A program made the position numbers and the translations under genes. Of a stretch of 43,103 bases of DNA, positions 1 to 43,103 are shown in pieces. How positions within the stretch are numbered: position 1 is the first letter of the stretch; every line of letters starts with the position of its first letter. The DNA is from a virus. The notes beneath the pieces are model-generated. The model was not told where the DNA came from and did not search any database. It worked only from the letters and a program-made list of their open reading frames with translations. The stretch spans positions 1 to 43,103 of the IMG/VR virus record IMGVR_UViG_3300027782_000148. One strand, given 5' to 3'.

Positions 1-108
1 AATTTCACTAACCGCCTTCAGTAATTGAATTTCTGGGGTGCTGTTGGGGATGATTTTTCTGGCTTCTGACCAGCGTATGATGTCAATTTCTATTTCTGCA
101 TAGCTCAT
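1..108 (-). CDS. MazG-like nucleotide pyrophosphohydrolase, 5' part only (left variant)
   Basis: The first 36 codons (begins MSYAEIEIDI) are visible; the gene continues past the left edge. It matches the N-terminus of the complete MazG-like gene at 40134-40436 almost residue for residue, so function is assigned through that copy. The start here is ATG, whereas the other copy uses GTG. The ATG overlaps the stop of the upstream winged-helix gene (ATGA), implying coupled translation as the last visible gene of the leftward early operon. MazG-family enzymes hydrolyse (d)NTPs to monophosphates. Truncation is by the window edge, not a lesion. Confidence 0.75.
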   Translation of the reverse strand, partial: MSYAEIEIDIIRWSEARKIIPNSTPEIQLLKAVSEI

Positions 109-413
109 TTCTTTTCCTTTATGCGCCATTCACGCTCATCACGGTTTGCGTTTGATTTAACGTAATTGCCAGTTAACTCAATGAGGTGAAGTTTCCCCAT
201 CTCACTGAGCCTTCGTGCTACTTGGTTGCCATCCAAAAATGTTCTGAAGGCTATGCCATCTTTTCCTAGAGGGCCATACTTTGCCAGGCACTCCAAGATG
301 ATGTCGTAATGTTCACCAGAAAAGTCAACCTTATCGGATGCCTCATAACTGGTGATAGGGTCTTCTTTCCTTGCTCTTGGGAACATGCGTTTGAGTATTG
401 AATTGAGGTTCAT
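105..413 (-). CDS. Small winged-helix-like phage protein (left variant)
   Basis: 102 aa, starting MNLNSIL. The centre and C-terminal half (about residues 35-90) look like a winged helix: helices around IILECLAKYG, a GKDGIA turn and QVARRLSEMGKLHLIEL as a recognition-helix-like stretch, then a basic wing. I infer DNA binding; target and role are unknown. The homologue at 40576-40884 is clearly diverged (roughly four fifths identical by eye), much more than neighbouring genes. The start was chosen because MN(L/F)NSIL is common to both copies while upstream ATGs are not in the same frame in both. It ends with an ATGA overlap into the MazG-like gene. Confidence 0.7.
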   Translation of the reverse strand: MNLNSILKRMFPRARKEDPITSYEASDKVDFSGEHYDIILECLAKYGPLGKDGIAFRTFLDGNQVARRLSEMGKLHLIELTGNYVKSNANRDEREWRIKEKK

Positions 414-443
414 GTTTTTCTTTCATTAAAGGATAGACTTTAT

Positions 444-611
444 TCAGAATATTCCAAACCAAATGCCTGTACCGTGAATCCAAGCAATTGGGAATACTAT
501 TGCACCTGCCACCAGAAAGCCCCAAGAGGCAGTCTGTAGGCAAGTCACAACGTGTGTTATCCAAGAAAGTAGACCCCACACAATCAAGAGGACTGCAATA
601 GTCTCGTCCAT
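444..611 (-). CDS. 55-aa integral membrane protein, present only in the left variant
   Basis: Starts MDETIAVLLIVWGLL and reads through two hydrophobic stretches (about residues 5-18 and 28-45) rich in Trp and Ile, ending IWFGIF. It probably spans the membrane twice; role unknown (small inner-membrane effector, holin-like or superinfection-related are all possible). It starts directly at the stop of the 84-aa gene upstream. In the second copy of this locus (about 40885-40985) only the 3' end of the gene is still recognisable, so the gene was lost or gained between variants. Frame and composition support a real gene; I do not know a named family. Confidence 0.65.
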   Translation of the reverse strand: MDETIAVLLIVWGLLSWITHVVTCLQTASWGFLVAGAIVFPIAWIHGTGIWFGIF

Positions 612-866
612 TTAGAAGTCCAGATCGTCAAATGGGTCTGGTTTTGCCTTTTTGGTTGGCTGGCTAGATTGACGGATCTGCTCTTGTTTAGGGCGCACTG
701 ATAAGCTAATAAAGCCTGATCCTGCCTTACTAACCTTTTTCCAACCAGAAATCCAGTATTCCACACCTTCAATATTGATTGAGCCGTTCATGTCGGGGTG
801 CTTTTCCTCTTCCTTTTTGTCGTTTTTAAACAACGAACCCCTGTTTGTATTGTCAAATTCAGCCAT
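612..866 (-). CDS. Conserved 84-aa phage protein next to ERF recombinase (left variant)
   Basis: Begins MAEFDNTNRGSLFKN. The pattern N-x-G-x-LFKN, then HPD, a GSINIEGVEYW segment and SGWKK-SKAGSGFISLS recurs in small phage proteins near single-strand annealing proteins. The beta-rich core followed by a charged tail ending DPFDDLDF recalls ssDNA-binding proteins, whose acidic tails contact partners; that comparison is inference only. It overlaps the ERF gene by 8 nt, so the two are probably translated together. The copy at 40986-41240 differs at only two residues, indicating strong constraint. Confidence 0.75.
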   Translation of the reverse strand: MAEFDNTNRGSLFKNDKKEEEKHPDMNGSINIEGVEYWISGWKKVSKAGSGFISLSVRPKQEQIRQSSQPTKKAKPDPFDDLDF

Positions 867-1494
867 TTTTTGCTTTCTTTAGTGCGGAGCGTGTTGGTGC
901 ATCCAATTGATTAGAGAGGTAAACCTTTTGATCGGCCTCTAGTTCTTGTTCATCAATCATGGCAAGAGCATCAATAGCCTTACCATTCTTGACTAACTCG
1001 GTTACGGAGGATGCCATTTCTTGCAAGAACTCCTGAATATCTGTTGGCAGGTCATCACCAATTCCACCCCTTGGAGAAATTATGGGGGAGGGTCCTTTTG
1101 TTTTGATTCCTTCTTCCGTTTTAGGAGATGAGTCAATCGCATCATGCTCAACGATTTCGAGGGCAGCTACCCACAAATACCTTCGCAAGTAGGTCTGTAC
1201 CGCCCCAAGGTTTTGAACCTCGTGACAGCCCTTTAAAGCCGCTGTAGACATAGGCGATTCAATGACAATCACTTCTTCTGGCTTGTCAACATTGATTATT
1301 CGCATATCTGCTGTTTCTTTGCCGAAACTTACAATCCCTGCCAAGCCATGATCGTTAAAAATTTGCAGTGCGGGAATAAGAAAGTCACCCAGCTCAAAGT
1401 AATAGTAGTTGGCAAACTTGTTGTGGCCTGTTTTCTTGAGCTTGGAGCCATGAAAGGCTTCACGGGCAAGGTTTAGCCGTTGATAGACGTTCAT
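859..1494 (-). CDS. erf: ERF-family single-strand annealing protein (left variant)
   Basis: 211 aa. ERF proteins (P22 Erf type) anneal complementary ssDNA and can circularise or repair phage genomes by recombination. The diagnostic block is about residues 97-121: GAVQTYLRRYLW, then ALEIVEHDAID, matching the ERF signature of a GA-x-TY-x-RRY core and a following HD. The N-terminal 90 residues (YYYFELGDFLIPAL, SPMSTAALKGCHEV) also fit. The C-terminal third is less conserved and probably a linker or partner-binding tail. It lies between the 84-aa protein and a 69-aa gene, with ATGA overlap upstream. A diverged copy is at 41233-41868. Confidence 0.85.
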   Translation of the reverse strand: MNVYQRLNLAREAFHGSKLKKTGHNKFANYYYFELGDFLIPALQIFNDHGLAGIVSFGKETADMRIINVDKPEEVIVIESPMSTAALKGCHEVQNLGAVQTYLRRYLWVAALEIVEHDAIDSSPKTEEGIKTKGPSPIISPRGGIGDDLPTDIQEFLQEMASSVTELVKNGKAIDALAMIDEQELEADQKVYLSNQLDAPTRSALKKAKNG

Positions 1495-1700
1495 TCATGC
1501 TCTCCAAAAGGGTCACCCCATGCTGTTGATGTGCCCGTTGACATATTCACCAGGTGCTGGCCTTGGCGTTGGATGTACTCACCCTCATCGCCAATCCAAG
1601 TAGATCCCAATTTGATAAAGCTCTTACCATCTTCATCGATGATGGTGTTGCCTAATTCGGTGTAGGTCTTACCGCTAAAAAGGTTGGTAAAAATGCTCAT
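1491..1700 (-). CDS. 69-aa hypothetical protein, left variant only
   Basis: Starts MSIFTNLFSGKTY; contains a beta-rich central segment (ELGNTIIDEDGKSFIKLGSTWI) and an acidic end. No family recognised. It is inserted between the ERF gene and the 58-aa gene, with ATGA overlaps at both ends, so it is a fully integrated operon member. The second variant lacks it completely: there the 58-aa gene overlaps ERF directly. A clean gain or loss of one coding unit that preserves the start-stop overlaps is notable. Confidence 0.65.
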   Translation of the reverse strand: MSIFTNLFSGKTYTELGNTIIDEDGKSFIKLGSTWIGDEGEYIQRQGQHLVNMSTGTSTAWGDPFGEHE

Positions 1701-1873
1701 AGTTTCTCCATGATGTATTTGGTGAAATCATCCATTGCCGCCTTAGATTGGGAGGTTTCTGGGGTCTTTTGCAATACCTTGTACAGACCTAAGGCAATGC
1801 CTCGCAGGTACTCAATTTCATCTTGCAGATCTTGCTTGCTTTTTACTTTCATGGTGGCTCCTATGGTTCTCAT
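1697..1873 (-). CDS. 58-aa hypothetical protein (left variant)
   Basis: Starts MRTIGATMKVKSKQD; predicted mostly helical and charged, no family recognised. The upstream ATG (1871-1873) was preferred over MKVKSK (1850-1852) because it makes an ATGA overlap with the preceding gene and because the second copy (41865-42041) retains the same start and exactly the same length. A Met at position 8 is also conserved, so the shorter start cannot be excluded. The C-terminus (MDDFTKYIMEKL) ends in another ATGA overlap. Confidence 0.6.
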   Translation of the reverse strand: MRTIGATMKVKSKQDLQDEIEYLRGIALGLYKVLQKTPETSQSKAAMDDFTKYIMEKL

Positions 1874-2058
1874 TTGGTTAACTCCTCGTAGAGTTTCATT
1901 TCTTCAGCGATAAACTTGTTTTGATTCTCTTCAGTAAGCTCACGAAAAGCCTCATCCGTCATCATTTCTTCCCGTAATTGCTCAACAAAGTCTTTCATTT
2001 TTGACATTTCATATTCCTCTTGCATTTGGACTTGGTAGTAGAAGGCTTCTTGTGTCAT
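1870..2058 (-). CDS. 62-aa acidic helical protein (left variant)
   Basis: Starts MTQEAFYYQVQMQEE; strongly acidic and Met/Glu-rich, predicted to be nearly all helix (coiled-coil-like, KDFVEQLREEMMTDEAF). Function unknown; small acidic helical proteins in early operons are often inhibitors or adaptors, but nothing here proves it. Overlaps both neighbours through ATGA junctions. The copy at 42038-42226 differs at three residues, two of them at the C-terminus. Confidence 0.65.
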   Translation of the reverse strand: MTQEAFYYQVQMQEEYEMSKMKDFVEQLREEMMTDEAFRELTEENQNKFIAEEMKLYEELTK

Positions 2059-2207
2059 TTCCGCTCCACTGGTTTAGAGATCAGCCAGTTATTCCCCAGA
2101 AAGCGCACAGAACGCACCCAAGAGCGCATATTGTGGCGCTGGGTACTGGTAGGCACTCCTCGCACGATAAAGAGCCTACGGGCCATTTGAAGGGCAGTGG
2201 TGTTCAT
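2055..2207 (-). CDS. 50-aa basic hypothetical protein (left variant)
   Basis: Starts MNTTALQMARRLFIV; basic, with a TSTQRHNMRSWVRSVRFLG core and a conserved end ISKPVERK. I recognise the pattern from small phage early genes but know no function; its charge would suit nucleic-acid binding. It overlaps the next gene by ATGA (2055-2058) and is itself overlapped by the 59-aa gene upstream. The second copy at 42432-42587 is nearly identical but one codon longer. The gene is too short for usual ORF thresholds; conservation across the two variants is the main support. Confidence 0.65.
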   Translation of the reverse strand: MNTTALQMARRLFIVRGVPTSTQRHNMRSWVRSVRFLGNNWLISKPVERK

Positions 2208-2383
2208 GCTTCCAACACCTCTTGCAAGTTAGCCAACAACTGTTGAGCTTCTTCACGGGTAAGTGGGATGCCCAATGAGCCATGACGGTGGGAGATGTGC
2301 AAGTAAGCACCATCCTCATCCCATGTGTCCAAAGACAATCTCATGCCCAGTTCAGTTTTAAATGCTGTTTCAATTTCATTCAT
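2204..2383 (-). CDS. 59-aa hypothetical protein, left variant only
   Basis: Starts MNEIETAFKTELGMRL and ends ANLQEVLEA. Has a beta-strand-like middle (LHISHRHGSLGIPL) followed by a C-terminal helix (TREEAQQLLANLQ). No family recognised. First gene of the leftward operon in this variant, preceded by an aaagga-type ribosome-binding site. In the other variant the same slot, between the control region and the basic 50/51-aa gene, holds an unrelated 56-aa gene, so this is a position of gene replacement. Confidence 0.6.
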   Translation of the reverse strand: MNEIETAFKTELGMRLSLDTWDEDGAYLHISHRHGSLGIPLTREEAQQLLANLQEVLEA

Positions 2384-2401
2384 GTTGCATTCCTTTAAGT
2401 T

Positions 2402-2470
2402 ACTGCGTTATTGCAGTGAGATGAACTGTAAACCCCTTTTTTACATAAAAACATAGGGGTTTTCCCTAGT
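2402..2470. promoter_or_regulatory. Divergent control region with two inverted repeats (left variant)
   Basis: Lies between the leftward and rightward early operons. It contains ACTGC-6 nt-GCAGT (2402-2417) and AAACCCCT-17 nt-AGGGGTTT (2430-2437/2455-2462), followed by an ACATAGGGG...CCCTAGT element (2451-2470). Both inverted repeats are preserved in the diverged second copy although intervening bases changed, which argues for binding sites or RNA hairpins under selection. Exact -10 and -35 elements could not be assigned with confidence on either strand. Confidence 0.55.
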
Positions 2471-2504
2471 ACAACAACACTTAATTTGGTGCTAGGCTCA
2501 CCAT

Positions 2505-2699
2505 ATGAGCCACATACACCACACCCAAATCGAAGCTACTATTGCATGGACATTGATTGCCCAAGCAGTGGACCAGCTTGAAACACAAGTCCAACATGAA
2601 GACCTAGATGCCGCGATAATTGCGGTTCTGGCTCTCGCACTTGAGCTTGCTTCCCACAAAAAACTACGGTCAATAGATGAAATCTTCCAGCCCCTTTAA
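2505..2699 (+). CDS. 64-aa helical hypothetical protein, first gene of the rightward operon
   Basis: Starts MSHIHHTQIEATIAW; an all-helical, mildly acidic protein with two amphipathic helices (TLIAQAVDQLETQV and AAIIAVLALALELASHK). No DNA-binding motif or family recognised. No strong Shine-Dalgarno precedes it, but the leader before the ATG is well conserved in the second copy. The copy at 42874-43068 differs by a single residue. Position directly behind the divergent control region suggests very early expression. Confidence 0.65.
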   Translation: MSHIHHTQIEATIAWTLIAQAVDQLETQVQHEDLDAAIIAVLALALELASHKKLRSIDEIFQPL

Positions 2700-2832
2700 T
2701 TGGCAATCCCAACCCTCAACCCTGTTTAGCAAGCAGGAAAAAGCAACATTGCATAACAACATTGTTGTGCGAGATTTAAAGCCCAAAGTGCTGGCCTTTT
2801 ATCAGAAAGCCAAACCTAAAGGAAGTAAATGA
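2677..2832 (+). CDS. 51-aa hypothetical protein
   Basis: Starts MKSSSPFNWQSQPSTL and ends YQKAKPKGSK. Short and basic, with an SPFNWQ start and a helix VLAFYQKAKP; no family recognised. It overlaps the end of the 64-aa gene by 23 nt in another frame and its stop overlaps the next ATG (ATGA), which supports translation. The 5' part of its second copy is seen at 43046-43103 before the window ends. Confidence 0.6.
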   Translation: MKSSSPFNWQSQPSTLFSKQEKATLHNNIVVRDLKPKVLAFYQKAKPKGSK

Positions 2833-3191
2833 GCGATTCATTTGAGAAATTCTGGTCAGCATGGCCTAAGTCTGTCCGCAAGGGCGGTAAGAATGTCTGC
2901 CTAGCTAGGTGGAAGAAGGGTCTTTATGATGGTTGTGCAGACCAAATCATCAAGCACACAACATGGATGGCTACTACAGACGCTTGGCGCAAGTCAGACG
3001 GGGCTTTTATCCCTGCTCCTATCGTCTACCTTAACCAACAGCGATGGGACGGTGCAGAGATTCCTGAGAGCTTTGACAAGCCTAAGGTTGCTGATCCTGC
3101 ATTGGTAAAAATACAACAAGATTGGGGTAAAGCTGCTGCGATACCTGATGACATCAAAAAAAGGTTGGCAGAGATCCGAAATCGGGTATAG
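2829..3191 (+). CDS. Replication-initiation / helicase-loader-like small protein
   Basis: 120 aa. The N-terminal signature FEKFWSAWPKSVRKGGKNVC (residues about 5-24), a conserved Trp (ARWKKGL) and the later FIPAPIVYLNQQRWDG (about 60-75) are typical of the domain found in phage replication initiators and primosome-like loaders, where the W-L-N-Q-x-R-W block is diagnostic. The protein lacks a helicase or primase domain and is shorter than lambda O-type initiators, so it may be a stand-alone domain that recruits host replication proteins. It is coupled by ATGA to the gene before it. The structured RNA region begins just after its stop. Confidence 0.65.
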   Translation: MSDSFEKFWSAWPKSVRKGGKNVCLARWKKGLYDGCADQIIKHTTWMATTDAWRKSDGAFIPAPIVYLNQQRWDGAEIPESFDKPKVADPALVKIQQDWGKAAAIPDDIKKRLAEIRNRV

Positions 3192-3194
3192 AAT

Positions 3195-3303
3195 CTAAAC
3201 CGTTGCCGTGAGAAGCAATAATTGGAAGCCGTTTACACATGCTCTCGCCCTTGGTCTTTACTTTAGGGTTCTCACCGAGGGCAGTTGTAAGCGGCTTTTT
3301 TAT
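3195..3303 (+). ncRNA. Candidate structured RNA / conditional terminator
   Basis: Nested stems: outer 3226-3237 with 3286-3297 (12 pairs, one G-T wobble) and inner 3247-3254 with 3275-3282 (8 pairs, one wobble), loop 3255-3274. The outer stem runs into six T (3296-3301). Upstream GTGAGAA (3208-3214) is a perfect complement of TTCTCAC (3269-3275) at the loop and inner-stem edge, which would form a pseudoknot or a competing fold. This is what an attenuator or anti-termination element looks like. It sits inside the early operon after the replication gene. No known RNA family was recognised. Confidence 0.6.
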
Positions 3304-3597
3304 TGTCCCTACGGTCACTCGGACACTATGCGGTACGTCAGTGGTAGTGTCTTAAATAACCCCGTAACACGAGCAAGCCAGAGCGGGGAAGGTGGGCCAA
3401 GGATAGAACCTGGTGGTAAGGCTGTAAGGTCTTTAAGTCTGTCCAGTGCGAATGCGAAGACATAACTCTGATGAGTAATGCAAGCAGCACAGAGCGAACT
3501 GTTGTTTTTGAACACGGTAAGGCTGTGCATTGCTCTTCCATTCACTAATGAGTAATACACACTAGAGCAGACACACTAGAGCATAAGGGGAATAAGG
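3302..3597. other. Gene-free interval with hairpins and short direct repeats
   Basis: No credible reading frame: the one long ORF here has composition unlike the neighbours and crosses the structured RNA. Seen: hairpin GACACTA/TAGTGTC (3322-3328/3345-3351), CCCCG/CGGGG (3360-3364/3384-3388), CTCTG/CAGAG (3466-3470/3490-3494), an exact 11-bp repeat ggtaaggctgt (3415, 3516) and a tandem 13-bp repeat (next entry). Such a long gap is exceptional in an otherwise tightly overlapping operon. It may be a longer noncoding RNA or an origin/leader. Confidence 0.5.
3557..3583. repeat. Tandem 13-bp repeat acacactagagca
   Basis: Two exact copies at 3557-3569 and 3571-3583 separated by one base (14-bp period), ending 14 nt before the zinc-ribbon start codon. 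The period places both copies on a similar face only partly, so a paired protein-binding site or a leader element is possible. Nothing else in the sequence explains it. Confidence 0.6.
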
Positions 3598-3813
3598 ATG
3601 AGATTGTGCAAATGCGGGGGACTAGTAAGAGAACACCAGCTAACAAAAAACCGCTGTGCTTGGACCTGTGGGTCTTGCGGCAGGTACGAAACATTTGGAG
3701 AAGAAATTGACACACCAACTTGCGATGAAGATATTGGACAAGCTGAAGGAGGGAACACCGTACCCACAGAGGGTAGTAGACAAGGCACTGGTAATGACGG
3801 GAGATCTGGATGA
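3598..3813 (+). CDS. Zinc-ribbon protein
   Basis: 71 aa. Residues 4-30 form a four-cysteine ribbon: C4-x-C6 near the start and C-x2-C in WTCGSCGRYE, the classic small phage zinc ribbon. The second half is low in structure and overlaps another frame that encodes a conserved-looking protein (3725-3862), so the ribbon may be the only functional part. Preceded by a purine-rich aaggggaataagg leader. Its stop overlaps the ATG of the 70-aa gene (ATGA), indicating coupling. Likely DNA- or protein-binding; role unknown. Confidence 0.65.
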   Translation: MRLCKCGGLVREHQLTKNRCAWTCGSCGRYETFGEEIDTPTCDEDIGQAEGGNTVPTEGSRQGTGNDGRSG

Positions 3814-3862
3814 GTTACAGCAGGAAGGTAGTGAGCAGTGCGGGGGACAGGCAGCAACTTGA
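3725..3862 (+). CDS. 45-aa protein overlapping the zinc-ribbon gene in another frame
   Basis: Starts MKILDKLKEGTPYPQRV, followed by VVDKALVMTGDLDE. The K-L-x-x-G-x-PYP...ALxLTGDLD pattern is one I associate with short phage proteins, so the +2 frame looks genuine here although it lies over the ends of two other genes. The tail after GDLDE is less protein-like. Either this is true overprinting, or a base change has altered where the zinc-ribbon gene normally stops. Confidence is moderate because no independent start signal is visible. Confidence 0.45.
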   Translation: MKILDKLKEGTPYPQRVVDKALVMTGDLDELQQEGSEQCGGQAAT

Positions 3863-4022
3863 GATAGCACTGGCTAGAGAGTTGTACAGAACATGGGAAA
3901 CAACAAAAACCCGCATTTTCACAAAAGAACGCATTGAATTGATCGAGCGCCGTTACTCTGTTGGATCAGTGGAGCGGGTTCGGAACTACATGAATATGAT
4001 AAAGAATGGGGAATTGGAATGA
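3810..4022 (+). CDS. 70-aa hypothetical helical protein
   Basis: Starts MSYSRKVVSSAGDRQ; basic and helical (LEIALARELYRTWETTKTRIFTKERIELIERRY), probably helix-turn-helix-like or coiled but without a clear motif. It follows the zinc-ribbon stop by ATGA overlap and itself ends in an ATGA overlap with the RusA gene, so the three are a translational unit. A role in recombination with RusA is suggested only by position. Confidence 0.6.
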   Translation: MSYSRKVVSSAGDRQQLEIALARELYRTWETTKTRIFTKERIELIERRYSVGSVERVRNYMNMIKNGELE

Positions 4023-4444
4023 CTTTTCAAGTAATGTTTACAGTGGAAGGCACACCCATTGGTAAGGGTAGACCCAAGTTCGCCAGGCGCGGAAACTTTG
4101 TATCAACATATACACCCACAAAAACCCGTGATTACGAAACTCTAATTGCAGAAGCTGCTAAACAAGCAATGGGATCTTCTGAACCGCTAAAAACGCCCAT
4201 AGCGGCCTATATCTACATTACAGTACCAATCCCTCAGTCTTACTCTAAAAAGCGCTCTGCGGCCTGTTTAGATGGCTTAGAGAGGCCATGTAAGAAGCCA
4301 GACATCGATAACATCATTAAAGCCTTCTTAGATAGCATGAATGGCATTGTTTATGACGATGACACCCAAGTGGTCAGCCTCCATAGCACCAAGTGCTACG
4401 GCACTATCGGCATGGTTGAGGTGTTGGTAAAAGAAGACATATAA
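4019..4444 (+). CDS. rusA: RusA-family Holliday-junction resolvase
   Basis: 141 aa, usual length for the family. RusA enzymes are dimeric, Mg-dependent nucleases that cut four-way junctions, often replacing host resolvase in phages. Seen: GTPIGKGRPK at residues 11-20, and the active-site block KKPDIDNIIKAFLDSMNGIVYDDD at about 92-115, where D95, D97 and one of D113-D115 correspond to the catalytic aspartates of RusA. Starts by ATGA coupling to the 70-aa gene. It complements the ERF annealing protein on the other strand in a recombination-dependent replication and packaging strategy. Confidence 0.9.
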   Translation: MTFQVMFTVEGTPIGKGRPKFARRGNFVSTYTPTKTRDYETLIAEAAKQAMGSSEPLKTPIAAYIYITVPIPQSYSKKRSAACLDGLERPCKKPDIDNIIKAFLDSMNGIVYDDDTQVVSLHSTKCYGTIGMVEVLVKEDI

Positions 4445-4512
4445 GGGTTTGTCCTGATATCAAGTGCAATCAAGATGATAGACACTTGAGCTTCAACTTA
4501 ATGGAGTCTGAA

Positions 4513-4710
4513 ATGAAACTAAACGGTAAAACAGTACATGGCGTAGAAATTGATGGCGTTGACCATCGTGATGCGCCTGATTTTTGTGATGCATTTTTTT
4601 CGTATGCTGAATATGAAGATGGCACTGAGCTTACTGATGATGAGCTTGATGAGCTTAAAGACCAAAATGGCGACAAATTGTATGAAATGATTTGGGAAGG
4701 GATGTATTGA
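4513..4710 (+). CDS. 65-aa acidic hypothetical protein
   Basis: Starts MKLNGKTVHGVEIDGVD; the start at 4513 has a ggag site 7-8 nt upstream, better than in-frame ATGs at 4486 and 4501. Very acidic, with HRDAPDFCDAFFSYAEYEDG and a helix LTDDELDELKDQNG. The D-x-x-D-F-C-D-A pattern recurs in phage early proteins of unknown role; the charge could mimic DNA or bind a host factor, which is speculation. A 68-nt gap without a gene separates it from rusA. Confidence 0.65.
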   Translation: MKLNGKTVHGVEIDGVDHRDAPDFCDAFFSYAEYEDGTELTDDELDELKDQNGDKLYEMIWEGMY

Positions 4711-4711
4711 T

Positions 4712-4885
4712 ATGAAAACACTATTCCCTTTGTTTTTGTTTGGCCTGATAGTCAACATTGTTGGCATCTTTGTTGTATTTGCACCACAACTACCACCATC
4801 CCACCCAGAGTGTTCAGTAGCTGGGTTTCACCCTGACCTGTCTGTTCAACACAGGGCATTTTGCCGTGAATGGAACAAAAAATGA
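4712..4885 (+). CDS. 57-aa single-pass membrane protein
   Basis: Starts MKTLFPLFLFGLIVNIV; residues 3-24 form one hydrophobic segment after a single Lys, followed by a Pro-rich stretch (PQLPPSHPE) and a polar tail with two cysteines. Most likely anchored in the inner membrane with the tail outside; a signal-like segment is possible, but no lipobox is seen. Its stop overlaps a 20-codon ORF (ATGA). Role unknown. Confidence 0.6.
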   Translation: MKTLFPLFLFGLIVNIVGIFVVFAPQLPPSHPECSVAGFHPDLSVQHRAFCREWNKK

Positions 4886-4944
4886 CCAAAGATTGGCCTG
4901 ATAACTGGCCCTTCCCACCATACCCACTGAGGGGTGAAGCATGA
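4882..4944 (+). CDS. 20-codon micro-ORF linking two coupled genes
   Basis: Encodes MTKDWPDNWPFPPYPLRGEA: Trp and Pro rich. Its ATG overlaps the stop of the 57-aa membrane gene and its stop overlaps the ATG of the 52-aa gene, so ribosomes could run through without leaving. It may serve only as a coupling bridge or as a functional microprotein. Support is purely architectural. Confidence 0.4.
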   Translation: MTKDWPDNWPFPPYPLRGEA

Positions 4945-5099
4945 ACCTGAACCAAGGCAAGCTGGCCCAAGCACTTGTTGACAGACTGCTTGACGACATT
5001 CACGAGTTTAACGACACGCTCTATATGGCAACCGTTATCGGTGTGTTGGAGATCGTCAAGCAACAACTGATTAACGATTCTTTGGAGGACTCAGAATGA
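4941..5099 (+). CDS. 52-aa helical hypothetical protein
   Basis: Starts MNLNQGKLAQALVDRL and ends INDSLEDSE. Acidic and helical (DDIHEFNDTLYMATVIGVLEIVKQ). No recognised family. ATGA overlaps on both sides tie it to the micro-ORF and the 87-aa gene. A good ribosome-binding site (ggggtgaagc) precedes the ATG. Confidence 0.6.
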   Translation: MNLNQGKLAQALVDRLLDDIHEFNDTLYMATVIGVLEIVKQQLINDSLEDSE

Positions 5100-5359
5100 C
5101 TGGATGGCGTAAACGAACAATCATGGAAATGGCGCAAGAAGCTGAATTTGAGCTTGATTGCGTTTCCCTTGAGTGGCACAAACGGATTGAAGCATTTGCC
5201 AAGCTGGTGCGTGAAGATGAGCGTGAGCAAATAGCGCAAATGTTTGACGATGCGCCGCCATTAGTTGATTTTGTTAAAAATGACCAAGGTGGTTGCATGA
5301 TGTGTGGATTTACACCCAAACTGGCTACTGCCGCCATCCGAGCAAGGGGACAAGCATGA
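5096..5359 (+). CDS. 87-aa hypothetical early protein
   Basis: Starts MTGWRKRTIMEMAQE; two helices (AEFELDCVSLEWHKRIEAFAKLVREDEREQIAQMF) followed by a C-x2-C pair in GGCMMCGFTP and a basic end (AIRARGQA). The helical AKLVREDEREQIA part and C-terminal AIRARGQ are common in phage early proteins with no assigned function. One Cys pair is not enough to claim zinc binding. Coupled by ATGA on both sides. Confidence 0.6.
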   Translation: MTGWRKRTIMEMAQEAEFELDCVSLEWHKRIEAFAKLVREDEREQIAQMFDDAPPLVDFVKNDQGGCMMCGFTPKLATAAIRARGQA

Positions 5360-5643
5360 GAAAAAGTAGACATCAATTGATACGGGATATGTTGTTGGCA
5401 TCAGAAGACGGCATGACTATCAAAGAAATAGCAGAAACCCTTGGCGACCATTGCCACAAGAGTGTCCAAAAGACTGTCAAGCTGATACACGGTTTATATA
5501 TTGACCGTTGGACTGTGATCAAAAAAGGAACTTATGCCGCTGTCTATGTGTGTGTAGATGTGCCTGAGAACGCTCCACACCCAACAGAACGCTACCTACC
5601 CGTTTCAATCTGGAGGAACAATGGAACTGGACGATCCGTTTGA
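5356..5643 (+). CDS. Winged-helix DNA-binding protein
   Basis: 95 aa from the ATG at 5356, chosen because it overlaps the previous stop (ATGA); an upstream in-frame ATG would overlap heavily. Residues 8-65 fit a winged helix: HQLIRDMLLASEDGM, TIKEIAETLGDHCHKSVQKTV as helix-turn-helix, then a two-strand wing (DRWTVIKKGTYAAVYV). Probably a transcriptional or replication regulator; the target is unknown. The last 23 nt overlap the next gene. Confidence 0.65.
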   Translation: MRKSRHQLIRDMLLASEDGMTIKEIAETLGDHCHKSVQKTVKLIHGLYIDRWTVIKKGTYAAVYVCVDVPENAPHPTERYLPVSIWRNNGTGRSV

Positions 5644-5899
5644 CTACCAAAAGCCCAAGTGGCTTGTCCTTGAAGAGCGTGAGAAAAGACGGGCAGCAAG
5701 GGCTAGAAGATTGGGTAGACCTATAGGGACATGGGGCGGCAACCGTAAGGGCGCTGGAGAGCGGTTTAAGAAGCCCTATGACAGCAAGGTATTCATCAAG
5801 CACACCCGCATCCAGCACAGCCTATTGCTTGACCTGGGCAATGGTGACTTGAATGCAGGTGTACAGAAATTAATAGACACTAAATTGGATGAGTTATGA
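5621..5899 (+). CDS. Putative ribbon-helix-helix DNA-binding protein
   Basis: 92 aa from the ATG at 5621, which has a ggagg site; upstream in-frame ATGs lie inside the previous gene. N-terminal part is highly basic (EEREKRRAARARRLGRPIG) followed by TWGGNRKGAGERF, a motif also seen in phage small DNA-binding proteins. Residues about 55-88 (KVFIKHTRIQHSLLLDLGNG, then AGVQKLIDTKL) look like a strand plus two helices of the Arc/MetJ fold. Inference: a DNA-binding regulator. Confidence 0.55.
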   Translation: MELDDPFDYQKPKWLVLEEREKRRAARARRLGRPIGTWGGNRKGAGERFKKPYDSKVFIKHTRIQHSLLLDLGNGDLNAGVQKLIDTKLDEL

Positions 5900-6222
5900 A
5901 TGAAATCGACCCCAACAAAGCAATTAACTTTATCACTGCCAACTCGCAAGCATTTGCCAAGGCCAAGGCAGATAGGACCTTTGTAGAAAACAACCTGAGG
6001 GTGGTTAAGTCTGAGTTGATGAATGAAGAAGAGGGTACGCTAGGCCACAAAGAAGCCTATGCCTATGCCCATGCCAACTACAAAGCCCAATTGGTGGCCC
6101 TCAGAGAGGCTACTGAAATAGAGGAGAATCTGCTGTGGATGATGAAGGCAGCACTGGCCCGAATCGAGGTTTACAAGGTGCAGGAATACTCTAAACGTGC
6201 TGAGTTGAGAAATCTTGGATGA
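5896..6222 (+). CDS. 108-aa coiled-coil hypothetical protein
   Basis: Starts MNEIDPNKAINFITAN; nearly entirely helical with heptad-like spacing (FVENNLRVVKSELMNEEEG and ALREATEIEENLLWMMKAAL). The pattern NxxRVVKSELMxxEEG...KEAYAYAHxxY is familiar from phage genomes lying between small DNA-binding and HNH-like genes, with no known role. ATGA overlaps on both ends. Confidence 0.65.
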   Translation: MNEIDPNKAINFITANSQAFAKAKADRTFVENNLRVVKSELMNEEEGTLGHKEAYAYAHANYKAQLVALREATEIEENLLWMMKAALARIEVYKVQEYSKRAELRNLG

Positions 6223-6491
6223 ACAACAAGCTAAACGCCCGTGAGAGATTGCATTTGGCGCTTATCAAAGAATTACCTTGTTCAGTATGTGATGAGCCTG
6301 GACCAAGTGATGCCCACCATGTCAAGCAGCACAGACAATTCACTTGCATTGCCTTGTGTAAATCTTGCCACCAAGGACCATTACTTGGCTGGCATGGGCA
6401 AAAGCGTATGTGGGCTATCAAACACATGGATGAGATGGATGCTCTCAACATCACTATCCAACGTCTGCTAGATGGCCTACAATTACGCTAA
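6219..6491 (+). CDS. HNH-like / Ref-type nuclease-like small protein
   Basis: 90 aa. Seen: C-x2-C in PCSVCDEPG (residues about 21-26), the AHHVKQHRQF segment (about 32-41) and LCKSCHQGP (about 47-55), giving a C2...HH...C-x2-CH pattern of zinc-stabilised beta-beta-alpha metal nucleases. The C-terminal LGWHGQKRMWAIKHMDEMDA fits phage Ref/NinG-like recombination proteins. The Asn of a classical HNH is not obvious, so activity is uncertain. Coupled to the 108-aa gene by ATGA. Confidence 0.6.
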   Translation: MNNKLNARERLHLALIKELPCSVCDEPGPSDAHHVKQHRQFTCIALCKSCHQGPLLGWHGQKRMWAIKHMDEMDALNITIQRLLDGLQLR

Positions 6492-6502
6492 AGGAGCCTA
6501 TC

Positions 6503-6853
6503 ATGGGTGAATTCATTCTTACACTGCTACACGCAGCTACAAATACTCACATTCTGCATTGGCAGACCAAAAGCTTTGCTGATCACACTGCATTGGGTGA
6601 GTTTTACACTGAACTACCTGAACTGATTGATGCCCTGGTGGAGGCCACACAAGGCGTTATGGGTGAGATCATCCAATTTCCAGCAGACTACTACCCACCC
6701 GCAGAGAATGGCTTGCAAGAGCTAAAAGAACTGCGTGAGTATTTTGTAGATAATCGCAATGTAATGCCACCAGACAGTGAGATACAAAACCTGCTAGACA
6801 GCATAGGTGATAGCATCGATTCAACGCTTTATAAGCTAAAATTCTTGAGTTAG
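6503..6853 (+). CDS. Ferritin-like / Dps-like phage protein
   Basis: 116 aa. N-terminal helix LLHAATNTHILHWQTKSFADH, then ALGEFYTELPELIDALVEATQG match the H-x-x-HW...H-x-AL-x-x-FY-x-x-L-x-x-x-x-D-x-x-x-E order of Dps-like proteins (positions about 10-55). I believe related phage proteins are listed as DUF5856, not checked. Dps proteins bind iron and DNA; at 116 aa this is shorter than cellular Dps and may not form a cage. Strong aaaggag site. Last gene of the rightward early operon, immediately before a terminator. Confidence 0.6.
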   Translation: MGEFILTLLHAATNTHILHWQTKSFADHTALGEFYTELPELIDALVEATQGVMGEIIQFPADYYPPAENGLQELKELREYFVDNRNVMPPDSEIQNLLDSIGDSIDSTLYKLKFLS

Positions 6854-6884
6854 TCCGTGGTCCTCTCCTAGCCCTGCAAGGCTA

Positions 6885-6911
6885 TTAACCTCTTTCGGGA
6901 GGTTTTTTTTC
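6885..6911 (+). terminator. Intrinsic terminator of the rightward early operon
   Basis: AACCTC (6887-6892), loop TTTCGG, GAGGTT (6899-6904), followed by an eight-T tract to 6910. A smaller hairpin (agcc...ggct, about 6870-6882) precedes it. Position 30 nt after the last early gene fits a strong operon end. Confidence 0.85.
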
Positions 6912-7043
6912 GTCAAAAGTTTAAAAAGGGTAGGCAAAATAAAAAAGGGGTGGGGTCATTTTTACAGGGGCCTTAGATTTTTTGAGGGGGGGGTCCTTTC
7001 TGTACGCAAAAAAACACCGTTTTTCACCCCCCAGACGAGTACT

Positions 7044-7081
7044 ACATAGGGTTTACCCTAGTTCTCACATAGGGTTTACCC
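7044..7081. repeat. Two direct copies of acatagggtttaccc
   Basis: Exact 15-bp copies at 7044-7058 and 7067-7081 with 23-bp spacing, close to two helical turns. The core gggtttaccc is near-palindromic. The element resembles 2451-2470 in the early control region, so a common regulator could bind both. Confidence 0.65.
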
Positions 7082-7262
7082 GTGGTTCTACTGTGTTTTT
7101 ACCTAGTTCTCTTGTGTTTCTATACAGTGGTTTTTCTGCAACAATGCATAAAATCGCCCACAATCGACAATCGATTGAATGCATACCAACATAGCCAAAA
7201 CCCATAAAAAGCCCTCAAAAGCCCGATAAATGGCCTTGCTGCCACTATCTGGACACAAGCGA

Positions 7263-7353
7263 ACACGCTACCGCCTAGGCTTACCCCTATAGTAAATGAG
7301 ACACGCTACCGCCTAGACCTAAAGCCTATAAATTGACACGCTTAAGCCTAGAC
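7263..7353. repeat. Three iteron-like direct repeats
   Basis: Copies at 7263-7280, 7301-7318 and 7336-7353, consensus acacgctaccgcctagac; the first two share 17 of 18 bases and the third is more diverged in its centre. Spacing is 38 and 35 bp. Direct repeats of this size and phasing are typical of initiator-binding sites, but no initiator binding is shown. Confidence 0.65.
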
Positions 7354-7366
7354 CTAAGCCTAGAAA

Positions 7367-7388
7367 CTAAAAAAGCCCCGTAGGGCTT
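7367..7388 (-). terminator. Terminator of the leftward 251-aa module
   Basis: AAGCCC (7373-7378), loop 7379-7382, GGGCTT (7383-7388). Read leftward the stem is followed by six T (complement of A 7369-7374). It lies 3 nt after the stop of the 39-aa gene, which supports that gene being the operon end. Confidence 0.8.
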
Positions 7389-7390
7389 AA

Positions 7391-7510
7391 TTAATGGAAT
7401 TCATAAACCCAAATATGCTCAGTTTTAAAATTCTCATATTTGCAAAAAAAGGTATCGATATCGGGTATGTAGAAACCCGCATTTTGAGCATTAATCAGTG
7501 TTCGTTGCAT
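7391..7510 (-). CDS. 39-aa hypothetical protein, last gene of the leftward module
   Basis: Starts MQRTLINAQNAGFYI and ends TEHIWVYEFH. Aromatic-rich, protein-like composition; the other frames here are broken or implausible. It overlaps the end of the Cys-rich gene by 20 nt and stops immediately before an intrinsic terminator in the right direction. The upstream agaag is a weak ribosome-binding site, and coupling is likely. No family recognised; it is too short for standard ORF calling. Confidence 0.55.
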   Translation of the reverse strand: MQRTLINAQNAGFYIPDIDTFFCKYENFKTEHIWVYEFH

Positions 7511-7688
7511 GGTTATCTTCTATAAAATCAAAAAAGGTCTTCATGCTGCAGCTTTCGCAGCAAGTATAAAATTTACCCTGACCTTTAGAATTATCTGTTT
7601 CAATTGCATCAAATTCGTATAGATCTTGATAACAATTAAAACAACTAATAATTTTATCAGTGTGATTAATTTTAGGAAAATATTTCAT
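7491..7688 (-). CDS. 65-aa cysteine-rich (zinc-binding-like) protein
   Basis: Start at 7688 (MKYFPKINH) was chosen because the leader aaaggcaagaca in front of it is the same as that in front of the 251-aa gene; a longer in-frame version would overlap that gene by 65 nt. C-x2-C (CFNCYQ) near residue 16 and CCESC near residue 44 form a likely zinc site. Function unknown; probably a partner or regulator of the adjacent 251-aa protein. Confidence 0.6.
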   Translation of the reverse strand: MKYFPKINHTDKIISCFNCYQDLYEFDAIETDNSKGQGKFYTCCESCSMKTFFDFIEDNHATNTD

Positions 7689-7698
7689 TGTCTTGCCT

Positions 7699-8454
7699 TT
7701 AAAAGTGAATGCCTTTAATTTGCGTAAACCCGCTTGTATCGTGTTTAGCCTTGCCTTTAGCATATAAAGCCACTACAACTTGTTTTGGCTCAATATGCCT
7801 TACATCAGTGTTATCCCCATCAATAACATCCCATCCCCTAAATGAATCAGGGATATCATTTTGCTTCTGAAACACTACAGCAACTCTAGAGTTATTCCTA
7901 TTTGATAAACCCTTGATACTTATAGGTTTAGGCGTGATGGCACTAAAGGAATATGTAAGGTCATAATTGTTTAGTGTCTTACCCTCTAATGACCTTGAGG
8001 GATGTTTTGTGTAATCATAGAACATCACATCAGGGAACAACTGAAACAAATTCTTGTTTTCCCATATGATCAGATTCTCATAAGGTATGTCACTTGTACC
8101 ATTGGGTCTTACAAGGGGCTTAAAGCCTAATCTAAGGGCTTTTCTTTGGATAGACCATGTATCTGCAGCAAGTGACAGCAAAAAGGCTTGCTGGTGATCA
8201 TAGAAAAACTGTGTTTTGGCTTTCCTGGCTTTTTGTACGCTATTGAATGCTCCTCTACCCGCTGTATTGAGACATCCATGAAAACAACCCGCTAAAAGGG
8301 CTAAAGGACACAAGGTTTCATCAGGGACGAGATAGACAATACCAGTAAGATATCCTATCTTTTCCCCTTTAATGGTTTTAGTTGATGATTCACCCAATAT
8401 AGGGCGATACTCTAAGCCTAATGACTTGAGAATGAGTTTATATGGATTTTGCAT
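7699..8454 (-). CDS. Conserved 251-aa phage protein (DUF7227-like, replication-associated by annotation)
   Basis: Seen: GYLTGIVYLVP, CPLALLAGCFHGCLNTAGRGAF (residues about 49-70, three Cys), KARKAKTQFFYDHQQAFL, VRPNGTSDIPYEN, a FYDYTK motif, NNYDLTYSFS, VVF and VIDGDNTDVRH, then VVALYAKGKAK near the C-terminus. This order is that of a widespread phage family that I recall as DUF7227 or generic 'rep protein'; the biochemical function is unknown to me. The Cys cluster could bind a metal or Fe-S centre. It is the main gene of an isolated leftward module between two gene-free regions. Confidence 0.6.
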   Translation of the reverse strand: MQNPYKLILKSLGLEYRPILGESSTKTIKGEKIGYLTGIVYLVPDETLCPLALLAGCFHGCLNTAGRGAFNSVQKARKAKTQFFYDHQQAFLLSLAADTWSIQRKALRLGFKPLVRPNGTSDIPYENLIIWENKNLFQLFPDVMFYDYTKHPSRSLEGKTLNNYDLTYSFSAITPKPISIKGLSNRNNSRVAVVFQKQNDIPDSFRGWDVIDGDNTDVRHIEPKQVVVALYAKGKAKHDTSGFTQIKGIHF

Positions 8455-8502
8455 TGTCTTGCCTTTTCGTGAATATATTAAGACCCTAGAAACCTAGGCC
8501 AT

Positions 8503-8524
8503 AAACCCCTATTAATAAGGGTTT
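8503..8524. promoter_or_regulatory. Near-perfect palindrome AAACCC-TATTAATA-GGGTTT
   Basis: AAACCC (8503-8508) and GGGTTT (8519-8524) enclose an inner TATTAATA palindrome (8510-8517). It lies in the leader between the 30-aa gene and the 251-aa gene. Read leftward it presents ctgtaaaccctt, almost the half-site found at 2426-2438, suggesting the same DNA-binding protein. Confidence 0.5.
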
Positions 8525-8535
8525 ACAGTCTAGAC

Positions 8536-8628
8536 TTACATATAAATTATGAAATACGCTACCATAGGTGAAGAGATAATGACAGCGAATATTGTTGCAT
8601 GGAATAAATCATTAATAAAGCTTTTCAT
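8536..8628 (-). CDS. 30-aa single-pass membrane microprotein
   Basis: Starts MKSFINDLFHATIF; residues about 9-29 form one hydrophobic span (AVIISSPMVAYFIIYM). A clear agaggaat ribosome-binding site precedes it and it starts 2 nt after the stop of the 86-aa gene. Likely a membrane-inserted peptide; role unknown. Its small size makes it tentative. Confidence 0.45.
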   Translation of the reverse strand: MKSFINDLFHATIFAVIISSPMVAYFIIYM

Positions 8629-8629
8629 T

Positions 8630-8890
8630 TTAGTATTCCTCTTGTTTTGATTCAATTAACAGTTTACAACCTAGAATGCATAATTCATCAATGGTTTCCT
8701 CTTCTAGATAATCCATCAATGGATATCCTGATGCGTTTCTCACTGAATCAATAGTTTCATTGTATGTGCCACTGTAATCATATTCATAATCCATACGAAC
8801 AATGACAGTACCGGATCCACATCCGATAGTTGTTTCAAATTCGAATACAGCACTACCGCCAATTGAGTTGAGTTGATCTTGAGTAAGCAT
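8630..8890 (-). CDS. 86-aa hypothetical protein, first gene of the leftward module
   Basis: Starts MLTQDQLNSIGGSAV with an aaagga site. Beta-rich first half (VFEFETTIGCGSGTVIVRMDYEYDYSGTYN) and helical acidic end with two Cys. No family recognised. It sits behind a promoter candidate at 8949-8976 and probably heads the transcript ending at 7367. Confidence 0.6.
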   Translation of the reverse strand: MLTQDQLNSIGGSAVFEFETTIGCGSGTVIVRMDYEYDYSGTYNETIDSVRNASGYPLMDYLEEETIDELCILGCKLLIESKQEEY

Positions 8891-8924
8891 TGTGATCCTT
8901 TAAGTTGAGTTGAGTTGATCAATG

Positions 8925-8949
8925 AAGGGCTAAAAATTGATCCCTTCAC
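8925..8949. promoter_or_regulatory. Inverted repeat TGAAGGG/CCCTTCA downstream of the leftward promoter
   Basis: Perfect 7-bp arms separated by 12 nt, overlapping the presumed start of the leftward transcript. It would serve either as an operator or as a 5' hairpin. Downstream, gagttgagttgat-type repeats (about 8865-8921) recur at the gene start. Confidence 0.45.
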
Positions 8950-8976
8950 ATATATAGCAGGGAAGAATCATGCCAA
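8949..8976 (-). promoter_or_regulatory. Sigma-70-like promoter for the leftward module
   Basis: Read leftward: TTGGCA (complement of 8971-8976), 16-nt spacer, TATATG (complement of 8949-8954). Both boxes are close to consensus and the position about 60 nt before the 86-aa gene is right. No other comparably good pair was seen in this interval. Confidence 0.5.
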
Positions 8977-9047
8977 CTCTCGTAAGTTGTTGATTCTATT
9001 GATAGCTCCAAAACCCTATCAGTAGTTACCCTTAGAACGATAGATTA

Positions 9048-9068
9048 CACTTGATCGTCATTCAAGTG
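9048..9068. promoter_or_regulatory. 21-bp hyphenated palindrome CACTTGA-7-TCAAGTG
   Basis: Perfect 7-bp arms (9048-9054 and 9062-9068) around TCGTCAT. Size and symmetry suit a dimeric repressor or activator site in the early-late intergenic region. No experimental or comparative evidence. Confidence 0.45.
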
Positions 9069-9325
9069 AACATATAAGGAATGCAATAAATGCATAGATA
9101 TGGGCATATGGGAATGGCCTTCCATTGTGTGAACGAAAAGAAAAACAGAAGATAAACCTAGGGCATTGATTAGCTCTTCTACAGAGGAGAGACAGAGACA
9201 CTACAAGCATTCTCCGGAGAAACACTAGAGACAGAACAACTACAGAGAAAACCACAAAACCATCGGGGCCTAGCTCACGCACAAATTACAGCCCTCTACA
9301 GAGGAGGAATGGCCCACATGGCTAC

Positions 9326-9378
9326 TACCCCCCTAGCCAGGCGCAATACCCCCCTAGAACGCCTCATAACCCCCCTAG
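9326..9378. repeat. Three phased CCCCCCTAG repeats
   Basis: Copies at 9326-9336, 9347-9357 and 9367-9378 (ta(a)ccccccTAG), spaced about 21 bp, that is two helical turns, so all three face the same side. The flanking bases (gcgc, gcctc) are partly shared. Could be a cooperative binding site or an element of the late-region control or packaging site. Confidence 0.6.
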
Positions 9379-9588
9379 AACCAGGAGGGGGTAGGTCTGG
9401 AAGGTGACGGAGTTTGGGGGGCCCGCTCCCCCATCCCCACTTTTTATTCAAAAACATTTCCCCCCCACTACTCATCCCAACTGTTTCAATAGAATTTAGG
9501 TATTACAAATCCTGTATATAAATTTTTTAGTCAAAATAATTCAAGGTTTATATGTGTAAGATATGCAATGTAGTAGTACAATTGTTAC

Positions 9589-10029
9589 ATGAGAAAACTT
9601 CGTACATTAATTGAATGGTCTGCTGCTATCAAAGCTAGGGATTGCAAGTGTGTAACTTGTGGTGCTGAGACTGCGTTGGTTGCACATCACATAAAGCCCA
9701 AAAGCCAATACCCTGAGTTGAAATACGACTTAGATAATGGTGTGACGTTATGTGTTGATTGCCACAAAGATCATCATCGGGAACATCCTGTTGTCGGTAT
9801 TGGCAAAGATGTTGTTGGCAAAGTTGCTCTTAAAAAGAGAGTCAAAGAGTTAGAAGGAATTGTGCAGGTTTATGCAAGACTTGCTGAAAAAGCAGAAGAA
9901 AACAAAGACTTAGTAAATTTACTCAAGATGCAAAATAGTAATTTAAAAGACCTTAATGAGAAATTAGAATTGAGACTTTTATTTTGCAAAAGACAAATAG
10001 CTGATTTGGTAAAAAAAATTTCCTCCTAA
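9589..10029 (+). CDS. HNH endonuclease with C-terminal coiled coil
   Basis: 146 aa. Residues 19-66 form the HNH domain: C21-x2-C24, VAHHIKPKSQYPEL (H33, H34), DNGVTLC (N50), C55-x2-CHKDHH (C58, H59). The rest is a long coiled coil (about 85-140). HNH proteins next to terminase genes are commonly needed for terminase-mediated DNA cutting in packaging. It is the first rightward late gene and sits directly ahead of the terminase region. No Shine-Dalgarno is visible, so leaderless or promoter-proximal initiation is possible. Confidence 0.8.
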   Translation: MRKLRTLIEWSAAIKARDCKCVTCGAETALVAHHIKPKSQYPELKYDLDNGVTLCVDCHKDHHREHPVVGIGKDVVGKVALKKRVKELEGIVQVYARLAEKAEENKDLVNLLKMQNSNLKDLNEKLELRLLFCKRQIADLVKKISS

Positions 10030-10072
10030 AAGTTTTTTGGTTGCTACAATTCAGGCATTGCAAGGAGAATGT

Positions 10073-10573
10073 ATGGAATGGAGATTGGCACATCCGCTTG
10101 ATGACGTAGATGACATTGTTGAGATGGCAGACACTATCTTTGGGGTAGAGGCTGATGGCATACTGACGAGGGACAGGAACGTCTTTAGGAAGCATGTAAC
10201 GGTTACTGCTACTATGCAACTGTTTGACAAGGGCAGAGAGTTCCTTGCTGTGTGCAGGGATGTGGATACGTTAGTTGCGTACTGTTGGTTTGACCGTGGT
10301 GGGTATACAACGTATGCCAATGAAGAGATCAGCAATGCTAAGTTCCACCACCTTGATTTAAGTCTTCCGGTTAGAACCAGAGTAAGGTTACTTAACGAGA
10401 TGATTGATCAGCATATATTGTGGGCTAGTAGCTGGGGTATTCCGGTTATATGCTCAACAAGTATTAGAGCAGAGCATAATGGGTTTATGAAGATTCACAA
10501 GAAGCGTGGGTTTACTGTTAATGGCTCTTATGCTTGGATAAGAACTGAAAATGGATTAAAGGATATGAAATGA
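10073..10573 (+). CDS. GNAT-like acetyltransferase-type phage protein
   Basis: 166 aa from the ATG at 10073 (MEWRLAHPLDD), chosen for its aaggag site. Related proteins preceding phage terminases are often annotated as acetyltransferases: a beta-rich N-terminal part, LAVCRDVDTLVAYCW in the centre and FMKIHKKRGFTVNGSYAWIR at the end, which fits the last strand-helix elements of GNAT folds. A clear acetyl-CoA loop (Q/R-x-x-G-x-G/A) is not seen, so catalysis is unproven. Overlaps the next gene by ATGA. Confidence 0.55.
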   Translation: MEWRLAHPLDDVDDIVEMADTIFGVEADGILTRDRNVFRKHVTVTATMQLFDKGREFLAVCRDVDTLVAYCWFDRGGYTTYANEEISNAKFHHLDLSLPVRTRVRLLNEMIDQHILWASSWGIPVICSTSIRAEHNGFMKIHKKRGFTVNGSYAWIRTENGLKDMK

Positions 10574-11064
10574 AAATACCTAAACCCAGTGATGCAGTAT
10601 ATGGAGATATTCGTCCTCAAGATTCTAATGTCACCAGTGAAGAAGAGAAACAAAAGAAGCGTGATTATTATCAGAGAAAGAAAGCTGAACAAAAAGCAAT
10701 GAAGTTAGCTACTGGTAAGCAAGAACCTAAAGAGCCAAAGGTTCCGGTATTCACCCCTGGTCGGCCTAAGTCTGTGGTTAACCGAGTAACTGAATATGGC
10801 GCTTTGTTTAACAAGCTCAATGATGAACGTGCCGCCAAAGGACTACCCCCACTCAAGACGGCAATGGAAGTCTTGATTGATGCGATGCAGTCTGATGAGC
10901 TTGACATTAAAGACAAGGCTAAGATTGCTGATAAGCTTGCCCCCTTTGAATCCTCAAGAGCGCCTATAATTTCGATTGAGCACGTTAACAACGTGAACAA
11001 AGAGGAAGAGGTGTCTGCTGACGATGCCTTGGATGATTTTCTACAATCTCTAAGAAAGGTATAA
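10570..11064 (+). CDS. Putative small terminase subunit
   Basis: 164 aa; basic, charged N-terminal half with a coiled stretch (EEEKQKKRDYYQRKKAEQKAMK), a TPGRPKSVVNRV segment, then helices (EYGALFNKLNDERAAKGLPPLKTAMEVLIDAM) and an acidic C-terminus (SADDALDDFLQSL). Position between the HNH gene and the large terminase, DNA-binding-like N-terminus and size fit TerS, but no classical helix-turn-helix is obvious, so the call rests mainly on context. The long gap to TerL is filled by six small genes. Confidence 0.45.
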   Translation: MKIPKPSDAVYGDIRPQDSNVTSEEEKQKKRDYYQRKKAEQKAMKLATGKQEPKEPKVPVFTPGRPKSVVNRVTEYGALFNKLNDERAAKGLPPLKTAMEVLIDAMQSDELDIKDKAKIADKLAPFESSRAPIISIEHVNNVNKEEEVSADDALDDFLQSLRKV

Positions 11065-11065
11065 A

Positions 11066-11254
11066 ATGCCACTAATGAAATCTGGATCAGCCAAAGCATT
11101 TAAGTCAAACATCAAGACTGAGATGAAAGCTGGTAAGCCACAGAAACAAGCTGTTGCGATTGCTTATGCTGAGAAGCGTGAGAAATCCGAAAAGGGCGAA
11201 CGCAAGAATACTGCGATCGAAAAGAAAGAAGCCAAAATGAAAGGTAAAAAATGA
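11066..11254 (+). CDS. 62-aa basic protein (DUF6496-like)
   Basis: Starts MPLMKSGSAKAFKSNI, followed by KTEMKAGKPQKQAVAIAYAEKR and a Lys-rich end. The core pattern KSNIKTEMKAGKPQKQAVAIAY is that of a very common phage protein which I recall as DUF6496, function unknown. aaagg site 4-7 nt upstream. May be a virion or DNA-associated protein given its charge. Confidence 0.7.
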   Translation: MPLMKSGSAKAFKSNIKTEMKAGKPQKQAVAIAYAEKREKSEKGERKNTAIEKKEAKMKGKK

Positions 11255-11541
11255 CTACCAATTTTCAATCTGTCCAAGCGCCTAATCGTAAAGGCAACAT
11301 TGGCAAAATGGCTGCAAGCCATTCCACTGGTGTAACTGGCATTACAGGCCCCAAGCATGGTACTGCTACACCTAAAGGCAACCAAGGCGCTCCTGCTTAC
11401 GCTCGTGCAACAGATAACCAATCTGCTGGCGTTACTGGTGGTCGCAAGCAAAAGGTTATGGTCAGCACACACGCCGATTATTGTGGTCACATCATGAATG
11501 ATGGCTACATGAACAGTGACCGCAACAACTATCTCAAGTGA
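11251..11541 (+). CDS. 96-aa low-complexity hypothetical protein
   Basis: Starts MTTNFQSVQAPNRKG; Gly, Thr and Asn rich with repeated TGVTG-like steps (STGVTGITGPKHGTA, SAGVTGGRKQ) and a C-terminal HADYCGHIMNDGYMNSDRN. Probably flexible. No family recognised. Starts by ATGA overlap with the DUF6496-like gene. Confidence 0.55.
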   Translation: MTTNFQSVQAPNRKGNIGKMAASHSTGVTGITGPKHGTATPKGNQGAPAYARATDNQSAGVTGGRKQKVMVSTHADYCGHIMNDGYMNSDRNNYLK

Positions 11542-11548
11542 GGCCAAC

Positions 11549-11782
11549 ATGTCCGCATACGGTAAAGTAATCTCTGGCGGTACAGCCATGACTAATGGCC
11601 TTACCAAAGGCATTAACAAGAAATTGTCTGCATTTGCTGATAGCCACAAGCGTTCCGCAATGCTGGCTACTGCTGTTGGCAAAACCTTCAATCAGAATCC
11701 ATTATCTGATCCGCATCACAACGATGTGAACATGAACGCCAAGAAGAGCTTCACAACTCCTAAGTTGCCAAGCAAGGTTTGA
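11549..11782 (+). CDS. 77-aa hypothetical protein
   Basis: Start at 11549 (MSAYGKVISG) selected because a gtgagg site lies 5-8 nt upstream and the longer ORF overlaps the previous gene. Basic, helical middle (GINKKLSAFADSHKRSAMLATAVGKT) and a DPHHNDVNMNAKKS segment. Unknown role; part of the string of small genes between the terminase subunits. Confidence 0.55.
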   Translation: MSAYGKVISGGTAMTNGLTKGINKKLSAFADSHKRSAMLATAVGKTFNQNPLSDPHHNDVNMNAKKSFTTPKLPSKV

Positions 11783-11844
11783 GTCATGGCGCACCTAGTG
11801 CCAAAGACTTTAAAGATTCGGCTAAGACAGCCAAAAAGAAATAA
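11779..11844 (+). CDS. 21-aa micro-ORF with a TTG start
   Basis: TTG overlapping the previous stop (TTGA) opens a frame that reads (M)SHGAPSAKDFKDSAKTAKKK. The SAKDFKDSAKTA composition matches neighbouring basic proteins better than the alternative ATG frame at 11786, which gives an Arg-rich peptide. Rare start codon and tiny size make this tentative. Confidence 0.35.
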   Translation: MSHGAPSAKDFKDSAKTAKKK

Positions 11845-11852
11845 GGATTAAT

Positions 11853-12020
11853 ATGAAAATCGCAGACTTTAAACGTGATGCAGAAAACAAGATTCTTGCC
11901 TTGGATGCTGAAGGCAATGAAACCCCTCTGGACTTTGGTTATGTGGCAGAACACAAACCCCAGATTGGTGATGACTACCCAGTAGAAGCAGTTGAAGAAC
12001 CCGCAGCACCTGCTGCATAA
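11853..12020 (+). CDS. 55-aa acidic hypothetical protein
   Basis: Starts MKIADFKRDAENKIL and ends EEPAAPAA. Acidic with an Ala/Pro tail; aaggat site upstream. No family recognised. Its frame is open and well separated from neighbours, and composition is normal for this genome. Confidence 0.6.
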   Translation: MKIADFKRDAENKILALDAEGNETPLDFGYVAEHKPQIGDDYPVEAVEEPAAPAA

Positions 12021-12032
12021 CATAGGAATAGC

Positions 12033-12674
12033 ATGGCAACGTATGATATTGATGCACTGAAAGAAGATCTTCCAACAGCTAAAGACCTAGCGCAGTTTGT
12101 GTATGACAGAACACAGATTGCGTTAGACCTTATTGGTAAGCCAAAAGAAGATCAATACCAAGTCGCAAAGAACGCCCTTGAAGGCCGAAAGATTCCTTCC
12201 GAATATGTAACGGATGTCAATCCCTACATTGACAAAAGGGAACTGATTCCTGAAGACGATCTGGCTCCTATCCCTGAACGCTCTGCTGACTTGCCAAATA
12301 TTGATTCACAGATTCATTATTTTGGCGCAACCAATATGCCCCACCCGTCCAACCCTCAGTCGGATGAGAAGGTCGCTATTGATTTTCGCAAGTACGACAA
12401 TGGCACGGTGACGTTTCAGATTGTTGGCCCTGTCTTCCAAGTGGCTGTGGGTGAACGTCTGAACAAGTTTGGTCAGCGTGTGCCAGAGAAATACACATGG
12501 AATGACCCCCGTACAGGCGAGACTTTGATGAAACGTCCTGATGGCACATACACTGAGCGTGGTCGCAAGCTGTTCCAATATTGCTCTGGCGAAAAAGGCG
12601 GTGGCATCTGGGGCTTGATTGACCGTGATTTGACTAGCATCTCTTCTAAGAACATTGTTGATCCGTGGGCGTAA
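12033..12674 (+). CDS. 213-aa hypothetical protein upstream of TerL
   Basis: Starts MATYDIDALKEDLPTA. A helical N-terminal part (residues 1-50), a Pro-rich linker (IPEDDLAPIPERSAD), then a beta-rich region (KVAIDFRKYDNGTVTFQIVGPVFQVAVGERLN) and a Gly-rich end (GEKGGGIWGLIDRDL). The family is not recognised. Position among packaging genes suggests a virion or packaging accessory role. Its stop overlaps the next start (TAATG). Confidence 0.6.
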   Translation: MATYDIDALKEDLPTAKDLAQFVYDRTQIALDLIGKPKEDQYQVAKNALEGRKIPSEYVTDVNPYIDKRELIPEDDLAPIPERSADLPNIDSQIHYFGATNMPHPSNPQSDEKVAIDFRKYDNGTVTFQIVGPVFQVAVGERLNKFGQRVPEKYTWNDPRTGETLMKRPDGTYTERGRKLFQYCSGEKGGGIWGLIDRDLTSISSKNIVDPWA

Positions 12675-12862
12675 TGGAAGATCAATCTTCCGTCTTTCGT
12701 CAGAAGCTATCGGCTCAAGCAGAAGTTTGCGCCCGTAAGACTCTTGAATGGTTACAGAAAGATCTTCAAGGAGATCGGACTCTACCCCCTCAAGACGTTT
12801 ACTATTTAGCCTCTGCCGCTGATTTGCTTTTGTCTATGCGTGACCTGTATGGCAAAAAGTGA
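12674..12862 (+). CDS. 62-aa helical hypothetical protein
   Basis: Starts MEDQSSVFRQKLSAQ, with helices AEVCARKTLEWLQKDLQG and VYYLASAADLLLSMRDL. The start at 12674 overlaps the previous stop (TAATG). It overlaps the start of the large terminase by 14 nt, so translation is likely coupled. A helical protein just ahead of TerL could be a TerS-like partner, an alternative to the 164-aa candidate. Confidence 0.55.
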   Translation: MEDQSSVFRQKLSAQAEVCARKTLEWLQKDLQGDRTLPPQDVYYLASAADLLLSMRDLYGKK

Positions 12863-14441
12863 AGCCAGTGACTACATCCAACCGATCTACAAAGATCGAG
12901 CTTTAAAACATCTTGTAAAGCTGGCTGGTGGCAAAAAGGCTACCAATCAAATGGACTCTGACCAGCTCCGCAAGATGATGGCGGCAAGAGATACTATTGC
13001 CAAAGACATGCAGTACAACGCTTTGAAATGGTTCAGGCCATTTAAGTATCAGACTGACTTCTTTGAAACTGGCAACAACTTTACCCGCCGAGGCATGATT
13101 GCGGGTAACCGTACCGGAAAGACCATTGCGTCTACCTATGAGACTGCTTATCACCTAACAGGCATGTATCCTAAAGGTTGGAAAGGCAAGAAGTGGGACA
13201 AACCCATTATTGCTATGGCGGCTGGTGAATCTTGGGAACAAGTTGCAAAAACGCTACAGTCCAAATTGTTGGGTTGTGACGATATCAAACAAGCATACAA
13301 ACTAGGAACGGGTGCTATTCCTTTGGAAAGCATTGACGAAAAGTCATACCGCACCGATGGTGCAAACGTCCTGTCTATTGAAATCTGGCATTCTTCTGGT
13401 GGCAAATCCAAACTCTACTTCTCCAACTACACACAGCAAGTGCGCCATCTGCAGGGTTTTGAACTTGACCTTGTTGTCTTGGACGAGCAACCCCCTGACG
13501 AGACATTCTCAGAGCTTGTCATCCGTACTGCACAGCGCAACGGGCAGGTATTGTGTTCTTTCACACCACTCAAAGGCATGTCAGGACTTGTTCGCAGATT
13601 CTGGGACAAGATAGAAGGCTACACGCATGTCCGAGTAACTTGGGATGATGTACCCTTTGAAAATGAATGGGGTGAAAGCTTCTTTAGCCAGAAAGAGCGG
13701 GATCAGTTAAGCCGAGACTTTATGCCTTGGGAGCGAGAATGCCGTATAAACGGGATTCCTTTGGTTGGCAAAGGCGTAGTATTCCCGCTGCTCAAATGGC
13801 CTACCTATAAGTCTACAGACATTGATCTAAGAAACAACTCCAAGATGGAAAGATTAATTTCTTTTGACTTGGGAATTAAAAACGACCCTACGGTTATCAG
13901 TTTCTTTTTTAGGGATCCTGTGGAGGAAATCATCTACCTGCACCGCCAAGTAAAGGTTGCCCAAGGGGAAACTCCTGACGAATACGTCCATTATTTGATG
14001 GACAAGGAATCAAAAGGCGTTCCGATAGCACTTCCGCACGATGCCGCCCAAGCGGGAAGGTATACTCTGACTGAGCAATCTGTCAGGGAAGTATTTGAGG
14101 ACAACTATGGCCTTAATTGCATCGCTGGAGCTATATTGAACCCTGTAAACGATATGGGCAAGGTAACTAACCACAAATCTTACGGAATCAATATAATGCG
14201 TATGGGGATGGAGCGTGGAACATTTATGATTAATGAAGCATGTGTCGATTTCCTTGATGAGGCAAGAAACTATGCTATTGATGATGCTGGCAAGTTCAGT
14301 GATCCTGATGACCACATTGACTCTGCTCGTATTGGCATACTTGCACTTATTCAAGGTCACGGTGAGTCATTAGTTAGTCGAGCAAATACATTTGAGTTTC
14401 GCAGGTTAACCGCTGTTGAAGGCAAGGCGCAAAGGATCTAA
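12849..14441 (+). CDS. terL: Terminase large subunit
   Basis: 530 aa from the ATG at 12849 (MAKSEASDYI); an in-frame GTG at 12840 is an alternative. It is the ATP-driven DNA-packaging motor with a nuclease that cuts concatemers. Seen: Walker A GNRTGKT (about 86-92), Walker B LDLVVLDEQ (about 206-214), coupling motif CSFTPLKG (about 236-243), first nuclease Asp in ISFDLGIKNDPT (D340) and a DDHIDSARIG motif near residue 500. The P-loop is of the GNRxGKT type of P22/T7-like phages. Followed directly by the portal. Confidence 0.95.
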   Translation: MAKSEASDYIQPIYKDRALKHLVKLAGGKKATNQMDSDQLRKMMAARDTIAKDMQYNALKWFRPFKYQTDFFETGNNFTRRGMIAGNRTGKTIASTYETAYHLTGMYPKGWKGKKWDKPIIAMAAGESWEQVAKTLQSKLLGCDDIKQAYKLGTGAIPLESIDEKSYRTDGANVLSIEIWHSSGGKSKLYFSNYTQQVRHLQGFELDLVVLDEQPPDETFSELVIRTAQRNGQVLCSFTPLKGMSGLVRRFWDKIEGYTHVRVTWDDVPFENEWGESFFSQKERDQLSRDFMPWERECRINGIPLVGKGVVFPLLKWPTYKSTDIDLRNNSKMERLISFDLGIKNDPTVISFFFRDPVEEIIYLHRQVKVAQGETPDEYVHYLMDKESKGVPIALPHDAAQAGRYTLTEQSVREVFEDNYGLNCIAGAILNPVNDMGKVTNHKSYGINIMRMGMERGTFMINEACVDFLDEARNYAIDDAGKFSDPDDHIDSARIGILALIQGHGESLVSRANTFEFRRLTAVEGKAQRI

Positions 14442-14442
14442 T

Positions 14443-16602
14443 ATGTTGGATAAACAAAATATTGTTGTTGAGTACATTGAAGCACCTGCTGGCAATAAAG
14501 GAATCGTATTCCAAGTCGCCCATGAGGTGTATCTCAAAATGGTCGATTACCTTAGATTGACTCAAGCAAAGAACACTTTTAACCGTCTATCTGACTATCA
14601 CTACCTGAACATTGCTGTTAGCAACTCCACCGAGCCAATCCGAGGCATTGATTACATCCACCCCGTAGTGACACCTGGCGTAGATTACGCTACAGCTATC
14701 ATCACTAAGTGCTTGATGCCAAACGGTAAAGTTAATTTTGAGTTTGAGCGTTTTAGTGAGATGGATGGCGAACAAGCTGCCCAAGCCACCGAAATGGTCA
14801 AATACATGGTCAATTCCAAGAATGATTCATACGCAATCATCAGGGATTGGGCGCAGGACTCCTTGTTGCACAAAAACGGCATTGTTATGGTGTCGCCTGT
14901 GCGTGAACCTATCACCCAGTACAAAGAAGTTGAAGGCACAAAAGACCAATTGCGTGTCTTTGAGACTATGGCTGCTGAAAAGGGTCTGACTGTCAAGCGC
15001 CAGAACATGCGCCGTATTGATGTTGACTTGCAAGGCGTAATGCAAGAGATGATGGCTCCTGAAGAAGACCAAACCCCACAAGAAGGAATGGATTCTGCTA
15101 TCAGGGCCAACACAGTCTATCGTGCCAAGTACAAAATGACCGGATTCTCTACTTCGGTCAAGATTAAACACGTTGCCCAGCATTACTTTGTCTGTAACCC
15201 AACAATCCCTAACATTCAAGACCAAGACTTTGTGGGTTTCTATGACCCAATGACAATCCATGAGTGCAAGTCACAGTTTCCGTATGTAGATCTTGAGAAG
15301 CTGGCAGAACATGCCGCTTACGGCCCTGCTGGAGCCTACCAAGCTGGCGCATTGGAAAACGATCTGGCACTTCATGCCCGTGATTCCACCCCAGTGCCTG
15401 GTCAAGGCGTTGTGGCCTCCGCAGGTGCTGACCGTTACAGCCGAGTCATTATGCTGACCACCGCTTGGATCCGCAAAGATGTGGATGGTGACGGTGAAGA
15501 AGAGATTGTGGAGTGTTGCTTCTCAGGCTCATACGTTCTGTATGTCAAAGAGGTTGATTTCATTCCCTTGGCGGCAATGTGCCCCAAACCTATCACAGGA
15601 AACTTCTTTGGTTACTCTCTTGCCGAACGCCTTGTGCCTATGCAGGAATATGCGACCTCAATTGCCCGTGCAGAGATGGCCTTTGCAATGCAATCGTCTA
15701 CTCCAAGGATTGGCGTAAACCCAGAGTTTATTGATGCCGAGGAAATTCAGCGTGGCGTGTCAGCTATGTTTGTTTTGGACCGCAAATTCGATCCTAACAA
15801 GCACATCTACGAGTTTTCGCCAATGCAAGGCAACCTTGCCTACGTCCAATCGTCTATGGAGCGGTTTGAGGCCGACAAGATGGCAATGATTGGCATGACA
15901 AGCCCTGGTGATGTGCTAAACCCTGAAGTAATGAAGGACGGCAACAGCGGTTACAAATTGCAACTTGCTATGGGTCCTAACCAACTCATTCAAGACGAGA
16001 TGGTCAAGAACTGTGCCATCGGTTTGCGGGATGTTTTGTACATTGTTTGGAAAACCCTCATCCAATACGCTGATGACTACAACATTCAGCAACTGGCAGG
16101 TGTATGCGGCAAAGGCAAACCATTTATGGATGCCATTTCAATGGATAACTACGAATTCATTGACCGCAAGCTGATTAACATTGATTTAGCCTTGGGCTTT
16201 TTGTCAGAAGAGAATCGTTTGACCCGCCAACAGTTAATTGGTCAGGCCCAAGCCCAGTTTATGCAACTAATGATGCAACTGGACCCTAGTGCGCCTGAAA
16301 TGTTTGCCAAAGTACGCCGCCCATTTGAAGATACCTTGCGAGTACTGGGTGTTAAGGATGTGGATGCCTATTTGCCAACAATGGAAGAAGCCGCTAAACT
16401 TGCACAAGCAAAATCTCAGCAAGGTCCTAATGCAGAACAGAAAGAAATTCAATCTAAGACCGATCTTAATAATGCTAAAGTACAAGAATCTAATACAATA
16501 TCTGCATTGAACATCAAGAAAGCTGAAGATATTGACACTGATAATATGTTTGAAGCATTGGCGGCAAAAAGAGGTAAACTTAGTGCCGTTGAAATCGATT
16601 AA
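14443..16602 (+). CDS. Portal protein (P22-like)
   Basis: 719 aa from the ATG at 14443, which has an aaggat site and follows TerL by one base. Length is close to that of P22 gp1 (725 aa). The portal dodecamer forms the DNA entry and exit channel. Typical elements seen: an N-terminal YHYLNIAVSNST region, FSGSYVLYVKEVDFIPLAAMCP in the middle, FFGYSLAERLVPMQEYATSI, and an NPEVMKDGNSGYKLQLAMGP stretch, then a C-terminal Gln-rich helical tail (about 600-719), as in P22's barrel. The order TerL-portal-scaffold-capsid is canonical. Confidence 0.9.
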   Translation: MLDKQNIVVEYIEAPAGNKGIVFQVAHEVYLKMVDYLRLTQAKNTFNRLSDYHYLNIAVSNSTEPIRGIDYIHPVVTPGVDYATAIITKCLMPNGKVNFEFERFSEMDGEQAAQATEMVKYMVNSKNDSYAIIRDWAQDSLLHKNGIVMVSPVREPITQYKEVEGTKDQLRVFETMAAEKGLTVKRQNMRRIDVDLQGVMQEMMAPEEDQTPQEGMDSAIRANTVYRAKYKMTGFSTSVKIKHVAQHYFVCNPTIPNIQDQDFVGFYDPMTIHECKSQFPYVDLEKLAEHAAYGPAGAYQAGALENDLALHARDSTPVPGQGVVASAGADRYSRVIMLTTAWIRKDVDGDGEEEIVECCFSGSYVLYVKEVDFIPLAAMCPKPITGNFFGYSLAERLVPMQEYATSIARAEMAFAMQSSTPRIGVNPEFIDAEEIQRGVSAMFVLDRKFDPNKHIYEFSPMQGNLAYVQSSMERFEADKMAMIGMTSPGDVLNPEVMKDGNSGYKLQLAMGPNQLIQDEMVKNCAIGLRDVLYIVWKTLIQYADDYNIQQLAGVCGKGKPFMDAISMDNYEFIDRKLINIDLALGFLSEENRLTRQQLIGQAQAQFMQLMMQLDPSAPEMFAKVRRPFEDTLRVLGVKDVDAYLPTMEEAAKLAQAKSQQGPNAEQKEIQSKTDLNNAKVQESNTISALNIKKAEDIDTDNMFEALAAKRGKLSAVEID

Positions 16603-16610
16603 GGATTGCA

Positions 16611-16928
16611 ATGAAAAGCTTGGTATTGAATATCCGTGAATACTTTAATCGGCGTACAAAAAACTCCGATTCAAATAAGGAAGCTGATGTAACTCGAAAA
16701 ACTCTAGTAATTGAAAACGGGGAGTGTGCTTCCCGCCTCATTAAAAACGAGGATTTTGCATTGCTGTTCAACCTTTACAGGTTTGATTTGCTGGGTCGGT
16801 TAGAGGAATGCCGAACTGATCCAGAACGTATTGAAAACGCATTTAATATTGCTGGGGTCCGAGATTTTATTGGCTTCATTGAGAAGACAGAATTTCTGGG
16901 AAAAGTGGCAAAGAAGTCCATTAACTAA
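16611..16928 (+). CDS. 105-aa hypothetical protein between portal and scaffold
   Basis: Starts MKSLVLNIREYFNRR with an aaggat site. Basic N-terminus, then KTLVIENGECASRLIKNEDFALLF and FDLLGRLEECRTDPERIENAFN. No family recognised; could be a minor virion or assembly protein. Its position is conserved in sense with morphogenesis genes. Confidence 0.6.
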   Translation: MKSLVLNIREYFNRRTKNSDSNKEADVTRKTLVIENGECASRLIKNEDFALLFNLYRFDLLGRLEECRTDPERIENAFNIAGVRDFIGFIEKTEFLGKVAKKSIN

Positions 16929-16944
16929 CAGAAAAGAGTAAACT

Positions 16945-18057
16945 ATGTCAGACGTAATCACGCAAGTGACCGCCACTGAGCAAACTGGTATGGCGAATCC
17001 CGCCGATGCTATCGCTGCAATGATTGCCGCTAACAAGCGTAACAGTCCGCAACCCGATGGCAGTTCACCACCACCAGCAGGACAAGAAACGAAAGTTTCC
17101 CCTGAGGCGGCTCCTGTAGAAGAAGCCGAACCTGAAGATAGTAATGTTGATGAGCTGGAAACTGAAAGCTCTGAAGAAACTGATGAGGCCACCGATGGTG
17201 TAACCGATCCGGTTAACTTCTTGGAGTTTGCAGAGCAGAATCCTGACATGCTGTGGAGAATCCCCAATAAGGACGCAGAAGGCGGCTTTATAGAGATCCC
17301 AGTATCCAAGGCGGCTGCTATTTTGGGTCAAGGCAGTGCTATCCATGAAAATGCTCGTAAGCTTAAAGCCGAAAGAGCTGATTTTGAAGAGTTAACGTCA
17401 AAGCGAATTAATGAGCTTGATGGTTTGCAGATAGGGTTGGAGTTAACAATTGTTCCTCAGTTGCAAACAGCAGCAGATGAGCTAATTACTCTCCAGCAAT
17501 ATAACCAGCAATGGCAGCAAATCTATCAGAATGCGAATGATCCAGCCGAGAAGTCACAGGCAGAAGCGGCTATACGCCAAAATGCCTCGCTAATCGAGGA
17601 AAAGTCGCAGTACATTAAGTCGACTCGGCCTAAAGTTGAAAGTTTCTTTCAGCAACGATCCGCTTATGTCCAGCAACAGTTGGAACAAGCAAGGCAATCG
17701 TTTACTGATAAGGAATTAGCAAACAAAGCCAACTTTACTGAACTTAGAGATAAGTTAAGTAAAGACTGGAAAGGTGCAACGGGTTCTTTTGTACCTGGTG
17801 TTCAGAATTTAGATCTGATATCCAGTGACGAGTATCTGTTGGGGTTGGTTCGGGACGGTATGAAGTTCCGAGAAGGACCTAAGATGCGAAATGTGGGAAG
17901 TTCATTGGCAGCCGCCAGTAGACCTGTCACAAAAGCTAAGACCTCACCAGAGAATGATGTTGAGAAACTTCAAAAGCAAGCTAAATCAGGCGATAAGAAT
18001 GCGGCACGGGATCTTTTAGCAACTATGCTTGCAGCTAACAAACAGCGCAGGCGTTAA
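16945..18057 (+). CDS. Scaffolding protein
   Basis: 370 aa. Directs procapsid assembly and is removed before or during packaging. Seen: disordered acidic N-terminal region (residues 30-90, ESSEETDEATDG type), a long Gln-rich coiled-coil region (about 130-265, LQTAADELITLQQYNQQWQQ), and a short basic C-terminus (ANKQRRR) as expected for the capsid-binding end. Located directly before the major capsid gene, the standard position. No protease gene was seen nearby. Confidence 0.8.
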   Translation: MSDVITQVTATEQTGMANPADAIAAMIAANKRNSPQPDGSSPPPAGQETKVSPEAAPVEEAEPEDSNVDELETESSEETDEATDGVTDPVNFLEFAEQNPDMLWRIPNKDAEGGFIEIPVSKAAAILGQGSAIHENARKLKAERADFEELTSKRINELDGLQIGLELTIVPQLQTAADELITLQQYNQQWQQIYQNANDPAEKSQAEAAIRQNASLIEEKSQYIKSTRPKVESFFQQRSAYVQQQLEQARQSFTDKELANKANFTELRDKLSKDWKGATGSFVPGVQNLDLISSDEYLLGLVRDGMKFREGPKMRNVGSSLAAASRPVTKAKTSPENDVEKLQKQAKSGDKNAARDLLATMLAANKQRRR

Positions 18058-18072
18058 TCAGGAGTTTTTGAA

Positions 18073-19230
18073 ATGGCAACTATCACCTCTGCAAACCTTG
18101 GTAACGGCAACGGCTCGTATACCACCGACATCGTGGTCAAAGACCTCGATATGACTGTCTCTAACTATGTTAAAGACCGTACCCCTCTGACAAACATGGC
18201 AATGAGCAAGAAACGCAAAGTCAATTCGACTCTGCACATCTGGCCCGTTGACTACTACCGTACCCCAGCCTTGAACGCCAAGCTGGAAGGCGCTGCTGTT
18301 GCCGCATCTGATGCTAACGGCAATACTCGTGCAAACTGCGGTAACTACACACAGATTTTCACCACTGTGATCGGTGCTACTGGCACTGCTCGTGCTGTTG
18401 AACAAGCTGGTGGCGATCCACAGGCTTACCAAGAAGTCAAGCAATTGACTGAAATCATGTTTGACGTTGAGCTGCAGATGGTTCGTGCCGATGGCGCTTC
18501 TGTCAAGTACTCTGGTCAAGCTTCCAGCCAAGGCTCTTCGCCTAACAACGGTCGCCGTTTTGGTTCGTTGTATTCGTTTGCTGGTACACGTTCTGGTAAC
18601 CCTACCAGTGGTACTGCGGTTTTAAACTTGGCAACTTCTGATGGTAACGACACAACCACTACCACTAGCACCAACCAACCTTTCAATGGTTTGTTGAGCA
18701 ACGCTGGTTTGGGTTATTTTTCGTTTTCCACTGGTCAGACTTTGCAACAGTTTAGTCCTTTTACCTACAAGCAATTGGTTACTACTGCTGAGCAGCGTTT
18801 CAATGCCAAGATTACCAACATGGTAGTCCCAACATCGATGCGTACTCACATCTCTGACCAGATGCCTACTAGCCGTTCTATCAACCGTTTTAACCCTGCT
18901 GACAAGGGTGACACGATTGGTACTTACGAGGGTGACTTCAACTACACCTACCAGATCGATGACTCTTGGGTTATGGATCAAACAGGTGCAGACAACACTT
19001 CCGTGTTGTTCTTGAACCCTGACGTTATCCAATGGGGCAGTTTGCGTGAACTTGGTCCTAACAATGAAGTGTTCAGCTCTGCTGACGCATCTTTGGATCA
19101 GTACATCATGGAAGGCACATTGATTGTGCGTAACCCAGCGGGTGTGGCTGTTTTGGCAGGCACTTCTTCTTCTGGTGCTGCCGTAACTGCTGCTCGTACA
19201 TCTGCACAAGTTCAGCGTTACCTGAGCTAA
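18073..19230 (+). CDS. Major capsid protein (DUF5309/HK97-fold type)
   Basis: 385 aa, Asn/Thr/Ser-rich with a strong aggag site. The N-terminus is conserved for SU10/DUF5309-like capsid proteins: an unstructured start, DRTPLTNMAMSKKRKVNSTL, then GNYTQIFTTVIGATGTARAVEQAG and EIMFDVELQMVRADGASVK (spine-helix-like). A Gly/Ser/Thr loop at about 150-215 may be an insertion domain. Close to P22/HK97 family length, no N-terminal delta domain seen. A strong terminator right after it implies high and separable expression. Confidence 0.85.
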   Translation: MATITSANLGNGNGSYTTDIVVKDLDMTVSNYVKDRTPLTNMAMSKKRKVNSTLHIWPVDYYRTPALNAKLEGAAVAASDANGNTRANCGNYTQIFTTVIGATGTARAVEQAGGDPQAYQEVKQLTEIMFDVELQMVRADGASVKYSGQASSQGSSPNNGRRFGSLYSFAGTRSGNPTSGTAVLNLATSDGNDTTTTTSTNQPFNGLLSNAGLGYFSFSTGQTLQQFSPFTYKQLVTTAEQRFNAKITNMVVPTSMRTHISDQMPTSRSINRFNPADKGDTIGTYEGDFNYTYQIDDSWVMDQTGADNTSVLFLNPDVIQWGSLRELGPNNEVFSSADASLDQYIMEGTLIVRNPAGVAVLAGTSSSGAAVTAARTSAQVQRYLS

Positions 19231-19235
19231 ACTTC

Positions 19236-19260
19236 AAGGGGGCTAATCACCCCCTTTTTT
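19236..19260 (+). terminator. Intrinsic terminator after the major capsid gene
   Basis: AAGGGGG (19236-19242), 7-nt loop, CCCCCTT (19250-19256), then T run to 19260. A 7-bp GC-rich stem and U tract; the next gene starts 24 nt downstream, so it likely lowers but does not abolish read-through. Confidence 0.85.
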
Positions 19261-19283
19261 CAATTTATTTTTAAGGAAAAATC

Positions 19284-20090
19284 ATGGCTACATTAGCATG
19301 GAAAGAGTACAACTCCGCATTTGTGTCTGACGTTAACACTGGTGATATCACTGGCGTTCTTGGAACTCAAGGTCAGGTTCAATATTTCCCCCGCATTTTG
19401 AGCGAATCTGGTATTCCAGTTATTGTTGCTAACACTGGCACTATTGCCACAAGTGGCACTGTAACCTTGGGTACTGCTTTGCCCACAACTTACGCCAATG
19501 CTTTTGTCTACTTCCCAGCTTCTGCTGTGTCGGGTGACTCAACTGGCGGTATCTACTATGTGGTGTTTTCTAGCACTACTGTGGGTGTGGTTTATGCTGG
19601 TAAATATGGCGTTGCTAACGGTGTTGGCGCTGTTGCATTTACACCTGTTGCTCCAACTGGAACTTTGACTGCTGTTACGGGTTCTAATAGTTCTTTCACT
19701 GGTTCTACCACTGAAACTACTTTGATTAACGTAACTGTTCCTGCTGGTTCTATGGGCAACAACGGTCAAATCGTTGTTACTTCTAACTGGTCTTGCAACA
19801 ACTCCGCTGGTGCTAAAACAGGCACTGTGTACTTTGGCGGCACTGCTATTGGTACTGCATCTTCTTACACTACTTCTACTGGTGGAAGTTCTATGAACTC
19901 AATCCGTAATCGTGGTGCTTTGGGCGTGCAATCTACTCAATTGATTGGTGGAGCAGCGGCTGGCGCTCATGTCTACACAGCAATTGATAGTTCTGCTTCT
20001 GTTGCAGTCACCATTACTGGTGATACCGCTACAGCAACTGACCACATTGTTCTTGAAGGCTTCACAGTTATGATGTTCCCTAAAGACTAA
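19284..20090 (+). CDS. Putative capsid decoration or head-fibre-like protein
   Basis: 268 aa, extremely Gly/Thr/Ser/Ala-rich and almost entirely beta by composition. N-terminal domain (1-130) begins MATLAWKEYNSAFVSDV, a Thr-rich linker, then a C-terminal half (about 145-268) with an alternating strand pattern (TLINVTVPAGSMGNNGQIVV, HIVLEGFTVMMFPKD) typical of jelly-roll adhesion or decoration domains. Being between the capsid terminator and tail genes, it is likely an outer-capsid protein. aagga site; followed by another hairpin. Confidence 0.5.
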   Translation: MATLAWKEYNSAFVSDVNTGDITGVLGTQGQVQYFPRILSESGIPVIVANTGTIATSGTVTLGTALPTTYANAFVYFPASAVSGDSTGGIYYVVFSSTTVGVVYAGKYGVANGVGAVAFTPVAPTGTLTAVTGSNSSFTGSTTETTLINVTVPAGSMGNNGQIVVTSNWSCNNSAGAKTGTVYFGGTAIGTASSYTTSTGGSSMNSIRNRGALGVQSTQLIGGAAAGAHVYTAIDSSASVAVTITGDTATATDHIVLEGFTVMMFPKD

Positions 20091-20098
20091 TCTTTCTG

Positions 20099-20126
20099 AA
20101 AGGGCTTCTCACAAGGAGGCTCTTTT
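20099..20126 (+). terminator. Terminator after the decoration-like gene
   Basis: Imperfect 11-bp stem (20099-20109 with 20115-20125, three G-T wobbles), 5-nt loop and a short T tract (20123-20126). Weaker than the capsid terminator, again suggesting graded expression of structural genes. Confidence 0.55.
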
Positions 20127-20152
20127 GGTAAGGTATTGTTATTGGATTAAAT

Positions 20153-20647
20153 ATGAATGATGATGAAGTTCGCATAAATGAAGAATACTATTCAGGCGGC
20201 ATTCTTGAAGGCGGCATTGACGGTGTATTCCGTCACAACGACAAGCTGTTCAATGAAGTCAAATCTGGTACTTGGTCGCAGACATTCAACACCCCCAACA
20301 TTGACTACAAGGTTGGCGCTGTAGACGGTGTGCGGTATGTCCAGTACGACCAAAAGAACGTAGAGGTTATTCGTCAGAAATGCAAAGAATTGCGGGAATT
20401 CTATAAAGAGCATGGCACTGATAACCCTTTTTTTGCTGGTACGGCTCACATGATGGAGTTGCCTAAGTGTTTTGCACATGAGATCAGTTCCAAATGGTTT
20501 AACAACCGTCCTTGGGAGTTAATTAAGCGGGATAAAGCAGATAAGATTTTGTTTTATGCCATCGTCAATGAACACTACAGTGATTTTGTTTGTCATCCTA
20601 CAGGCAAGATCCCTCTGCCTTATAATCCAACAATACCTACGAAATAA
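20153..20647 (+). CDS. 164-aa structural-region protein
   Basis: Starts MNDDEVRINEEYYSGG. Aromatic-rich with NPFFAGTAHMMELPKCFAHEISSKWFN in the centre and PTGKIPLPYNPTIPTK at the end. It recalls conserved small proteins between capsid and adaptor genes in podovirus-like phages; role unknown. Weak ribosome-binding site. Confidence 0.6.
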   Translation: MNDDEVRINEEYYSGGILEGGIDGVFRHNDKLFNEVKSGTWSQTFNTPNIDYKVGAVDGVRYVQYDQKNVEVIRQKCKELREFYKEHGTDNPFFAGTAHMMELPKCFAHEISSKWFNNRPWELIKRDKADKILFYAIVNEHYSDFVCHPTGKIPLPYNPTIPTK

Positions 20648-20656
20648 GGATGCTCT

Positions 20657-21640
20657 ATGGCCCTATTCATTCAATCTGCTAACGCTCTTGTTAGCCGAAT
20701 CGCAAGTTGGGTAGGGGCAATTCCAAGCAGCATAGGCATAAACGCTTCGTCATATAACTCTTCTACTGGAGTTATTACTTGCGCTTCTAACCCATCTGCT
20801 TTGGTTTTAATAGGTGACTTTATTGGCCCCAACATGATGGGTCCGTTTGCCGCTGTTTTAGCTGTTAGCTCATCTACCATCACAGTCAATGACCCAGATG
20901 GCGTGTGGACAGGTATCACCTATCCAACAACTATTCTAAAATTGCCTTCAGCATCAGCTTTAGAGATTCAAGCTTGTATCCAGATGGCTGAGCTTAAAAT
21001 GCGTACCATTGAACTTCCCGCTCTGCGCTCAGACCCGTATGCCACTGTCAGCCCATCCACACTGACTACCGATGCACAAGGCATGGCTCCTATCCCTTCG
21101 GATATGTGCTTTCCAATCTTGTTCTTTCAAGAGTCTCCAGCATCTAACCAACCACCAGGTGCTACTGCTTTAGGTCCTTGGATTGTGTATGACCGTGTGG
21201 GTGACCGTGAGATTATCCGTAGGCGCATGATTGACCAGTTGTACATTCGACCTTTTGGTGTGCCACGGGTTATTCGTGCTTCGTTTTCTGAGGTTGGCCC
21301 AAACTATGTGTTTACGCCAAACCCAGGTGATAGCGTGGTCATCAAAGCCTATTACCAAAAGACATTCCCATTTTTGTTCAGCACTACAGGTGATAACCTG
21401 AATCCTATTGTGCAAAGCAACGGGGTACTTGCGTCTTTCCCTGAAGGCTACCTGTATGGTACGTTGTCGGCTTACTACGACAAAAACAAGAACGTAGAAG
21501 AATCTCAAAAATGGGATGCCCGATTTGACGCTTCTTATGGGTTGATTGAAGATCAGAACTACAAAGGTAAGTGGCGTGGTGGTGATCAGCACCTTACATC
21601 TGAATTCCAGCCCCGAAACTACCGCTACAGCTTCAAATAA
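20657..21640 (+). CDS. Putative head-tail adaptor / tail accessory protein
   Basis: 327 aa with aagga site. N-terminal 100 residues are beta-rich (SSTGVITCASNPSALVLIG; STITVNDPDG), then a helical part LEIQACIQMAELKMRTIELPALR at about 105-125 typical of phage head-completion adaptors, then YIRPFGVPRVI, FTPNPGDSVVIKAYYQKTFP and a conserved helix FPEGYLYGTLSAYYDKN (about 258-274). The 'A..xY.xd..' helix after a beta barrel is characteristic of gp4/gp6/T7 gp11-like adaptors. Position before the fibres and downstream of capsid fits. Confidence 0.55.
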   Translation: MALFIQSANALVSRIASWVGAIPSSIGINASSYNSSTGVITCASNPSALVLIGDFIGPNMMGPFAAVLAVSSSTITVNDPDGVWTGITYPTTILKLPSASALEIQACIQMAELKMRTIELPALRSDPYATVSPSTLTTDAQGMAPIPSDMCFPILFFQESPASNQPPGATALGPWIVYDRVGDREIIRRRMIDQLYIRPFGVPRVIRASFSEVGPNYVFTPNPGDSVVIKAYYQKTFPFLFSTTGDNLNPIVQSNGVLASFPEGYLYGTLSAYYDKNKNVEESQKWDARFDASYGLIEDQNYKGKWRGGDQHLTSEFQPRNYRYSFK

Positions 21641-21649
21641 GGAATCAAC

Positions 21650-23317
21650 ATGGCTACAAGTGGTCTTTATGGAAGCACTGCATCAAGTACAGTAGCCCTG
21701 CCTTCCGGTTCAGAATCAACTGGCTTGTATGGCAACAATACTGTATTTGGTGGGACTTACTTTGAATATCTGATTTTTAAAGAGTCAGCTACTGCGCCAG
21801 CAACACCTACGGGTGGATCTTGGGACTTTACAACCAACATAGGAACACCTCCTACTGGTTGGCTTAACTCACCCCCTGTTGCTCCTACCAACACTGTTTG
21901 GTTGTCGCTTGCAATTGTCAATTCTAAGACTCCTACAACATTGGTGTGGTCAGTGCCAGGACCTTTGGTTCAAAAAGGCCCCACCGGACCTACAGGAAGT
22001 GTCGGAGCCACCGGACCAACAGGAGCCGCCTCTACCGTTGCTGGACCTACGGGGTCAGTTGGATCTACAGGACCCACTGGCCCAACAGGCTCCACAGGCG
22101 CTGCTTCTACAGTAACGGGGCCTACTGGGTCTACTGGGCCTACTGGATCAACTGGAGCTGCATCTACGGTGGCTGGGCCTACGGGGCCAACAGGGACAAC
22201 TGGGGCGGCTTCTACAGTAGCAGGCCCTACAGGACCCACAGGTTCAACTGGTGCGGCTTCAACTGTCGCTGGTCCTACGGGTCCTACGGGTTCTACTGGT
22301 GCTGCTTCAACTGTTGCAGGTCCAACTGGACCTACAGGCGCTACGGGCGCGGCTTCCACGGTAGCGGGGCCAACTGGTCCTACTGGTGCTACAGGAGCAG
22401 CATCTACGGTAGTAGGCCCTACTGGTCCTACGGGAGCTACGGGCGCTGCTTCTACAGTAGCAGGCCCTACAGGCCCTACTGGTGCTAATTCAACTGTAGC
22501 AGGCCCCACAGGCCCCACAGGAGCATCTGGAATTGGTGCTGGTACTGTTGTTTCTGTAGGATTGGCTGCTCCATCAATATTTACTGTAAGTGGAAGCCCA
22601 GTTACTTCAACTGGCACATTAACTTTGACTTACAGTGGCACAGCATTGCCTGTTGCTAACGGCGGTACGGGTGTTACGACAAGTACAGGAGCAAGTTCTG
22701 TTGTCCTACGAGATGCCAGCGCCAACATAACTACAAATTCTATTTTTGAAGGTTATTCAAGTGTTGCTGCGGCAGGAACAACTACTACATTAACAGCGGC
22801 ATCAGCTCCTAACTATGTGGTTACTGGATCTGGTGGGCAGACATTTCAATTGCCTGATGCCACTACACTGCCTAATGGTGTTAATTTTACTTTTAATAAC
22901 AACCAAAGTAGCGGAACAATTGTTGTTAGAAACAACTCTGCTACAACCATTACAACGGTTCAATCTGGCGCATTTATTGATGTTAGCTTGCTAAGTAATG
23001 CCACAGCAGCGGGTACTTGGGACACTCATACTTTAGCGCCAGCAAACGTGTCTTGGTCAACAAACACCTTTGATTACGCTGGTTCAATTACTTCGGCTAC
23101 TTGGAATGGTGTAACTGTTGCAATTAATCGTGGCGGTACAGGAGTTTCTACAACCCCAACCAATGGTCAATTGTTAATTGGTAACGGAACAAATTACACG
23201 GTTTCAACTTTGACAGCGGGTTCAAATATTACTATCACCAACAGTGCGGGTGGGATTACAATTGCCTCTACAAGTAGTAGTGGCGCAGGTAATGCTTACG
23301 CATGGTTTCTTGTTTAA
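21650..23317 (+). CDS. Tail fibre with collagen-like repeats
   Basis: 555 aa. N-terminal 105 residues form a globular attachment part. Then residues about 108-300 contain GPTGPTG-x-TG repeats: a 16-aa unit (48 bp) about nine times, with AASTVA interrupting the G-x-y register by one residue. After that [10 protein letters not shown] and RGGTGVST repeat-like elements and beta-rich regions typical of phage fibre shafts. Trimeric triple-helix folding is expected. It is probably part of the short-tail adhesion apparatus. aaggaat site. Confidence 0.75.
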
Positions 23318-23326
23318 GAGGCAAAT

Positions 23327-24547
23327 ATGTCAACTCTAGTTCTTGATACAACCACAAAAACCATTAAGGTGGTTATGTCGGGTGCGGCTGCGACCACAAA
23401 CCCAGATTTCACGGCATCATTTGCTGACAACAACGGAACTACTTTTACAGAAGCCGCAAGTGACGGTGCTTTGACAGGCGCTTCTGATGCAACAGTAGTT
23501 TCTGCTCCTGCCAGTGGTTATCGCAGGGTCATCAAAAAGATTTTTATTGAAAACAAAGACACTGCTGCTGTAACCATTACGGTCAAATACGACAATAACG
23601 GCACACAACGAAACATTGTCAAAGTTACCCTTCAAGTTGGTGATACTTGGTCTACTGACGGAACTTACGACACTAATGGAGCATTAAAGCAAACGCTTGG
23701 CTCTGTTAATTTGAATAGCGTAACAGGCACTCTTGCGGTGGCTAATGGTGGTACAGGTGTAACGACATCTACAGGTACGGGTTCTACAGTTCTTTCAACA
23801 TCGCCCACATTGGTGACACCGTTGCTTGGCACACCAACTTCGGGCGTAGCTACCAACTTGACAGGCTTGCCTTTGACCACAGGTGTTACAGGTACTCTGC
23901 CTGTCTTAAATGGCGGCACGGGCGTAACGACATCTACAGGAACGGGATCGGTTGTATTATCAACATCACCCACATTAGTTACACCTTTGCTTGGTACGCC
24001 GACATCCGGTGTTGCTACCAACTTAACTGGTTTGCCACTGACCACAGGTGTCACGGGTACTTTGCCTGTGGCAAACGGCGGTACTGGAGTTACAACTTCT
24101 ACAGGTTCTGGCAACACTGTATTGTCAACATCGCCTACTTTGGTTACTCCTGTTCTTGGAACGCCAACTTCTGGAACCTTGAGCAACTGTACGGTTGATG
24201 GCACAAACTCTGTTGGCTATTTGAACATCCCTCAGAACAGTCAAAGTGCGGCCTACACATTGGTTTTGGCTGATGCAGGTAAGAACATATATCACCCAGG
24301 CGCGGATACAACTGCACGAATCTGGACAATTCCAGCTAACTCTAGCGTGGCGTTTCCAATTGGCACTGCAATCACGTTTATTAATGACACTTCTGGTGGC
24401 GTAATCACAATTTCAATCACCACAGACACACTGGTTTTGGCTGGCGCTGGCACTACAGGAAGCCGAACTCTTGCAGCCAACGGAATGGCTACTTGCATAA
24501 AAATGACAAGTACACGCTGGATGATTAACGGTGCAGGTCTGACATGA
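23327..24547 (+). CDS. Tail fibre protein with 55-aa tandem repeats
   Basis: 406 aa. N-terminal 120 residues are beta-rich (VLDTTTKTIKVVMSGAAATT; KIFIENKDTAAVTITVKYD). Then about 2.5 copies of a 55-aa unit (starting about [17 protein letters not shown] and containing STSPTLVTPLLGTPTSG), a phage-tail-repeat pattern shared with the preceding fibre. C-terminal part (about 300-406) is a compact beta domain. It overlaps the glycine-rich gene by ATGA, so both are likely made together. Likely a fibre subunit or connector. Confidence 0.7.
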   Translation: MSTLVLDTTTKTIKVVMSGAAATTNPDFTASFADNNGTTFTEAASDGALTGASDATVVSAPASGYRRVIKKIFIENKDTAAVTITVKYDNNGTQRNIVKVTLQVGDTWSTDGTYDTNGALKQTLGSVNLNSVTGTLAVANGGTGVTTSTGTGSTVLSTSPTLVTPLLGTPTSGVATNLTGLPLTTGVTGTLPVLNGGTGVTTSTGTGSVVLSTSPTLVTPLLGTPTSGVATNLTGLPLTTGVTGTLPVANGGTGVTTSTGSGNTVLSTSPTLVTPVLGTPTSGTLSNCTVDGTNSVGYLNIPQNSQSAAYTLVLADAGKNIYHPGADTTARIWTIPANSSVAFPIGTAITFINDTSGGVITISITTDTLVLAGAGTTGSRTLAANGMATCIKMTSTRWMINGAGLT

Positions 24548-25416
24548 GTGGAATTTTTCAAGCTATGCTGGTGGCTACTTCTGCTGCCCCATCTACTTAC
24601 ACCATTGACTATCTTGTAGTTGCTGGCGGCGCTGCTGGCGGGTACAACGCTGGTTCTATATATAACGGCGCTGGTGGTGGTGGTGCAGGTGGGTATAGAG
24701 CAGTAACAAGCGTATCTGTAAATCCAAGCGTAGTCTATACAGCTACTATTGGCGGAGGCGGCGCTTCCGCTTCTGGTGCTGGCGCTAATGGCACAGATTC
24801 TTCTTTTATCGGCACTGGAGTTAGTACAACATCTACTGGGGGCGGTGGCGGCTCTGTTGGTAGTAGTATAGCGGGAAAAACTGGCGGTTCAGGCGGCGGC
24901 GGTGCTGGCAATGGTTCTGGCCCCGGAACATCAGTTGGTGGCGCAGGCAATACGCCATCTACATCCCCAAGTCAAGGTAATAATGGCGGCAACGGTCAGG
25001 GATATACTTACCCTTGCGGTTGCTGTTATGTTTGCGTTGATCGAGGCGGTGGTGGTGGTGGCGCTGGGGCAGTGGGCGGTGCAGCAGGGGGCGCAGGCGG
25101 TGCTGGTACAGCTTGGTCTGATGGGGTTACTTATGCTGGCGGAGGCGGCGCTGGTATATATTCTAATTCTGGAAGCGCGGGAGGCGCGGGAGGTGGGGGC
25201 GCAGGTGGAAGCCCAGCAATTGCTGGAACCGTTAACAAAGGCGGTGGCGGTGGCGGTGGTGGAGGTAATGCTAACGGTAGAGGTGGCGCAGGCGGCTCTG
25301 GTATTGTTATTGTCCGTTATGCTGGCACAACCCAAAAAGGAACAGGTGGAACTGTCACTACAGCGGGTGGATATACCTATCACACCTTTACATCTTCTGG
25401 GACGTATACAGCATGA
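24544..25416 (+). CDS. Glycine-rich putative receptor-binding protein
   Basis: 290 aa, of which Gly is by far the commonest residue. YLVVAGGAAGGYNAG (about 23-37) and a GGGGAGGYR element begin a glycine-rich domain (Gly_rich_2 type, by memory); polyglycine sandwiches are known from phage adhesins such as gp38-like tips. A unique CGCCYVC cluster lies near residues 159-165 and could form a disulphide or metal site. A C-terminal TVTTAGGYTYHTFTSSGTYT caps the fold, as in that family. Overlaps both neighbours. Probable fibre tip. Confidence 0.65.
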   Translation: MSGIFQAMLVATSAAPSTYTIDYLVVAGGAAGGYNAGSIYNGAGGGGAGGYRAVTSVSVNPSVVYTATIGGGGASASGAGANGTDSSFIGTGVSTTSTGGGGGSVGSSIAGKTGGSGGGGAGNGSGPGTSVGGAGNTPSTSPSQGNNGGNGQGYTYPCGCCYVCVDRGGGGGGAGAVGGAAGGAGGAGTAWSDGVTYAGGGGAGIYSNSGSAGGAGGGGAGGSPAIAGTVNKGGGGGGGGGNANGRGGAGGSGIVIVRYAGTTQKGTGGTVTTAGGYTYHTFTSSGTYTA

Positions 25417-25850
25417 GCTACTTTGCCCAAATTGACGATCAAAATATTGTCCAGCGAGTGTTGGCTATTGACCAAACCGAAATTGACACTGGCAACTGGG
25501 GCAACCCAGCTAGTTTTGTGCAAACCAGCTACAACACCCGTGGCGGGATTTACTACACACCAAACACCAACACGCCTGACCCAGATCAGTCTAAAGCGTT
25601 TCGCAAGAACTACGCAGGCATTGGGTTTGCATGGTTGCCAAATGGCCCAGAAGGTGCAGGATTTGTCCCTCCATCTCCATACCCATCATGGGTAATGAAC
25701 AGCTTTTCTTATCAGTGGGAAGCGCCAGTTCCAATGCCAGTGCCAAACGATCCTCCATACTACTACTGGGATGAAACTACAGTATCTTGGGTGCTCACAC
25801 CAGGAACAGACACAACAGCACCAGGAAGCGCACCTAATGTTATTGGTTAA
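25413..25850 (+). CDS. 145-aa conserved phage tail-region protein
   Basis: Starts MSYFAQIDDQNIVQRVL, then SFVQTSYNTRGG, RKNYAGIGFAW (about 68-79), PPSPYPSWVMNSFSYQWEAPVPMP. This order of short motifs (QxSYN..., RKNYAGIG, PxPxPSW) is well known from structural-region proteins of cyanophages and other aquatic phages; function unknown, presumably virion or fibre associated. ATGA overlap upstream and 14-nt overlap with the cupin gene. Confidence 0.7.
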   Translation: MSYFAQIDDQNIVQRVLAIDQTEIDTGNWGNPASFVQTSYNTRGGIYYTPNTNTPDPDQSKAFRKNYAGIGFAWLPNGPEGAGFVPPSPYPSWVMNSFSYQWEAPVPMPVPNDPPYYYWDETTVSWVLTPGTDTTAPGSAPNVIG

Positions 25851-26148
25851 ACCGCTGAAAAACCTTGGCTCTCTTCGGGGGGCTATGTACGATTTTGAAA
25901 AGGCTGGCGACATCCTTCCAAAGCACAACCATGCTGAAGAAACCGCTCACATTACAGTTGTGGCGCGAGGAAAAATAAAAGTGTATTCCCATGATTGGGA
26001 ACTAGAAGCCATAGCAGGTCAACTGCTGGATTTTCCCGTTGGTCAACCACATGAATTTATGGCTTTAGAAGACAATACTAGAATCTTTAACATCATCAAA
26101 AATCCAGTCATTACTGCGGAATATGTGACTATGGATCAACCTGCCTAA
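25837..26148 (+). CDS. Small cupin-domain protein
   Basis: 103 aa from the ATG at 25837. Cupin motif 1 is visible as PKHNHAEETAHITVVARGKIKVY (residues about 27-49, two His and a Glu), motif 2 as GQLLDFPVGQPHEF (about 62-75). Such single-domain cupins bind a metal and may act on a sugar or small ligand. Neighbouring a glycosyltransferase, it could take part in modification of fibres or host sugars; this is inference only. No Shine-Dalgarno, overlapped with the upstream gene. Confidence 0.65.
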   Translation: MLLVKPLKNLGSLRGAMYDFEKAGDILPKHNHAEETAHITVVARGKIKVYSHDWELEAIAGQLLDFPVGQPHEFMALEDNTRIFNIIKNPVITAEYVTMDQPA

Positions 26149-26170
26149 TTAACATAGTATTGGAATTGGA

Positions 26171-27235
26171 ATGAAAATAGCCGTTTACGCCATTAGTAAG
26201 AACGAACAAGAGTTTGTTCACCGTTTTTGTGACTCTGCCAAAGATGCTGACCTCATCCTGATAGCAGATACTGGAAGCACTGATGACACGGTTAAATTAG
26301 CCCTTGAATGCGGAGCAAGGATACATGACATCTGCATAAGCCCTTGGAGGTTTGACAAAGCCAGAGATGCCGCCTTATCCCTTATTCCAAGAGACTTTGA
26401 TGTCTGTATCAGCCTAGACCTAGATGAGGTCATGGAGCCTGGTTGGCGTGAAGAGATAGAGCGTGTTTGGACAGCAGAAACCACCCGTTTGCGGTACAAG
26501 TTTGATTGGGGTTCTGGGATTTCTTTTTATTACGAGAAAATCCACCACCGTCACGGGTATCACTGGCATCACCCTGTACATGAGTATCCCCGTCCTGACG
26601 GCAGGATTACAGAGGTCTATGCCCAAACAGACATGCTTTTGGTTAGCCACCACCCAGATCCAACCAAATCCCGTGGGCAATATATGCCCTTGTTGGACCT
26701 TGCCATCCAAGAAGACCCGCTATGCCCCCGCAATCGGTTCTACCATGCACGGGAATTAACCTTTTACAGTCGATGGGAAGAGGCCATAAAGGCCCTAAAC
26801 GCTTATCTGGCTATGCCACAGGCTACTTGGCAGAATGAACGTGCCTATGCCATGCGTTTGCTGGGTAAATCCCATGAGGAACTAGGACAAGGTTGGGACG
26901 CATTGAAGTGGTATCGCTTGGCAGTTGCTGAAGCACCTAACACCCGTGAGACTTGGGTAGACCTGTCTATGTTCTGTTACCGCAACAGTATGTGGATTGA
27001 GTCTTATTCAGCAGCCAAATCAGCCCTTGCGATTACTAATAAAGAGCTTGTGTACACAATGGATCCTTTAGTCTGGGGTGAAAAGCCTTGGGACTTGGGT
27101 AGTATTGCTGCTTGGCATCTTGGGTTAAAAGAAGAAGCTGTCGGATTATGTAAAAAAGCTTTAGAATTCAACCCTACAGACACCCGACTTATTCGCAATT
27201 TAGAACAGATGTTGGAGCCTACTACGGTGGAATAA
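26171..27235 (+). CDS. Family-2 glycosyltransferase with C-terminal TPR-like helices
   Basis: 354 aa. N-terminal GT-A domain: MKIAVYAISKNEQEFVHRF, DTGSTDDT (about 33-40), and the metal-binding LDLDEVM (about 81-87, D-x-D). From about 180 on, helical repeats follow (YHARELTFYSRWEEAIKALN, MRLLGKSHEELGQG, LIRNLEQMLEP), resembling TPR repeats in cellular protein-modifying transferases. In a tail cluster it may glycosylate virion fibres or alter the host surface. Good ggaattgga site. Acceptor and sugar cannot be deduced. Confidence 0.75.
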   Translation: MKIAVYAISKNEQEFVHRFCDSAKDADLILIADTGSTDDTVKLALECGARIHDICISPWRFDKARDAALSLIPRDFDVCISLDLDEVMEPGWREEIERVWTAETTRLRYKFDWGSGISFYYEKIHHRHGYHWHHPVHEYPRPDGRITEVYAQTDMLLVSHHPDPTKSRGQYMPLLDLAIQEDPLCPRNRFYHARELTFYSRWEEAIKALNAYLAMPQATWQNERAYAMRLLGKSHEELGQGWDALKWYRLAVAEAPNTRETWVDLSMFCYRNSMWIESYSAAKSALAITNKELVYTMDPLVWGEKPWDLGSIAAWHLGLKEEAVGLCKKALEFNPTDTRLIRNLEQMLEPTTVE

Positions 27236-27236
27236 C

Positions 27237-28865
27237 ATGAGCGATTACCAAAGATTACGAACTCCGTTTCCCCAGATGAGCTTTACACCAGATGTGCCAA
27301 GCAATGCATTGGGGCCAAACGAATACAACAGTGGGCGTAATGTTGAGGCTGACGTTCGTGGCATTAAGAAAATCTATGGTGAGCAAGAGATCTTAAGTAC
27401 TATTTCCAACTTGCCAATTTTTATGGATGGTGGTTTTCGGGGTGAAGCTCAATGGGTTTATATTGTTGCCACACGGGATAGTTCCAACCGTGGTCGCTGG
27501 TATCTAATTACTACCGCTGGCATCTCCAACATTACACCAGGTGTGGGCGCTAACCCTGCGGCATTCCTGACAGGCTACACGGAAGATATTAACATTACCA
27601 CTTCTTGGGTGGGCAACGTCTTTTTTATCAATGACGGCCTTGCCTCACCAATGTATTTGTTGCCTACAGCAACAGAGATATACAAATACGATGCCGCTCC
27701 AGACAATTATGTGTGGAACTACGATATTGGTGTATCGGCTACACGGGCTGGGTTTGTCAGGAACTTCTGCTCTCCAAACGTGGGCAACATCCTGATTGCA
27801 GGTAATATCACCAAAGACTACACCTCTTCTGGCTTGACAATTAACTACCCAACAACTGTCCGGTGGTCACAAGCCTTTGCTAATACAGGTGTCCCCGCTA
27901 CTTGGGTTCCCACCTTGTCGAACGTGGCTAACGAACAGGAAATTCCTGTGCGTGGTCCTATTGTTGATGGCTTCTTCCTTGGTGGCAATTTCTATGTCTG
28001 CTCCTACTGGGACACAGTTGTTTTCAGTCCAATTGCTTATCAAAACAGTACAGCGCCTATTTTTGGTGTGCGATTGTTTAATCAGGGCCGTGGTCTTATT
28101 AACAATAACTGCTGGTCTAATACTGATACCAATGTATATGGTGTGGATAGCCGTGACATTTGGGTATTCAATGGTTCAGACTTTGCTCCGCTAGGCAACC
28201 AACGGGTCAGGGATTACTTCTTCGGTAATCTGTCTACAACGTATTCTGATCGTATTTTTATGATCAACAATACTCAAAAAAACCAGATTGAGATTTATTA
28301 CCCCGATTTAACCTCTTCTGGTTGGTGCAACAAGATGCTGTCATACCGTTATGACTTGCAGATCTGGAATGCCCCCAAAGACATTGCCAATGCCTGTATG
28401 GGGGCAGAAGCTCCTGTATATACGGGCGGTGTGTTCAAGTTTGCCTCTCGTACAGTAACTTATGCTCCTGCTGGCGCATCCAGTAAGCTGATTCAAACCA
28501 ACATTGGCAACTCTTTTATTAACAGCGCAGCAATTCCTACGTTGTTTGAACGCAACAATATGGTTTTACAGGGCAGCCAAGGACCCGTTCCTTACTCTTC
28601 TAAAATATATATTCACCGTGTTTTGCCTGAAATTGCAGGTACAGGCACAATTGACATCACTCTTGGGGGCGCGAACTCTACTGCCCAACCAGCGACCTAT
28701 GGTCAAACAGGCCGTGTGAGCATTGTTACGGACAATCCTTGGGTGACTACCCAGCAGAACAATGTCCGTACAGTGTCCGTTAAGGTAGAGTCCAATGACG
28801 CTACAGACGCATGGAATTTAACTGCACTTAACTGGCAAGCAACTGTTGTTGAGGATGCGTTTTAA
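27237..28865 (+). CDS. P22 gp10-like tail hub protein
   Basis: 542 aa. Starts MSDYQRLRTPFPQMSF; the beta-propeller-like body has VYIVATRDSSNRGRWYLIT, AFLTGYTEDINITTSWVG, NILIAGNITKD and VYGVDSRDIWVFNGSDFAPLGNQRVRDY (about 297-324), which are the signatures of the P22 gp10 family (tail hub closing the DNA channel). C-terminal domain beta-rich. It is preceded by the glycosyltransferase with a 1-nt gap and followed by TAATG overlap, so it belongs to the tail transcription unit. Confidence 0.75.
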   Translation: MSDYQRLRTPFPQMSFTPDVPSNALGPNEYNSGRNVEADVRGIKKIYGEQEILSTISNLPIFMDGGFRGEAQWVYIVATRDSSNRGRWYLITTAGISNITPGVGANPAAFLTGYTEDINITTSWVGNVFFINDGLASPMYLLPTATEIYKYDAAPDNYVWNYDIGVSATRAGFVRNFCSPNVGNILIAGNITKDYTSSGLTINYPTTVRWSQAFANTGVPATWVPTLSNVANEQEIPVRGPIVDGFFLGGNFYVCSYWDTVVFSPIAYQNSTAPIFGVRLFNQGRGLINNNCWSNTDTNVYGVDSRDIWVFNGSDFAPLGNQRVRDYFFGNLSTTYSDRIFMINNTQKNQIEIYYPDLTSSGWCNKMLSYRYDLQIWNAPKDIANACMGAEAPVYTGGVFKFASRTVTYAPAGASSKLIQTNIGNSFINSAAIPTLFERNNMVLQGSQGPVPYSSKIYIHRVLPEIAGTGTIDITLGGANSTAQPATYGQTGRVSIVTDNPWVTTQQNNVRTVSVKVESNDATDAWNLTALNWQATVVEDAF

Positions 28866-31153
28866 TGCCATTCCTTCTTGACGGCGACCCATCATCTTCA
28901 GAAGTCTCTGAGGCAGTTAATTACCTGCTTAGCAATTACAACACAACCTATACAGCCAATTCTGTATCTGGTGAAATTTCAGGTCCTACAGGTCAAATTG
29001 TAGGTTATCTGTATAAATACATTGCTGTTAAATATGCGGATAGTTTTGATGGGTCTGTTAATTTTAGTAATACGCCAACAAATCGTCAGTATTACGGTAT
29101 TCGCAATACTAATAGTTCCACTGAATCAACAAACCCTGTCGATTATGTTTGGAGCAAAGTAACTGGTGGGTTTGGCACAACCAAGTTTTTGTTTTACAAA
29201 GTAAATGGTGGTCGGCAAATAGATTTTGCTGTAGGCACTATTGCTCCTGCTTATGCTTGGTTGCAAGATTCAGGTGCTGCTATTGACCTTGATGCTATAA
29301 GTGTTGTTATTACTGCAACGCCTATTATCTATCAGTGGACTGCATCATCTACCCCAGCTACTAGGCCAAGCACAACCACAACATATACTTGGTCTACAGG
29401 AACTTATACAGCACCTGCAGGTTGGTCTGTTGAAATTCCGTCCAATACAACGCCTGGCAATTATTTGTGGGCAATTGCCATTACCATTGTTCAAACTGGC
29501 GGTATTAATACAGCCACATTAGATTGGACAAATACTTCTTATCCAATTCGTTCTGTTGGTTATAACGGATCAAATGGGTCAACAGGCAATAGTTTTTTGT
29601 CTGCCTATAAAGCGCAAGACCAATCTCTTGCTGCCCCAACATTTACAACACCAACATCAAGTGCTATTGCGCCTACTGGATGGAGTTTAAGCACTCCGTC
29701 AGTATCTGTTGGGGAGGTTCTTTGGTATATCCAAGGTGAATACAACAGTTCGCCTACTTTAACAATTAATGGCGTAGGTCCAAACAGCACACGGTGGACG
29801 GGGCCAATTGCGGCAAGTGTTTTCCAAGACATCAGATCTGACAATTGGAATGGATCAAACCCCCCAACATTTGCTTCACCTGGCACTTGGGGAACTGCAG
29901 GATATTACATATCCAGATCCACTGGCACAATGATTTTGAATAATCTAGGTGCTCGTGGAACGCTACAGTCTGGTTCATCTCCTGCCATTAGTGGCACATC
30001 AATGACTGGTGCTGGTGCTGTAATCAATAATAGCGGTACGTTTGCTGTTGGCAATACTTCAAACAACATTTCTTATAACGGTTCTCAGCTCACATTGAAT
30101 GGAAATATTGTTGCCCTTGGGAATCTTCAGCAAGGTACATCCACTACTCAAAGTGGAAACACTTTTGGATATGGAAACGGAACAACCCTTTACGGCACTA
30201 ATGTTTGTGGATATTTCAGAAGTACAAATAGTGACACGGCAGGACTTGCTGCATCTGGTGTAAATAATATTGCATTTGCCGCAATTGGGGTAAATTCTTC
30301 AACCGCTTTATTTAGTAATACTCTTGGTTATGATACGGTTAGTCCTTATTATGTAATTTTAGGTGTAACTATTGGAGGCAACGGTGGCGGCTTTCAACAA
30401 GCTGCTTTCATGCAAAGGCGTGGGTATGGCGGTTCTGCAAGTGATTCAAACCCTGATGCTTATACAGAAGGATATGCTCGAATAGCTTATCTTGATGGAT
30501 CTACAACTTATGGTGGGAAGTTTATGACCACCAGCGGCACTACGGATGTGCGTGGCATTATTGCTGGTGGTGCAACAAACGGACTGTATGTATTGGGTGC
30601 TGGTGTTTCAACGGTTGGATTTACTCCATTTACCGGAATGCACCTTTGTTTGCTGCCAAATACAATAACCCCTGTTGCTGGTGACATTTACTACGACACT
30701 TCAATTTTCTTAAAGCCAAACGTCAACGATGTTTTGTCGTTTATTGCTCTTTCTAATGCACCTCAAATGAAAGGTGCAATTGGTGTGTTTACCAATATGG
30801 CTGAAGGATCTGTTCCTCAATATATGCAGACTACAATTGATGAGCCGTATATAGAGCATGGTGTAGAGCAAGTTAAAGTTGTTACCATTACCAAGCCAGA
30901 ATACAAAACAGTGCTTGAAGAAAACACCTTGGTGCTTGTCAATGCTTTGGGGGAAGGCTTAATTAATGTTTGCGGTGAAAATGGCAATCTTGTCGTGGGT
31001 GATTTGATTGTTACATCTTCTATACCTGGCAAGGGCATGAAGCAAAGCGATGACATAATAAGGTCAATTACTGTTGCCCGTAGCCGTGAAGCGGTGACGT
31101 TTTCATCACCAACAGATGTTCAGCAAGTAGCCTGCGTCTATCTTTGCGGTTAA
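28865..31153 (+). CDS. Large tail fibre or tailspike-like protein
   Basis: 762 aa. N-terminal half (1-340) beta-rich and Thr/Ser-rich (DGDPSSSEVSEAVNYLLSNY; several WT/WS repeats like YTWSTGTYTAPAGW). The middle has fibre-shaft-like ASN/Gly-rich repeats (LQSGSSPAISGTSMTGAGA, NNISYNGSQLTLNG) that look like trimeric beta-helix. The last about 140 residues (KVVTITKPEYKTVLEENTLV, GDLIVTSSIPGKGMKQSDD) resemble C-terminal domains in tail fibres that act as intramolecular chaperones or self-cleave. Host-binding is likely, hydrolase activity unproven. Confidence 0.65.
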   Translation: MPFLLDGDPSSSEVSEAVNYLLSNYNTTYTANSVSGEISGPTGQIVGYLYKYIAVKYADSFDGSVNFSNTPTNRQYYGIRNTNSSTESTNPVDYVWSKVTGGFGTTKFLFYKVNGGRQIDFAVGTIAPAYAWLQDSGAAIDLDAISVVITATPIIYQWTASSTPATRPSTTTTYTWSTGTYTAPAGWSVEIPSNTTPGNYLWAIAITIVQTGGINTATLDWTNTSYPIRSVGYNGSNGSTGNSFLSAYKAQDQSLAAPTFTTPTSSAIAPTGWSLSTPSVSVGEVLWYIQGEYNSSPTLTINGVGPNSTRWTGPIAASVFQDIRSDNWNGSNPPTFASPGTWGTAGYYISRSTGTMILNNLGARGTLQSGSSPAISGTSMTGAGAVINNSGTFAVGNTSNNISYNGSQLTLNGNIVALGNLQQGTSTTQSGNTFGYGNGTTLYGTNVCGYFRSTNSDTAGLAASGVNNIAFAAIGVNSSTALFSNTLGYDTVSPYYVILGVTIGGNGGGFQQAAFMQRRGYGGSASDSNPDAYTEGYARIAYLDGSTTYGGKFMTTSGTTDVRGIIAGGATNGLYVLGAGVSTVGFTPFTGMHLCLLPNTITPVAGDIYYDTSIFLKPNVNDVLSFIALSNAPQMKGAIGVFTNMAEGSVPQYMQTTIDEPYIEHGVEQVKVVTITKPEYKTVLEENTLVLVNALGEGLINVCGENGNLVVGDLIVTSSIPGKGMKQSDDIIRSITVARSREAVTFSSPTDVQQVACVYLCG

Positions 31154-31167
31154 TTTAAGGAAAAATT

Positions 31168-31953
31168 ATGGGAATGCAATATTCTTCTGTTCAAAGCCCT
31201 TATTCTTCTGCTTCTCAAGGCAAAGGACAAGGTCTGCCTAATCCTGAAGCGCAGATGTCACCTAATCCACCTCGCATGGATGCCCAGCAAGAAATGATGC
31301 GGAGATTTCCACAAAGTGGTGGAATTATGAAGCCTCAAAATATGATGCAAACGGGCGGATTTAAAGGCCCAATGGGTGATGGCTCTGTGCAGAGTACTGG
31401 CCCAAATGGCGAGATGACAGGCGGTATGCCTATGGTCGGCATGATGGGCGGTCCTGGCAGTTACGACAACTCCGGTATTAACCCTGGCGGCATGAGCAGA
31501 CCCGCAAAAGGAGTACCAAATTACAATGATGTTGTTGATCCTATGCATTCGCCTCAAACAGATTCAAGCGCTATTGGCATAGGCCCAAGCGATATGTTTA
31601 ACGATAGTCCTACTTATACCCCTGGTCCTGGCGGAGGTGGTCCAAACCCACCTATGGGCGGAGGTGGTCCAAACCCACCTTTTAACGGTGGTATGGGTAA
31701 TGTGTATAGGGGTGAAATGACGGGCGGTGCTCCTACGGGCGGTCTAATGTCCTATGGAAATACAGGTGTTGTAGGCCCCAATAAATCTCAAGGAAAAGGT
31801 ATGGGATCACAAGGTGCTATAACTTTTCCAAGTCAGGGCGGACAGCCTAAAATAGGTCAACCTAACGCCTACCCAAATACTATCAATTCAAGCGATAATA
31901 CGGGTATGTCTCAACCAAGGTCTTTTGGTGGCAAATCTAAAGGAGCAAGATAA
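31168..31953 (+). CDS. Gly/Pro/Met-rich low-complexity virion protein candidate
   Basis: 261 aa, almost devoid of predicted secondary structure: repeats of PNPPMGGGG / GGGGPNPPFNGG (about 155-178), a MPMVGMMGGPG patch and several SQGKG / QGG segments. No homologous domain recognised. Its place ahead of three repeat-rich proteins suggests a minor internal or flexible virion protein. aaggaaa site; stops at TAATG overlapping the next gene. Confidence 0.5.
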   Translation: MGMQYSSVQSPYSSASQGKGQGLPNPEAQMSPNPPRMDAQQEMMRRFPQSGGIMKPQNMMQTGGFKGPMGDGSVQSTGPNGEMTGGMPMVGMMGGPGSYDNSGINPGGMSRPAKGVPNYNDVVDPMHSPQTDSSAIGIGPSDMFNDSPTYTPGPGGGGPNPPMGGGGPNPPFNGGMGNVYRGEMTGGAPTGGLMSYGNTGVVGPNKSQGKGMGSQGAITFPSQGGQPKIGQPNAYPNTINSSDNTGMSQPRSFGGKSKGAR

Positions 31954-32897
31954 TGGGATTCGGAAAAGGTTCTGGTAGTTCTGCTCCTGTTGTAACGCAA
32001 GAGCAAAAAGATCTTCTTTCAGCGCAAACTGGGTTTTTAACAGGTACAGCGTTTCCAAAATACGCCGAAACCTTGGGTGGCGCCAAAGATGTAATGAATC
32101 AAGTAATGCCAAACGCTACTGCGGCTGCGGCTAATGCGGCTAATGTTGCCCAGCAAACAGGAGGCCTTCAACAAACAGCAGGTACTGCTGGCTTGGTAGG
32201 TGGCATGTCAGGCTTGCAAAATGCAGCAAAATATCAAAAAGACGTTGGTGAAATATTAGGTTCATCAGGGGCTGGCGGTCTTTATAACGCAGGCCAATAT
32301 CAAAAAAATGTTGGTGAAATATTAGGTGCAGAAGGCGCTTCAAAATTGGCGGGGTTGTTTTCGCCTGACTATGAAAAGCAACAAGTGGCTGCGGCATTGC
32401 AACCTGCTATGGAGCAGACTCGTGAAGCAATGGGCGGTCAAAACGCCTCATATGGCGCTGCTGGTGGTCTTGGATCTTCTCGTGCCGCATTGGCTCAAGC
32501 CAACCTGCAATCATTGAGTAATCAACGATTAGGTACTGTTGCCGCCCAAACTCAACAAGGCATTGAAGCAAATCGTTCTGCGGCAAGCCAAGCGTTGTTA
32601 ACTGCTGGCCAAAATGCTACCAATCAATCAGCAGGTTACCAACAGGCATTGTTGAACGCTGGTCAGAATGCTACAAATCAATCGGCGGGTTATCAACAAT
32701 CTTTAATGAATTCTGGCGCGTCAAATTTAAATGCCGCCAATCAAGCTGCTGCGGCTCGAATTGGTTATGCTGGTGCGCCTCAGGATGTGTACAGTAAATA
32801 CGCTTCTGTGATCTACGGCACACCCCAAGCTTCTACCACTCCCAACTTTGCTGGCACTCAAGGTCAAAATACCACAAGCAAGGGCTTTGGCTTTTAA
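31953..32897 (+). CDS. Putative DNA-ejection/internal virion protein with repeats
   Basis: 314 aa, Ala/Gly/Gln/Asn-rich and largely helical. Two internal repeat families: Y-Q-K-(D/N)-V-G-E-I-L-G at about 93-101 and 113-121, and QNATNQSAGYQQ twice at about 222-250. Amphipathic helices with few charges are typical for ejection proteins (P22 gp7/gp20-like) that leave the capsid with the DNA and cross the envelope. No known domain. aggag site. Confidence 0.5.
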   Translation: MGFGKGSGSSAPVVTQEQKDLLSAQTGFLTGTAFPKYAETLGGAKDVMNQVMPNATAAAANAANVAQQTGGLQQTAGTAGLVGGMSGLQNAAKYQKDVGEILGSSGAGGLYNAGQYQKNVGEILGAEGASKLAGLFSPDYEKQQVAAALQPAMEQTREAMGGQNASYGAAGGLGSSRAALAQANLQSLSNQRLGTVAAQTQQGIEANRSAASQALLTAGQNATNQSAGYQQALLNAGQNATNQSAGYQQSLMNSGASNLNAANQAAAARIGYAGAPQDVYSKYASVIYGTPQASTTPNFAGTQGQNTTSKGFGF

Positions 32898-32906
32898 GGA
32901 TTTAAT

Positions 32907-33536
32907 ATGGCAACTGAAGTTCCTTTTGGGCTCACTTTTGGCAACCCAAATAAATACATTGGGGGTAGTGGCGTTGGTCAGGCTGTTAAATCTGGATTAA
33001 CTGCTTATGCAATGCAAAAATCAGGATTAACTGGTTTTTTAAATGATTTAGGCAAAAAAACACCGGAAGGAAGCGTTCCTCCAATCACATCTGGTGCGGC
33101 TGGAGATATGAATACAAACGGCATTTGGGGTACAAACCCATTGCCTGTTCAGCCTCCAAATTTTGGTGGGCAGGCTTCTGAAGCAGCACCGGAAGCTAAT
33201 CCAAATGCAGGGGCTTTTACTGAACAAGCACAAAATCAGTTTAATTTGAATAAGAGCATGATTCCTAATTCAAATGGGATTGCTGGTGCTGTTGCTCCTG
33301 GTGTTGAAGTCACTCCAGTTACTGATAACTTTCCATCTGACATTGGGCATCAATTGCTTAATGGCAATGATGATTGGCAACATAGTGCTGTTGACCCTCA
33401 AGCACAACGAGATTCATTAGTTTTGCCACAACAACAAACCGTTGAAGCTCCTCGGTTAACTGGCAATGAATACCAACAAGTTCCTGGTTATGGCTCTGCT
33501 AAAAAAGCAGCTATGGCGATGTTTGGAATGGGATAA
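32907..33536 (+). CDS. 209-aa putative ejection-complex protein
   Basis: Starts MATEVPFGLTFGNPNK; Gly/Asn/Gln/Ala/Pro-rich with hydrophobic N-terminal stretches (VGQAVKSGLTAYAMQKSGLTGFL) and a short Lys/Ala end (SAKKAAMAMFGMG). No family. Composition and position between two ejection-like proteins suggest a virion role, with low certainty. Confidence 0.45.
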   Translation: MATEVPFGLTFGNPNKYIGGSGVGQAVKSGLTAYAMQKSGLTGFLNDLGKKTPEGSVPPITSGAAGDMNTNGIWGTNPLPVQPPNFGGQASEAAPEANPNAGAFTEQAQNQFNLNKSMIPNSNGIAGAVAPGVEVTPVTDNFPSDIGHQLLNGNDDWQHSAVDPQAQRDSLVLPQQQTVEAPRLTGNEYQQVPGYGSAKKAAMAMFGMG

Positions 33537-33545
33537 GGAAAAACT

Positions 33546-35138
33546 ATGCCTGATGATATGCAACCTCAAGCACCAGTAGGTGCTGTGCCCCCCCAAATGC
33601 CTCCTCAGGGCAATCCTTCTGCGCCTATTGATATTGTTAAGACATCGCCAAACCCAAATGCTTTAGCTGATGATGCAATTGAGCGTAGGGATACTGGTGC
33701 TTTGACGCAGATTGCCAAAGACAATATTGGTACACCTGCATCTGATTTAGCTATGCGTATGGCTAAAGGAATTAATGAAAAGCAAACTAGGTTTAATGAA
33801 CTTGTTAAGCCAATAGATAAAGCTGGTGGTTTTGGAACTCCTGAAGGCAATATAAAGATTGCTCAGACATTCCAAACTGTTGCCGACAATCCACAGTGGG
33901 GCACTGCCCTATTGAAGTACGTCATGGGCGACAAAGCTGGCGCTGTTAAGCAAGTCACTGGTGGCGACATCAAGACATTGATTACTTATGACAATGGTGG
34001 TAATCAAATTGAAGAAAAAGTTAATGAGCTGGGTGAACCAGTTTCATACACTGATCGCAAAACTGGCTTGCCAATAAGCAAAGATGAGTATGCCCAACGT
34101 GTGGGCGGCATATCTCAATGGGCTAATACTTTGAAAGGTGAAACTGAAAAGGCAACTCGTGCTGAAAGCACTAAGTTTTTTGTTAAAGAAGAAGCGCAAG
34201 CCAATAACTGGTATCAATTAACTCAAGCACACAAGCCGTTGCTTCAGGAAACCTACAACACTTTAAACACATACAAAACAGATCTTCCTAAAGAGCTTTA
34301 CAACAAGATTCTTGGTTCTGTTAGCCAATCAATGGGGCAAGCTAGTAGCAAATCCAACAGCAAAGCTTCTTTAAATCAATTAACTGATGGTCTTGCTAGT
34401 GGTGAAAGCGTCAAAGTTGACAATAGGATGGCAACCGCTTTAGGAGTTCCTAGATTGGCGGGCATGAAATTGGAAGTAAAGGGTGACCGCCTTGTCAGTG
34501 AAGATAAAAGTTTTAGCATATCTAAAAATCAACTTAAACAATTGCAAGAAAGTGATACTGTTGGATCTGAAGCTACTAAGAATGCCACAAGCACAATGGC
34601 AAGCATTGCAGAAGCAGAGCGTTTGGGTTTAATTAGCTCGGTTGCTGGCGGCAAATTGCGTAGGGTTGTTGAAAACGGTCAACAAATGGGCAGAGAACTT
34701 GATGAGGCTACCAGAGAGTTTGGTAAGCCTTCTATCATTTCATTGCCAACATCAGCATCCTTTATTGACAAACAAGCACAAACCCTTGCTCAGACCCTAC
34801 AAGGCTTGCAAAACGCTGACCAGATGAGCGAGTACGTCAAATTCCGTAACCGTGCTGTAGATGGTCATAAAGCCACCAATACAGTCCCGTTACCAGGTGA
34901 AATTGGTTCTGCTTATTCTCGTCAAGAGTTACCTAAAGAGATCCGCAGATTTTATGGCGATGAGATTACCAAAGTAATGGACGATGAAAACACCGCTCGT
35001 AAAGAATTTAATAATATTGGGGTAAGATTTCCTAATGCTGTTCAACAGCCCAACAAGGCAATTGTTCCTCCTGCAAAACAAGAAGCAAAGAAAGAACGTC
35101 CTTCTTTGGCAGATCTTAGAAAACAAGCTGGAGGTTAA
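33546..35138 (+). CDS. 530-aa putative internal virion protein
   Basis: Starts MPDDMQPQAPVGAVPPQ (Pro-rich head), then a long helical protein with charged and polar residues (KGINEKQTRFNELVKPIDK, PKELYNKILGSVSQSM, LKQLQESDTVGSEATKN) and a Lys/Pro tail (PPAKQEAKKERPSLADLRKQ). No enzymatic motif, no transglycosylase signature. Probably an ejection or internal head protein by position; its length matches the large ejection proteins of P22-like phages. aaggaaa site. Confidence 0.5.
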   Translation: MPDDMQPQAPVGAVPPQMPPQGNPSAPIDIVKTSPNPNALADDAIERRDTGALTQIAKDNIGTPASDLAMRMAKGINEKQTRFNELVKPIDKAGGFGTPEGNIKIAQTFQTVADNPQWGTALLKYVMGDKAGAVKQVTGGDIKTLITYDNGGNQIEEKVNELGEPVSYTDRKTGLPISKDEYAQRVGGISQWANTLKGETEKATRAESTKFFVKEEAQANNWYQLTQAHKPLLQETYNTLNTYKTDLPKELYNKILGSVSQSMGQASSKSNSKASLNQLTDGLASGESVKVDNRMATALGVPRLAGMKLEVKGDRLVSEDKSFSISKNQLKQLQESDTVGSEATKNATSTMASIAEAERLGLISSVAGGKLRRVVENGQQMGRELDEATREFGKPSIISLPTSASFIDKQAQTLAQTLQGLQNADQMSEYVKFRNRAVDGHKATNTVPLPGEIGSAYSRQELPKEIRRFYGDEITKVMDDENTARKEFNNIGVRFPNAVQQPNKAIVPPAKQEAKKERPSLADLRKQAGG

Positions 35139-36568
35139 TGATGGCTTTTGATGAAGCAAAATATCGTGCTGCTGCCAAGGCCGCTGGTTATTCGGACGAT
35201 GAGATTGATTCTGAATTAGGCACTAAACCTATAGCGGCATCTGCACCACCGCCAACTGAAACATTTTCTGATGCTACGGCAAAAGCTAGAGCAGAATACG
35301 ATGCCAAAGTGCATAAAATGCTTAACACCAACGTTACTGTTGGCGATCAAACTTTTGAGATCCCAAGCTTTTTTACATCACCCGCTGGTATTGTTACCGC
35401 CGCTGGTGCTGGCATTGGTTTGGGGGCAACTATTTTGGGGGCTGCTGTTGCCGCTCCTAAGGCTTATAACGCCATCAAAGACCGTTGGATAAGCAAGGCT
35501 CCTGCTATTGATCGTACTGTAGACATTCCTTTTGAAGGACCAAAACCTACATTGAATGCCAAAGCCGCTGCCCCTGCAGCAAATGCCATTTCTGAATGGG
35601 ATGCAATTATTGCTCAAAGTGAGCAAAACAAAGCCGCCAAAGCCGCCGATGCCGCAGCTAAACAAGGCAAACCTATTATTGAGGCCCCTATCGTTGGCGT
35701 GATGCCTTCTGGCGCTCCAGCAACGCCTATCCCTATGCCTCCTCCACCACCGCCACCGCCACCTGTCAACATGACACAAGCAGTAGCTGAAGGTGGAAAT
35801 GTTGGTCAAGAATTGAAAAAGATTGTTGCTCAAGAGCTAGATCAAGCTGTTGCACCTATGGGCGCTGTCCCGCCACCTATGGCACAAGCTGCCGCCCCAC
35901 AAGCCGTACCGCCTCAAGAGTTGCGTACAGGCACTGGTAAACCTGCATTTGCTGGTCAAGGTCCTGAACCAACAATTTCAAGCCGCACCAATAAACCTCA
36001 GTTTAAAGATGTTTATAAAGATGTAAGTCAAGTGCCCACAGGTTTTGCTTTTGTTCCTAACGCCCAATACATTGACATTCCTCGTCAGGATCTTGGACAA
36101 GCTGAATATACAAAAGCTTATTCCGGTCGAGATTTTCCTGCCACCAATGAGCTGGCCCGTGAGCAATCCAAAGACATTAACCGCACATTAGGCCGTGCCA
36201 CAAGGGAAGAAGCCAAGCTTGCTGGTTTGCCACCTGCTGAAGTTACGCCTGGTATTACTAAAATGACCACTGCTGGCAAAAAGCGTGTGACTGTGGGTGG
36301 TGCTTTGGGTGCTTTGGTGGCTTTGCCTGAACTGGCAAATGCCGCTTCTGAAGCTGGTCAAGGTAATGCCGCTCCTGCCCGTGAGCTTGGTTTTGACTTT
36401 GGTACGGGTGCTTTGTTGGCTAAATTGTTTGGTGGCCCTGCTGCCGCTGCTGGCGCTCTTGCACTTGGCTCTTCTAGTTTGAATGCTGACGAACAAGATC
36501 AACTTAACTATCGCCGCAAAATCGGTGCTGGTCGTGGCATTGCTCCTCCTTCTGCATACTTCAGGTAA
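35138..36568 (+). CDS. Membrane-segment-bearing putative ejection protein
   Basis: 476 aa; starts 35138 (TAATG overlap) or 35141 (better spacing to the ggagg site). Hydrophobic segments at about 85-110 (GIVTAAGAGIGLGATILGAAVAAP) and 385-402 (VGGALGALVALPELANA) and about 424-450, an octaproline-type run (about 200-213), Ala/Pro-rich linkers and basic patches. Ejection proteins that form a channel through the host envelope show this mixture. The Pro run is coded with biased but not identical codons. No known domain found. Confidence 0.5.
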   Translation: MMAFDEAKYRAAAKAAGYSDDEIDSELGTKPIAASAPPPTETFSDATAKARAEYDAKVHKMLNTNVTVGDQTFEIPSFFTSPAGIVTAAGAGIGLGATILGAAVAAPKAYNAIKDRWISKAPAIDRTVDIPFEGPKPTLNAKAAAPAANAISEWDAIIAQSEQNKAAKAADAAAKQGKPIIEAPIVGVMPSGAPATPIPMPPPPPPPPPVNMTQAVAEGGNVGQELKKIVAQELDQAVAPMGAVPPPMAQAAAPQAVPPQELRTGTGKPAFAGQGPEPTISSRTNKPQFKDVYKDVSQVPTGFAFVPNAQYIDIPRQDLGQAEYTKAYSGRDFPATNELAREQSKDINRTLGRATREEAKLAGLPPAEVTPGITKMTTAGKKRVTVGGALGALVALPELANAASEAGQGNAAPARELGFDFGTGALLAKLFGGPAAAAGALALGSSSLNADEQDQLNYRRKIGAGRGIAPPSAYFR

Positions 36569-36571
36569 ATC

Positions 36572-36805
36572 ATGGAATATCAATCTCTTATAAACACTGG
36601 CGCTGGCATTGTTTTTACAGTGGCAGGGTGGTTTTGCCGTGAAATGTGGACTGCTGTCAAAGATTTGAAATCAGACCTTGCTAAACTGCGTGAGGAACTT
36701 CCTAAGACCTACGTTACCCGTGATGACAGCCGTGAAGACATTCGTGAAATCAAAGAAATGCTAGGCAAAATATTTGATAAGTTAGACGGCAAAGCAGATA
36801 AATGA
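36572..36805 (+). CDS. 77-aa membrane-anchored coiled-coil protein, lysis cassette
   Basis: Starts MEYQSLINTGAGIVF; one N-terminal transmembrane span (about 6-24) followed by coiled coil (TAVKDLKSDLAKLREELPK, REIKEMLGKIFDKLDG). This is the typical shape of XhlA-like or spanin/holin-accessory proteins. Its start is 4 nt after the ejection protein, and its stop overlaps the 41-aa gene (ATGA). Likely lysis function, subtype unknown. Confidence 0.55.
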   Translation: MEYQSLINTGAGIVFTVAGWFCREMWTAVKDLKSDLAKLREELPKTYVTRDDSREDIREIKEMLGKIFDKLDGKADK

Positions 36806-36927
36806 TTGCTGTTGTTCTGGCGCTGGTGATCAGCACAGAACATAGATGTGTTAGGTGGGCTTGGACAGGGGATGTATACCATCGCATAGTTTGGTGTTTG
36901 GAATGGAAAAAGGTTGAAAAAAAATGA
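36802..36927 (+). CDS. 41-aa hypothetical protein in lysis cassette
   Basis: Starts MIAVVLALVISTEHR with one short hydrophobic N-terminus, then RCVRWAWTGDVYHRIVWC and a Lys-rich end. Both boundaries are ATGA overlaps, so it is inserted cleanly between lysis genes. Two Cys are present but there is no lipobox at the hydrophobic end, so it is not a convincing outer-membrane spanin. Found by reading frame continuity below the usual length limit. Confidence 0.55.
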   Translation: MIAVVLALVISTEHRCVRWAWTGDVYHRIVWCLEWKKVEKK

Positions 36928-37412
36928 TCGACCCTATTACCATAGGCGCGGCATTTGCAATAGCTAAAAGCACTATTGCAGGGGTCAAAGAAGCCATTCA
37001 GATGGGTAAAGACTTGCAGGAATGCAGTGGTGACCTCATCAAGTTTTTTGAGATGCGAGATACAGTAGCAAAGGCTGCTGTACACGATAAGAAAAAAGCA
37101 AAGTCTGACATGGGACAGGCTTTAGACACTGTGATGCAAGCCAAAGCCTTGCGTGATGCCGAAAGAGAACTAAAAGAAAAGTTAATTTGGTCAGGCCAAG
37201 GTGATGTGTGGGAGGCTATTCAAGCCGAGTACAACATGGTGGTGGCTAATCGCAAGCGTGAAGAACGTGAAGCAGAGGCCAAAGCCAAGTTAAAGCGTGA
37301 GAACTTGGCAGAGACGGTAAACATTTTGCTAATTGGATTTGTTTCTATTCTTGCCGCTGGGTTTATTGGCTGGGGAACTTTTGAATTTATCATGTACAAA
37401 CTAAGGAATTGA
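36924..37412 (+). CDS. 162-aa membrane-associated lysis-region protein
   Basis: N-terminal hydrophobic helix (PITIGAAFAIAKSTIAGVKE, about 4-23), long helical charged middle (AERELKEKLIWSG; KREEREAEAKAKLKREN), then a C-terminal transmembrane span VNILLIGFVSILAAGFIGW (about 131-149). Inverse orientation to classical i-spanins. Place between the 41-aa gene and holin suggests a lysis accessory; its exact role is uncertain. Confidence 0.5.
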   Translation: MIDPITIGAAFAIAKSTIAGVKEAIQMGKDLQECSGDLIKFFEMRDTVAKAAVHDKKKAKSDMGQALDTVMQAKALRDAERELKEKLIWSGQGDVWEAIQAEYNMVVANRKREEREAEAKAKLKRENLAETVNILLIGFVSILAAGFIGWGTFEFIMYKLRN

Positions 37413-37413
37413 T

Positions 37414-37908
37414 ATGGATTGGTTAAAGACCATTGCACCCACTATTGCAACAGCCCTTGGTGGGCCTCTAGCGGGGCTTGCTATTGAGGCGGTAAGCAAG
37501 GCCATTGGCATAGACCCAAAGGACGTTCAAAGCACAATCAGCGAGGGCAAGTTATCTGCTGACCAGATCATGCTGCTTAAACAAGCTGAAGTCCAAATGG
37601 CGGCTCGTGCTCAAGAAATGGGTTTGGACTTCGCAAAGTTGTCCAATGAGGACAGAAAGTCTGCTCGTGATATGCAAGTGGCTACTAAAAGTTATTTGCC
37701 CCCTGCCCTTGCTATTGGGGTTACTATTGGTTTCTTTGGCATTCTAGGTGGCCTTATGTACGGTCAGATACAACACGCTCCCCAGATTGACATCATGCTT
37801 GGCAGTTTAGGTACTGCTTGGACAGGCATCATCGCTTTCTATTTTGGCTCATCTGCTGGCTCACAAGCTAAAGATAATTTGCTTCACCAATCTACTCCCA
37901 CATCATGA
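37414..37908 (+). CDS. Putative holin
   Basis: 164 aa with an aagga site. N-terminal hydrophobic APTIATALGGPLAGLAIEAV (about 8-27), an amphipathic helix region (KLSADQIMLLKQAEVQMAARAQEMGLD), then two strong membrane spans (ALAIGVTIGFFGILGGLMYG and SLGTAWTGIIAFYFGSSAG). The end FYFGSSAGSQAKDNLL is typical of one phage holin group. It lies immediately before the endolysin, with ATGA overlap. Holins form inner-membrane pores that time lysis. Confidence 0.75.
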   Translation: MDWLKTIAPTIATALGGPLAGLAIEAVSKAIGIDPKDVQSTISEGKLSADQIMLLKQAEVQMAARAQEMGLDFAKLSNEDRKSARDMQVATKSYLPPALAIGVTIGFFGILGGLMYGQIQHAPQIDIMLGSLGTAWTGIIAFYFGSSAGSQAKDNLLHQSTPTS

Positions 37909-38414
37909 ATCAAAACTTTGACAAAGCATTAGCTGCGGTCCTTGTTCACGAGGGAGGTTACGTTTTTAACCCAAAAGATCCTGGGGGGGAAACAAACCTT
38001 GGCTGTACAAAAGCAGTCTGGGAAGAGCATTGTGGTCACATGGTAGACACCAAAACAATGAAAGCCTTGACACCTGCTGATGTTGGCCCACTTTACAAAA
38101 CAAAGTATTGGGACAAAGTCAAAGGTGATGACCTGCCTAGCGGAGTTGATTACGTTGTCTTTGATGCGGCTATCAATTCAGGCCCAAGTCGTGCGGCAAA
38201 GTGGCTTCAGGCTTGTGTAAACGTGTACGCAGATGGCATTATTGGCAACATGACAATACAAGCTGTACGAAATAAAGACCCTAAAGAACTTATCAACGAT
38301 TACTGTGCATACCGTTTAGCCTATCTCAAAATGCTTCAAACATGGCAAACATTTGGTAAGGGCTGGGAGCGCAGGGTAAAAGAAGTAAACGCAACAGCGT
38401 TATCAATGTCATAA
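37905..38414 (+). CDS. Endolysin, GH108-type lysozyme
   Basis: 169 aa. The N-terminal signature VLVHEGGYVFNPKDPGGETNLG, with the catalytic Glu (E16) in HEGGY, is diagnostic for glycoside hydrolase family 108 muramidases. The C-terminal part (AAINSGPSRAAKWLQACVNVYADG, residues about 90-113) matches the peptidoglycan-binding half of these proteins. No signal peptide, so it needs the holin upstream. Coupled to it by ATGA. Confidence 0.9.
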   Translation: MNQNFDKALAAVLVHEGGYVFNPKDPGGETNLGCTKAVWEEHCGHMVDTKTMKALTPADVGPLYKTKYWDKVKGDDLPSGVDYVVFDAAINSGPSRAAKWLQACVNVYADGIIGNMTIQAVRNKDPKELINDYCAYRLAYLKMLQTWQTFGKGWERRVKEVNATALSMS

Positions 38415-38424
38415 CGGCGTCACA

Positions 38425-38862
38425 GTGAGCGTTTTCAATACGCTCATGCTTAAACGTGTAGACATTCGCAAACAATCAAGTCAGGACAAATTGTCACGAC
38501 TTCAAAAAGTTTGCTTGCCTTATGACCAACCAATTGACACAAATTTTGGATCTTGGTGGATTGCTACTGAGAATGGCGTGGATATTGGTTTTGCGGGGCT
38601 TGTGCGTACTGTGTCTTGGACCGATTGCGGTTATCTGTGTCGTGCAGGCGTTATTCCTGATGCTCGTGGACAAGGACTACAGAAAAAGCTTATTAATGTC
38701 AGAGTCCGACAGGCAAAAGCTCTTGGGTGGAACTGGGTCATAACTGATACAACAGATAATCCAGCGTCAGCTAACAGTTTGATTGCCACAGGTTTCAAAT
38801 TGTTTCAACCAACAAAACCTTGGGGTTTCAAAAACACGCTTTATTGGCGTAGGAAATTATGA
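38425..38862 (+). CDS. GNAT-family acetyltransferase
   Basis: 145 aa from a GTG start (38425); an ATG at 38446 (MLKRVDIRKQ) is equally possible. The acetyl-CoA loop is visible as AGVIPDARGQGLQKKLI (about 72-88; R-G-Q-G-L), followed by helix VRQAKALGWNWVI and NPASANSLIATGFKLF, the classical GNAT C-terminal pattern. Between the GTG and ATG is an inverted repeat TGAGCG/CGCTCA, which could block one start. Substrate unknown; follows lysis genes. Confidence 0.75.
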   Translation: MSVFNTLMLKRVDIRKQSSQDKLSRLQKVCLPYDQPIDTNFGSWWIATENGVDIGFAGLVRTVSWTDCGYLCRAGVIPDARGQGLQKKLINVRVRQAKALGWNWVITDTTDNPASANSLIATGFKLFQPTKPWGFKNTLYWRRKL

Positions 38863-39839
38863 TGCCAGTAAAAATATTTTCTGACCAACAAATAATCAGC
38901 GCCATTGAAAATAGCGCATCAATGTCTCAAGCAGGTTTAGCCCTTGGCATGACTTTATCGGGCCTAAACAAACGCCGTAGACGCATTGAGCAAAGAGAAA
39001 AAATAGAAATAAGAGCGCCTCAAGCCACCAAACAATTTGAGCATCTGCAAATAGCTCACATACATCCAACTAAAAAAGACCTTGGCATCTTAAATGGCAC
39101 AGTTATTGTCTTTAGTGACGCTCATTTTTGGCCTGGGGTGTATACAACAGCATTTAAGGGTCTTTTGTGGGCGATCAAAGAACTTAAGCCTAAGGCAGTT
39201 ATTGCAAATGGAGATATTTTTGACGGGGCAGGTATCAGTCGGCATCCACGCATTGGGTGGGCCAAAGCTCCATCAGTGATGGATGAACTCAAAGCCTGTA
39301 CCATCTCGATGGGATACATTGAAGAAGCCGCCAAAGAGGCCCGTCACAACGTCAAACTGGTCTGGCCCTTGGGTAACCACGATGCACGGTTTGAAACCTT
39401 TCTAGCAGCCAATGCGCCTCAGTATGAGCATATCAAAGGGTTTACTTTGCGTGACCACTTTCCAAGATGGGAGCCTTGCTGGGCGGTTTGGATGAATGAC
39501 AACACCGTGGTTAAACACCGATTTAAGGGCGGGATCCATGCTACCCATAACAACACCATGTGGTCAGGAAAGAACATAGTTACAGGCCACCTGCATAGCC
39601 TAAAGGTTACGCCATTCAGCGACTATAACGGGGTGCGTTACGGCATTGATACGGGTACTTTGGCTGAACCCTACGGTCCACAGTTTGAAGACTATACCGA
39701 ACAAGGTCCATTAAACTGGCGTAGTGGCTTTGCTGTACTGACTTTTGTTGATGGGAATTTGATATTGCCTGAACTGGTAACAACACACGGCCCCGACTCC
39801 ATTGAGTTTAGAGGCCGTGTGATTAAAGTTACTCTGTAG
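38859..39839 (+). CDS. Calcineurin-like metallophosphoesterase with N-terminal helix-turn-helix-like segment
   Basis: 326 aa from 38859 (ATGA overlap; 38862 nearly equivalent). Motifs: SDAH (86-89), NGDIFDG (117-123), GNHDAR (172-177), HATHNN (227-232), GHLHS (243-247), the complete order of a metal-dependent phosphoesterase. Residues 10-45 (IISAIENSASMSQAGLALGM, then LNKRRRRIEQRE) look like a helix-turn-helix plus basic region that may bind nucleic acid. Last rightward gene; its stop meets the convergent 78-aa gene. Probably a nuclease or phosphatase acting on DNA, RNA or nucleotides. Confidence 0.8.
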   Translation: MMPVKIFSDQQIISAIENSASMSQAGLALGMTLSGLNKRRRRIEQREKIEIRAPQATKQFEHLQIAHIHPTKKDLGILNGTVIVFSDAHFWPGVYTTAFKGLLWAIKELKPKAVIANGDIFDGAGISRHPRIGWAKAPSVMDELKACTISMGYIEEAAKEARHNVKLVWPLGNHDARFETFLAANAPQYEHIKGFTLRDHFPRWEPCWAVWMNDNTVVKHRFKGGIHATHNNTMWSGKNIVTGHLHSLKVTPFSDYNGVRYGIDTGTLAEPYGPQFEDYTEQGPLNWRSGFAVLTFVDGNLILPELVTTHGPDSIEFRGRVIKVTL

Positions 39840-40065
39840 CAACTGCTTCTTCAGCAACTTCTTCTTCAGCAACTGCTTCTTCTTCAGTCTCTTCTTCGCC
39901 GTCTTCATCTTCTTCAGAATCAACTGCGTCCCAGTTACCGATCCAGCCAGCTTCCTCTTGGAATTCAACAAATTCCTTCAAAGCTTCAATCATGTCAAAG
40001 TCATGAGTTTCAACAATCATTTTGCCATTGCCCAACCAACCTAGTGTCATTTCAAATTTAAACAT
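39829..40065 (-). CDS. 78-aa acidic protein, end of the leftward operon
   Basis: Starts MFKFEMTLGWLGNGKM with an aggagc site. The first 45 residues look globular; the C-terminal half is an acidic, low-complexity tail (EEDEDGEEETEEEAVAEEE) coded by near-repeated gaagaa / gcaact units. It overlaps the convergent metallophosphoesterase by 11 nt. No family; the charge resembles DNA-mimic or chaperone tails, without proof. Confidence 0.6.
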   Translation of the reverse strand: MFKFEMTLGWLGNGKMIVETHDFDMIEALKEFVEFQEEAGWIGNWDAVDSEEDEDGEEETEEEAVAEEEVAEEAVATE

Positions 40066-40075
40066 GCTTGCTCCT

Positions 40076-40097
40076 AATGCAGCGGGATTGCTGCATT
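40076..40097 (-). promoter_or_regulatory. Hairpin in the leader of the 78-aa gene
   Basis: AATGCAGC and GCTGCATT, perfect 8-bp arms with a 6-nt loop. Read leftward, the AGGAG of the 78-aa gene follows directly after the stem. No T tract, so a translation-control or mRNA-processing hairpin is more likely than a terminator. Confidence 0.55.
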
Positions 40098-40133
40098 TGC
40101 TATCCTAAATGCTGAAAATGACGGTTGCAAGAC

Positions 40134-40436
40134 TTACTCTTTAATAAACAAGCCATTGGGCATTAACGTGCCCTTGCGATTCTTAATCTGGTCGTATGCC
40201 ACCTGCATACAGTGAACCAAACTAATATCTTTCAAAGCGCAATAGTTAATTAAGCAAACCATTACATCGCCTACAGAATCAGCAATGTTTTCACGGTCAT
40301 TCTTAATTGTTGCATCGCACAACTCCCCAATTTCACTAACCGCCTTCAGTAATTGAATTTCTGGGGTGCTGTTGGGGATGATTTTTCTGGCTTCTGACCA
40401 GCGTAGGATGTCAATTTCTATTTCTGCATAGCTCAC
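40134..40436 (-). CDS. MazG-like nucleotide pyrophosphohydrolase (right variant)
   Basis: 100 aa, full-length. Motif SEIGELCDATIK (about 34-45) followed by ADSVGDVMVCLINYC (about 52-66) is the E-x-x-E / D-x-x-x-D metal-binding pattern of MazG-type enzymes; the end IKNRKGTLMPNGLFIKE also fits the phage subgroup. It likely removes aberrant (d)NTPs or lowers alarmone levels during infection. Start is GTG (40436) overlapping the stop of the 48-aa gene; the corresponding base in the left variant gives ATG. Confidence 0.75.
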   Translation of the reverse strand: MSYAEIEIDILRWSEARKIIPNSTPEIQLLKAVSEIGELCDATIKNDRENIADSVGDVMVCLINYCALKDISLVHCMQVAYDQIKNRKGTLMPNGLFIKE

Positions 40437-40579
40437 TGAGTAACCTCTGGAGTTTGTTGTTGTATCTTGACTTGGCCTTCAATCTTTTGCATCAGTACAA
40501 AAGCACCTGATTTTGTGGGCAGTTCACCCAGTACTTGCAAGATAAAGTTGATTTCGTTTGGTTCAAAGTTAATATTCAT
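40433..40579 (-). CDS. 48-aa hypothetical protein, right variant only
   Basis: Starts MNINFEPNEINFILQVL and continues GELPTKSGAFVLMQKIEGQV. This NxNFExNExNxILQxLGELPTKSG pattern is one I know from many aquatic and other phages, function unknown. Stop and next GTG overlap (GTGA), and its own start overlaps the next gene. In the left variant about 140 bp including this gene are missing and the flanking genes join directly. Confidence 0.7.
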   Translation of the reverse strand: MNINFEPNEINFILQVLGELPTKSGAFVLMQKIEGQVKIQQQTPEVTQ

Positions 40580-40884
40580 TGTTTTTCCTTTAAGCGCCAT
40601 TCACGCTCATTACGGTTTGAGTTTGATTTAACGTAATTTCCAGTTAACTCAATAAGGTGGAGTTTACCCATCTCACCGAGCCTTCGTGATACTTGGTGAC
40701 CAATTAAATTACATCTAGAGGCTATCCCGTCTTTTCCAAGAGGACCATGCTTTTCCAAGCAATCTAAGATGATTTCAAAATGCTCACTAGCAAAGTCAAC
40801 CTTATCGGCTGCCTCAAAAGAAGTGATGGGATTATCATTTCTTACTCTTGGGAACATGTGTTGAAGTATTGAATTGAAGTTCAT
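40576..40884 (-). CDS. Small winged-helix-like phage protein (right variant)
   Basis: 102 aa, starting MNFNSILQHMF at 40884; a longer ORF begins further upstream but MN(L/F)NSI is the start shared with the other variant (105-413). Same winged-helix-like order (HFEIILDCLEKHGPLGKDGIA, QVSRRLGEMGKLHLIEL). The recognition region differs most (RCNLIGHQVS versus RTFLDGNQVA), which could mean different DNA targets between variants. Confidence 0.7.
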   Translation of the reverse strand: MNFNSILQHMFPRVRNDNPITSFEAADKVDFASEHFEIILDCLEKHGPLGKDGIASRCNLIGHQVSRRLGEMGKLHLIELTGNYVKSNSNRNEREWRLKEKQ

Positions 40885-40985
40885 GTTTGCTTTCATTAAG
40901 GTGGCAGACATTAACCCAAAAGGATGGTCTGCCAGCACCCCCTTTTCCCCAGGATTGGGCTGGGTTATTCAGAATGTTCTGAGCA
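40885..40985. other. Remnant site of the lost membrane-protein gene
   Basis: Aligns in position with 414-611 of the left variant but lacks the 55-aa gene except for its last few codons (ttattcagaatgttc). An inverted repeat GGCAGAC/GTCTGCC (about 40902-40932) sits here. No gene is supported. Probably a deletion scar or the ancestral state before insertion. Confidence 0.55.
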
Positions 40986-41240
40986 TTAAAAGTCTAAATC
41001 ATCAAATGGGTCTGGTTTAGCCTTCTTAGTTGGCTGGCTAGATTGACGGGTTTGATCTTGTTTAGGCCGTACTGACAAGCTGATAAAGCCTGAACCCGCC
41101 TTACTGACCTTCTTCCAACCAGATATCCAGTATTCCACACCTTCAATATTAATTGAGCCGTTCATATCAGGGTGCTTTTCCTCTTCCTTTTTGTCGTTTT
41201 TAAACAACGAACCCCTGTTTGTATTGTCAAATTCAGCCAT
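40986..41240 (-). CDS. Conserved 84-aa phage protein next to ERF (right variant)
   Basis: Same protein as 612-866 with two differences (D for E and T for I in the RPKQ-x-Q-x-RQSS segment). Overlaps the ERF gene by 8 nt here too. Near-identity here, compared with the strongly diverged winged-helix gene only 100 nt away, shows a sharply uneven divergence along the locus, as expected from recombination among related phages or from different selective pressure. Confidence 0.75.
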   Translation of the reverse strand: MAEFDNTNRGSLFKNDKKEEEKHPDMNGSINIEGVEYWISGWKKVSKAGSGFISLSVRPKQDQTRQSSQPTKKAKPDPFDDLDF

Positions 41241-41868
41241 TTTTTACTTTCTTTAAAGCACTACGGGTAGGTGCATCCATTTGATTAGAGAGATAGACTT
41301 TTTGGTCTGCCTCCAGTTGTTGTTCATCAATCATGGCAAGAGCATCAATAGCCTTACCATTCTTGACCAACTCGGTAACGGAGAATGCCATTTCTTGCAA
41401 GAACTCCTTAATTTCTGTTGGCAGGTCATCACCAATACCGCCCCTTGGAGATATTACTGGTCCAGATCCTTTGACCTTCATGCCTTCATCTGTTTTAGGA
41501 GATGAGTCAATCGCATCGTGCTCAACGATTTCAAGGGCAGCAACCCACAAATACCTTCGCAGGTAGGTCTGTACCGCCCCAAGGTTTTGGACCTCATGAC
41601 AGCCCTTTAAAGCCGCTGTAGACATGGGGCTGGTGATAATGATCCTGTCTTCTGGCTTCTCAATGTTGATGATGCTCATACTTGCTTCATCTTTGCCGAA
41701 ACTGACAATCCCTGCCAAGCCTACATCTTTGAAGATCTGTAGTGCTGGGATCAGAAAATCACCAAGTTCAAAGTAGTAATAGTTAGCAAACTTGTTGTGG
41801 CCTGTTTTTTTGAGCTTAGAGCTGTGAAAGGTTTCACGGGCCAAGTTTAATTTATTGTAAACGTTCAT
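41233..41868 (-). CDS. erf: ERF-family single-strand annealing protein (right variant)
   Basis: 211 aa, same length as the left copy. GAVQTYLRRYLW and EIVEHDAID are fully conserved; variation clusters at residues 46-80 and in the linker around 126-155. Upstream it is overlapped (ATGA) directly by the 58-aa gene since the 69-aa gene is absent. If both copies belonged to one genome, it would carry two annealing proteins. Confidence 0.85.
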   Translation of the reverse strand: MNVYNKLNLARETFHSSKLKKTGHNKFANYYYFELGDFLIPALQIFKDVGLAGIVSFGKDEASMSIINIEKPEDRIIITSPMSTAALKGCHEVQNLGAVQTYLRRYLWVAALEIVEHDAIDSSPKTDEGMKVKGSGPVISPRGGIGDDLPTEIKEFLQEMAFSVTELVKNGKAIDALAMIDEQQLEADQKVYLSNQMDAPTRSALKKVKNG

Positions 41869-42041
41869 AATTTTTCAGTGATGTATTGGATCAAGTCATC
41901 CATTGCTAACTTAGAAGCAGTGGTTTGAGGTGTTTTCTCCAATGCCCTATACAGAGCCAAAGAGATACCTTGCAAGATTTCAATCTCATTTAAGAGATCT
42001 TGCTTGCTTTTTTTGTTCATTTTTGCCCCTGGTGTTCTCAT
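41865..42041 (-). CDS. 58-aa hypothetical protein (right variant)
   Basis: Starts MRTPGAKMNKKSKQD and ends IQYITEKL; same length as the left copy (1697-1873) but clearly diverged in sequence while keeping KSKQDL, LY and AMDD. This pattern of equal length and replaced residues confirms it is translated. ATGA junctions at both ends. Confidence 0.6.
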   Translation of the reverse strand: MRTPGAKMNKKSKQDLLNEIEILQGISLALYRALEKTPQTTASKLAMDDLIQYITEKL

Positions 42042-42226
42042 TTTGTTGAATCCTCGTAGAGTTTCATTTCTTCAGCAATAAACTTGGTTTGATTCTCTTC
42101 AGTAAGCTCACGAAAAGCCTCATCCGTCATCATTTCTTCCCGTAATTGCTCAACAAAGTCTTTCATTTTTGACATTTCATATTCCTCTTGCATTTGGACT
42201 TGGTAATAGAAAGCTTCTTGTGTCAT
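42038..42226 (-). CDS. 62-aa acidic helical protein (right variant)
   Basis: Counterpart of 1870-2058, three residues different. Preceded by a gggag site (agcgagggagag) not present in the other copy, because here the upstream neighbour is the 70-aa gene rather than the basic 50-aa gene. Function unknown. Confidence 0.65.
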   Translation of the reverse strand: MTQEAFYYQVQMQEEYEMSKMKDFVEQLREEMMTDEAFRELTEENQTKFIAEEMKLYEDSTK

Positions 42227-42435
42227 CTCTCCCTCGCTTTCAGCATGGCATCTGCGTACTGGTACGCCTTGCCGCCTACAAATTCAAGCGTGGTTGTAAA
42301 ACGATTGTCAGCGCGACAAATGATGGCTTCCATCGCTTTAGCCGCAAAGTAATCGCGCAGGGTCATGCCGTTGTATTGGATTAATTCTTTTGGTCGGTCA
42401 ACAATCAAAACCGGAAATGCTGGTGGGTTGTTCAT
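42223..42435 (-). CDS. 70-aa phage protein, right variant only
   Basis: Starts MNNPPAFPVLIVDRP, then QYNGMTLRDYFAAKAMEAI and a C-terminal AYQYADAMLKARE. The G-MTLRDYFAAKAM pattern belongs to a very common small phage protein family of unknown function. Complete ATGA overlaps on both sides. The left variant lacks the gene entirely: its two neighbours overlap each other directly. Confidence 0.75.
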   Translation of the reverse strand: MNNPPAFPVLIVDRPKELIQYNGMTLRDYFAAKAMEAIICRADNRFTTTLEFVGGKAYQYADAMLKARER

Positions 42436-42587
42436 TGCTTACGCTCCACTGGTTTAGAGATCAGCCAGTTATCCCCCAGAAAGCGCACAGAACGCACCCA
42501 AGAGCGCATATTGTGGCGTTGGGTACTGGTAGGCACTCCTTGCACGATGAAGAGCCTACGGGCCATTTGAAGGGCAGTAACGTTCAT
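42432..42587 (-). CDS. 51-aa basic hypothetical protein (right variant)
   Basis: Counterpart of 2055-2207 (starts MNVTALQMARRLFIV), one codon longer at the end (VERKQ). TSTQRHNMRSWVRSV is unchanged. Overlaps the 70-aa gene downstream and the 56-aa gene upstream by ATGA. Confidence 0.65.
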   Translation of the reverse strand: MNVTALQMARRLFIVQGVPTSTQRHNMRSWVRSVRFLGDNWLISKPVERKQ

Positions 42588-42754
42588 TTGATCTCCAAGT
42601 TTTCTTTGTCATCAGAAACCAAAGTAATTTCGTACCAAGTGTTTTTGTTGTCTTCTACCCGTAAAGTTTTTGTGTAAAAGACTGTGCCGTCTTCTCTTTT
42701 GATGGCGTTAGTGAATTGCTTGATTGATGCAACACGGTGTATTGAGATGTTCAT
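42584..42754 (-). CDS. 56-aa hypothetical protein, right variant only
   Basis: Start at 42754 (MNISIHRVASIKQFT) selected because an aagga site precedes it; a longer ORF crosses the control region. Beta-rich (AIKREDGTVFYTKTLRV, WYEITLVSDD). Occupies the slot of the unrelated 59-aa gene of the left variant (2204-2383), as first gene of the leftward operon. No family recognised. Confidence 0.6.
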   Translation of the reverse strand: MNISIHRVASIKQFTNAIKREDGTVFYTKTLRVEDNKNTWYEITLVSDDKENLEIK

Positions 42755-42768
42755 TTGTGTTCCTTTAT

Positions 42769-42839
42769 TTACTGCGTTAGTGCAGTAAGATGAACTGTAA
42801 ACCCCTTTTTTAAAGAAAAACATAGGGGTTTTCACCTAT
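42769..42839. promoter_or_regulatory. Divergent control region (right variant)
   Basis: Equivalent of 2402-2470. TTACTGC-6-GCAGTAA is perfect here (42769-42788), better than in the left copy, and AAACCCCT-17-AGGGGTTT is kept (42799-42806/42824-42831). The following gggttttcccta of the left copy is gggttttcaccta here, so that third element is less constrained. Conservation of arms against changed spacers supports a binding role. Confidence 0.55.
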
Positions 42840-42873
42840 AGAACAACACTTTTTTTAGTGCTAGGCTCACCAT

Positions 42874-43068
42874 ATGAGCCACCTACACCACACCCAAATT
42901 GAAGCTACTATTGCATGGACATTGATTGCCCAAGCAGTTGACCAGCTTGAAACACAAGTTCAACATGAAGACCTAGATGCCGCCATAATTGCGGTTCTGG
43001 CTCTCGCACTTGAGCTTGCTTCCCACAAAAAACTACGGTCAATAGATGAAATCTTCCAGCCCCTTTAA
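42874..43068 (+). CDS. 64-aa helical hypothetical protein (right variant)
   Basis: Same as 2505-2699 except Leu for Ile at position 4 (MSHLHH). Silent changes elsewhere show constraint on protein. Unknown function. Confidence 0.65.
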   Translation: MSHLHHTQIEATIAWTLIAQAVDQLETQVQHEDLDAAIIAVLALALELASHKKLRSIDEIFQPL

Positions 43069-43103
43069 TTGGCAATCCCAACCCTCAACCCTGTTTAGCA
43101 AGC
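43046..43103 (+). CDS. 51-aa hypothetical protein, 5' part only
   Basis: First 19 codons (MKSSSPFNWQSQPSTL...) of the gene that is complete at 2677-2832. Cut by the right window edge. The last base of the window corresponds to base 2734 of the left copy, so joining the ends would restore the gene. Confidence 0.6.
   Translation, partial: MKSSSPFNWQSQPSTLFSK

Follow-up and report, generated by a model that had tools for sequence, protein, structure and literature searches.

The diverged ends of a 43.1-kb phage record are alleles of one site in what is very probably a circular genome of about 40.3 kb

The IMG/VR virus record IMGVR_UViG_3300027782_000148, the whole of which (43,103 bases) constitutes the window analysed here, carries at its two ends diverged versions of an ERF/SSB early locus, and the two versions are allelic: they belong to a single site and do not represent separate loci within the same genome. 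We hold with high confidence that the record represents the complete circular-map genome of a tailed phage, about 40,328 bp long, together with about 2.8 kb from the allele of a co-occurring strain. The end overlap is an ordinary assembly overlap rather than a duplicated gene set, and in other contigs each version occurs at the same site and in single copy.

Self-blastn and alignment established that the opening 2,734 bases and the final 2,775 are homologous, in the same orientation and collinear, with a period of 40,328, a figure that agrees with the genome sizes of relatives (about 40-42 kb). The original prediction had been that 1-2734 aligns with 40329-43103, and this is borne out by six collinear plus-strand blocks of 83-99% identity:

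Block 1: 1-107 with 40329-40435, plus strand, 99.1%
Block 2: 105-429 with 40576-40899, plus strand, 82.8%
Block 3: 612-1475 with 40986-41849, plus strand, 86.6%
Block 4: 1691-2061 with 41859-42229, plus strand, 83.6%
Block 5: 2059-2207 with 42439-42587, plus strand, 94.6%
Block 6: 2379-2734 with 42750-43103, plus strand, 94.4% (E about 1e-155)

Since the left segment has no match in window 2735-40328, a chance origin of the end homology is excluded. Exact runs of 77 and 119 bases are shared at the left and right ends, respectively; the former fits a common SPAdes k value, the latter is no standard k, and no conclusion rests on these lengths. The ends were also predicted to differ in substitutions and gene content, and they do: seven gene pairs are common to the two versions (the phrog_1123 gene, the single-strand DNA-binding protein SSB, ERF and four small ORFs), and each side has three private small ORFs. 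The main features are as follows:

1-2734: MazG/ERF early locus, left allele (L), continuing from 40328 of the 40,328-base circle
40329-43103: the same early locus, right allele (R), which comes from the second strain and is a redundant overhang beyond the circle
1-107, minus strand: MazG-like 5' fragment, truncated where the contig begins; identity to 40329-40435 is 99%
40134-40436, minus strand: complete MazG-like nucleotide pyrophosphohydrolase, 100 aa (PHROG 1992/715, Pfam MazG)
105-413, minus strand: phrog_1123 gene, L version, 73.5% amino acid identity to the R version
40576-40938, minus strand: phrog_1123 gene, R version (PHROG match)
612-866, minus strand: SSB, L version, 84 aa, 97.6% identical to the R version
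40986-41240, minus strand: SSB, R version (sequence match)
859-1494, minus strand: ERF single-strand annealing protein, L version, 211 aa (Pfam ERF, PHROG 155)
41233-41868, minus strand: ERF single-strand annealing protein, R version, 86.7% amino acid identity to L
444-611, minus strand: L-only ORF, 55 aa (alignment of the ends, as for the next five)
1491-1700, minus strand: L-only ORF, 69 aa
2204-2383, minus strand: L-only ORF, 59 aa
40433-40600, minus strand: R-only ORF, 55 aa
42223-42435, minus strand: R-only ORF, 70 aa
42584-42835, minus strand: R-only ORF, 83 aa
2677-2832, plus strand: 51-aa ORF, full-length on the left; the record ends inside its right-hand counterpart

As had been anticipated, the right end breaks off inside a gene that is complete on the left, with 43103 corresponding to 2734. 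The suggestion that a genome might hold two MazG-like genes did not survive, the left one being only a 107-base 5' fragment; the record lacks two complete MazG-like genes because the contig starts inside the left gene, of which the first 107 bases are kept. Both ERF/SSB versions are intact, functional and under purifying selection (dN 0.093 and dS 0.658 for ERF; dN 0.010 and dS 0.602 for SSB), but dN/dS does not separate the possible readings of the record. The alleles agree well over the intergenic stretch 2384-2504 / 42750-42873, which separates divergent genes (within the block at 2379-2734, 94%), but not in the genes immediately upstream, a pattern such as a shared early control region might produce.

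The evidence that the two versions occupy one site comes from independent contigs. An exact pattern composed of window 40311-40328 followed by left-specific sequence was found in exactly one contig, IMGVR_UViG_3300009180_001807 (L230), which over its full 4,045 bases reads as window 36738-40328 followed directly by 1-454, ungapped and with 4 substitutions (99.9%), whereas its alignment to the right version breaks at 40435. Thus, in a strain almost identical to this one, the left version occupies precisely the site that holds the right version in the window. For the other flank, the 9,220-bp contig L008 covers 37403 to 43101, its ERF region being of R type (98%), and runs unbroken into 2735-4519; the 31,112-bp contig L011 has a single L-type locus, flanked by homologues of 28928-38218 on one side and of 3242-11589 on the other. 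Both flank joins are therefore seen in independent contigs, 40328 to 1 in L230 and 43103 to 2735 in L008 and L011. No single contig found combines the exact right allele with the window's sequence from 2735 onward at strain-level identity; the best contig for that join is L008, at about 90% over the junction-spanning stretch. A pattern combining the last private SNP of R with the sequence from 2735 onward matched in the L011 contig, which means that the alleles also mix at that SNP. A further contig, L010 (IMGVR_UViG_3300042691_008646), is a mosaic, with a left-type MazG/phrog_1123 junction and an ERF nearer the right version, indicating that segments of the locus recombine among strains, as alleles do. 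With contigs joining each allele to the window's opposite flanks, the reading originally favoured, in which the genome is circular or permuted, measures about 40.3 kb and ran into a second strain variant during assembly, is supported.

The alternative put forward at the same time was a true diverged duplication, in which a single genome of more than 43.1 kb would hold two ERF/SSB loci. Such a duplication would fit an assembled contig that contains both versions, and intact versions under purifying selection are also possible under it. However, exactly one ERF match was present in each of 80 related loci, and when 41 records of 36-45 kb were searched, the 28 that matched had one ERF each, including the circular record MW202484, so that no relative with two ERF genes was found among the 80 loci and 28 records. 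(Further metallophosphoesterase-bearing contigs yielded no ERF, but this is uninformative, since several are fragments and one of them, L230, ends before ERF.) In a maximum-likelihood tree of ERF, the window's left copy pairs with L011 (100/90) and its right copy groups with L008, L009 and L010 (100/98); a lineage-specific duplication would be expected to have left two copies in at least some of these relatives' genomes. Moreover, L230 places the left version at the right version's site in a 99.9% identical background, and the limits of the copies coincide exactly with the contig ends, a coincidence that a duplication does not call for. The duplication, rejected on the ERF counts in near-full-length relatives and on the ERF tree, is in our estimation very improbable.

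Two other readings concern the physical ends of the molecule, and they bear on what was seen when the contig ends of 30 near-full-length relatives were compared. Exact end overlaps of 55-127 bp, often 123 or 127, were present in 14 of the 30; non-identical overlaps of 188 bp to about 3.3 kb in seven (at least 300 bp long in five); and none in the remaining nine. The exact overlaps are of the kind of length that assembler k-mers leave, on the principle described in PMC10914622. The non-identical overlaps are:

G021: 193 bp, 99.5%
G028: 188 bp, 98.4%
G040: 574 bp, 96.7%
G047: 1760 bp, 96.4%
G024: 607 bp, 91.8%
G034: 317 bp, 85.8%
G014 (IMGVR_UViG_3300017978_000301; L177, L178), 45,482 bp: about 3.3 kb, diverged (71-79%), with the first 55 bases exact

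The extra length of G014 is likely redundant. A further contig, IMGVR_UViG_3300027741_000110 (45,850 bp; L235, L246, L292, L293), in which the first 1.9 kb recurs 7.8 kb before the end at 85.5%, is probably also an over-long circular assembly. The ends of the relatives' contigs are scattered round the map and lie in different genes, so these phages have a circular map, and the ERF locus is not the place of a fixed terminus.

Direct terminal repeats at a fixed position, since diverged, would also place homologous segments at both contig ends. Terminal repeat copies are held identical by replication, though, and the ends of the window are only 83-99% identical; in addition, L008 and L011 cross the locus without an end. 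With the mapped ends of relatives scattered and contigs crossing the site, this explanation was rejected, and its probability is close to nil. A terminal-redundancy heterozygote, of the type known in circularly permuted phages such as T4, comes closer in form: two different alleles stand at the ends of a redundant molecule, as in the contig. Here, a mixed infection would have produced a headful-packaged molecule whose two ends carry alleles from different strains, and the contig would be a real molecule of about 107% of genome length, in keeping with its 106.9% of the period. Yet the relatives' non-identical overlaps vary over the range listed above, reaching 7.8 kb in the one further contig, and do not take one headful value; and heterozygosity of the T4 kind is a property of single packaged molecules, whereas the window is a population assembly, which is no record of single molecules. 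We regard this reading as highly unlikely, and put equally little weight on the corresponding biological route, by which co-infecting strains would form recombined mixed concatemers and, from these, headful virions whose two ends differ in their ERF-locus allele. Were such virions to exist, single particles would carry both early modules.

A circular genome assembled past its origin, the reading we prefer, would come about in a simple way. Two strains, presumably both in this contig's own sample, would share near-identical edges of the ERF/SSB early locus and be diverged inside it. The path through the assembly graph can be envisioned as starting in the left allele, completing one round of the circle, re-entering the locus via the shared MazG sequence to follow the other strain's allele, and halting where the paths of both strains merge again. 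Each real genome would then have a single copy of the locus.

Assemblers are described as breaking where multiple paths exist, which leaves shared sequences at contig ends (PMC10914622, COBRA), and in one genome curation case, the closing region existed in two variants, either of which closes the circle, their non-uniqueness having ended the original assembly (PMC7111523). The cause proposed here is the same as in the latter, in that two variants of one region ended the assembly; the difference from both published cases is that here the contig itself holds both variants, one per end. Because the ends carry two different variants, an exact end-repeat test misses this circle.

The closest phage record found, Podoviridae sp. 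isolate ctfne034 (MW202484), is circular and 41,762 bp long. It resembles the window in its terminase-portal-capsid block (74.5% nucleotide identity) and in carrying a single ERF/SSB locus, along with a MazG-like gene that bears the label ntP-ppase; unlike the window, it is a complete circle in which the locus is single-copy, and identity is low outside the structural block. It was the only match in the phage DNA search, at 72-75%, and is too distant to inform on the alleles.

Several other features of the window may be recorded. The portal protein at 14416-16602 matches Pfam SU10_portal (E 3e-54), despite a genome of only about 40 kb. Tail-fibre-like genes at 21650-24547 contain internal diverged repeats (22065-22550, 23720-24174; 70-75% between units), and the first of these genes has matches to collagen-like and tail-fibre PHROGs. 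An exact 23-base inverted repeat occurs at 25243-25265 and 35741-35763, about 10.5 kb apart.

Of this record, window 1-40328 is the part to use as the genome, and 40329-43103 is best kept alongside it as an alternative allele. Taken at face value, the apparent presence of two copies would distort gene counts per genome as well as estimates of genome length and circularity; once the record is read as circular, about 40.3 kb long and with two alternative alleles, the anomaly disappears. More broadly, testing for collinear but non-identical end overlaps would reveal circular phage genomes that exact-repeat tests label as linear.
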